From Candidatus Iainarchaeum sp. (GTDB taxonomy: Archaea > Iainarchaeota > Iainarchaeia > Iainarchaeales > Iainarchaeaceae): a DNA stretch of 45,037 bases. The notes under the pieces are model-generated. The model was not told the origin of the DNA. It was given only the letters and a program-made list of their open reading frames with translations, and searched no databases. Each line of letters starts with the position of its first letter. Position 1 is the stretch's first letter. The position numbers were made by a program, and so were the translations under genes. The stretch spans positions 1 to 45,037 of the forward strand of contig NZBD01000013.1 in NCBI GenBank assembly GCA_002687735.1. Direction: 5' to 3'. Positions 1 through 45,037 of the stretch are shown here, piece after piece.

Positions 1-2
1 GA

Positions 3-1076
3 GGCGCTTTTGTTACAAAGGAATACGGTTTTGCCAGAGGTTTTGAATCGTTTGATGATGTCCATGGCTTGCGTGCAGAGGAAATGTTTTCTAATGCTAT
101 TAATTGGGTTGATTCTGATGCTTCTGATGAAAAGTTTTTTCTTTTTCTTCACACTTTTCAACCGCATGATCCTTACAAAAAAAGACAAGAAGTTTTTGAG
201 AAAGAACCTTATGAGCCTATAAGTGATTCAGAAGCTTTGGAACTTTTTGAGAAAAAATTCTCAGATCAAAATTTGACTGCTCAGCAAAAACTAGATTTGT
301 TTAATTATTCTTTTACAAGTGAAAGAATATTTGGGAAGGTTGAACCTTTAAATCCGTTTTTTGCTAAACTGATTCAAGATACAAATAATTATTCTAAAAA
401 ATTATTGGACAATTATTTGAAGATGACTACGTTCTATAATTCTGATGCTGCAAAAGAGTTAAGCGATTTTAATGATTCGCTCAGTTTCATAGTGGATTCT
501 TATGATTCGACTCTGTTTGATGCGGATATTCAGTTTGCTAAGTTCATTAAAAAATTAGAGGAAAAAAATCTCCTTGACAAAACAGTTATTATTTTGCTTT
601 CTGATCACGGGGAAGCTTTTATGGAACATGATTCTTTCTTCCATGCCCGCACTATTTACAACGAAGAAATTCATATACCTTTGATAATCAAATACCCTAA
701 CAATTATCATGCTAGGGTAAAGGAAAGTGTTAGCCTTGTTGATGTTTCTCCAACAGTTCTTCAGAGTTTAAAAATTGATTCTCCTGATTCTTTTCATGGA
801 ATGAGTTTGCTTAATGTTTTGCATGGTTCTAAGAGGGGCCCGATTTTTTCAGAAAAAGTCGGAACAACGGTTATCCAGGACAACTGGAAGCTCATTAGTC
901 AAGACGGTTTAACTGAAGTCTATGATCTCTCAAAAGATCCTGATGAACAAGAAAACCTTGCTTCTACTAATCCAGAAAAACTGGAAGAACTACAAGGCAT
1001 TTTGAATGCATTCGTGGTTTTTGGAAAAGAGAATTCTATTACTCCGAGTGAATCGTCGGTTGTTTGGGATTCTTAA
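3..1076 (+). CDS. Sulfatase / alkaline-phosphatase-superfamily hydrolase, 5' truncated by window edge
   Basis: Frame stays open to base 3 (GAFVTKEYGFARGFESFDDVHGLRAEEM...); sulfatase-like motifs HTFQPHDPY, IILLSDHGEAFMEHDSFFHART, C-terminal YDLSKDPDEQENLA. Confidence 0.88.
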   Translation, partial: GAFVTKEYGFARGFESFDDVHGLRAEEMFSNAINWVDSDASDEKFFLFLHTFQPHDPYKKRQEVFEKEPYEPISDSEALELFEKKFSDQNLTAQQKLDLFNYSFTSERIFGKVEPLNPFFAKLIQDTNNYSKKLLDNYLKMTTFYNSDAAKELSDFNDSLSFIVDSYDSTLFDADIQFAKFIKKLEEKNLLDKTVIILLSDHGEAFMEHDSFFHARTIYNEEIHIPLIIKYPNNYHARVKESVSLVDVSPTVLQSLKIDSPDSFHGMSLLNVLHGSKRGPIFSEKVGTTVIQDNWKLISQDGLTEVYDLSKDPDEQENLASTNPEKLEELQGILNAFVVFGKENSITPSESSVVWDS

Positions 1077-1177
1077 CATAAGATAATAAGTGAAAAAATC
1101 GCTAAACAAAGCTTAACCCGGGCCAAAAACACTTACTTTTATTAAAAGATTAAATAGAGTTTCCTCTCAATGTTTTT

Positions 1178-1858
1178 ATGCCAAATATCTCAGTAGTAAT
1201 GCCATGTTTAAATGAAGAAAAAAGCATTAAAACGTGCATTGAAAAAATCCAAAAAGTTTTCAAAAATAATAAAATAAGCGGAGAAATAATAGTCTCGGAT
1301 AACGCTTCTACAGATTCCTCCGTTAAAATAGCAAAAGATCTCGGAGTAAAAGTAGTTAACCAATCAATTAAGGGTTACGGAGCAGCTTATTTACAAGGTT
1401 TAAAATCTGCTAAGGGAAATTATATTATAATTGCCGATTCTGATAACACTTATGATTTTTTAGAAATGCCAAAATTTATCCAAGCTTTAGATAATGGTTA
1501 TGATTTTGTTATTGGTTCTCGTTTTAAAGGAAAAATGCAAAAAGGTTCAATGAAACCTTTACACAAATATATTGGAAACCCTTTCCTGAATTTTATTTTC
1601 AACATTCTTTATAAAACTAATTTTAGTGACACCCATTCTGGTTTTAGAGCTTTTACAAAAAAAGGAATTAATAATTTGGATTTAAAACAGCAAGGAATGG
1701 AATTTGCTCTTGAAATGATTGTTAAAGTATCAAAAGCAAATTTAAAATCAACAGAAATTCCGGTTAATTATTATGTTAGAGAAGGCCACTCAAAATTAAG
1801 TTCTTTCAAAGATGGTACAAGACACCTTTCTTTTATGCTAGGAGAGTGGTTAAAGTGA
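1178..1858 (+). CDS. GT2 family glycosyltransferase (dolichyl-phosphate sugar synthase-like)
   Basis: N-terminal SVVMPCLNEEKSI, IIVSDNASTDSS, IIADSDNTYDF, VIGSRFKG, DTHSGFRAF motifs. Confidence 0.9.
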   Translation: MPNISVVMPCLNEEKSIKTCIEKIQKVFKNNKISGEIIVSDNASTDSSVKIAKDLGVKVVNQSIKGYGAAYLQGLKSAKGNYIIIADSDNTYDFLEMPKFIQALDNGYDFVIGSRFKGKMQKGSMKPLHKYIGNPFLNFIFNILYKTNFSDTHSGFRAFTKKGINNLDLKQQGMEFALEMIVKVSKANLKSTEIPVNYYVREGHSKLSSFKDGTRHLSFMLGEWLK

Positions 1859-2934
1859 GAATAGCTATTTTTCACGATTATTTAGAAAACATTGGAGGGG
1901 GAGAAAAACTAGTATTAGAAACAGCAAAAAACCTAAACGCAACTGTAATTACAACAAATGTTAATAAAGATGCTATTAAAAAATTAAACTTTGAAAAAAT
2001 AAAAATAATTGATTTGGGAAAAACTCCTAAAAATACATTTTTGAGGCATTTTTTTATTTCATTAAAATTTTTCTTATCTGATTTTTCAAAGGACTTTGAT
2101 TACTATATTTTTTCAGGAAACAGAAGTATTTTTGCAACCTGGAGGCATAAACCTAATTTGTGGTATTGCCATAGCCCTGAAAGAGCCGCCTTTGATTTAC
2201 ACGATTTTTATAAAAGTAAAATGAGCTTTTTTAAAAAAATATTTTTTGCATTTTACTCTTTTTCCTTTAAAATTTCTTTTTTTTCTTTAGCTCTCCCAAA
2301 CATTCAAAAAATAATCACTAATTCAAAAAACACTTCAAAGAGAATTAAAAAGTATTTAGGGAAAAACTCTCAAATTATTTATCCGCCAATTAACACGGCA
2401 TTTTATAAAAACAAAAAATCTAGGGGGTATTGGTTGAGTGTTAATAGATTATACCCCTCAAAAAGGATTGGGTTGCAGTTGGATGCTTTTAAATTAATCC
2501 CAAACAAAAAATTGTTTATAATTGGAGGTTATGTAGAAGTAGATGATGGTGGGGTGCATAAACAGGAATTACTTTCAATTAAACCTGATAATGTTTCTTT
2601 TTTAGGAACAATTAGTGAAAAGGAATTGCAAAAATTGTATTCTGAGTGTGAAGGTTTTATTGCCACTGCCAGCGATGAGGACTTTGGTATGACTGTTGTC
2701 GAGGCTATGGCTTCGGGGAAAGCTGTTGTTTGTGTTGATGAGGGTGGTTTTAGAGAGACTGTGATTGATAATAAAACCGGTTTCTTGGTCAATGCAGATC
2801 CTTTGAGTTTGGCTAATGCTGTTAGAAAAACCTCTGAAAACAACAATTCTTTCAAAGATGCCTGTTTAAAGAATGCCAAAAAATTTGATTCTAAAATCTA
2901 TTTTGAAAAAATCAGGGAAGTGATTTTTACATGA
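1855..2934 (+). CDS. GT4 family glycosyltransferase (pair A, copy 1)
   Basis: GT-B protein with SVNRLYPSKRIGLQLDAF and EDFGMTVVEAMASGKAVVCVDEGG. GTG at 1855 (MRIAIFHDYLENIGGGEKL) matches the paralog start MKIAIFHDFLDQKGGGERL, so it is preferred to 1846. Confidence 0.9.
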   Translation: MRIAIFHDYLENIGGGEKLVLETAKNLNATVITTNVNKDAIKKLNFEKIKIIDLGKTPKNTFLRHFFISLKFFLSDFSKDFDYYIFSGNRSIFATWRHKPNLWYCHSPERAAFDLHDFYKSKMSFFKKIFFAFYSFSFKISFFSLALPNIQKIITNSKNTSKRIKKYLGKNSQIIYPPINTAFYKNKKSRGYWLSVNRLYPSKRIGLQLDAFKLIPNKKLFIIGGYVEVDDGGVHKQELLSIKPDNVSFLGTISEKELQKLYSECEGFIATASDEDFGMTVVEAMASGKAVVCVDEGGFRETVIDNKTGFLVNADPLSLANAVRKTSENNNSFKDACLKNAKKFDSKIYFEKIREVIFT

Positions 2935-3935
2935 AAATTGCTATTTTTCATGATTTTTTGGATCAAAAAGGCGGGGGAGAAAGACTTGTTTTAGAAACTG
3001 CAAAAAATTTGAATGCAGATATTATTACTGCTGGTTTTGACAAAGATATTTTATCTAATTTGGGTTTTAAAGATCAAAAAGTGATTGTTTTACCTTCTTT
3101 TACTACAAATAAACGTTTACGTGATTTTTCTGCTGCTTTTGCTTTTTTGAATTGCAATTTTTCTAATTCTTACGATTTTTTTATTTTCAGCGGGGCTCTA
3201 ACTCTTTTTGCTTCTAACAAACATTCCCCCAATTTTTTTTATTGTCACGAAACCCCTGAAGGAATTTTAAAACCAATTTTCAAAAAATTTATTAAGAACC
3301 AAAAAAATATTATTGCTAACTCTAAAAGAACAGAACAAAAACTCCTCAAAGAATTCAAAGTTAAATCAAAAATAATTTACCCTATTATTACTACTAATAA
3401 TTTTTACAACAAAAAATCTAAGGGTTATTGGTTGAGTGTCAATAGGCTATATCCGCGTAAAAGAATTGGGTTGCAGTTAGATGTGTTTAAATTATTGCAA
3501 AATAAAAAATTAATTATTATAGGGGATTACCATTCTCGGCTTGCTGAGGAAGAGTATAAAGATTTTTTATTAAAAAATAAATCAAGCAATGTTCAATTTG
3601 CATTAAATGTTACTCAGAAAGAATTGCAAAAATTGTATTCTGAGTGTGAAGGTTTTATTGCAACCTCTGAAGATGAACCTTTTGGTATGAGCGTTGTTGA
3701 GGCTATGGCTTCTGGGAAGGGGGTTGTTTGTGTTGATGAGGGTGGTTTTAGAGAGACTGTGATTGATAATAAAACCGGTTTCTTGGTCAATGCTAATCCT
3801 AGTGATTTAGTTGGTGCTGTTAATAATGTTTCTCGGGATCCTGGGAGATTTAAGATTGCTTCTATTGAGCAAGCAAAAAATTTTGATTCAAAAATATTTT
3901 TTAAGAACATTAAAAAAGAAATAAACTTGGAGTGA
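2931..3935 (+). CDS. GT4 family glycosyltransferase (pair A, copy 2)
   Basis: Paralog of the preceding gene; ATGA overlap; EPFGMSVVEAMASGKGVVCVDEGG. Confidence 0.9.
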   Translation: MKIAIFHDFLDQKGGGERLVLETAKNLNADIITAGFDKDILSNLGFKDQKVIVLPSFTTNKRLRDFSAAFAFLNCNFSNSYDFFIFSGALTLFASNKHSPNFFYCHETPEGILKPIFKKFIKNQKNIIANSKRTEQKLLKEFKVKSKIIYPIITTNNFYNKKSKGYWLSVNRLYPRKRIGLQLDVFKLLQNKKLIIIGDYHSRLAEEEYKDFLLKNKSSNVQFALNVTQKELQKLYSECEGFIATSEDEPFGMSVVEAMASGKGVVCVDEGGFRETVIDNKTGFLVNANPSDLVGAVNNVSRDPGRFKIASIEQAKNFDSKIFFKNIKKEINLE

Positions 3936-3948
3936 ATGAGGGTTTATT

Positions 3949-5085
3949 ATGAAAATAGCTTCTGTTTGTTATGATTTAGAAAAAAGAAACGCTATTCCTA
4001 CTGCTATAATAAAGATTAGTGAGGAGTTAAGTAAAGAGCACGATGTAAAAGTTTTTTGTTTAGTAAAACCGGAAAATCGTAGTGGTTTGAATTTTCAAAT
4101 AGCAAATGTTCCGAATTTTCCTTTTTTTCAAGAATTTTTACGTTCTTTAACTTCTTTTTTTTGGTTTAAGAAAAAATTTTTTGATGTAACTATAAGCCCA
4201 GGGTTGCCTGTTCTAAACTCTGATTTGGTGATATCTCCAGCATGTAGTCTTTATGCAGTACTCTCGTTTTGGGCTTATGATAAAGGATCTCCTATAAAGG
4301 GAATTTGGACTGCTAGAATAGTTAGCACTATTCTTGCATCTCCTTCTCTTTTATTGGAATTTTTAATTTATAGATTTAGACTGTATAAAAAAATTGTGGC
4401 AAGTTCAAATAAACATAAAAATGAATTAATGCAATCATATGGAGTTCCCGAATCTGACATTGAAATAGTTCCATATGGAGTTGAGTTTTCAAGGTTTAAT
4501 ACAAGTGCTGATAAGAGAAGTAAAATTAGAAAAAAAATTAGGAAGGAATTAGGTTTAAAGAAGCAAAAAGTTATTCTTTTTGTGGGAATAAATTTTATTC
4601 AAAAAGGGTTAACTCATTTGATTGAGTCAATTCCGCTTTTGAGTGATAAGGAGGCTGTGCTTGTTGTTGTTGGTAATGATAATAAAATTCCTTATGAGGG
4701 TCAGGTGGAAAAGCTTGGAATAGGGAACAGAGTTTTTTTTGTTGGTCGTAAAGAAAATGTTCAAGATTATTTTAATGCGAGTGATGCTTTTGTTTTTCCT
4801 AGTTTTTATGAGCCTTTCGGAATAGTTGTTTTGGAAGCCATGGCTTCGAAGCTTCCTATGGCTGTTAGTAGTAATTGTGGGGTTACTGAGTTTATTAGTA
4901 AGGATTCGTTTTTGTCTATTGATGAGCCTTGGAATGTTAAGGAGATTGCTCGAAAGACTGATTTGCTTTTATCAAATAGTAAAGATGTAAAGAAAATGGT
5001 TGAAAATGCGTATTTGAATGTAAAGGATTTTTCTTGGGGGAAAGTTAGTAAAAAATATGCAAAAATAGTTGAGGGTTTATTATGA
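3949..5085 (+). CDS. GT4 family glycosyltransferase (pair B, copy 1)
   Basis: VILFVGINFIQKGLTHLIESIPLL, VFPSFYEPFGIVVLEAMASKLPM motifs. Confidence 0.9.
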   Translation: MKIASVCYDLEKRNAIPTAIIKISEELSKEHDVKVFCLVKPENRSGLNFQIANVPNFPFFQEFLRSLTSFFWFKKKFFDVTISPGLPVLNSDLVISPACSLYAVLSFWAYDKGSPIKGIWTARIVSTILASPSLLLEFLIYRFRLYKKIVASSNKHKNELMQSYGVPESDIEIVPYGVEFSRFNTSADKRSKIRKKIRKELGLKKQKVILFVGINFIQKGLTHLIESIPLLSDKEAVLVVVGNDNKIPYEGQVEKLGIGNRVFFVGRKENVQDYFNASDAFVFPSFYEPFGIVVLEAMASKLPMAVSSNCGVTEFISKDSFLSIDEPWNVKEIARKTDLLLSNSKDVKKMVENAYLNVKDFSWGKVSKKYAKIVEGLL

Positions 5086-6242
5086 AAATTGCTTTTGTTA
5101 ATTTTGATTTGGGTAGAAGAAATGCTGTTCCTTCTATTTTAACAAATATTAGTTTGGAGTTGAATAAAAAGCATCGTGTGAAAGTTTTTTGCGGTATTAA
5201 ACCGAGAGATCGTGGTGGTTTGAGTTTTCAAAGTGTTAATTTTTTGGGTTTTCCTTTTTTTCGGGATTTTTGGTTTTCTTTGACTTCTTTTTTTTGGTTT
5301 AAGAAAAAGGATTTTGATGTGGCTATAAGTTCGGGATTGCCTTTTCTAAATTCTGATTTGGTTGTATCTCCATCATGTATTCTTCATGCAGTAAAATTAC
5401 TTTGGACTCACAATAAAAAAATTCCCATACCTGTATCTTGGACTGATAAAATAATTATCACTATCAACATCTTTCCGGCACTTTTTTTAGAGTTTTTGGT
5501 TTATCGTTTTAGGTTGTATAAAAAAATTGTTTCCGTTTCAACTATCCATAAAAATCAATTAATGCAATTATATGGGGTTCCAGATTCCGATATTGAGGTG
5601 GTTCCTTGTGGGGTTGAGTTTTCAAGGTTTAATTCAAGTCCTTTTAAGAGAAGTAAAATTAGGAATAAAATTAGGGGTGAATTGGGTTTAAAGGAGCAAA
5701 AAGTTATTCTTTTTGTGGGAACAGAGTTCCTCCGAAAAGGTTTAGCTTATTTAATTGAATCAATCCCGCTTTTGGTAGATGAGACCGCTGTGCTTGTTGT
5801 TGTGGGTGATGATAATAGGGTTCCTTATGAGGATCAGGTGAAAAGACTCGGAATTGAGAACAGGGTTTTTTTTGTTGGTCGTAAAGAAAATCTTCAGGAT
5901 TATTATTTTTTGAGTGATGTTTTTGTTTTCCCTAGTTTTTATGAGTCTTTCGGAATAGCCGCTTTAGAGGTTATGGCGTCTAAAATTCCGGTGCTTATTA
6001 GTGATAATTGTGGGGTTACTGAGTTTATTAGTGGGGATTCGTTTTTGTCTATTGATGAGCCTTGGAATGTTAAGGAGATTGCCCGAAAGACTGATTTGCT
6101 TTTATCAAATAGTAAAGATGTAAAGAAAATGGTTGAAAATGCGTATTTGGATGTAAAGGATTTTTCTTGGGGAAAAGTTAGTAAAAAATACGCAAAAATT
6201 GTTGCCGAAATCCCAAAAAATAAAAAACAGTTAAAACAATAA
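5082..6242 (+). CDS. GT4 family glycosyltransferase (pair B, copy 2)
   Basis: Paralog of preceding gene, ATGA overlap; VFPSFYESFGIAALEVMASKIPV. Confidence 0.9.
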   Translation: MKIAFVNFDLGRRNAVPSILTNISLELNKKHRVKVFCGIKPRDRGGLSFQSVNFLGFPFFRDFWFSLTSFFWFKKKDFDVAISSGLPFLNSDLVVSPSCILHAVKLLWTHNKKIPIPVSWTDKIIITINIFPALFLEFLVYRFRLYKKIVSVSTIHKNQLMQLYGVPDSDIEVVPCGVEFSRFNSSPFKRSKIRNKIRGELGLKEQKVILFVGTEFLRKGLAYLIESIPLLVDETAVLVVVGDDNRVPYEDQVKRLGIENRVFFVGRKENLQDYYFLSDVFVFPSFYESFGIAALEVMASKIPVLISDNCGVTEFISGDSFLSIDEPWNVKEIARKTDLLLSNSKDVKKMVENAYLDVKDFSWGKVSKKYAKIVAEIPKNKKQLKQ

Positions 6243-6248
6243 AGAAAT

Positions 6249-7484
6249 TTAAAGTATTTTTTTTAATTTTAGTGAATTTAAAGCTAATAATATTGTTAAT
6301 GCGATTGTTGAACCAAATAAAACTCCAGCAATTCCAAATGGGATAATTAGTATAAAACTTAAAATAATATTAATAATAGTTGCAATTAAACGGTTTCGGA
6401 AAAGAATTTTTTCTAATCTTAGAGACATTAAAGCTGTTGCGGTTACTTGATCTAAGAAAGTTATAGGGAGCAGCGGAATAAACCAAATAAATAATTCAAT
6501 CGAATCAAAAAACTTTTCTCCAAAAACGGATAACACTATTTCAGTTCTAAATAAATAGAAAATTAAACTTATTCCAATAGAAAATAAGAATCCAAATAGT
6601 AAAGATTTTTTAATAATTCTTTTAAATCCCTTTTTGTCAGAAGCATTTTTAGAGGTTAAAGGAAATAATGCCTCATTGAAAGCACTCACAACTAAAGTAA
6701 ACAAAATGTAAAATTTTGCTGCAACTCCATAAATCCCCAGAGAATAATCTCCCATTAATAGCTTTATCAGCAAAGGATCGGTGTATAAAAATAATATTCC
6801 TAAAAAACTCAAAGCCCCAAAAAAGAAACTTTTTTTGATTGCCCATAAACCTTTTTTAATTGGGTTAATTGAAATAATTACTTTATTTTTTTTCAAGAAA
6901 ATAATTGAAAAAATAGTTGATAATAAGGAAGCAATGATATAAGCTATTCCGATCCCAATAAAACTAAACCCCAGGTATAATGCTGTTCCTGCTAAAATTA
7001 GTATAATGAAATTGTTTGCACTTAGAACAATTGATTGGGAAACGAAATCTTGTTTTGCTTTAAGGGGGGAAAACAAAAATACGATTATCGATTCTAATAT
7101 AACCGAAATTATAATTGCCATCAAAATAAATAACTCTTGAAAAGAGAACTCTGAAAAAAACCCGATTAAAGTGCCTAATGCAATAACTATTATTGATAAT
7201 ATTATTTTTGAACTTAATCCATTAGCTATTAACAAATCGCTCTTTTCAGGATTTTTTGCTGTTTCCCTTATAACAAAAAAAGTTAATCCTAAGTCTACTA
7301 TTGAAAAAAATATCCCGCCTAATACAAGCACATAAGTGTAGAAACCGAATTCTTCTACTGTTAAAATCCTAGCGATAAATATTGAAAGAAGAAAGAGAAA
7401 GCCTTTTGACAGAGAATTTGACATTAGTATTGCCAATGTATTTTTTGTCACTAAAAAATTAACCATAAATAAAAACTGAAGCAA
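6249..7484 (-). CDS. Polysaccharide biosynthesis flippase (Wzx/MATE-like oligosaccharide exporter)
   Basis: Many hydrophobic segments; N-terminal NSLSKGFLFLLSIFIARILTVEEFGFYTYVLVLGGIFFSIVDLGLTFFVIRETAK is typical of the family. Start may be Met7. Confidence 0.87.
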   Translation of the reverse strand: MLQFLFMVNFLVTKNTLAILMSNSLSKGFLFLLSIFIARILTVEEFGFYTYVLVLGGIFFSIVDLGLTFFVIRETAKNPEKSDLLIANGLSSKIILSIIVIALGTLIGFFSEFSFQELFILMAIIISVILESIIVFLFSPLKAKQDFVSQSIVLSANNFIILILAGTALYLGFSFIGIGIAYIIASLLSTIFSIIFLKKNKVIISINPIKKGLWAIKKSFFFGALSFLGILFLYTDPLLIKLLMGDYSLGIYGVAAKFYILFTLVVSAFNEALFPLTSKNASDKKGFKRIIKKSLLFGFLFSIGISLIFYLFRTEIVLSVFGEKFFDSIELFIWFIPLLPITFLDQVTATALMSLRLEKILFRNRLIATIINIILSFILIIPFGIAGVLFGSTIALTILLALNSLKLKKIL

Positions 7485-7496
7485 ATATTAAAAAAT

Positions 7497-8432
7497 TCAT
7501 AATTCTATGTCTGCTTTTGTCAGAAACCAGTTTTTAGTGTTCAAAATTCCTGCTTTTTTTATTTTCGGTATAAAACAGCTAACCATGAGGGGTATTTCGC
7601 TAAATGGCATTTTAATAAAACCCATTTCTCTTAACTTTGAAATAATTAAATTATCAGTAAAATAGCCCTCTAAATAAAAAACTGGTTCTTTTGAATAATA
7701 ATTAACCATTGCGTTCAGTATTTCTTTATGATATCCAACGCTGATAAAATCAATTATACTGATACCAAATCTATATTTTTCAACAACAATATAACCAATA
7801 GGTCCATTTTTTTTATAGGCTATAAAAACATTATAATTATTATTAGGTTTTTCAAAAAACCTCCACTTAAAAAATTCCAGATCTCTGATAACACAAACTT
7901 TTTCGTGTTTAAATTTATTCCAAATAATATTAATGTCTTCTATTGGCTTGTTTACTTTAATTAATTTAATTTTATTACTTTGTTGGTTTTTTGGAAAAAT
8001 TTTAAGAAAATTAAATATTTTCCCTTCTTCGCGTAAACCAAATTTTTTCAATACGGTTTTTCCTAATTTATTGGGAAAACCATATAAAATCAACTTTTGT
8101 TTTTCCGCTCTGTTTATTCCTTCTTTTATTATCTTTCCAAATATTCCTTTTTCTGTTTCTTCTTTTTTAGTTTTAACATCTTCTCCCTTAAGCCCTACAT
8201 ATTTTTTATTATTAATTTGAATAAATTGTGCTATTGATCCAGAGTGGCCAACTACCTCGTTTTTTTTATTAACAGCAATAATAGCCAATTTTTTTGCCAC
8301 AACTGGTGTTAAGTACTTCCATTCCCAATATTCTCTTGAAATAATTTCAGAATCTTCGTTTAACAATTCTAATATGCTATTAGTGTATTTATCTGCAGCA
8401 TCCACAATTCTAATATTTTCATTTTCCGTCAA
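7497..8432 (-). CDS. GNAT-like acetyltransferase
   Basis: N-terminal IRIVDAADKYTNSILELLNEDSE..., EYWEWKYL, VVGHSGSIAQFIQINNKKYVGLKGEDV; sits with glycan genes. Confidence 0.6.
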   Translation of the reverse strand: MTENENIRIVDAADKYTNSILELLNEDSEIISREYWEWKYLTPVVAKKLAIIAVNKKNEVVGHSGSIAQFIQINNKKYVGLKGEDVKTKKEETEKGIFGKIIKEGINRAEKQKLILYGFPNKLGKTVLKKFGLREEGKIFNFLKIFPKNQQSNKIKLIKVNKPIEDINIIWNKFKHEKVCVIRDLEFFKWRFFEKPNNNYNVFIAYKKNGPIGYIVVEKYRFGISIIDFISVGYHKEILNAMVNYYSKEPVFYLEGYFTDNLIISKLREMGFIKMPFSEIPLMVSCFIPKIKKAGILNTKNWFLTKADIEL

Positions 8433-8473
8433 AATTCATCACTTAAAAAACTTTTTTGTTTATTACAATTATT

Positions 8474-8902
8474 ATGTTAAAAGAGAATAAATATGTTGAT
8501 TTAGCGGTTGGGCAAAAAGCATTCATTTCAAGAGAAATCACGGAAAAAGACATTATGGATTTTGCAAAAATAAGTGGAGATATGAATCCACTTCACGTTG
8601 ATAAAACTTATGCTAAAAAAGCAACGTTCAAAAATATTATCGCGCATGGAATTCTAACAGCAGCCCTAATTTCGGCTGTTCTTGGAACAAAACTCCCTGG
8701 GCCTGGTTATATTTATTTGCAGCAAGAAATCAAGTTTCTTAAACCTGTTTTTCCTGGAGACACGATTAGTGTGGAAGTTGAGATAACAAAAAAAATCAAC
8801 GAAAAAAAATCTCTTGAATTAAGTTTTACTTGCACTAACCAAAGAAACCAAATTGTTCTTGGGGGAAGCAGTATTATCAAAGCTCCGCCTTCTCTGTATT
8901 AG
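8474..8902 (+). CDS. MaoC-like hot-dog dehydratase, active-site motif intact
   Basis: FAKISGDMNPLHVDKTYAKKATFKNIIAHGILTAALISAVLGTKLPGPG matches the R-hydratase D-x-N-P-L-H / HG motif. ATG at 8474 preferred to 8456. Confidence 0.9.
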   Translation: MLKENKYVDLAVGQKAFISREITEKDIMDFAKISGDMNPLHVDKTYAKKATFKNIIAHGILTAALISAVLGTKLPGPGYIYLQQEIKFLKPVFPGDTISVEVEITKKINEKKSLELSFTCTNQRNQIVLGGSSIIKAPPSLY

Positions 8903-8910
8903 GTGTTATT

Positions 8911-9327
8911 TTGAGTATAATTAAATTTGAAGAATTAAAAATTGGTCAAAAAAAATTTATCACAAAAAAAATTTCTCAAGAAAACATTTCAAATTTTACA
9001 ACTCTAATCACAAAACAAGCCCCTCATTCTACTGAGGCTTCAGCTTCCTTTGTGAATGATCGTATTCCTCAAAGTTCTCTAATTGGGTCAATATTATCTG
9101 TTCTTGTTGGAAGCGAACTCCCTGGAAAAGGTTATATTTCAATTAATTATGAAATTTTTTTCCCAGAATCTAATTTAACACTTGAAGAAGGAGATATTGT
9201 TAAGGCAGAGTCAGAGATAGTTAAAAAAACAGAAGACGGTTTAGTAAAAGTAAAGTTAACTTGTTTGAATCAGAATAATGAGTTGGTTGGCTGGGGAACC
9301 TCTTTAGTAAAAAAGTTATCATTTTAA
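8911..9327 (+). CDS. MaoC-like hot-dog protein, active-site motif degenerate
   Basis: Same fold cues (LVGSELPGKGYISINYEIFFPESN), but the D-x-N-P-L-H region reads ITKQAPHST and the HG region reads PQSSLIG. TTG start. Confidence 0.8.
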   Translation: MSIIKFEELKIGQKKFITKKISQENISNFTTLITKQAPHSTEASASFVNDRIPQSSLIGSILSVLVGSELPGKGYISINYEIFFPESNLTLEEGDIVKAESEIVKKTEDGLVKVKLTCLNQNNELVGWGTSLVKKLSF

Positions 9328-9744
9328 TATTTCTTCATAAAGATTAAACACTGTTTTTGGAGAATGATCCTCAAACTGAATCCCATCAGTAACTGTTAAA
9401 TAAGGGCTTCTCTTGGATTGAATTTCACTTATTTTCATTTCCACAATAACAAACCCCTCAACTTCCCTAATTTTTGTTCCAACCCCATTAATAGTAAAAA
9501 CAAAATTATTTCCTCCAATTACACTCATACAAATTTGTCCATTGTCTAAAACATTTTGTAAAGATTCACTTTTATCATAAAAACCAAACCTAATTGTTTG
9601 CGCGTCTTTAACTCTAGTTAAACCCATGTGGGACACTCCAATTTTCCCCTTAGAATCAATTGTAGAAATAGTTGGAATACATTTCCCAGAATTAATGTAA
9701 TCGATTGCTTTTTGAATTAACTCTGTTCCTAAATAATTTCCCAT
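9319..9744 (-). CDS. Pyridoxamine 5'-phosphate oxidase-like flavin/F420 split-barrel protein
   Basis: CIPTISTIDSKGKIGVSHMGLTRVKDAQTIRFGFYDKSESLQNVLDNGQICMSVIGG pattern typical of the PNPOx-like fold. Confidence 0.75.
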   Translation of the reverse strand: MGNYLGTELIQKAIDYINSGKCIPTISTIDSKGKIGVSHMGLTRVKDAQTIRFGFYDKSESLQNVLDNGQICMSVIGGNNFVFTINGVGTKIREVEGFVIVEMKISEIQSKRSPYLTVTDGIQFEDHSPKTVFNLYEEILK

Positions 9745-10481
9745 TAAAACAAGCCCCCATTAACATTAATCACTTCTCCGGTGATATAAGAAGCTTCATC
9801 GGAAAGCAAGAATTTAACTGCTGCTGCAACATCTTTTGGTTCCCCGATTTTTTTCATTGGAATATTATTCAAAAATTTTTGCATTACTTTCTCAGGAATT
9901 GTTTCCTGCAGTTTAGTATTAATTATCCCCGGAGCAACAGCATTAACATTTATTCCTTTTAAAGCCACTTCTTTTGCAATTGATTTTGTAAAACCAATTA
10001 CTCCGGCTTTTGAAGCAGCATAATTTGTTTGTCCAATATTCCCTAACTGCCCTGATATTGATGTTAGGTTAACAATTTTTCCAAATCCTTGTGAAATCAT
10101 TAAAGGCAGCACGGCTTTTGTGCAATTAAAAGTACCCTTCAGATTAACGTTAATAACCGCATCCCAATCATTTTCTTCCATTTTCAAAAATAAATTATCC
10201 CTAGTAATACCGGCATTATTAACCAAAAAATCGATTTTCCCAAATTCTTTTAGGGATTCTTTAAACATTGCTTCTACTTCTTTTGGATCCGAAACATTTG
10301 CTTTTATTGCAATTGCTTTTCTTCCTAAATTATTTATTTCCTCCACTATTTGGTTTGCTTTTTCTTCATTATTTTGATAATTAATTATTACATTACAATT
10401 TTCTTTTGCTAAAATAATCGCAATACTTTTCCCTATCCCTCCAGAAGCTCCTGTTACTAAACAAGTTTTTTCTTTAAACAT
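9744..10481 (-). CDS. fabG: 3-oxoacyl-[ACP] reductase-like SDR
   Basis: TGASGGIGKSIA, NNAGITRDNLFLKM, YAASKAGVIGFTKSIAKEVA, NAVAPGIINT, SYITGEVINVNGGLF. Confidence 0.95.
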   Translation of the reverse strand: MFKEKTCLVTGASGGIGKSIAIILAKENCNVIINYQNNEEKANQIVEEINNLGRKAIAIKANVSDPKEVEAMFKESLKEFGKIDFLVNNAGITRDNLFLKMEENDWDAVINVNLKGTFNCTKAVLPLMISQGFGKIVNLTSISGQLGNIGQTNYAASKAGVIGFTKSIAKEVALKGINVNAVAPGIINTKLQETIPEKVMQKFLNNIPMKKIGEPKDVAAAVKFLLSDEASYITGEVINVNGGLF

Positions 10482-10482
10482 T

Positions 10483-11466
10483 TTAATACCACTTTAACAA
10501 ATTTGCTCCCCAACTTAAACCTGCGCCAAAACCAACCAGCATTACATTATCTCCTTGTTTTATTTTTCCTTTTTCTATTGCTTCGTTTAAAGCAATTGGG
10601 ATTGATGCTGCAATCGTGTTCCCATATTTTTCAATGTTTGTAAAAGTTTTTTCCATTGGTAAACCAAGAATTTTCATTCCTTCTTTAATAATATTTAAGT
10701 TTGCCTGATGGAAAATAATAAAATCAAGTTCATCTTTTTTCATGTTGGCTTTTTTTAAACAATTATTAACCGCATCCGGAATTGCTTTTAAAGCAAAATC
10801 CCAGATTGCTCGCCCATCCATTTTTGCAAAAATATACAAATGAGCATTTTCTTCTCTAGAATGAGCTGTTCCAAATCCTTTTACAACTAATTTATTTGCA
10901 CCTCTTCCATCAGCTCTTAAATAATTTGCTTTTAATCCAAACCCCTTCTCAACTTCTTGTAACAAAACCGCTCCTGCCCCATCAGAAAAAATTGTATAAT
11001 TAGTTCTCTCACTTTCCACTCTAAACCTTGAAGGAATCTCCGCACCAACAACTAATACATTATCATAACTATTATCCGCCACAAACTTTGAAGCGGTAGC
11101 CACTCCATAATTAAAACCCGAGCAAGCATTCAAAACATCAAAAGCACCAGCATTAACTGCCCCAATTTTTTCTTGCACATAACAAGAGGTACTTGGGGTA
11201 ACAGAGTCAGGAGTGCTAGTTGCTATTACAATTAAATCAACTTTTTCAGGTTTTAACTTTGCTTTTTCCAAAACCCTTTTACCAGCTTCAGCTGCTAAAT
11301 CCGAGGTAGCTTCTTTATCTGCCCACCTCCGTTCCTTTATTCCCAGTTTTTCCCGAATCCAAGTGTCATTAGTGTCAACTCCCATATCCACAATGTCTTG
11401 GTTAGTAACTATTTTTTTTGGTAAAAAAGAAGCAGTATGAGTAATTCCAACATCCCGATAATTCAT
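10483..11466 (-). CDS. fabH: 3-oxoacyl-[ACP] synthase III (FabH-like)
   Basis: Cys in DVLNACSGFNYG, His in IIFHQANLNII, Asn in IEKYGNTIAASIPIAL; C-terminus GFGAGLSWGANLLKW. Confidence 0.94.
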   Translation of the reverse strand: MNYRDVGITHTASFLPKKIVTNQDIVDMGVDTNDTWIREKLGIKERRWADKEATSDLAAEAGKRVLEKAKLKPEKVDLIVIATSTPDSVTPSTSCYVQEKIGAVNAGAFDVLNACSGFNYGVATASKFVADNSYDNVLVVGAEIPSRFRVESERTNYTIFSDGAGAVLLQEVEKGFGLKANYLRADGRGANKLVVKGFGTAHSREENAHLYIFAKMDGRAIWDFALKAIPDAVNNCLKKANMKKDELDFIIFHQANLNIIKEGMKILGLPMEKTFTNIEKYGNTIAASIPIALNEAIEKGKIKQGDNVMLVGFGAGLSWGANLLKWY

Positions 11467-11516
11467 CCCAGAAACCTCATATTAATTATAATTTGAAAGA
11501 GTTTAAATGGTTAGGT

Positions 11517-12500
11517 TTAGAAATTTGCAACCCCGTATTCAGGGCAGTTGTTACAAATAGAGGAAGTTCCATTAACCATTTTTTTTCTGAATTCCGTGTA
11601 TTTCTTGTTGTTCCAAATCTCTTTACCTTCCTCAAAAACATTACCTAAAAGTACGTGAGGTGCGTAACAGCAAGGACTCACATTTCCCTCAAGATTAATG
11701 TAAACCGCACTCCAAGGCCACCTGCACTTGCATTCAGTTAATTGCTCTTTTGTATATGTCCGTTCTTTTGTTAGTTCTCCGGTTGAAGGGGATACAACAT
11801 CTTTAATTATCACATTATCAACCCCTAAATCCAAAAACTTTTTCTCTAATTTATCCATTTCATGTTGGTTCCTTTTCATTCTAACCGCTGTAACTACAAG
11901 TCCGGGGGAGTTTGAGTTTAATTTTTTTCTTGTTTTTATAAAATTTGAAATATTGTTAAGAACTTTTTCATAATTAGCCCCTATCCTGATGTTTTCAAAT
12001 GTTTCTTTTGAATAACCATCAAACGAAATTATTAATTGGCTTAAACCACTTTCAATTACTTCAACACTTTTTTGTTCAGTTAAGAAAGTTGCATTAGTAT
12101 TAAACTGCGTGTTAAGTTTTTTTTCAGTACAATAACTAACCATTTTCAATAAATCCGGGTTCATAAGTGGTTCCCCTATACCAGATAAACGAACATCTGT
12201 AATAGTAGGGAAAACCTCTAATATTTTTTTGAATTTTTCAAAACTTAAAAAACTCGGTTTGCTTAAATGCGGGAATAATTCTTCTTTACTTTCTTTTGGA
12301 AAATTCAATGGACACATTACACATTTAAGGTTGCAAGCTGTCGAGGTTTCTATTTGTATAAAATCAGGGTTACCATAAACCTTTTCCGGTAAAGAGTGTT
12401 TTTGTGTTTTAACCAGAACAGCGTTTGTTAAACCAGGCAAACCTTTTTTTGAGGTAATGTCTAGTGCTCTATCAAAATTTTCTCGTAATTTTATTAACAT
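11517..12500 (-). CDS. Radical SAM / SPASM domain protein
   Basis: TSTACNLKCVMCPLNFP (CxxxCxxC); C-terminal cysteine-rich SPASM-like region CKCRWPWSAVYINLEGNVSPCCYAPHVLLGN...CNNCPEYG. Confidence 0.92.
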   Translation of the reverse strand: MLIKLRENFDRALDITSKKGLPGLTNAVLVKTQKHSLPEKVYGNPDFIQIETSTACNLKCVMCPLNFPKESKEELFPHLSKPSFLSFEKFKKILEVFPTITDVRLSGIGEPLMNPDLLKMVSYCTEKKLNTQFNTNATFLTEQKSVEVIESGLSQLIISFDGYSKETFENIRIGANYEKVLNNISNFIKTRKKLNSNSPGLVVTAVRMKRNQHEMDKLEKKFLDLGVDNVIIKDVVSPSTGELTKERTYTKEQLTECKCRWPWSAVYINLEGNVSPCCYAPHVLLGNVFEEGKEIWNNKKYTEFRKKMVNGTSSICNNCPEYGVANF

Positions 12501-13069
12501 TAAAATCCCTTGTTTGCACCCACGTCAAAAGCACTTAAACTTGATTCCACTCTTTTAGGAATTAATTCAATTATTGATTCTCTCAAATTTTTTTCTGAAA
12601 CAGGAAAATCATTTAACTTACTAACCGCTCCAAGAAAAAAAATGTTCTTATCCTGTAACTCAACAACTTGTTTGGTTAAATTTTCAAAATCAAGTTCCAC
12701 AATATTTTTTCCGGTTATTTGAGTAGAAACTCCATCAAGGTTCGGGGCTTCTTCCTCAGAAATTAATAAGGAATTGTTTTCAACAGAATTTTTTTCAATA
12801 ATCATTGTTCCCTGATTCATTAACATTTCTCCGTGTCTGAGTGCTTCAAAAGAATTCAAAGCAATCATTAAAGAAGCGCCTCCTTTTGGAATAACCGGAC
12901 TTAATTTAGAACCAATTCTTATATGGCAGGAAGTACTGTCAAATCTTTTTGCGTGCCCTCTATATTCCGCCATGGTTGCTTCTAAACCCTCTTTCAAAGC
13001 AGCATTCAAAATAATTTTCCCAAGAGTAATTATTCCTTGCCCCCCAATCCCACAAACAATAATATCCAT
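12500..13069 (-). CDS. iorB: Indolepyruvate:ferredoxin oxidoreductase beta subunit (IorB-like)
   Basis: IIVCGIGGQGIITLGKIILNAALKEGLEATMAEYRGHA...HIRIGSKLSPVIPKGGASLMIALNSFEALR. Confidence 0.88.
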   Translation of the reverse strand: MDIIVCGIGGQGIITLGKIILNAALKEGLEATMAEYRGHAKRFDSTSCHIRIGSKLSPVIPKGGASLMIALNSFEALRHGEMLMNQGTMIIEKNSVENNSLLISEEEAPNLDGVSTQITGKNIVELDFENLTKQVVELQDKNIFFLGAVSKLNDFPVSEKNLRESIIELIPKRVESSLSAFDVGANKGF

Positions 13070-13073
13070 TCAC

Positions 13074-13448
13074 TTAACCTCTCCTGGGTCTTTTTCCTCT
13101 TTTCGATCCTCTCCCTTTTGATCCTGTTCCTGATCTTTTTCTGTATTCATCTATTGACTGGGCTCTTGTTTTTACTCCTTTTCCCTTTCCTTTTTTTAAA
13201 ATTTTTATAATCTCTGGAGATTGTCGTATTACTGAGTGTTGTTTTACTTGTTCGTTTGAAATAATTAAATCCACGATCATTCTAGTGGAAACATCGGTTC
13301 TTCCTAATCTCTTATTTTTTTCAGTTGCAATCCTTGATGCGCTTCGTTTAATATCTGATAGAACTTGTGCTATTGTTGTAGTGTGTGAAAGAATATTAAT
13401 GATTTCTTGAATCTCAGTGCTTGTTAATGCTACTTTTTTTCTGTCCAA
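13074..13448 (-). CDS. Hypothetical 124-aa protein with Lys/Arg/Gly-rich C-terminal tail, between iorA and iorB
   Basis: TTG start just after the iorA stop; ends KRSGTGSKGRGSKRGKRPRRG; no family recognised. Confidence 0.7.
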   Translation of the reverse strand: MDRKKVALTSTEIQEIINILSHTTTIAQVLSDIKRSASRIATEKNKRLGRTDVSTRMIVDLIISNEQVKQHSVIRQSPEIIKILKKGKGKGVKTRAQSIDEYRKRSGTGSKGRGSKRGKRPRRG

Positions 13449-13449
13449 A

Positions 13450-15258
13450 TTATTTCAACTCCCTGATTGTTCCGGGAGCAGCTAGTTGTGCACAGATCCC
13501 GCATCCAATGCATTTTTCTAAATCAATTCTTTGGCCAATTTTATTAGTTTTAATTGCCGGGCAACCTAATTCTTTTTTTGTTTCTCCGATAATTTCAAAT
13601 TGTTTATTAAAATCAGTTTTGCTTTTCAAAGCACAAGGAGCTTTAAAAATAATTACTGCCGGCCCATTATATTTTGTTGCATCTTTTATGGCAATTTCAC
13701 TTTCACTTAAATCATAAGGATTAACCTGCTTGAAAAACTGTACGCCACTAGCTTTCACTATTTCCATTAAATTAACTCTCTCAGATTCTTCTTCCAAAGC
13801 ATTTTTTCCGGTTCCGGGATGAGGCTGGCCTCCAGTCATTGCGGTAACAGAATTATCTAAAACACAAATAGTAATGTTCGAATTATTAACCACAGAATTC
13901 ATTAAACCCTGTACTCCTGAATGTAAAAAAGTCGAATCTCCTATTACTGCTACAATGTTTCCCTTGTAACCTGCTTTTGCAAAACCAGAAGCCATTGGAA
14001 TTGAAGCTCCCATGTTCATACAGGTATCCAAAGCACTAATCGGGGGATGTGCGGCTAAATTATAACAGCCTCTGTCTCCAATAACAACAAATTCATTTTC
14101 AAGTTCCTGCATAGCATTTTTCAGTGCTCCGTAAAAACCAATATGGGAACAACCAGAACAAAGTGCAGGAACTCTTTTTGGAATCTCCTCTGGTTTAATT
14201 TCCTCATAGTTTAGTTCCAAAACACCTGCAATTGCTTTTTCTGTTAATTCAACATTCAATTCTGATTCTCTCGGAACATGTTTTGTTGTTGTTCCAAAAA
14301 TATGCCCGGAAAAATGTGTTTTTGAAGCAATTTCCCGAACCTTCCATTCCATAATTGGTTCAAGTTCCTCTATTACTAAAACTTTTTTTGAATTGCTAAA
14401 AATTTCTTTGATTAATTTTGTCGGTATTGGATTAGTACTGGTTATTTTCAACACACTTGCTTTAACTCCTAGCCTTTCTAGTGCTTCTGTTGCGTAATTA
14501 AAAGAAATCCCGCTTGTAATAATCCCTAGTTCACTATCCACAATTTTTAGTTCATTAAACAGAAATCCATCAAACTCTTTTTCAATCAATTCAAGCTTTT
14601 CATTGTGTTTTTTGTGCAGGACTTTAACGTTTTTTGGTATACACACAAATCTTGATGGTTCTTTTGTAAAAAATGCCTCGCTATTCCTTTTTTTTATTTC
14701 CCCCAACTCAACCACAAAGCTGGTTTGAGCAATTTTTTGAGTGATCCTAATCTGTACAGGAACTTTAAATTTCTCACTAAACTCAAAAGCAAATTTAGTC
14801 ATTTCCTTGGCTTCCTGTCCATTAGTGGGTTCTAAACAAGGAATTTTAGCCATTATTGAGTGCAATCTAGAATCAACTGCGTGCTGAGATGACATTGGCT
14901 CTGGATCATCAGCAACAATTAAAACCAAACCAGCATTAACTCCAGTATAAGCAACAACGTTCAAAAAATCCATTATAGTGTTTGCACCAAGATTTTTCAT
15001 TGCACACAAAGCTCTTTTATTAGCAAAACTCGCTCCTGCAGCTAATTCAAAAGCAACAACCTCATTCACTGACCATTCCGCATAAACCCCTGTTTTTTTC
15101 GCAGAACCAGCTATTGAAGCCAAAATTTCTGTACAAGGAGATCCTGGATAAGATGTAGCCACACTAATTCCAGCTTCTAAAGCCCCCCGAGAAATAGCTT
15201 CGTTGCCACTTAAAATAGCTTTTCCATTTTTCTGCAATAAATCCATTTTTAACCACAA
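13450..15258 (-). CDS. iorA: Indolepyruvate:ferredoxin oxidoreductase alpha subunit (IorA-like)
   Basis: ISRGALEAGISVATSYPGSPCTEIL, CSGCSHIGFYGALKNAM, TPP motif VIGDSTFLHSGVQGLMNSVVNNSNITICVLDNSVTAMTGGQPHPG, partial ferredoxin C-terminus. Confidence 0.94.
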   Translation of the reverse strand: MWLKMDLLQKNGKAILSGNEAISRGALEAGISVATSYPGSPCTEILASIAGSAKKTGVYAEWSVNEVVAFELAAGASFANKRALCAMKNLGANTIMDFLNVVAYTGVNAGLVLIVADDPEPMSSQHAVDSRLHSIMAKIPCLEPTNGQEAKEMTKFAFEFSEKFKVPVQIRITQKIAQTSFVVELGEIKKRNSEAFFTKEPSRFVCIPKNVKVLHKKHNEKLELIEKEFDGFLFNELKIVDSELGIITSGISFNYATEALERLGVKASVLKITSTNPIPTKLIKEIFSNSKKVLVIEELEPIMEWKVREIASKTHFSGHIFGTTTKHVPRESELNVELTEKAIAGVLELNYEEIKPEEIPKRVPALCSGCSHIGFYGALKNAMQELENEFVVIGDRGCYNLAAHPPISALDTCMNMGASIPMASGFAKAGYKGNIVAVIGDSTFLHSGVQGLMNSVVNNSNITICVLDNSVTAMTGGQPHPGTGKNALEEESERVNLMEIVKASGVQFFKQVNPYDLSESEIAIKDATKYNGPAVIIFKAPCALKSKTDFNKQFEIIGETKKELGCPAIKTNKIGQRIDLEKCIGCGICAQLAAPGTIRELK

Positions 15259-15307
15259 ATCAATATCTTGTAATTGTTTATAACAATAATGTACATTTTT
15301 CTTTCAA

Positions 15308-16903
15308 ATGCAACAAAAAATTCCTGCAATTTTAATAATTCTGGCAATTAGTTTTGTTCTAATAGAATTGCCCCATTTAGAAATTGGATTGCCTTTGCAC
15401 AGTGATTCTTATGACAATATTGCTGCTGCTCAAGAAACAATTAGCCAAGGAACAATATTCATCGGAGATCCATATGCCCCTCCAAAAGAAAAATCAATTT
15501 ATTTTAATGAAAATCCGGGTTACGATCTAGAAACAGGTTATGTAGTATTGCTTTTATTGCTTTCTTTTTTCCCTTTTATCTCTCTCACAAGTTTGCCTCT
15601 TTTTTTCCCGTGGCTTGTTTCAATTTTAGTATTTCTCTCGACATTTATCTTATTAAGAAAATTATGTAGACAGGATTTTACTGCTTTTTTCAGTTCTCTC
15701 TTCATTTTTTTCCTTCCTTCAACTCAACAAATGTTAGGGCCGCTATTTTTAGTTGCCTCCTCATTTGGTCTAATACTCGTGCCTCTGCTACTTTTATTGG
15801 GTTTTAATTTTTTAACTCAAAGAACTCATGCTAAAGAATTAGCCTTATTGTTAATTTTCACTGCGTTTATTTACCCCCCGTCAGTAGTAATTTCCCTTAT
15901 TGCATTATTTTTCTTCATAATTGCTTCAAAAACTAATTTTGATCAAAACAAGCCTTTAGTGCGAGTATTTGCGGTTTTATCAATTTTAATTCTTGTTATG
16001 TATATGATCTGGGGGACTATGATTGCCGGAATTGATCCAATTCAGAACATTTTGTCCTATGGTTTTGCCGCAATCCTTGCCGGAGTCGATTTTTCCATTA
16101 ACACTTTGTTACTGAGGCAAGTGACATTGGAAAATATTCCTTTTTTTCATGAATATTTAGGTTTGCCATTATTTATTCTTTCAATAATTGCACTAATTTA
16201 TTTTATTTTTCGTGAATTTAAGGAAAAAAACAACGATCAAAATCTAATTTTTCTTTCAGCAATTGTTCTTTCAATCCTCACTTTTTTAAGTTTCGAAATA
16301 GGCCGTGGCATTATTGTTCCGACTGAAAGACTTGTTTTATTTGCTGCTTATTTTTTGCTTTTAACCCTTGGAATTTTTGTTTCGGAATTAATTATTTTTG
16401 TGAAAAATTATTTTTCGGAAAAAAATTTGTTAAATAAAATATTTAGCCAAAATTTTTTCTTGTTTTTTACTTTGCTTTTAACAATCATAATTATTTTTTC
16501 GAATCCAATCCAGACAAAGGATTTACAATTAAATATTCAACCTAATGAGTTCGATTCTCTTGAATGGATAGAAAATAACACTGCTCAAAACAGCCTTATT
16601 TTGGCTCCTCCATCCCTTTCAAAAGCAATAAAGGTTTTCACTAATCGGGATGTTACCTGCACTGTTTTCACTCGTTTTGGTTGTAATAAAAATTTAAATT
16701 TGCTTGTTTCTTCTTTTTTCTTTGCTAGTTGTGAAGAAAAAGAGAAAATAATTGATGATTATTTTAGTGCGGATTATGTTTTTCTCCAAAAAAAACTCCA
16801 ACTTCCTAGTAGAATTTTGGAATTTTCCGAGCAGAACTGCGATTTTTTGAATAAAAAATTCGAAGGGAAAAACACAATAATATATAAAATAGAAAGTCGT
16901 TAA
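15308..16903 (+). CDS. Polytopic membrane protein, GT-C-like (candidate lipid-linked sugar transferase or oligosaccharyltransferase-related)
   Basis: Many hydrophobic helices, acidic HSDSYDNIAAAQ in the first extracytoplasmic loop, soluble C-terminal tail; family assignment is architectural only. Confidence 0.55.
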   Translation: MQQKIPAILIILAISFVLIELPHLEIGLPLHSDSYDNIAAAQETISQGTIFIGDPYAPPKEKSIYFNENPGYDLETGYVVLLLLLSFFPFISLTSLPLFFPWLVSILVFLSTFILLRKLCRQDFTAFFSSLFIFFLPSTQQMLGPLFLVASSFGLILVPLLLLLGFNFLTQRTHAKELALLLIFTAFIYPPSVVISLIALFFFIIASKTNFDQNKPLVRVFAVLSILILVMYMIWGTMIAGIDPIQNILSYGFAAILAGVDFSINTLLLRQVTLENIPFFHEYLGLPLFILSIIALIYFIFREFKEKNNDQNLIFLSAIVLSILTFLSFEIGRGIIVPTERLVLFAAYFLLLTLGIFVSELIIFVKNYFSEKNLLNKIFSQNFFLFFTLLLTIIIIFSNPIQTKDLQLNIQPNEFDSLEWIENNTAQNSLILAPPSLSKAIKVFTNRDVTCTVFTRFGCNKNLNLLVSSFFFASCEEKEKIIDDYFSADYVFLQKKLQLPSRILEFSEQNCDFLNKKFEGKNTIIYKIESR

Positions 16904-16920
16904 TTAAAGAGAAATTTCAC

Positions 16921-16941
16921 TATATACTATAAATGTATATA
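16921..16941. promoter_or_regulatory. Candidate promoter/operator: 7-bp inverted repeat tatatac-tataaat-gtatata
   Basis: Perfect 7-bp arms flank an internal TATAAAT, upstream of the giant gene. Confidence 0.5.
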
Positions 16942-17003
16942 CAATAATTATAAAAAATTTTGTAAAAAATTTTTTTTTGTTTCAGGAAAGGGGCATTGGT
17001 TTA

Positions 17004-20000
17004 ATGATAAACAATAGATTTGTCACGATTTTATTAGCACTAATTTTTTCAAGCATAGTTATCTCTGTGTTTGCTTTTCCAATTGGAAATGGTTCTGAAA
17101 TCCAAAATAATTATGACGAAATAGAAATTTTTAACTTAAAAAGTGCAGAACCAGAAGAAAAACCTTTTTACCTAGAATTTTTGGAGGAAAATTATCCGCA
17201 AAATTTTGACGAACCAGAGGACACAATTTTTTTCCCTTCTTTAACCGGAGAACAAGCTGAACAATCAGGAATTGTTGCAGAATTTTCAGGTTATGCAGGT
17301 TATGCTCCAACATGGACCTCAATGACTCTTAGTGTTTCATGCGCAAGCAGTGGACAGATTATAATTGCTACTGCTAATGGTGAGGCGGATGGCGAGAGTG
17401 ATACATTAAGGATAGACTGTACTGATGACGGTAGCACTCCAACCACCAGTAATAATGGTTTTTGTTCTACAACCGGGGATTCCTCTCCTTATGCCCTATC
17501 ATGTAATGGTGTCGGAGATCCCGGAGATGCTCTTGAAACTGTTAAGTGCAGAATGCATGACGGATCTAATTACAGTGATGTAAAAAGTGACACCTATACT
17601 GCAGACAACACCGCTCCAACCGGAACAGTTCTGGGCTTTGGAACAATAGCAACAACATCGATTGTTGTAACCGCTTCAGGAGCCAGTGATGCCGGTTGTT
17701 CAAATGTGCATGAGATTTCTCCTTATTACATTGACAGAACAGCTCCAACCGCAGCTAATTCTGGCTGGGGGTTAGGATCTTGGACTAATAATAGTCCTGC
17801 TTTGAGTAAAAACACACAATACACTTACAGGGCCAGAGTACGAGACGGAATACTTAATACTAGTGGTTATACTTCAACCCAAAGCAAATATACTCTTGCA
17901 GAGGCTCCTGCCTCCGCACCTATTGTTGATAATCCGTCAGGTTCCTCATTAGATGTTAATCCTAGCAGTGGTATTGGTAATCCTTCATCTACTCTTTATG
18001 CAATTGATTGCACCGGAGCTAATTGCCCTGCCAATGGCTGGATTAAAACTGATGGTACTTTTACATCTTCAGCTCAATGGCAGACTGATTCTACATGGGG
18101 AACAATACCTGTAATTGAGTTAGATGCTGGTACAGAATATTGTTTCCAGTCTAAAGCAAAAAATGGGGACAATGTAGAAACTAGTTTGAGTGGCTCTGCT
18201 TGTGGTACAACTTCTACTGCACCAGATGCGCCGACCATTGCTGTTGATTATAATTTTACTTATCCTTTGAACGCTGAGTTAGGTGCGGTGGATGTTAGGT
18301 GGAGCAATGTTGCTAGTGAAACTGGTTACAAATTATACCGGAGCACTGATAACTCTAGTTATTCGCTAATAAATTCCCCTGCTGCTAATGTAACCTATTA
18401 CTCAGACGTTGATTTGCCTAATAACACAACTTATTGGTATAAGATCAAATCAACCAATGGTGCCGGAGATAGTGGCGATTCGAATATTGACACTGTTGTA
18501 ATTCCGGATAGGAACAGTCCAATAAACCCAACTTTAACTTTGACTCCGCAGAATAATTCCAATAACAGGATTGACGCCAGCTGGACTGATAATGGGGATT
18601 ATTCAAGTGAATGGCCATATGCAACACAAATTGATCCAAGTAATCTTAAAGGCTATTGGAGGTTTGAGGAAAACACAGGAACAAACACACTTGATTTGAG
18701 TGGAAATGGAAATGACGGAACAATTTCCGGAGCTGATTGGAACAGCTCAGGCAAAAGAGGAAATGGACTTAACTTTAATGATGCGGCGGGTAATGAATAT
18801 GTTTCTACCGGGATAACTTCACATCCGACGAGTTTTACAGTCTCGGCTTGGGCAATGATAGATAATACTGCTAATGATTATGAAACAATATTCAGCAAGT
18901 TCACTTCAGGACCATTCAATGGATTCTTCCTGAGAAAATATGGTTCGACTCTTTCTGCTTATGTTTACAATGCTGGTACAGGATACGGTTCCTCAAGTAC
19001 ATTCACTGTTGGAAAGTGGACTCATTGGACCATGAGCTTTGACGGCACCACAATAAGATTATACAAGAATGGTGAACTTGTTGACAATGATCCGGGTACT
19101 ATGGGAAGTAACGCTACCGCAATGCTCATTGGCGGAAATTATGCGGGAACTGAAACATTTGACGGCCAAATAGACGAAGTCCAGTATCACACATCAGCCC
19201 TAACTCCTGAACAAGTTAGAGCAAAGTACATGCATGATTCTTTAGTGGGGTATTGGGGATTTGAGGGAGGCAGTTTATTAGATAGTTCAAGTGAGATTAA
19301 TGCCGGATCTGCTGTTGGAGGAATTAATTGCAGTGGCGACCCTGGAATAATGGGGGATGGCTGCACATTTGGAGGCAGTGGGGAATATGTTGATATTATT
19401 GCTGTTGATAATCAGGTAGATTCATATCAAGGAACTATTTCTGCTTGGGCTTATCCAACATCAACAGCATCAAATCGTTATATAATCGCGGGCATAGGAA
19501 CAGGCACTAACAGATACTACGTTCAATGGAATAACGATGACCTTAGAGTTTTTAGGGGAAACCCAGGAGTTGCAATTAACCTTGATCTAGCTACTACATT
19601 AAACCAGTGGTATCACATAGTGATGACTTGGGAGTATGATGGCACTACCCAAACAATCAAAGGTTACCTTGATGGAGATTACAAGGGTTCTAACACGTTT
19701 ACTGGTGGTGCAGGTACTGGAGGGTCATTTAGAATTGGCAGATGGTCCACAGACCAAGAATTTCCCGGGCACATTGATGAAGTAATGTTCTATGATACCC
19801 CGCTTTCATATGCTGATATAAACAAACTTTACCAAGCGGGAAAAAGAAAATTCAGTTTAAGCAGGAGTTCAACTTTAGGAGGGCCTTATATTCCGGTTAA
19901 TGGTGCTTTTGAAACAATTGACTCTGTTTTGCCAAGTGGCTGGACTGTAACTGACACAAGTACAGGAAGTATAGTTGCGGGTGACAGTTTAGATGTAATT

Positions 20001-23000
20001 GGTTCAGGTTCCTGGAGAACAACGGCATTTACTTATGACACTACTTTAGCTAGGAATGTTGGAGTTACTTATGAAGGGGACTATAATGCTGATGTTTTGA
20101 GAGACACTATGATTGGTTTTAAGGATAATAGTGGATCTGTCTCTTACTCTAATGGAGTACATAACATTCGTTTCCATTCTAATGGAAATATTCATATTTA
20201 TGAGGATTACAGAAACAGAGGCGTAGTAAGTACATGGGCTGCCGGCAACACATACCATTGGAAAATAATTTTGAAACAAACAGGAGCACTTTATTATGTA
20301 GATAATGTTTTAATTTATGATTCCTATTACAGTACGGAGAGTAACCTGAAACCATATTTCACACAACGCACCGCCGGTCTTGCAAGCTATGATAATTTGA
20401 AAATAACCGTTCCGACAATAAGCCTCTCTCTCCAAGACACCGGCGCAACTGATAATGCTACTCCTGCAACAATGAGTGCACCAACAGTTACTTCTTCAAC
20501 AATAAACTCTTGTACAATGAGCTACTCTGCGCCGTCAGATAATGGTACAACATACTATTACACTTTGGATTCGGTTGATGATTTTAGAAATGCAAGCAAT
20601 TTAGGTGCTGATAAATATGCTAGCGGAATACTAGTTGATGCTGGATTTGAAAATGCCTGCACTGGTGATGGTTGTGGTGGCTGGACAGGCAACCCAGACA
20701 CCGGTTGGAATGACGGGTGGGCAGGAACTAAAACAATTGACACTACTGTTTCCCACACAGGAAACAACAGCTGGAAAGTAGCAGGTGCTGGTTTTGATGC
20801 AGGAGAAACACCAGGTTCTGTTAACACTGGAGGCCCTTATCAGGATTTCACTTTAGCTAACACAACTTTCCTAATTGGAGGTTGGTTTAAAACTGATACC
20901 GCTGCTACTGCATCAACTAACTTCCGAATGTGTGATGGTACAGAAGTTGAACAAACATTTACTGCATCAGATGGCTGGGTTAATTTTGAGGGAACCTGTA
21001 CGGATTCTGCTGGTGCTCTTGCTTCCAAAATCCACTTTTTTGCTGGTTCTCCGTCTTCAGCATCTTCAAGTGTCTGGATGGATGATTTGTACATTAAAGA
21101 AATAAAATCAGCAACTGTTACTACTGGTTTAGCTGCTACGCCTTACACTATTACCGGCACCGGAGGAGGAAGCGATGCGGCTTCTCCTTACACTGCAGGC
21201 AGCTTAACCGCTAACACTTCCTACACTTATTCGGTTAAAGCAACAGATGTTGCTGGTAACATTGGAACTGATTCCAGCAATGACACGTGTATTACTTTGC
21301 CTGCAACTCCAAGCATTAGTACTATTGCCGGAAGTTCGTGTGGTTCAACAATAACAGACAAAACCCCAACTATTGCAGGATCTGCAATCGGTGGGTCAGC
21401 TGCGCATACTCATAGTGACTGGGCTATTTGTGATACTGATGCTGCTCCAACAGGAGAACCAAATACTTGTCCTGGCGGAACAACTGATTCTTCTGCAAAT
21501 GATACTAGTAATAAAACCAGTTGGACTCCAGGAAGTGATGTTGCTGTCGGAACTTATTATGTTTTTACAAAATACAATAACTCTGCTAGTGGTTCCGGAG
21601 GAGATTCAGCTTACAGTGCTAGTTGTTCATTTACAATTGAAGCTGATACATCACCAACTTTAACAGTTGATTATAATTCCACTTATGCTTTGAATTCGGA
21701 GTGGGGTGCAAGTATTTTGAGTTGGAGTAATCTTACTGGAGAGTCTGCTTACAAAATATTCAGAAGCACTGATAATTCTACTTTTGATACAATTGAGAAT
21801 GCATTAGCTGCTGATACAACCTCTTACAATGACCTTGATTTGAGTGATAACACAACTTATTATTACAAAGTTGCTGCAACGATTTCGGCAACGGATTATA
21901 ATAGTTCAGTTGTTTCTGTTGTTACTTCTGATCGTGAAGGGCCTAGTGTTTCAACTTTAACTTTGACTCCTGATGCTGGAAATAATAGGATTGATGTTAG
22001 TTGGACTATTCCTGATGATAATTCAAGTGAATGGCCACAAGTAGTACAAATTGATCCAAGTAATGTTGCGGGCCACTGGAGGTTTGAAGAAAATTCAGGT
22101 ACAACAACTTATGATCTTTCAGGAAATGGTAATGATGGAACTTTAACCAATTCTCCAACTTGGACAACAGGAAAAATCGGAAACGGACTTGACTTTGCTG
22201 ATGCGGTTGGCGCTCAATATGTTACTACAGGGATAACTTCGCATCCAACAAAGTTTACTGTTTCAGCATGGGTGATAATAGATAATACTGATAATGATTA
22301 TGAAACAATATTCAGCAAGTTCACTTCAGGGCCATTCAATGGATTCTTTCTGAGAAAATATGGTTCAAACCTTTCTGCTTATGTTTACAATGCGGGTACT
22401 GGATATGGATCATCAAGCAAATTCACTGTTGGAAAGTGGACTCATTGGACAATGAGTTATGATGGTATCACAATAAGACTTTACAAGGACGGCGAGCTTG
22501 TTGACAATGATCCTGGAACTTTAGGAAGCAATGCTACAGCAATGCTCATTGGTGGAAATTATGCGGGATCAGAAACATTTGACGGCAAAATAGATGAAGT
22601 CAGCTATTACACATCAACCTTAACCCAAGAACAAATTAGAGCAAAGTACATGCAGGGGGCTTTGGTTGGTTATTATACTCTTAATGAATCCACTGGAACA
22701 ACTGCTTATGATTCGAGTATAAAAGGGTTTGATGGAATACATCAGCCTTCTCCTTATGACCCTGCTATAGTTACTGGTAGAATGGGAAACGCTCTCCAAT
22801 TTGATGGCGATACGAATGTTGTAATTAGCGGAGTTGACTGGGGATTTGTTAATGGTACTCCTCATAGTTTTGCTGCTTGGATTAACCTTGATGCTGGTAA
22901 TGGCGGTAGAAGAACTATTATTGGACAGGAAAGAAGTACACGAATAACTTTCCAGGTTTTAGGTGGTGAAAATATTGAGTTAAGGCACGATGATGGCGGA

Positions 23001-26000
23001 GCTGTATCAACAGGAAATGTTCCTGAGGGAGAATGGGCACATGTAGCTGTTACTTATGATGGCATCGACTCTGCGGATAACACTAAATTTTATATTAATG
23101 GAGTTCTCTCCGGTACTGGAAACTCTTTTAATTCTCAGGGTGTAAGTACTACTTGGTATATCGGACATGAGCAAAGGTTCAGTGAGGATTTCCTTGGTAA
23201 AATCGATGAGGTAATGGTTTTTGATTCAAACATAAGTGCTGCAGACATCAACAATCTTTACAATGCCGGAGTAAGAAAATATAATTTAAGCAGGAGTGCC
23301 ACTGAAGGAGGAACTTATTCTGTTATTGATGCTAACACACTTTTAACTTCCTATACTGACACTGGTGCAAATGATACAACTGCTCCAAGCGGAAACACTA
23401 TTTCATCCATTACTCCAACCATTGATCAACTAACGGTAAATTATAGTACATCAACCGATGCCGGGAACACTTATTATTACACTTTGGATGCGATTGATGA
23501 CTTTGGAAATGAGAGTAATTTGTTTACAACTAATAATTCAGGTTTTGAGCAAGGTGATACTACTGATTATGCTGTTTATTGGAGCGCGAATTGTTCAGCA
23601 ACTAGTGCCGAAGCTCACACAGGAAATTATTCTCTTGCTTGTACTGGTGCAACTGCTGGAGGAGCCTACCATGATAATATTAATGTATTAACCAATGGAG
23701 AAAAATATTTGGTTAGTGCTTGGGCAAAGTCAACTGCAGGAGCAACTGGTACATTTAATATCTGGGTTCATGATGTTGCTGGGGCTGGAGATGTTACTAG
23801 TACAAACAGTACTCCGGGAACCGAATGGACTTATTACTCAACAGTATTCACTGCAACCTCTACTTTAGATGCAAGAGTTCACTTGGATTATGATAATGGC
23901 TCTGGAACAATTTATGCGGATAATGTAAAAATACAGAAAATTGAAACAGACACAATTACAACTGGTTTGCATGCTACTCCTTATTTTGTTGATTGTACAA
24001 GTGGTGCTTGCACTACTGGGGTTGAGGATTGGGTTAGTGGTACTAGTGATATTGCAACTGGTTTGGATGTTAATGCTTCTTATTGTTTTAAGGTTAGGTC
24101 TAGGGATGCTGCGGCTAATGGGTCGGCTCTTTCCGCAGAGGTTTGTAAGTTTACTCTTGCTGAGCAGCCAACAATAAGTTCTGTTACCTGCACCTCTAAT
24201 TCTTGTAGCGTTGCTTTTAGTATGGGGACTAATCCAGCTGCTACGGAATATTATATTACTGAAAAAAGTGGTAATACTGGCGCCACAGATTCTGGTTGGG
24301 CTACCGCAGCTTCTCCTTACTCTGACACTGGTTTGGATGCAGGAACCCAGTATTGTTATACAATAAAATCCAGGAATGGCGATAATACTGAAACAAGTGA
24401 AACTGGCCAAACTTGTGATACAACAGGTTCTGGGAATCCAACTCTAACAGTTGATTATAATTCCACTTATCCTTTGAACTCTGATTTGGGTGCAAGTATT
24501 TTGAGATGGAATAATCTTGCAGGAGAATCTGCTTACAAGTTATTCAGGAGCACCGATAATTATAATTTCACTACGATTGAGAATGCATTAGCTGCAGACA
24601 CAGTCTCCTACAATGACCTTGATTTGAGTGATAACACAACTTATTATTACAAAGTTGCTGCAACTATTTCGGCAACGGATTATAATAGTGGAGTTGTTTC
24701 TGTTGTAATTCCGGATAGGAATGGTCCAATTAGTCCAACTTTGACTTTAACTCCGAATGCTGGAAATAATAGGATTGACACTAGTTGGACTGATGTAAAC
24801 GATTCATCAAGCGAGTGGCCGCAAACTGTTCAAATCGATCCAAGTAATATTGTTGGTCACTGGAGGTTTGAGAGTGATATTGCTAATATTTCTACTTCAG
24901 AGCACACTTCTTATACGCAAGGTTCATTGAGTTATTCTGCCGGAAAAATTGGCAATGCACTTGATTTAGACGGAACAGCAAACACAGGAGCAGAATTATT
25001 AAGAGATGCTAATGCTGGTTTGTATGAAAGCACTTTCTCTTACTCTTTTTGGTTTAAAGCTTCAACTACTAGTTCTGGAGTTGCTAACGCTAGATTAATT
25101 TCTAGGGATTGTTCAGATTACTTTTGCTTATTGATGGATCAAGATGATGGAGCAGGAGCTGGAAAGTTAAATCACACTTATGCACCGAGCACCGGTACTG
25201 GAAACTTAACAATAAGCAATCCAACTGGTTGGCATCATGTTGTGGCAACGTGGGATGTTCCTAACACTACTGGAACCCTTTATCTTGACGGAGTCCAAAT
25301 ACACCAAAATACATCAATCCCTGCATTTACTGCAAGTGCAAAGCCTGTTGTAATTGGTGGAAACACTGAAGCAGATAACGATATTTCAGGCAGTGAATTC
25401 AAAGGTCTGGTGGATGAGGTTGTTTATTACAATATTACCTTAACTCCTGATCAAGTAAAGGAAAAGTACCTGCAGGACTCTTTATTGGGTTATTGGAGGT
25501 TTGATGAGGGAACAGGAACTGAAGTTGAGGATTCAACTGTAAATGATAATAATGGAACAATTACTAATGCTACTTGGACAAGTGGGAAAATCGGGAATGC
25601 ATTGACATTTGATGGTTCAAGTACTGGAGTGAACACAGGAAATGGAGCTATACTAAACGACGCTAACGCAATGAGTATTTCCTCGTGGATTAATGTGAAT
25701 AGTGGTGCAGCAGATTTAGGAACTATTGCAATGGAGTGGACAGGATATAACTTAGCCTACCGAACTGATGGTGGATCTAATGATTATTTCTGGTTTGAAC
25801 TCCGAGGTACTGATGCTAGTACAAGAGACATTACATCAAGCAACGGTTACTACAATATTTCTGAAGAAACCTGGCATCATGTTGTGGCAACGTATGATGG
25901 AGCTGACATGAGAATATTCATGGATGGGGTTTTAATGAAAGAAGAAAACGTCGGAGCGTTTACAATTACTGATGATGCCAGTCCTCTGAGAATTGGAGAG

Positions 26001-29000
26001 CACACTGATTCAGGAAGCAGATACTTTGATGGTGAAATCGATGAAGTAATGATTTTCGACGCAAACCTAAGCGCAACAGATATCAACAAACTTTATCATG
26101 CGGGAGTAAGAAAATTCGGTTTAAGCAGGGCAACAGCTTCAGGAGGAACTTATACTCCTGTTAATGGTTTGTTTGATGATTTTACTGACAATTCTATTGA
26201 TACTTCAAAGTGGACGGTTGTTGACACTGGTGCAGGGACCGTAACAGAGACTAGCGGTGCTTTGGAACTTGTTAGTACTGACTCTTGGACTACAACAGGA
26301 ATCTATTCCACTCCAAATTTCTCCAGAGCCAATGGATTGATTTTTGAGGGAGATGTTAATGGAACTCATGGTTCTGGTTGGACTTCAGCAATTTTTGGTT
26401 TTAAAGATACCACTGGCAATATTCAGTATACAACTGCAATGCCATACAGCATGTACATGGGTTATCATTCAAGCACTTATCCAAACGGAGCAATAGGAAT
26501 TTATAATTACAGCACATTGTTGGCGATATACACAACTGAGAATTGGGCTGCAGATGAAAAGCATCACTTCAAAATAATTGCTAAACCTGGAGGAGGCGCA
26601 CAATACTTTTGGGATGACAAGCTTCTCTATGATTTGGATGTTGCTGATGATACTTCTATTTTAGGGGTCCTAAAAGCTGGTATTGATCCTTATCCTGCTG
26701 CTCCTGATAAATTTACTTTCGATAACCTAAAAGTAACTCCATTACTAACAACAACTTCTCTCCAAGATACTGCTGCAACTGATACAATTGTTCCTAGTGT
26801 TCCTGGAAGTTTAACTGTTGATGGGGAAACAACCTCTACATTAGATGTTAATTGGACTGCTTCAACTGATGATGGAAACACTTTCTATTACATTTTGGAG
26901 GCGTTTGATGACTTTGGAAATGAGAGTAATTTGATTGGCAATCCAGGATTTGAAAAATCCACTTTACAATTGCCATTCACAAGCGCTATTAGCGGTGGAA
27001 CTATTTCTATAGATTCAACTACCTCTTATACTGGCGATAATTCTTTGAAGTTCGTTGCAACAGCTGGTGCTTACACTGCTCCGTATAATGATTCAAGTGC
27101 GCCTCTTTATACTTTGACTGAGGATTCAAACTTTTTGTTTACAGTATGGGCAAAAACAGACGTTCCAACCACAGATCAATTCCGAATGTATATTTTCTGT
27201 TTGGATTCCGCCTATGATTGGATAACACTTAACAGTGAAATTACCACTTTAACAACAAACTGGCAGCAGTATAGTGTCTCTCATCAGTGTGAAAATTCTG
27301 CTCACGATTATGTAAGTGTAAGACTTGATAATGCTACTAATGGTGAAGCAATAAATTGGTATGATGATGTAAAACTTGTCAAAGTTGAATCAGCGACAGT
27401 AACAACTGGTTTGAAGCAGTACATGATTCAGTGTACAAGTAAAGGAGGAGGGGCTTGTGATTTATCCGACACTATAATTACTTCTCCAACTATTACGAAT
27501 AAATTCAATTCACTGGATTCAGGAACAGAATATTGTTTTACTGTTCTTGCTACTGATAATGTGGATAACAATTCTGCTGCAACAAGTGCGGTTTGTAGAA
27601 CAACTCTTTCAAGTTCAATTACTTTAAGTTCAAGCTCCCATGGAAATGAAGCAGCATGGTATAATGATCAAACTCCAACTATAGCAACATCAGGAAGCTT
27701 TGACCACATTCACTATTGGGTTACACAAAATGCTTCCGAATCTGCAGCAGATATTTACTCCAATGGAACTCAAGATGCGGATGGATCAATAACAGACATG
27801 GCCGGAATTACAAGCGATGGAGTTTGGTATGTTCACGCGGTTTCTCACAACGCAGATCACGGGGGAACAGCTACGGATGCTTACAAAATACAGTTTGATG
27901 ATAATGTTCCAACGCTCACAAGCTTAACAGTTAGTTCTTGGTCAGGAGGAGTAGCTAATTACACTAATGATGTAACGCCTCCATTTGCAATTAATGGAGC
28001 AGCAGATACAGGAGGATCAGGATTATACCAAATGGCATTCAGCTGTAATGATTCCACCTGGAGTTCCTGGACAGCTTATGCAACAACTCACAGTTCTTTT
28101 AATGTTAGAACCGAAGACGGTTGTAGTGATGCAGAGGGAAGTAAAACAATTTATGTTAAATTAAAAGATAATGCAGACAATGAATCAGCTAGTTCAGCAA
28201 CAGCTGCATTTACTCTTGATCAAAGCGCTCCAACAAGCAACAGTATTAGTGTTCACGCTAGTGCTTGGACCGGAGGAGTAACTAATTATACGAATGATAA
28301 TACCCCGCAGTTAACAATTGCTTCTACTAATGCTTATCAAATGAAATTCAGTTGTGATGACAGCACCTGGACTTCTAATGAAGCTTATGCAACATCTATT
28401 TCAAATTTCGCTATTTCAAATTTCGATGTTAATTCTGGAAGCAATGGCTGTGCCGCAGCTGATGGAAGTAAAACAGTTTATGTAGTGTTTAGAGACGAAG
28501 CCGGAAACAATGCAACATCAGCTAGTACAACTGCATTTACTCTTGATCATATTAATCCTCCATTAGCATTTATTAGTCCGGCTGATGCATTCAGATATAA
28601 AACAGGAAATGATCCTTCATTAGTTTCAAGAACCACTCCTGATACCTCAGGATTACAAGATTGTTGGGCAAGAATTGGTACTGGAAATCCTCCAACATCT
28701 CCATTAAGAGAGGTCCAAGGTTCAATCAGCACTACTGATTGTACTTACTCAGGTTACGCTGGTTTAAGCGAAGGAACTTATTATTGGGACTTTAATGCAA
28801 TGGATAAAGCAGGAAACTGGAGTTCTTACTCAAGCACAAGAACTATTATCAGTGATAACACCGCTCCAACTGTTCCAAGTACTTTCGTTATAGAGGAAGA
28901 TTCAACCTCTCCTTATTGGGATAATGTTAATAACAGCAAAACCGAGTTAGGGTTTGTTGCTTTAGAAAGCGGAGAAGCCTGTAAGTGGAATTTAACAAGT

Positions 29001-32000
29001 GTTGCTTATGCTTCAATGTCTACTGGTTGTACGGTTGGGGGAACCGATGTTAATTGTGCATTTGGAAACTTAACCCAAACAAACACCGGCGGCCAATACT
29101 TGAATAGGTATCATTCATGTATTGATTCGGTTGCAAATGATTATGCTGCACAACAAACAGCTTTTGGTGTTGACTGGTCAAACCCAACCACAAGCGATAA
29201 TTCAAGCACAACAATAGTAGCACCAACTTATAATGTTACAATTACTGAAGCTGATAATGCTTCTAACACAGGAGCTGACATTACCACGGTTTATTGTAAA
29301 GGAGTTGCTTGTACTCCTGGCACTTCAGTTGATAATGGTGGAACAGTTGCTTTCACTGCTTCTGACAGAGGAGCAACCGCTTTGAGATACTATTCAACTG
29401 ACCTAGCTGGAAATGTTCAATCAACAGTTACTAAAACAATTAACATTAACCAATTACCAAGCTTCTCAGCTGCAAGTGATGATGCTGGAACAATTCAGGG
29501 AGGCACAACCGTAACAGTAACAACAACCTCTGATGATCCAGATGCTGGTCAGACACAAAAACTAGTTATTTGTAAAACATCCGGAGTAACCGGAACTGAT
29601 TGTGATGGTGGAGCAGGGGATAGGTATTGTACAGTTACAACTGGCGTTGATGGTAATGATCCAAATTGTGATTGGACTTCTGAAAGTGATGATTCAACTC
29701 ACACTTGGTATGCTTATGTTTTCGATTCTCTTAACGAGGGTTCATCAGATAACCCAAGAACTGGTTCTTACACTAATGATTCAACAGATCCAATAGTTTC
29801 CCCATCAACTCCTGCTGATGGAGCAGGAACAAGTGACACAACCCCAACGTTTACAGGAACGGCTAATGAAAACATTAGCAATTGCCAAATCCAAATGTCC
29901 ACTAACGAAAATTTCTCTACAACACTCCACAGTAATTTAGACGGAAATGTTAGCGGGGGAACAACCTGTACTTACAACTTAGCCGATGTAAATGCTTTAA
30001 GTGACGGAACTTATTATTGGAGATTAAAAGGAACTGATACTGTTGGAAATGCAGGAACTTATGATGCTAATTACTCCGTTATAATTGATACCTCAATCCT
30101 ATCAACATCAGTTGTTAGTGTGGCTGGAGATTCAAGCTCTCCTTACTGGGATACTTCTAATGATTCTCAAACAACAATTTTGGTGGATGGAGAAACAGGA
30201 ATGAATTGCAGATGGTCAACTGATGATGAGAGTTATGATCAAATGGTTACTGATGGAGAAACAACTTGTTCAGTTTCAGGAATACAGGCAACCTGTAATT
30301 TAGGAGCAATTACCCAAACAACAGCAACAACTTACCATGTTGCTTGTGAGGATAGTGTTGGAAATGGTCAAGAGGCAAATTCCAACCTAGATATTACTTT
30401 TGGAGTTGATTGGACAGCTCCTGTTCCTGGACAAACATTAGTAACTTCTTTAAGCACTGGAACTCATGTAAAAAGCCCGGCCACATTTGAAACCGCTGTT
30501 GTAACTGATAACCTTGGAGCCGGAAATTTAGATACCACCTCTTGTGAGTACACAATTGATAATTCTACTTGGGACTCAGGAACCTGGAGTGGTGCTTCAA
30601 CCAAATGTGTTGATAGTAGCATTGCTTTGAGTGCGGGAGTTAATACTTTCAATTATAGAATGAGAGATCAGGCAGGAAACTTAGGAACAGGCACATCAGT
30701 TGCAAGAACAAGAGACAATGATAATCCAACGGGTGCAACTCTAGGGTTTGGAACAGTTACTTATAACTCAATAACCGCAACCGTTTCCGGAGCAACTGAT
30801 GCTGGAGCTGGTTTACATAGTACTCCTTACAATTTTAGTGAATCAGTTACATCTGGTTCAAGTGGCTTCCAAGCAGGAACAAGTTGGTTACACCAACCAG
30901 GAGGAGCTGGTTTAGATGCTAATATCGCTTACACTTATTCCGTTAATGTTAGGGATGCTCTCTCAAATACTCTTGGTGTTGCATCCCAAACAAAGTTCAC
31001 TTACGCAAAAGTTCCGGGAATTAGTTCTGTTACTTGTGACGCGGTTAATTGTACAGTTAACTTTGATGTTAACGGAAACCCTGCAGCAACAGAATTCTTT
31101 ATACTAGAAACAACAGGAAATACTGGCGGGTCCAATAAACCATGGAATGCTGTTGCCTCTCCTTATATTGATACAGGAATTACTCCGGGAACCCAATATT
31201 GTTACAGAATTAAAGCTAGAAACTATGATGGAGTAGAAACAGCATTCTTCCCGCCAACCGGACAATCTCCTATATGTGGTTCTGGTTCTAGCGTGTTTGT
31301 TCAAACATCTATTAGAGATGTCAATGGCTTCTTTGATTCACAAAACCCAGACAAATGGATTGCACAGTGGACGAACACTGATGTTAATGCTCATTTAACT
31401 TGCACTGGTGGAACAGGGGCTGGTGAAAACATCGGATTCGGACCGGGTAATAGTGGAACGGACTACTTTACTTGGAATGATGCTAAATCAACCCCAACTG
31501 ACACAGGAACCGACAAAAATGTTACCTTTGATAATGGAATTAATTTAACCACTGATCAATTTTCAGATACTGTGTTAAAGCTCAAGGGATCTGCTTTACA
31601 AGGAAATATTAATATTGTTGTTAGAAACGGTTCTAATGATACTGAATGGACCCATTATTCTGCTTGGTTAGAACCATTCAACATTAATCCTCGATATGTT
31701 GGAGCTAATGTTAGGTATAGAACCGCTTCCACTAGAGCTGGTTTAACTTCAGCTGGGTGGAGTAACTTCAAGCCTCCAAATAACGAGTTATCTAGTATAA
31801 CCGGACAATGGATCGAATTCCATGTTAGATTATTCAGGAATACGGCTATTCAAACAACAACTGATTCAATTTCTTTGAAAGGATTTTTCATTGATTATTC
31901 AGCTACCTCAGTTTCTCAGGGTACGGCATGTCAGGCAACATATTACAGACTTGATACTGATGCCAGTGCTACAGAATCGTTTGTGCCGACAGGAGCAGAA

Positions 32001-35000
32001 GCCGGTTCGGTGTTTGCTTATAGTCAAAACTGGAGATTATTAGATGCAACCGATAAAAATATTTTCTTTAACCAAGATGGAAACTATGCTCTAAAGTACT
32101 TCTCCAGAAGCACTTCCAGTAATGATGAATTTTCAAAGCAAGTTAATATTCAGATAAAGAAATTCCCAGATTCACTTAATTTGGATAGCTTTTGTTCAGG
32201 AATCCAGGATAGTGCTAACCTAAATATTGATTGGGCAGATTCATCAAGTTCAGAGGGAGTTTATGCTTACAGGTTATTTGCTTCCACAACCTCTGATTTT
32301 ACTCACAGAAAATTAATGTTTGAATCAGGTTCAACTACTCAAGCATCAATTAATTTGCAAACTGACTTGAATTTTAGTGTTTGTGGAGATGAAACTTGTT
32401 CTGTTAACGAGAATTGTCCGGCTGATTCATTGAGTTGTGACTTTGGACAAATTTGCAGTGATGGATGCCAGTTACAAGAAACAGTTACCTATACAGAAAA
32501 CCCAACCACTTGTGACCCAGGAATAAATGACTCATCATTAGATAGTTGGTGTGAAAACTTGTTCGGAACGGGTTATGCTTGTATTGATGGTTGTGTTCCA
32601 ACAGGCAGTAATCAGTTTAGTGACAACACCTGGGAAACAACAGCTTCTGGAAGCAGTAATAGTTTTTGTGGAGACAACTATTGTGATGCTGGAGAATTCT
32701 GTCCAAGAGATAATATTTTCTGTGGAGACGGATCTGTTTGTGTAGCGGGCTGTCAGGGAACATCAGATGTTTGCGGGGATAGTAGTTGTAGCGAGTTTGA
32801 GAATTGTAGTTTAGATGATAGTGCTTGTGGAAATGGTTATGCTTGTTTAGATGGTTGTGTTCCAACAGAATCAGGAACTGCTAACCAAAATGATTTCTTT
32901 GTCCCTCTTTACCAAACAACAGTTGGATCTGATTTAGGAACTTGCGGAGATGGGTTTTGTGGTTCGGGAGAGTTTTGTCCGTTTGATAATAGGTATTGTA
33001 GTGAGGCCGGAGGAGCAAATATTACTCAGGGAATTTGTGTAAATGGCTGTGTTGACCCAATTAATGATAGTTTAGGCGGATTAACTACTTTGAATTGTGG
33101 TGATGGTGTTTGTGGAATTGGAGAGCACTGCCCAACAGATAATGCTGCTTGTGAAACTGGAGAAGCTTGTATTAGTGGTTGTTTACCCGCTTCTGGAGAC
33201 CTTATTGATAATCCAGAGTTCACTAGGTTTGATTCCCATAGGGGTTCATTAGATGGGTCAATGTGGTTCCAATTAGAGATTGAATCTGTTACTGGTTCAA
33301 GGGTCAGAAGCCCGCCTGTTAATTGTCAACTTGACTTTGAGAGCCCATTCCAGATTCCTAGTGACGGAAGAGGATTAGTTACAGAAATCCAAAGTGGTTG
33401 GGGAGACCTGAACCTGAACTTTGGAAACACTGCGTTCAGCACTGATAATAATGTTGTAATTGATGCTAACACTAGTGCTCCAACATTCCCATACGGAAAC
33501 ATGTTACAAGCTTATAACTTCGAAGTATTTGGAGGGTTCCATGAGTTTGAAGGTGAAAGACCAAGATTAACATTAGATATTAATGTTAGTGCTTTGAGCT
33601 GTTCACCAAATTGTACTAGCACTGATTTACAAAGAGTAAGTATTTATGATTACAACGAAACAACTGGCCTATGGACAAGACTGCCATCAACAGTTAACTT
33701 AGACACCAATGAAGTTTGGGCTGATTTGAACCACTTTTCATTATACGGTCAGGGAGAAGACAATGACAGTCCAACTGTAACTTTACAAACTCCAAGCGAT
33801 TCAGCAACAGAAGTTGCGGCATCCCCAGACTTCACTGCAAACCCAAGTGAAACAGTAACAAACTGTTATTTACAGGTTGACAATGCTAGCGATTTCAGCA
33901 GTCCGTATTCAGACTTAGATGGCGTTGATGTTGGAACCGATTGTGATTACGCCGGATCAGAATATACAACCGCATTCCCTGATGACACCACTGTTTACTG
34001 GCGCATGAAGGCAACGGATGAAGCAGAGAATGTTGGAGTTTATGGAGCTGCATTCAGCTTTGCTACTACCGACACTTCAGGCGGCGATGGAGGAGGCCCA
34101 ACTTGCGGTAATGATTCATGTGAAGCAGGAGAAACTGAAGCCAGCTGTCCGGCTGATTGTGCTGTAGCTCCTTATTGTGGTGATGGAACCTGTGATTCTG
34201 GAGAAAACAGGAACAATTGTCCTGCTGACTGTGGAACTCCGCCAGAGGTTTGTGATGGCAGAGACAATGATCATGATAGCTTAGTAGATGAAGATCTTGG
34301 CACTGAATCCGGGTATCTGGAACAGGCTTGTGGAACATGCGGAGTACAAATTTGTTCTACCGGTACATTCAATGTTACCTGTAATGAACCGGGAGTATGC
34401 GGAGCAACAGACTTAGTAATACCAGCTTATTCAGCAGAAGCACAAGTAGAATACGAAACAACAGGAGTAGTTTCATTTAATGTGCAGAACAATGGAGAAG
34501 CAACAACAGAAACATTTATTGTTGCATTGAAAACTGATTCAGGAGCAACAATAGTTGATACTACAAGTATTACCGGTCTTGCAGCCGGAGACATGACCGG
34601 AGGCGCATTCAATATTGTTTGGAATGAATCTAATGCCGGCACTACAAAATCATATTATATCGAAGCGGATTCCACAAGCGTAATTGCTGAAGCGGATGAA
34701 TTCAATAATAATACTGCAAACTTCGATATACAGTTTGGTCAGGAAGAAATCTGCAGCAATTTGGTTGATGATGACTTTGACGGAGTTATTAATGAGGGTT
34801 GTGGATTACCTAACCTGACAATTACTAGTGTTGAGGTCGGAACTCCTGAATATGTTGATAGTGAATTGATCAGTGTTGACTTTACTGTTACTGTTGTAAC
34901 TGAATATGAGGATGTTGACACTGAATTTATCGTTTCCTATTTCAAAGATATTTTGGACGTTGATAACAGGATAACTCTTGAACTCATAGACTCTATTAGA

Positions 35001-35963
35001 GTTGGCGAAACAATAACCCTGCAGTTTGTTTACACTGCGCCTATAGGTGAGGTTTTCAGATTTGAGGGGCCTAATCATGTTGAAAGTGATGTCGCATTAT
35101 TTGCTGACCTGACAAATTTCTATGTTGAGGTAGATTCCGAGGGAAATATTGAGGAGGTTGATGAAGAGGATAACATTGTAACTATTAACATCCAAAACTT
35201 AGTTCCGGATTTAGCCTTTGAACCAACAACAACAAACATTCCTGCGTCCTCTTTTATCGGGGAAACTATACCTGTTTCAGCAACGGTTGTTAACAACGGA
35301 GATGCCACGGCAATTGCAGAATCTTATAGCGTTTCTATTTTTGTTGATAATTTTGTGGTTCCGGATTCCGGAACTATAGCCGGAGTTGAATTGATCAGCG
35401 GTGCTTCGGAAGAAGTTTCATTTAATATTCCGACTTCTTTATTAGCTGAGGGAGCACATGTGATAAAAATAAAGGTAGATTCTTTGAATGAACTTGCTGA
35501 GTCAAACGAGTCAAACAATGAAACTGAAGGGCCGCATATAGTGCTTTCCGGTGACGATCAGATTTTCACTTATCCTGTATTTACGGATAGGGAACCAATA
35601 ATGGTTGGTGTTTGGAATTCAATAGAAACTCCATCAAATTTTACTTTTAATATTCCGCGCGTTAGTATCTCAAGCATCGAACTTTTAACCCTGACTGGTT
35701 TGAGCAGTATTTCAAACTTCGAAATTAACTTGTTAAATACAAATGCGGATGTGGATACTTTTAATATTAAAGTCAACAAGGATTCTGTTAAAATTGCAGA
35801 TCAGGATTTTGAGGTAATTGAATCAAATACAAGCAATGTTATTGATCTGGTTAACGATAGGACCATTGACTGGGTTTTGGATGCGAGGTTTTTGAAATTA
35901 ATGCATTATGAAAGAATAAACCAGTTATCATTTGTGTGGTGGCAGTTGTATGGTGAAAGATGA
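17004..35963 (+). CDS. Giant secreted multidomain protein (about 6300 aa): FN3/Ig-like, LamG-like, CBM-like jelly roll, Cys-rich repeats, CARDB-like domains
   Basis: Single uninterrupted ORF; ATG at 17004 gives signal peptide MINNRFVTILLALIFSSIVISVFA; LamG-like GYWRFEENTGTNTLDLSGNGNDG...IDEV; CGDxxC repeats; CARDB-like NNGxATxxxxxV...EADEFNNN. Confidence 0.9.
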   Translation: MINNRFVTILLALIFSSIVISVFAFPIGNGSEIQNNYDEIEIFNLKSAEPEEKPFYLEFLEENYPQNFDEPEDTIFFPSLTGEQAEQSGIVAEFSGYAGYAPTWTSMTLSVSCASSGQIIIATANGEADGESDTLRIDCTDDGSTPTTSNNGFCSTTGDSSPYALSCNGVGDPGDALETVKCRMHDGSNYSDVKSDTYTADNTAPTGTVLGFGTIATTSIVVTASGASDAGCSNVHEISPYYIDRTAPTAANSGWGLGSWTNNSPALSKNTQYTYRARVRDGILNTSGYTSTQSKYTLAEAPASAPIVDNPSGSSLDVNPSSGIGNPSSTLYAIDCTGANCPANGWIKTDGTFTSSAQWQTDSTWGTIPVIELDAGTEYCFQSKAKNGDNVETSLSGSACGTTSTAPDAPTIAVDYNFTYPLNAELGAVDVRWSNVASETGYKLYRSTDNSSYSLINSPAANVTYYSDVDLPNNTTYWYKIKSTNGAGDSGDSNIDTVVIPDRNSPINPTLTLTPQNNSNNRIDASWTDNGDYSSEWPYATQIDPSNLKGYWRFEENTGTNTLDLSGNGNDGTISGADWNSSGKRGNGLNFNDAAGNEYVSTGITSHPTSFTVSAWAMIDNTANDYETIFSKFTSGPFNGFFLRKYGSTLSAYVYNAGTGYGSSSTFTVGKWTHWTMSFDGTTIRLYKNGELVDNDPGTMGSNATAMLIGGNYAGTETFDGQIDEVQYHTSALTPEQVRAKYMHDSLVGYWGFEGGSLLDSSSEINAGSAVGGINCSGDPGIMGDGCTFGGSGEYVDIIAVDNQVDSYQGTISAWAYPTSTASNRYIIAGIGTGTNRYYVQWNNDDLRVFRGNPGVAINLDLATTLNQWYHIVMTWEYDGTTQTIKGYLDGDYKGSNTFTGGAGTGGSFRIGRWSTDQEFPGHIDEVMFYDTPLSYADINKLYQAGKRKFSLSRSSTLGGPYIPVNGAFETIDSVLPSGWTVTDTSTGSIVAGDSLDVIGSGSWRTTAFTYDTTLARNVGVTYEGDYNADVLRDTMIGFKDNSGSVSYSNGVHNIRFHSNGNIHIYEDYRNRGVVSTWAAGNTYHWKIILKQTGALYYVDNVLIYDSYYSTESNLKPYFTQRTAGLASYDNLKITVPTISLSLQDTGATDNATPATMSAPTVTSSTINSCTMSYSAPSDNGTTYYYTLDSVDDFRNASNLGADKYASGILVDAGFENACTGDGCGGWTGNPDTGWNDGWAGTKTIDTTVSHTGNNSWKVAGAGFDAGETPGSVNTGGPYQDFTLANTTFLIGGWFKTDTAATASTNFRMCDGTEVEQTFTASDGWVNFEGTCTDSAGALASKIHFFAGSPSSASSSVWMDDLYIKEIKSATVTTGLAATPYTITGTGGGSDAASPYTAGSLTANTSYTYSVKATDVAGNIGTDSSNDTCITLPATPSISTIAGSSCGSTITDKTPTIAGSAIGGSAAHTHSDWAICDTDAAPTGEPNTCPGGTTDSSANDTSNKTSWTPGSDVAVGTYYVFTKYNNSASGSGGDSAYSASCSFTIEADTSPTLTVDYNSTYALNSEWGASILSWSNLTGESAYKIFRSTDNSTFDTIENALAADTTSYNDLDLSDNTTYYYKVAATISATDYNSSVVSVVTSDREGPSVSTLTLTPDAGNNRIDVSWTIPDDNSSEWPQVVQIDPSNVAGHWRFEENSGTTTYDLSGNGNDGTLTNSPTWTTGKIGNGLDFADAVGAQYVTTGITSHPTKFTVSAWVIIDNTDNDYETIFSKFTSGPFNGFFLRKYGSNLSAYVYNAGTGYGSSSKFTVGKWTHWTMSYDGITIRLYKDGELVDNDPGTLGSNATAMLIGGNYAGSETFDGKIDEVSYYTSTLTQEQIRAKYMQGALVGYYTLNESTGTTAYDSSIKGFDGIHQPSPYDPAIVTGRMGNALQFDGDTNVVISGVDWGFVNGTPHSFAAWINLDAGNGGRRTIIGQERSTRITFQVLGGENIELRHDDGGAVSTGNVPEGEWAHVAVTYDGIDSADNTKFYINGVLSGTGNSFNSQGVSTTWYIGHEQRFSEDFLGKIDEVMVFDSNISAADINNLYNAGVRKYNLSRSATEGGTYSVIDANTLLTSYTDTGANDTTAPSGNTISSITPTIDQLTVNYSTSTDAGNTYYYTLDAIDDFGNESNLFTTNNSGFEQGDTTDYAVYWSANCSATSAEAHTGNYSLACTGATAGGAYHDNINVLTNGEKYLVSAWAKSTAGATGTFNIWVHDVAGAGDVTSTNSTPGTEWTYYSTVFTATSTLDARVHLDYDNGSGTIYADNVKIQKIETDTITTGLHATPYFVDCTSGACTTGVEDWVSGTSDIATGLDVNASYCFKVRSRDAAANGSALSAEVCKFTLAEQPTISSVTCTSNSCSVAFSMGTNPAATEYYITEKSGNTGATDSGWATAASPYSDTGLDAGTQYCYTIKSRNGDNTETSETGQTCDTTGSGNPTLTVDYNSTYPLNSDLGASILRWNNLAGESAYKLFRSTDNYNFTTIENALAADTVSYNDLDLSDNTTYYYKVAATISATDYNSGVVSVVIPDRNGPISPTLTLTPNAGNNRIDTSWTDVNDSSSEWPQTVQIDPSNIVGHWRFESDIANISTSEHTSYTQGSLSYSAGKIGNALDLDGTANTGAELLRDANAGLYESTFSYSFWFKASTTSSGVANARLISRDCSDYFCLLMDQDDGAGAGKLNHTYAPSTGTGNLTISNPTGWHHVVATWDVPNTTGTLYLDGVQIHQNTSIPAFTASAKPVVIGGNTEADNDISGSEFKGLVDEVVYYNITLTPDQVKEKYLQDSLLGYWRFDEGTGTEVEDSTVNDNNGTITNATWTSGKIGNALTFDGSSTGVNTGNGAILNDANAMSISSWINVNSGAADLGTIAMEWTGYNLAYRTDGGSNDYFWFELRGTDASTRDITSSNGYYNISEETWHHVVATYDGADMRIFMDGVLMKEENVGAFTITDDASPLRIGEHTDSGSRYFDGEIDEVMIFDANLSATDINKLYHAGVRKFGLSRATASGGTYTPVNGLFDDFTDNSIDTSKWTVVDTGAGTVTETSGALELVSTDSWTTTGIYSTPNFSRANGLIFEGDVNGTHGSGWTSAIFGFKDTTGNIQYTTAMPYSMYMGYHSSTYPNGAIGIYNYSTLLAIYTTENWAADEKHHFKIIAKPGGGAQYFWDDKLLYDLDVADDTSILGVLKAGIDPYPAAPDKFTFDNLKVTPLLTTTSLQDTAATDTIVPSVPGSLTVDGETTSTLDVNWTASTDDGNTFYYILEAFDDFGNESNLIGNPGFEKSTLQLPFTSAISGGTISIDSTTSYTGDNSLKFVATAGAYTAPYNDSSAPLYTLTEDSNFLFTVWAKTDVPTTDQFRMYIFCLDSAYDWITLNSEITTLTTNWQQYSVSHQCENSAHDYVSVRLDNATNGEAINWYDDVKLVKVESATVTTGLKQYMIQCTSKGGGACDLSDTIITSPTITNKFNSLDSGTEYCFTVLATDNVDNNSAATSAVCRTTLSSSITLSSSSHGNEAAWYNDQTPTIATSGSFDHIHYWVTQNASESAADIYSNGTQDADGSITDMAGITSDGVWYVHAVSHNADHGGTATDAYKIQFDDNVPTLTSLTVSSWSGGVANYTNDVTPPFAINGAADTGGSGLYQMAFSCNDSTWSSWTAYATTHSSFNVRTEDGCSDAEGSKTIYVKLKDNADNESASSATAAFTLDQSAPTSNSISVHASAWTGGVTNYTNDNTPQLTIASTNAYQMKFSCDDSTWTSNEAYATSISNFAISNFDVNSGSNGCAAADGSKTVYVVFRDEAGNNATSASTTAFTLDHINPPLAFISPADAFRYKTGNDPSLVSRTTPDTSGLQDCWARIGTGNPPTSPLREVQGSISTTDCTYSGYAGLSEGTYYWDFNAMDKAGNWSSYSSTRTIISDNTAPTVPSTFVIEEDSTSPYWDNVNNSKTELGFVALESGEACKWNLTSVAYASMSTGCTVGGTDVNCAFGNLTQTNTGGQYLNRYHSCIDSVANDYAAQQTAFGVDWSNPTTSDNSSTTIVAPTYNVTITEADNASNTGADITTVYCKGVACTPGTSVDNGGTVAFTASDRGATALRYYSTDLAGNVQSTVTKTININQLPSFSAASDDAGTIQGGTTVTVTTTSDDPDAGQTQKLVICKTSGVTGTDCDGGAGDRYCTVTTGVDGNDPNCDWTSESDDSTHTWYAYVFDSLNEGSSDNPRTGSYTNDSTDPIVSPSTPADGAGTSDTTPTFTGTANENISNCQIQMSTNENFSTTLHSNLDGNVSGGTTCTYNLADVNALSDGTYYWRLKGTDTVGNAGTYDANYSVIIDTSILSTSVVSVAGDSSSPYWDTSNDSQTTILVDGETGMNCRWSTDDESYDQMVTDGETTCSVSGIQATCNLGAITQTTATTYHVACEDSVGNGQEANSNLDITFGVDWTAPVPGQTLVTSLSTGTHVKSPATFETAVVTDNLGAGNLDTTSCEYTIDNSTWDSGTWSGASTKCVDSSIALSAGVNTFNYRMRDQAGNLGTGTSVARTRDNDNPTGATLGFGTVTYNSITATVSGATDAGAGLHSTPYNFSESVTSGSSGFQAGTSWLHQPGGAGLDANIAYTYSVNVRDALSNTLGVASQTKFTYAKVPGISSVTCDAVNCTVNFDVNGNPAATEFFILETTGNTGGSNKPWNAVASPYIDTGITPGTQYCYRIKARNYDGVETAFFPPTGQSPICGSGSSVFVQTSIRDVNGFFDSQNPDKWIAQWTNTDVNAHLTCTGGTGAGENIGFGPGNSGTDYFTWNDAKSTPTDTGTDKNVTFDNGINLTTDQFSDTVLKLKGSALQGNINIVVRNGSNDTEWTHYSAWLEPFNINPRYVGANVRYRTASTRAGLTSAGWSNFKPPNNELSSITGQWIEFHVRLFRNTAIQTTTDSISLKGFFIDYSATSVSQGTACQATYYRLDTDASATESFVPTGAEAGSVFAYSQNWRLLDATDKNIFFNQDGNYALKYFSRSTSSNDEFSKQVNIQIKKFPDSLNLDSFCSGIQDSANLNIDWADSSSSEGVYAYRLFASTTSDFTHRKLMFESGSTTQASINLQTDLNFSVCGDETCSVNENCPADSLSCDFGQICSDGCQLQETVTYTENPTTCDPGINDSSLDSWCENLFGTGYACIDGCVPTGSNQFSDNTWETTASGSSNSFCGDNYCDAGEFCPRDNIFCGDGSVCVAGCQGTSDVCGDSSCSEFENCSLDDSACGNGYACLDGCVPTESGTANQNDFFVPLYQTTVGSDLGTCGDGFCGSGEFCPFDNRYCSEAGGANITQGICVNGCVDPINDSLGGLTTLNCGDGVCGIGEHCPTDNAACETGEACISGCLPASGDLIDNPEFTRFDSHRGSLDGSMWFQLEIESVTGSRVRSPPVNCQLDFESPFQIPSDGRGLVTEIQSGWGDLNLNFGNTAFSTDNNVVIDANTSAPTFPYGNMLQAYNFEVFGGFHEFEGERPRLTLDINVSALSCSPNCTSTDLQRVSIYDYNETTGLWTRLPSTVNLDTNEVWADLNHFSLYGQGEDNDSPTVTLQTPSDSATEVAASPDFTANPSETVTNCYLQVDNASDFSSPYSDLDGVDVGTDCDYAGSEYTTAFPDDTTVYWRMKATDEAENVGVYGAAFSFATTDTSGGDGGGPTCGNDSCEAGETEASCPADCAVAPYCGDGTCDSGENRNNCPADCGTPPEVCDGRDNDHDSLVDEDLGTESGYLEQACGTCGVQICSTGTFNVTCNEPGVCGATDLVIPAYSAEAQVEYETTGVVSFNVQNNGEATTETFIVALKTDSGATIVDTTSITGLAAGDMTGGAFNIVWNESNAGTTKSYYIEADSTSVIAEADEFNNNTANFDIQFGQEEICSNLVDDDFDGVINEGCGLPNLTITSVEVGTPEYVDSELISVDFTVTVVTEYEDVDTEFIVSYFKDILDVDNRITLELIDSIRVGETITLQFVYTAPIGEVFRFEGPNHVESDVALFADLTNFYVEVDSEGNIEEVDEEDNIVTINIQNLVPDLAFEPTTTNIPASSFIGETIPVSATVVNNGDATAIAESYSVSIFVDNFVVPDSGTIAGVELISGASEEVSFNIPTSLLAEGAHVIKIKVDSLNELAESNESNNETEGPHIVLSGDDQIFTYPVFTDREPIMVGVWNSIETPSNFTFNIPRVSISSIELLTLTGLSSISNFEINLLNTNADVDTFNIKVNKDSVKIADQDFEVIESNTSNVIDLVNDRTIDWVLDARFLKLMHYERINQLSFVWWQLYGER
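18242..20610 (+). repeat. Supermodule A of the giant gene (FN3-like + two LamG-like + jelly-roll insert + FN3-like)
   Basis: Begins VDYNFTYPLNAELGAVDVRWSN, ends YYYTLDSVDDFRNASNLG; approximate limits. Confidence 0.75.
21660..23525 (+). repeat. Supermodule B of the giant gene (shorter copy lacking the jelly-roll insert)
   Basis: Begins TVDYNSTYALNSEWGASILSWSN, ends YYYTLDAIDDFGNESNL; approximate limits. Confidence 0.75.
24440..26935 (+). repeat. Supermodule C of the giant gene
   Basis: Begins TVDYNSTYPLNSDLGASILRWNN, ends FYYILEAFDDFGNESNL; approximate limits. Confidence 0.75.
32382..33185 (+). repeat. Array of six cysteine-rich repeats in the giant protein
   Basis: Four units match C-x4-C-x5-C-x6-C-x5-C-x3-C exactly (e.g. 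CGDNYCDAGEFCPRDNIFCGDGSVCVAGC); two are variants. Confidence 0.85.
34404..35545 (+). other. Three CARDB-like domains near the giant protein C-terminus
   Basis: VSFNVQNNGEATTETFIVAL...EADEFNNNTANFDI; VEVDSEGNIEEVDEEDNIVTI; VSATVVNNGDATAIAESYSV...LAESNESNNE. Confidence 0.7.
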
Positions 35964-38623
35964 TGAATAGAAATTTACTATTAATATTAGCACTTTTCGT
36001 GCTGTTGCCCAGTGCAATGGCGGCTTCAACAATTCTGATTGAGATTCAGGAAAATCCACAAACACTTGAAAATGAGCTTGTGGCTTCCAGCGTGTTTGAT
36101 GATGATGATTCTATTGAAAAAGTAGATCTTTTTGTAACCGGCACTTCAACAAATCAGTATACTTTTACTAATGTGGGGCAGGGAGACATTTTTGATATTC
36201 CTTTTAGTTCAACTGATACGGTTTCTTATAATTTTACTGATACTGACGGAACCACAATTGGTTTAGGGACTTTACTGATTGTTCAAACAGGTTCAGGGAA
36301 TCCTCCGGGGTGTGAGGGTGGATGTACAGTTGAAAAACCAACAAATCCTATTTCGTATGTGAGACTTGAACCAAGAATGGCGCCAGGAAACAGCGCTTAT
36401 TATGTGGATATGGTTGCTGAATTGAAAGACGGGTTTACAATTTCTTCTTTTGTAATGCGTTATGGTTTGAATCATAATTGGTCAAACCAAATAGGTAATG
36501 GGATTTTTGACGGTGAAAAATATATTTTAACTCTTGGGCCTTTTACGGATAAAATTTTTGTCAGAGGCAGGTTTGATGTTGTTGATACCGGAGGAATTAC
36601 TCATAGGAGAGGGCGTGCTAAATCATTTGAATTATTTTTGCCTGAGGATAATACCTGTAATATAAGTCAGGTAATTAGTGTTGCTCCGTATGCTGAAAAC
36701 CCTGAAATTGAATTAGAGGAAACAGCATCGTTTGCCAATTTAGGCGGCTTTTCATTTTTGACAGTTTCAGTGGATTCTGGAGGATTATTGGAAGCAACTA
36801 CCGTTGTTGATGATGACTTGAGCATTGAAAGAGTAGATGTATTTTATCAAGTTGGAGATAATGTTACTCAGATCACATATAATAATGTAGTGGAGGGTCA
36901 GGCTTTAGGATCTATTCCGTCAAGTGTTGATTTTTCATGGTATAACTATTATGATTTTGGAGGTTCATTTTCCAATATTTCAGTTCTAAATCAGTTTGTA
37001 GAGGAACAGCAGGAACCTCCTCTTCCTCCAAATCCTGACCCGCCGAGATATATAAAAAGCGGGCATCTGACTGCTGAGGTATCTTCTGATGGAAAATCAT
37101 TTGAAATAACAGTGGTTGTGCCAAAAGTTAGTAAAGACCCTGATGTTCCTGATGGTGTAAAAGCAGTTTACAGAGTTGATGGAGGCGAAAAAAGATTTGT
37201 GGAGTTAGTTGACACAGGGAATACTTACACTGCATCAGTTGGAGTTTTTGATGGGGAAGTTACAATAACCGGCTCTGCAACTGCTGAAGGGCCTGAAGGA
37301 AAACAATGGCGTAACATTGCTGCTGGCTGGTTTTCATTAGTTCTTGGGGAACAATTGCAGTGTGTAGAGCTTTGCAATGACAACGTTGATAATGATAATG
37401 ATGGTTTGGTTGATGAAGATTGTGTACTGCTTCCTGAATTGTTCTTCTTCAACAAGAATATTCCTTATTATTCACTTTCAAGCCAGCCAATACAAGCCGA
37501 TGTAACAATCAAAAACAGTGGGCTTTCAAATTCATCAGGATTCAGCGTTGGATTTTATTTAAATGATGAATTAGTTTCAACACAACCAGTTTCTTCTTTA
37601 GGGAGAGATGTAGCTGAAAAAGTTTCTTTTGAAATACCTTATGCTGAAAGTTATGAAGGAGAAAATGAAGCAAGAGTTGTAATTGATCCAGATAACGAAA
37701 TTTCTGAAATGATTGAATTAAATAACATTTACATTCAGGAAATAATTATAGGGCCTAACTTTTTCGATGTTGAATTAAACGCAAACGATTCTCATTTCCC
37801 CGGAGATATAAGACAAGTAATAGTCATGGATGCTTACGGAATAATAGTAAGCGATGCTGATTTAGAAATTACTGTTCCAAACGGCCAGATAATAACTCTG
37901 AAAACCGATTCTGATGGAAAGGCAGAATTCCTGCTTCCTGTTTCTGGTACTTATAGTATTAAAATTACCAAAGAAAAATTCATTCCGTTTGAAGGAAAGT
38001 TTGCAATTGCAGAAATTGTTGTAACCGGATTAAGGGAAATTCTTCCAATTGGAGAATCACAGGAATTAATTATTGAAAACACAGCCCAAAAAAAACTGAC
38101 CAGCGGAACATTAGAAGTAAGTCTTCCTGAAGGAACAACTCTGAACTATGATCTTAGTACAACTCCAGTAATAATTTTCGAAGTAACCCAGCAGGGAAAG
38201 TATGCTTTAAAAATTGTAAGAAACGAACTTGTGATTTATGAATCAGATTTCCTTGCAACCAGAATAATAGAATCAATATTATTTGGTCAGGGTTCATTGA
38301 TTGATTTATTATTCGGGCCAATAATTCGGACACCGACATTATTCTTATTGCTAATAATTCTCGCTGCTTTGAGTTCTTACTTTGCTTACTCAAAAGCACC
38401 AATGTTCTTCAGAAAAGGAGCCAAAGGAACAACCGAGAAAAAAATCGAACAGGCAATGCGTGTAGGAATAGCTTTCACCTATTTCCTGTTGCCATTCCAG
38501 TTTGACAGGATGTTTGGATTCAATGCAGGATTGATGATAATCTTCCTAGAAGTGGTAGCTCTCCTGATCTATGAGTATTACTTGAAGCAGATTAAGGGCA
38601 GAAAAGCGATTAGGGTTAAGTAA
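35960..38623 (+). CDS. Secreted/membrane-anchored partner protein (887 aa): signal peptide, duplicated N-terminal module, MopE-like motif, CARDB-like domain, C-terminal TM helices
   Basis: ATGATG overlaps the giant gene TGA; MMNRNLLLILALFVLLPSAMA signal; CNDNVDNDNDGLVDEDC; TM segments TPTLFLLLIILAALSSYFAY and LMIIFLEVVALLIYEYYL. Confidence 0.85.
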   Translation: MMNRNLLLILALFVLLPSAMAASTILIEIQENPQTLENELVASSVFDDDDSIEKVDLFVTGTSTNQYTFTNVGQGDIFDIPFSSTDTVSYNFTDTDGTTIGLGTLLIVQTGSGNPPGCEGGCTVEKPTNPISYVRLEPRMAPGNSAYYVDMVAELKDGFTISSFVMRYGLNHNWSNQIGNGIFDGEKYILTLGPFTDKIFVRGRFDVVDTGGITHRRGRAKSFELFLPEDNTCNISQVISVAPYAENPEIELEETASFANLGGFSFLTVSVDSGGLLEATTVVDDDLSIERVDVFYQVGDNVTQITYNNVVEGQALGSIPSSVDFSWYNYYDFGGSFSNISVLNQFVEEQQEPPLPPNPDPPRYIKSGHLTAEVSSDGKSFEITVVVPKVSKDPDVPDGVKAVYRVDGGEKRFVELVDTGNTYTASVGVFDGEVTITGSATAEGPEGKQWRNIAAGWFSLVLGEQLQCVELCNDNVDNDNDGLVDEDCVLLPELFFFNKNIPYYSLSSQPIQADVTIKNSGLSNSSGFSVGFYLNDELVSTQPVSSLGRDVAEKVSFEIPYAESYEGENEARVVIDPDNEISEMIELNNIYIQEIIIGPNFFDVELNANDSHFPGDIRQVIVMDAYGIIVSDADLEITVPNGQIITLKTDSDGKAEFLLPVSGTYSIKITKEKFIPFEGKFAIAEIVVTGLREILPIGESQELIIENTAQKKLTSGTLEVSLPEGTTLNYDLSTTPVIIFEVTQQGKYALKIVRNELVIYESDFLATRIIESILFGQGSLIDLLFGPIIRTPTLFLLLIILAALSSYFAYSKAPMFFRKGAKGTTEKKIEQAMRVGIAFTYFLLPFQFDRMFGFNAGLMIIFLEVVALLIYEYYLKQIKGRKAIRVK

Positions 38624-38693
38624 ATTGTATACTGTGCTTACATTTAAATTCCTATAATTCCTATTAATTACACAATTTTGAGGTGTTTTTGGT

Positions 38694-39677
38694 TTGAAAG
38701 TAGCTATCAATGGTTTTGGAAGAATAGGAAAACTAGTTTTAAGATACGGAATTAAAGAAAAAATCGATTGGGTTATTAATCATCCAAGAGGAATCGAGAG
38801 TGCTGAGCGTGTTTTTAAGTATGATTCTGTTCAGGGAAAATTTCCCGGAAAAGTAAAAATTGATGGCGATAACTTAGTAATTGACGGAAAAAAAGTGAAA
38901 GTTATTTCTGAAAAAGTTACCCCTGATAAACTACCGTGGAAAAAACTCGGAGTTGATGTGGTAATAGAAAGCACTGGTGCTTTCAGAAAAAAAGAAGATG
39001 CAAAAGGCCATATAAAAGCCGGAGCAAAAAAAGTTGTAATAAGTGCGCCAGGAAAAGGCGATATCGAAAGTTTTGTAATGGGAGTAAACTCAGACGATTT
39101 AAATAAAAGTGATGCAATAATTGACAATGCTTCCTGCACTACAAACTGTTTAATGCCGGTTCTAAGAGTTCTAACTGATAAATTTGGAATTGAAAAAGGA
39201 TTCATGACAACAATCCACGGTTATACCGGAGACCAAAATCTTGTTGATGGCACTCATAAAGATCCAAGAAGAGCAAGGGCTGCGGCGGTTAACATTATTC
39301 CAACAACAACCGGTGCTACAAAGGCTGCAGGAAAAGTTATTCCTGAATTAAAAGGAAAGCTTGATGGAAAAGCAATCAGAGTTCCTGTTCCAACTGGTTC
39401 TTTAGTTGATGTTACAGTGATTCTTGGAAAAGAAACAAGTGTTGAAGAAGTTAATTCTGCAATGAAAAAAGCTTCAGAAGGATACTTGAAAGGCATCCTT
39501 GAATACACAGAAGAACCAATAGTTTCAACTGATGTTATTGGGAATACTCATTCAAGTATTTTCGATGCTGAATTAACAAAAGTTCTCGGAAACATGGTTC
39601 AGGTTGTTTCTTGGTATGACAATGAAGCAGGCTATTCTAAAAGAACAGTTGATTTGGTTAAGAGTTTGAAATTGTGA
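38694..39677 (+). CDS. gap: Glyceraldehyde-3-phosphate dehydrogenase, bacterial GapA-type
   Basis: VAINGFGRIGKLVLRY, SCTTNC, TTIHGYTGDQNLVDG, NIIPTTTGATKA, WYDNEAGYS. TTG start after gaggtg. Confidence 0.96.
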   Translation: MKVAINGFGRIGKLVLRYGIKEKIDWVINHPRGIESAERVFKYDSVQGKFPGKVKIDGDNLVIDGKKVKVISEKVTPDKLPWKKLGVDVVIESTGAFRKKEDAKGHIKAGAKKVVISAPGKGDIESFVMGVNSDDLNKSDAIIDNASCTTNCLMPVLRVLTDKFGIEKGFMTTIHGYTGDQNLVDGTHKDPRRARAAAVNIIPTTTGATKAAGKVIPELKGKLDGKAIRVPVPTGSLVDVTVILGKETSVEEVNSAMKKASEGYLKGILEYTEEPIVSTDVIGNTHSSIFDAELTKVLGNMVQVVSWYDNEAGYSKRTVDLVKSLKL

Positions 39678-39685
39678 TTTTTTTT

Positions 39686-39922
39686 ATGGAAATAAGAATT
39701 ACTTTGCATGCTAAGGAAAGAATGAAGAAATATGGTCTGATTGAGTTGCAGGTGAAGAACTGTGTTAACAATCCTGACATCGTTGTTGAGGGTAAAAGCA
39801 ATAGGAAGATTGCTCAGAAGAGGATTAATGGTTATGTGCTAAGGGTTATATACGAGAAACATGACAATGTTTATGTTGTGATAACAACTTACAAGGCAAA
39901 ACGTGAAAGATATGAAATATAA
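39686..39922 (+). CDS. DUF4258-like small protein
   Basis: ITLHAKERMKKYGL...NRKIAQKRINGYVLRVIYEKHDNVYVVITTYKAKRERYEI. ATG at 39686 preferred to GTG 39674. Confidence 0.75.
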   Translation: MEIRITLHAKERMKKYGLIELQVKNCVNNPDIVVEGKSNRKIAQKRINGYVLRVIYEKHDNVYVVITTYKAKRERYEI

Positions 39923-40115
39923 ATATGACAAGGAAACGGATATTTTAGTAATAGAACTCAGCATGGATAAACCTGACTTTGCCGAACAAAAAGACAATAT
40001 TATTACTCATTATGACAAGAACAATAAACCAGTTGAAATAGAAATTCTGGGTGCTAGTAAAGCTACAAAAGAAATGCTAAAAGCAATCGATACCCAAACA
40101 ACTGTAAGTGCCTAA
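39903..40115 (+). CDS. DUF2283-like small protein
   Basis: MKYKYDKETDILVIELSMDKPDFAEQKDNIITHYDKNNKPVEIEILGASK; overlaps upstream gene; alternative ATG at 39912. Confidence 0.75.
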   Translation: MKDMKYKYDKETDILVIELSMDKPDFAEQKDNIITHYDKNNKPVEIEILGASKATKEMLKAIDTQTTVSA

Positions 40116-40116
40116 C

Positions 40117-40881
40117 TTATTGTTTCCTGTACTCAGCAAACTTCTTCAAATACTTTTGTGGTTTTGATAACCATTCAAATTTTTTAGGATTCTTAATTGC
40201 ATCAGGATACATAGGTCTTGAATTAGAATAACCAAATTCAGGAAAACTCTTGGAAGAAATTAATTGCACAGGAGGATTTTTTTTATACTTTTTGTTTTTC
40301 ACAAAACCCTTTGATGTTTCGTACCATTGGGCTCCTTGTAACTTTTCAATCGGCCCATAATTGCTTTTGAATCCCGGATAAACCCAGTTAGCCATTACTA
40401 ATGGTTCTTTGGAAGAAGGATTTACAGTTACATGCGCAAATCCCGGAAGCATCAAACATTTATCTCCTGGTTTTGCATCAAAAACCAAAAATTCAGAGCC
40501 ATTCTGTAAAAGATAATGAGCATGACCAGATAAAATCTCATAAAGTTCCGGCCACCAAGTTTTTGTTTTAGGAACCTTTGGATGATAATGCCCAAAAGTT
40601 TTGTTTGGTTCATCACCCACATTAAAAGCCGGTAAAATCGTAATATCAAACCTAAGATTATTAGCCATTATTTTTTTACGGTCTTTTTCCATTGCAACAT
40701 CTCGGTACATATCATAAAACTCTTTCGGAGCCTTAGCTTTTGGATTTTTCAGAACAGCAGCCATTCTCTCCCTTGTACGGCCTTCAGGAACCACTTTTTT
40801 CATGCCTTTTCCAAAAACAAGCTTATTTCCTTTGAGTTTTATTGGCAAACCGCTAATTTTCCTCAAATCTGTTATATTCAT
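40117..40881 (-). CDS. pgi: Cupin-type archaeal glucose-6-phosphate isomerase
   Basis: KTFGHYHPKVPKTKTWWPELYEILSGHAHYLLQ. ATG at 40881 (MNITDLRKISGLPIKLKGNKLVF) preferred to 40923 because a TATA-like stretch lies just upstream. Confidence 0.92.
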   Translation of the reverse strand: MNITDLRKISGLPIKLKGNKLVFGKGMKKVVPEGRTRERMAAVLKNPKAKAPKEFYDMYRDVAMEKDRKKIMANNLRFDITILPAFNVGDEPNKTFGHYHPKVPKTKTWWPELYEILSGHAHYLLQNGSEFLVFDAKPGDKCLMLPGFAHVTVNPSSKEPLVMANWVYPGFKSNYGPIEKLQGAQWYETSKGFVKNKKYKKNPPVQLISSKSFPEFGYSNSRPMYPDAIKNPKKFEWLSKPQKYLKKFAEYRKQ

Positions 40882-40954
40882 GCTAGAATTAAGACAATTA
40901 TGAATATATACTTTAGCCTGCATTCTTCAAGTATAATCTGGCTTTGGTGAGCTC

Positions 40955-42151
40955 TTGAAATACAAAAGTGTTTTTGATTTTGATCTGAAAGGAAAAACTG
41001 TTTTTATGAGGACAGACCTCAACAGTTCAGTTGTTGAGGGAAGAGTTGTAATTTCTTCAAGGTTAAGAGAACACTCCAAAACAATTTATGCATTAAGTGA
41101 AGAGGGGGCCAAAGTTGTTGTGTTAAGCCATCAGGGAAGGCCCAGCGAAAAAGGTTTTATTTCATTGAAAAGACATTCTGATCACATCAGAAAATTTATT
41201 GACAAACCACTTAAATTTGTAAAATGGGAAGATGATTTTGAAAAAGAAATAAAATCTCTGAAAGATGGCGAAGTAATAATTTTGGATAATACTCGTTTTT
41301 TGAAAGATGAACAAACAAAAAAAACTCCGGAAGAGCATGCTAAAGACGAAACAATAAAAAAATTAGGTGCTTTAGGAAACCTGTTTGTGCAGGATGCTTT
41401 AAGTGTCTGTCACAGACCGCATGCAACTGTCGTTGGTTTCAAAAAATACATGCCTTGTGTTGTGGGGCCTGTTCTTGAAAAGGAACTTGAAGCTCTGGAA
41501 AAACTTGAAGATGGAACAAGCAATGGAAAACTTTTGATTCTCGGAGGATCAAAACTAAAAGATTCAATTAAACTTCTCAAAGGAATGCTGGAAAACGGCA
41601 GAACCAATAAAGTATGCATTGGCGGATTGTTTGGAGAACTTTTCATAAAAGCAAACGGAATAAATTTTGGCGCTAAGGACTCTTTTTTCACTGAAAAAGG
41701 TTTTGATGAACTTGTTCCAAAAGCAAAAGAACTTCTTGATAAATATTCCGACAAAATCATATTACCGCAGGATCTTGGAATGGAAGATAACAAAAAAAGA
41801 AAAGAAATTAAAGTGGAAGAACTCCCATCGGATTTAAATCCTATGGATATTGGCACTGAAACAACTGAAACTTTCAAAAAAGAAATCAGAGCTTCTAAAG
41901 TTGTTGTTTTTAATGGCCCAATGGGTGTTTATGAAAAGGAAAAATTTTCGGTTGGAACAAAGAAAGTTATGGAAGCACTTGCATTTCATAGGTGTTATTC
42001 AATAATAGGTGGTGGAGACACAGAACGTGCCCTAACAAGCTTTGGATTAGTTCCGCAGGACTTTTCTCATGTTTCATTAGCAGGAAAAGCACTCTTACAA
42101 TACCTTTCAGGAATTCCGCTTGCGGGTCTGGAAATTTTAGAAACGAATTAG
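40955..42151 (+). CDS. pgk: Phosphoglycerate kinase
   Basis: MRTDLNSSV, VLSHQGRPSEKGF, LDNTRFLKDEQ, DALSVCHRPHATVVG, VVFNGPMGVYE, IIGGGDTERAL. Confidence 0.96.
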   Translation: MKYKSVFDFDLKGKTVFMRTDLNSSVVEGRVVISSRLREHSKTIYALSEEGAKVVVLSHQGRPSEKGFISLKRHSDHIRKFIDKPLKFVKWEDDFEKEIKSLKDGEVIILDNTRFLKDEQTKKTPEEHAKDETIKKLGALGNLFVQDALSVCHRPHATVVGFKKYMPCVVGPVLEKELEALEKLEDGTSNGKLLILGGSKLKDSIKLLKGMLENGRTNKVCIGGLFGELFIKANGINFGAKDSFFTEKGFDELVPKAKELLDKYSDKIILPQDLGMEDNKKRKEIKVEELPSDLNPMDIGTETTETFKKEIRASKVVVFNGPMGVYEKEKFSVGTKKVMEALAFHRCYSIIGGGDTERALTSFGLVPQDFSHVSLAGKALLQYLSGIPLAGLEILETN

Positions 42152-42181
42152 ATTTTTATATCTGTGAGGCATTTGTTATAC

Positions 42182-42325
42182 ATGGATCTCAAAACAATTC
42201 TGAAATTTGCGTTTATTGTCATTCTTATGATTGCATTCCTCTATTTTAGAATCAACCTGACTTTGTCTACCTTGATTGTAACTGCCGTTACTATTGCCCT
42301 ATTTTGGAGATGGATTGTGAAATAA
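42182..42325 (+). CDS. 47-aa small membrane protein
   Basis: ATG 42182 to TAA 42325: MDLKTILKFAFIVILMIAFLYFRINLTLSTLIVTAVTIALFWRWIVK; two hydrophobic segments; absent from the supplied ORF track. Confidence 0.55.
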   Translation: MDLKTILKFAFIVILMIAFLYFRINLTLSTLIVTAVTIALFWRWIVK

Positions 42326-42328
42326 AAC

Positions 42329-43432
42329 CTAAATCAGGCTAACTATTTTTCCAGCAATCTTTTCCTTAGTTCCTTTAACAAAAACAGTTTTTTCCCTTGA
42401 AACAATCAACATTTCGCTTTTATCAGAACCGGTAGGATTCTTGGAAACATCATTAACAACAACCATTTGCAATTTGTTTTTTTTCAAAAATTCTTTACCA
42501 ATTTTCCCCAATTCTTTTTTACTCTTGTTAGTTTCTGCTTTAAAAGCAATTATTTTTAATTCCGGAAACTTCTCGCGAACTTCACTTAAAAGTTTTTTTG
42601 CAGGAACTAATTCTAAATTAATTTTTTTAGAACTTGGAATTTTGTTTTTTTGTTCTTTTGCTTCAAAATCATTAATTGCTGCAGGTAAAACAAAATAATC
42701 GGCTTTAGGAAGTTCTTTCATTATTTCAGAATAAAATTTTTCATGCTCCGTTCCTTCAACCAAAGAAACAGTAGCTCCGTTTAGCAAAAGTTCGTGTTCC
42801 AAAGCTTTTCCCATTTTTCCGGAGGATAAATTAGTAATAATCCTCATAGGGTCAATTTGAGAATAGGTAGCTCCGTTTCCTAAAAGGATTTTTTTCCCTT
42901 CAAGTTTTTTTTTACCTAAAGCTTTCTCTACTTCCAAAACAATTTTTTCAACAGGAGCAAGTTTTGCTTTTTCTTCTTCCACTAAAGGCTCAATTATTTT
43001 AATTCTTTTTTCCTTTTCAAGTAATTCTAAATTTTTTTGCACAATCGGATGCTCATACATAGGTTCGTGCATTGCAGGAGCAATAAGAACTGGTTTTTTA
43101 GAACCGATTGCAATTGTTGCAAAAGTTGTGATAGGAGTATCATCAATAGCCATTGCGATTTTTGAAATAGTATTAGCTGTAGCAGGAGCAATAATCATTA
43201 AATCAGCCTTGCCTTTCTTCCCAAAGAATTTAACATGCTCAACTTTACCAGTGATTTGAGTAATAACTGAATTTCCAGAAGCCCATTCCATTGCATCTTT
43301 AGTAATAATTCCTTCAGCCCCCTTGCTCATAAGAACCTGAACACTAAAACCTTTTTTTCTCAGAACCCTAACAAGATCAAAAGCGCGTATAGCAGCTATG
43401 CTTCCGCAAATCCCCAAAACAATGGTTTTCAT
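42329..43432 (-). CDS. coaBC: Phosphopantothenoylcysteine decarboxylase / phosphopantothenate-cysteine ligase
   Basis: GICGSIAAIRAFDLVRVLRKKG, APATANTISKIA, APAMHEPMYEHP, DPMRIITNLSSGKMG. Confidence 0.93.
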   Translation of the reverse strand: MKTIVLGICGSIAAIRAFDLVRVLRKKGFSVQVLMSKGAEGIITKDAMEWASGNSVITQITGKVEHVKFFGKKGKADLMIIAPATANTISKIAMAIDDTPITTFATIAIGSKKPVLIAPAMHEPMYEHPIVQKNLELLEKEKRIKIIEPLVEEEKAKLAPVEKIVLEVEKALGKKKLEGKKILLGNGATYSQIDPMRIITNLSSGKMGKALEHELLLNGATVSLVEGTEHEKFYSEIMKELPKADYFVLPAAINDFEAKEQKNKIPSSKKINLELVPAKKLLSEVREKFPELKIIAFKAETNKSKKELGKIGKEFLKKNKLQMVVVNDVSKNPTGSDKSEMLIVSREKTVFVKGTKEKIAGKIVSLI

Positions 43433-43527
43433 GCATTATTTTCGAGTGAAAAACAGTATAAATGAGTTCCATCAATTATTTTTGCTTTCCAGTTAAGCTT
43501 TAATTTAGTCTAATCTTTATTCTAAGC

Positions 43528-44652
43528 ATGCTTGACAATCTTTCTCTTGCTTACCTTTTACTGGAACTCAAACCAATCCTTGTGAATGGTTTTATCAACA
43601 AAGTAAGCGAAATCAAAAATGGTTTCATAAAAGTCAAGATTCACACAAAGAACGGAACTAAGGATCTTATTCTTGCTCCGAACGAACTTTTTATTTCCCA
43701 ATACTCGCTCCAGGCCCGTCACGGAAAATCAGGATTAGCAAATGCTCTGCGAAAAGAACTTTACAACAAAAGAATTGTGGATATTTACCAGAATGAGTTA
43801 GACAGAGTTGTTGTAATCAAATTTCTTGAACATTCTATTGTGCTTGAATTAATCGGAGAAGGAAACAAAATTTTCTTAGATTCTGAAGGAATAATCCTTT
43901 CCTGCCAAAGAAATGAAAAATGGGCTGATCGAACAACAAAAAAAGGCGAAAAATACATTTTCCCAAAACCAAAAGGAACTAATCCTACAAAGCTAACTTT
44001 AGCCGATTTGAAAGAAGCTTTCTCCGTTTCTGAGAAGGATTCAATAAGAGCTTTAATGTCATTAGTAAATATGGCTCCCCTTATTGCTGAGGAGGTTTTT
44101 TATCAATTAAAGTTGGATAAAAAAAGCAGAGCAAACACCCTAAAAGACGTAGAAATCAAAAAAATAGTATCAAAAGTGAAGGAATTTTATACTCCAAAAC
44201 TATCAAATTTAGCTCCGGTTTCATTCAATGAACAACCCTATCCATTTACCCTTGCTGCCTTTCAAAAAACTCCTGTTGAGAAAATAGATTCTATAAGTTC
44301 TTTTATTGATGAAAAGATTTCAAACTCTTTAACAAAAAGTGAAGTTGAAAAAGAAGCTGCTGTAAAAGAAAAAGCAGTTTCGAAATTAGAGTTCCACAGG
44401 AATCAGCAAACATTAGCTAAAACAAAATTCAAAAATCAAATTGATCAGGGGAAAATGAAAGCAGAATTAATTTATCAGCATTATAATGAACTGGAAGAAT
44501 TGAGAAATGCAATCCTAAAAGCAATGAAAAGTGGTTTGAAAGAAAAAGAAATTATGTATAAGTTCAATTCTGCGGTTCAAAAAGGAAATAAAACAGCAAA
44601 GCTAGTTACACAGATAGACTTCTCAAAAAAGAAGTTCACTGTGGAACTTTAA
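43528..44652 (+). CDS. NFACT-N domain protein (RqcH/Rqc2 family), short form
   Basis: LSLAYLLLELKPILVNGFINKV, ELIGEGNKIFLDSEGIIL, DRTTKKGEKYIFPKPKG, coiled coil; ends near where an NFACT-R domain would begin. Confidence 0.85.
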   Translation: MLDNLSLAYLLLELKPILVNGFINKVSEIKNGFIKVKIHTKNGTKDLILAPNELFISQYSLQARHGKSGLANALRKELYNKRIVDIYQNELDRVVVIKFLEHSIVLELIGEGNKIFLDSEGIILSCQRNEKWADRTTKKGEKYIFPKPKGTNPTKLTLADLKEAFSVSEKDSIRALMSLVNMAPLIAEEVFYQLKLDKKSRANTLKDVEIKKIVSKVKEFYTPKLSNLAPVSFNEQPYPFTLAAFQKTPVEKIDSISSFIDEKISNSLTKSEVEKEAAVKEKAVSKLEFHRNQQTLAKTKFKNQIDQGKMKAELIYQHYNELEELRNAILKAMKSGLKEKEIMYKFNSAVQKGNKTAKLVTQIDFSKKKFTVEL

Positions 44653-44912
44653 TCTGCTGCGCCGATTTCTCTTTCATCAACAATAAAAACGTCGCTCACC
44701 GCAGTTACAGCTGAATATGGAACCTCTATTACTCTGTCTTTAGCTTCTACTTTCTTAGCTACTTTACTGTCCCTGTCAACCTCAACCAAAAGTGCTTCTA
44801 TATCTCCTGATCTTTCATCAACTAGAAGATCAACTAATTTTCCAACTTCGTCTCCTCTGTTGGTGATTACTCTTTTGGTTGCTAACTGCCTTGCGATTGT
44901 GTATTTGTACAT
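44649..44912 (-). CDS. PRC-barrel domain protein
   Basis: ATKRVITNRGDEVGKLVDLLVDERSGDIEALLVEV...VIEVPYSAVTAVSDVFIVDE; good SD (gaggtaa) and TTTAAATA box upstream. Confidence 0.9.
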   Translation of the reverse strand: MYKYTIARQLATKRVITNRGDEVGKLVDLLVDERSGDIEALLVEVDRDSKVAKKVEAKDRVIEVPYSAVTAVSDVFIVDEREIGAAD

Positions 44913-45037
44913 GAGAATTACCTCTCTATTATTTACTATATAGGAAAGTCTTACTTATTTAAAAATTTTACCCAAGAAACCCCCTATACATAACGAATTT
45001 TGGCCTTTTTTGTTAATATTCTGCTTATAATTAATAA

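Follow-up and report, generated by a model that had tools for sequence, protein, structure and literature searches.

The giant gene A of a metagenome-assembled genome (MAG; 551,902 bases, 63% complete) from a very small, uncultured archaeon of the Diapherotrites (Iainarchaeota) is real and native, and belongs to a conserved two-gene surface system. It lies on contig 13, the whole of which (45,037 nucleotides) was analyzed and is referred to below as the window. The first-pass annotation missed the conserved pair that A forms with the following gene B: A is devoid of any anchor of its own, the proposed dock and the probable anchor constitute the conserved core, and the head is variable. We lean towards the view that A and B together form a membrane-tethered, two-part giant surface fibre that binds glycans. 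A literature search, whose scope left out most subscription papers and all preprints, returned no description of such a pair in Diapherotrites.

The giant gene and its product

The A gene (17004..35963, + strand) is a ~19-kb open frame of 6,319 codons, from the ATG at 17004 to the stop at 35963, and represents ~3.4% of the assembled genome. The uninterrupted frame reported at first pass holds. The longest open run in base-shuffled A DNA reaches 157 codons at most. The frame is also open from an upstream TTG at 16977; the ATG at 17004 is supported as the start by the AGGAAAGGGG stretch located shortly 5' of it. An assembly artefact is very unlikely, since an independent MAG (G005, CG11 37_9) carries a collinear relative of 4,814 residues (31% identity over 3,433 alignment columns, spanning A residues 3237-6319). 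The GC content at the third codon position is 0.25-0.27 in A and 0.22-0.27 in the neighbouring genes, as would be expected of a native gene. Overall, A is richer in GC, mostly through codon position 2, which reflects its Thr, Ser, Gly and Ala content. A recent horizontal transfer, considered in view of this higher GC, is unsupported, given the agreement at the third position. Rfam and tRNA scans across the window reported no match.

The encoded secreted protein comprises 6,319 residues (673 kDa, pI 4.1; 670 kDa and pI 4.1 when mature). Its composition is indeed rich in Asn, Thr and Ser, which together make up 30% of the residues. The predicted signal peptide is of the Sec type (MINNRFVTILLALIFSSIVISVFA, ~residues 1-24; 17004..17075, + strand; cleavage site placed by eye), and a hydrophobic-span scan of A detected no membrane span besides it. 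The N-x-S/T sequons had also been taken as evidence of glycosylation. Their number in A (114) is at the chance level of composition-matched shuffles (104.7±7.7), and this argument was dropped; the count is mildly raised in the G005 relative (111 vs 86±8.6). N-glycosylation is nonetheless possible, since a homologue of STT3/AglB is encoded on another contig of the genome.

Three repeat units, each with two LamG domains, occupy ~residues 455-3400 of A. The LamG pairs map to 18789..19820 (18789-19217 and 19377-19820), 22212..23252 and 25014..26087, and a CBM_4_9 carbohydrate-binding domain (E=2.8e-12) to 23532..23870, all on the + strand. The six matches with Laminin_G_3 (PF13385) score 79-90 bits, against a curated cut-off of 27.6, and the closest solved LamG relative comes from an extracellular arabinanase (PDB 5hon, E=1e-4). 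The first LamG domains of units 1 and 2 are 86% identical, whereas the other LamG pairs share 24-37% identity, which indicates that whole units were duplicated, one of them recently. Further on are FN3-like domains, Big_13 Ig-like domains in the middle part of A (best match 29829..30092, + strand; several others near threshold), Cys-rich CGDGxC..GE.C..D repeats (32376..33212, + strand) and two CARDB stretches, the downstream one being the better match (35205..35525, + strand). Pfam scans of A returned no catalytic, protease or toxin-like domain. With some 60 domain-sized units, the extended protein might measure 200 nm or more. Six Laminin_G_3 domains and a CBM_4_9, all of carbohydrate-binding type and behind a signal peptide, fit the earlier description of an adhesion-like surface protein, adhesion being a role predicted from the domain families. 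A ZU5/UPA-like self-cleavage of A at DLNH-FS (residue ~5575) was considered and dropped: this site reads HFS in A and in G005 but HLS in G020, and is therefore not conserved.

The C-terminal domain, its partner B and the variable heads

The proposed dock is the conserved C-terminal domain (CTD) of A (35550..35963, + strand), of ~130 residues, with the motif WW-DP-FLK-MHYERIN-LS-WW. Residues F31, E35, W128, R142 and N144 are invariant in alignment A1 of six sequences. Comparison of the CTD with Pfam and NCBIfam reports no family, its profile finds no convincing match among PDB sequences, and its AlphaFold model is of low confidence (pLDDT ~30-50) and does not identify a fold. As a domain without a transmembrane segment, it is unlike the PGF/PEF-CTERM tail of archaeosortase substrates, whose short C-terminal motif, TM helix and basic tail are absent from the end of A. 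The CTD occurs in 9 of the 92 genomes of the phylum, with one copy in each. All relatives from this genome search fall within the order of the window, and the twelve genomes of the set belonging to other orders gave no match. A search for related loci returned four relatives of the CTD, three of them under the title Candidatus Diapherotrites archaeon and one from archaeon GW2011_AR10 (complete genome CP010424.1), the last coinciding with the G020 locus. In G009, A is naturally split (L048:1-4269): the first frame ends with WADLNRIG, and the second piece, which bears the CTD, begins anew with a separate signal peptide, as expected if the C-terminal part of A is a self-sufficient docking unit.

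The B gene (35960..38623, + strand) starts within the stop codon of A (ATGA) and encodes 887 residues. B possesses a signal peptide, two DDDxSI-type beta domains, a CARDB and a CarboxypepD_reg-like domain, and C-terminal membrane helices (TM residues 780-813 and 850-876; 38297..38587, + strand). It ends with KAIRVK, an instance of the conserved C-terminus K(A/P)I(K/R)V. B is probably the anchor of A. Its CARDB domain matches that of a cell-surface protein (PDB 2l0d, E=9e-5), the resemblance being confined to this domain, and the B profile returned nothing else among PDB sequences. The AlphaFold model of B, with a mean pLDDT of 52, is of low confidence and leaves the fold unassigned.

All nine CTD-bearing genomes also match B. 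The two are directly adjacent in seven of them, separated by one small ORF in G009, and on separate contigs in G031. The two genes touch or overlap in G005, G012, G020, G060 and G061, as do A-like and B-like ORFs in G019 and G021; in G024, an A tail adjoining B is broken by a frame interruption. The B-type C-terminal region is also found at the ends of other surface proteins of the order. In G022, it terminates a 3,562-residue Ig-type frame that unites giant and anchor in one chain, so that the joining of a giant to a B-type anchor does occur in nature.

The N-terminal parts differ widely. The six LamG domains and the CBM of the window protein are replaced by LamG and FG-GAP repeats in G012 (3,153 residues), by an FN3 head in G005 (4,814 residues) and by InlB-type repeats in the A-like ORF ahead of the B-like ORF of G021 (~2,170 residues). 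The A proteins of G060 and G061 (836 and 575 residues) contain little beyond CARDB and metal-binding motifs. Lengths thus range from 575 to 6,319 residues. This comparison excludes two regions that read as N, namely the central part of the giant of G020 (AR10) and the sequence preceding B in G011. As judged from these sequences, the head of A is swapped between lineages while the CTD and B stay, a design common to the order.

The GT-C-like gene and the neighbouring loci

Upstream of A, the gene at 15308..16903 (+ strand) encodes a GT-C-like polytopic membrane protein of 531 residues with ~10 predicted TM helices. It returned no hit above cut-off with curated families, and shows full-length homology with the product of a gene adjoining A-B in L047 (E=3e-19), with which it shares a conserved D-[SE]-Y-D stretch after TM1; the GT-C superfamily is characterized by polytopic membrane proteins with an acidic motif in the first outer loop. 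The GT-C-like neighbour noticed at first pass is genuine, and its linkage appears to be kept: of the 12 testable relatives, 10 adjoin A-B or B-like genes (G008, G019, G021, G022, G028, G039, G046, G060 and G061, plus G024, in which the gene directly precedes a frame with LamG that is truncated by the contig end). The relatives in G020 and G036 are unlinked, and those of G001, G002 and G052, on contigs too short to count, are left out. At several of these loci, the B-like match covers mainly the C-terminal anchor region. It is this linkage, and not the number of sequons, that argues for a connection with glycans.

A glycan locus is also present in the window, as first noted, with a GT2, four GT4 and a flippase. 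The GT4-type genes form two tandem paralogue pairs (1846-2934/2931-3935 and 3949-5085/5082-6242, within 1846-6242), and a sulfatase/phosphoethanolamine-transferase-like gene, cut by the contig start (3-1076), adjoins the locus. The region 8456-15258 encodes two MaoC-like dehydratases, FabG, a KAS III (FabH), a radical SAM protein and indolepyruvate ferredoxin oxidoreductase-like subunits; speculatively, its product could be an aryl-acyl chain started from an arylacetyl-CoA. In G024 (L069), the GT-C gene also adjoins genes of FabH, FabG and MaoC-like type, after which come flippase-like ORFs.

Downstream of B are the conserved genes of GAPDH (38694..39677, + strand), a cupin-type glucose-6-phosphate isomerase (40117..40923, - strand) and phosphoglycerate kinase (40955..42151, + strand). 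The same genes follow B in G000, G005, G012 and G020, and partly in G049, G001 and G024. In G003, a genome of the same family, pfkB and gapdh are directly adjacent, whereas G005 has A-B between them; A and B thus appear to come and go together.

Other genes recur near these loci. A KaiC-like ATPase gene with two secreted-type protein genes bearing charged, probably cytoplasmic tails (assigned by eye) lies near B-like or GT-C genes in several families (L047:14983-18874, L064:12539-16796, L065:12029-16205, L072:6049-10195), and such sets possibly belong to a larger surface complex. A TraB-like gene, recognized by eye from its GTAHIS..S.ELV motif, is a repeated neighbour of A or A-like genes, also in several families (L045:2-754, L047:6732-7895, L067:4510-5658, L050:7201-8379). 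In G005, a type IV pilus-like locus (L019:1-8204, by eye) is situated within a few kb of the giant gene and comprises a FlaI/VirB11-type ATPase fragment, pilin-like ORFs and a protein with a class III signal peptide.

Proposed mechanism, alternatives and known systems

We infer an A-B contact, a glycan ligand, a target cell and a GT-C activity that would combine as follows. A would leave the cell by the Sec pathway and fold outside into a long chain of Ig, FN3, LamG and CBM modules. Its C-terminal CARDB and CTD would dock on the extracellular part of B, whose C-terminal helices would hold the complex on the membrane. The N-terminal head would bind glycans, those of a host cell, of another nearby cell or of the matrix around the archaeon being the most likely targets, and would be free to change between lineages, dock and anchor remaining constant. 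The linked GT-C-like protein would probably modify A or B, or make an accompanying surface glycan. Such a tether is suggested by the signal peptide of A and its lack of any other TM segment, the C-terminal TM helices of B, the ATGA overlap and the abutting genes of relatives, the presence of B in every CTD-bearing genome, the G022 fusion, the differing heads and the GT-C linkage. Counting against it are the low pLDDT values of both B and the CTD, the patchiness of the pair (G003 is devoid of it), its location on two contigs in G031, and the unlinked GT-C relatives of G020 and G036. Host attachment by A is plausible for a DPANN archaeon. A broader proposal is that A, B and the GT-C-like protein constitute an undescribed archaeal surface-display system, a modular receptor-binding fibre of Diapherotrites. 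Each genome would have a single giant exoprotein, exchangeable between lineages, which the CTD would direct specifically to its cognate membrane anchor, and a glycosyltransferase would be dedicated to the system; this we advance tentatively, as a possibility short of probable.

The head might instead gather extracellular polysaccharide for a saccharolytic, possibly free-living archaeon, without any host contact. The CBM_4_9 and LamG domains, the arabinanase relative and the adjoining glycolysis genes suit this idea, as does the free-living lifestyle proposed for some Diapherotrites in passages of PMC7414124; yet A is devoid of a catalytic domain and the head is not kept carbohydrate-active across lineages, so we hold it unlikely. 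Since passages of PMC7414124 and PMC6642349 consider some Diapherotrites free-living, polysaccharide capture and matrix attachment stay real rivals to host attachment.

A, being acidic, very long, rich in Thr, Ser and Asn and provided with Cys-rich repeats, could also envelop the cell in a protective, S-layer-like coat or mesh, a role that has been proposed for halomucin, with adhesion secondary. An essential regular lattice is difficult to reconcile with the clean absence of A-B from the syntenic site of G003 and with A lengths between 575 and over 6,000 residues, and a coat of this kind seems to us rather improbable. A device resembling the SPEAREs and acting on a host cell, as a secretion channel or an effector, is suggested by the similar size, the LamG and Ig domains and the DPANN affiliation (as portions of PMC6642349 and PMC10266531 describe them); against this, Pfam scans detect no VirB4/TraG ATPase and no protease or toxin-like domain, A is without a membrane span, and no ATPase partner encoded with A-B was seen in the window, which makes this reading very improbable.

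The SPEARE giants of Nanohaloarchaeota reach 9,409 residues, carry LamG/Ig-like domains and are proposed to mediate host contact, according to PMC6642349; these proteins were reanalyzed in PMC10266531. A is similar in being a DPANN protein of thousands of residues with extracellular LamG/Ig-like adhesion domains. However, SPEAREs are described there as single chains in which a TM segment is combined with a VirB4/TraG-like ATPase domain on the cytoplasmic side, earlier read as a restriction enzyme, and PMC10266531 places a VirB4/TraG ATPase gene directly downstream in two nanohaloarchaea. A, in contrast, has no in-chain TM segment and a separate anchor gene. Pfam and NCBIfam scans find no VirB4/TraG-like ATPase domain in A or B, and the genes downstream of A (B, GAPDH, cupin GPI, PGK) include no such ATPase. 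A is therefore not classed as a SPEARE, although it may work similarly as an attachment fibre.

Adhesion or attachment is likewise predicted, in sections of PMC7414124 and PMC10266531, respectively, for Undinarchaeota LamG/concanavalin-like proteins (arCOG07813) and for a nanohaloarchaeal LamG operon. A resembles these by description, in its LamG modules and predicted adhesion; its conserved CTD and B partner are features that those sections do not describe for other DPANN LamG proteins. Halomucin of Haloquadratum walsbyi (~9,000 residues, named in PMC6642349) is likened to A, as a giant secreted archaeal sugar-binding protein, by description and not by sequence. Docking and ligand binding are testable with small recombinant pieces, with no need to culture the organism, and the CTD together with B provides a compact marker for finding fibres whose heads are unrecognisable. 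DPANN giant adhesin-like proteins are so far known mainly from nanohaloarchaea, and A-B would represent a second design, with fibre and anchor in separate genes, a constant dock and interchangeable heads.
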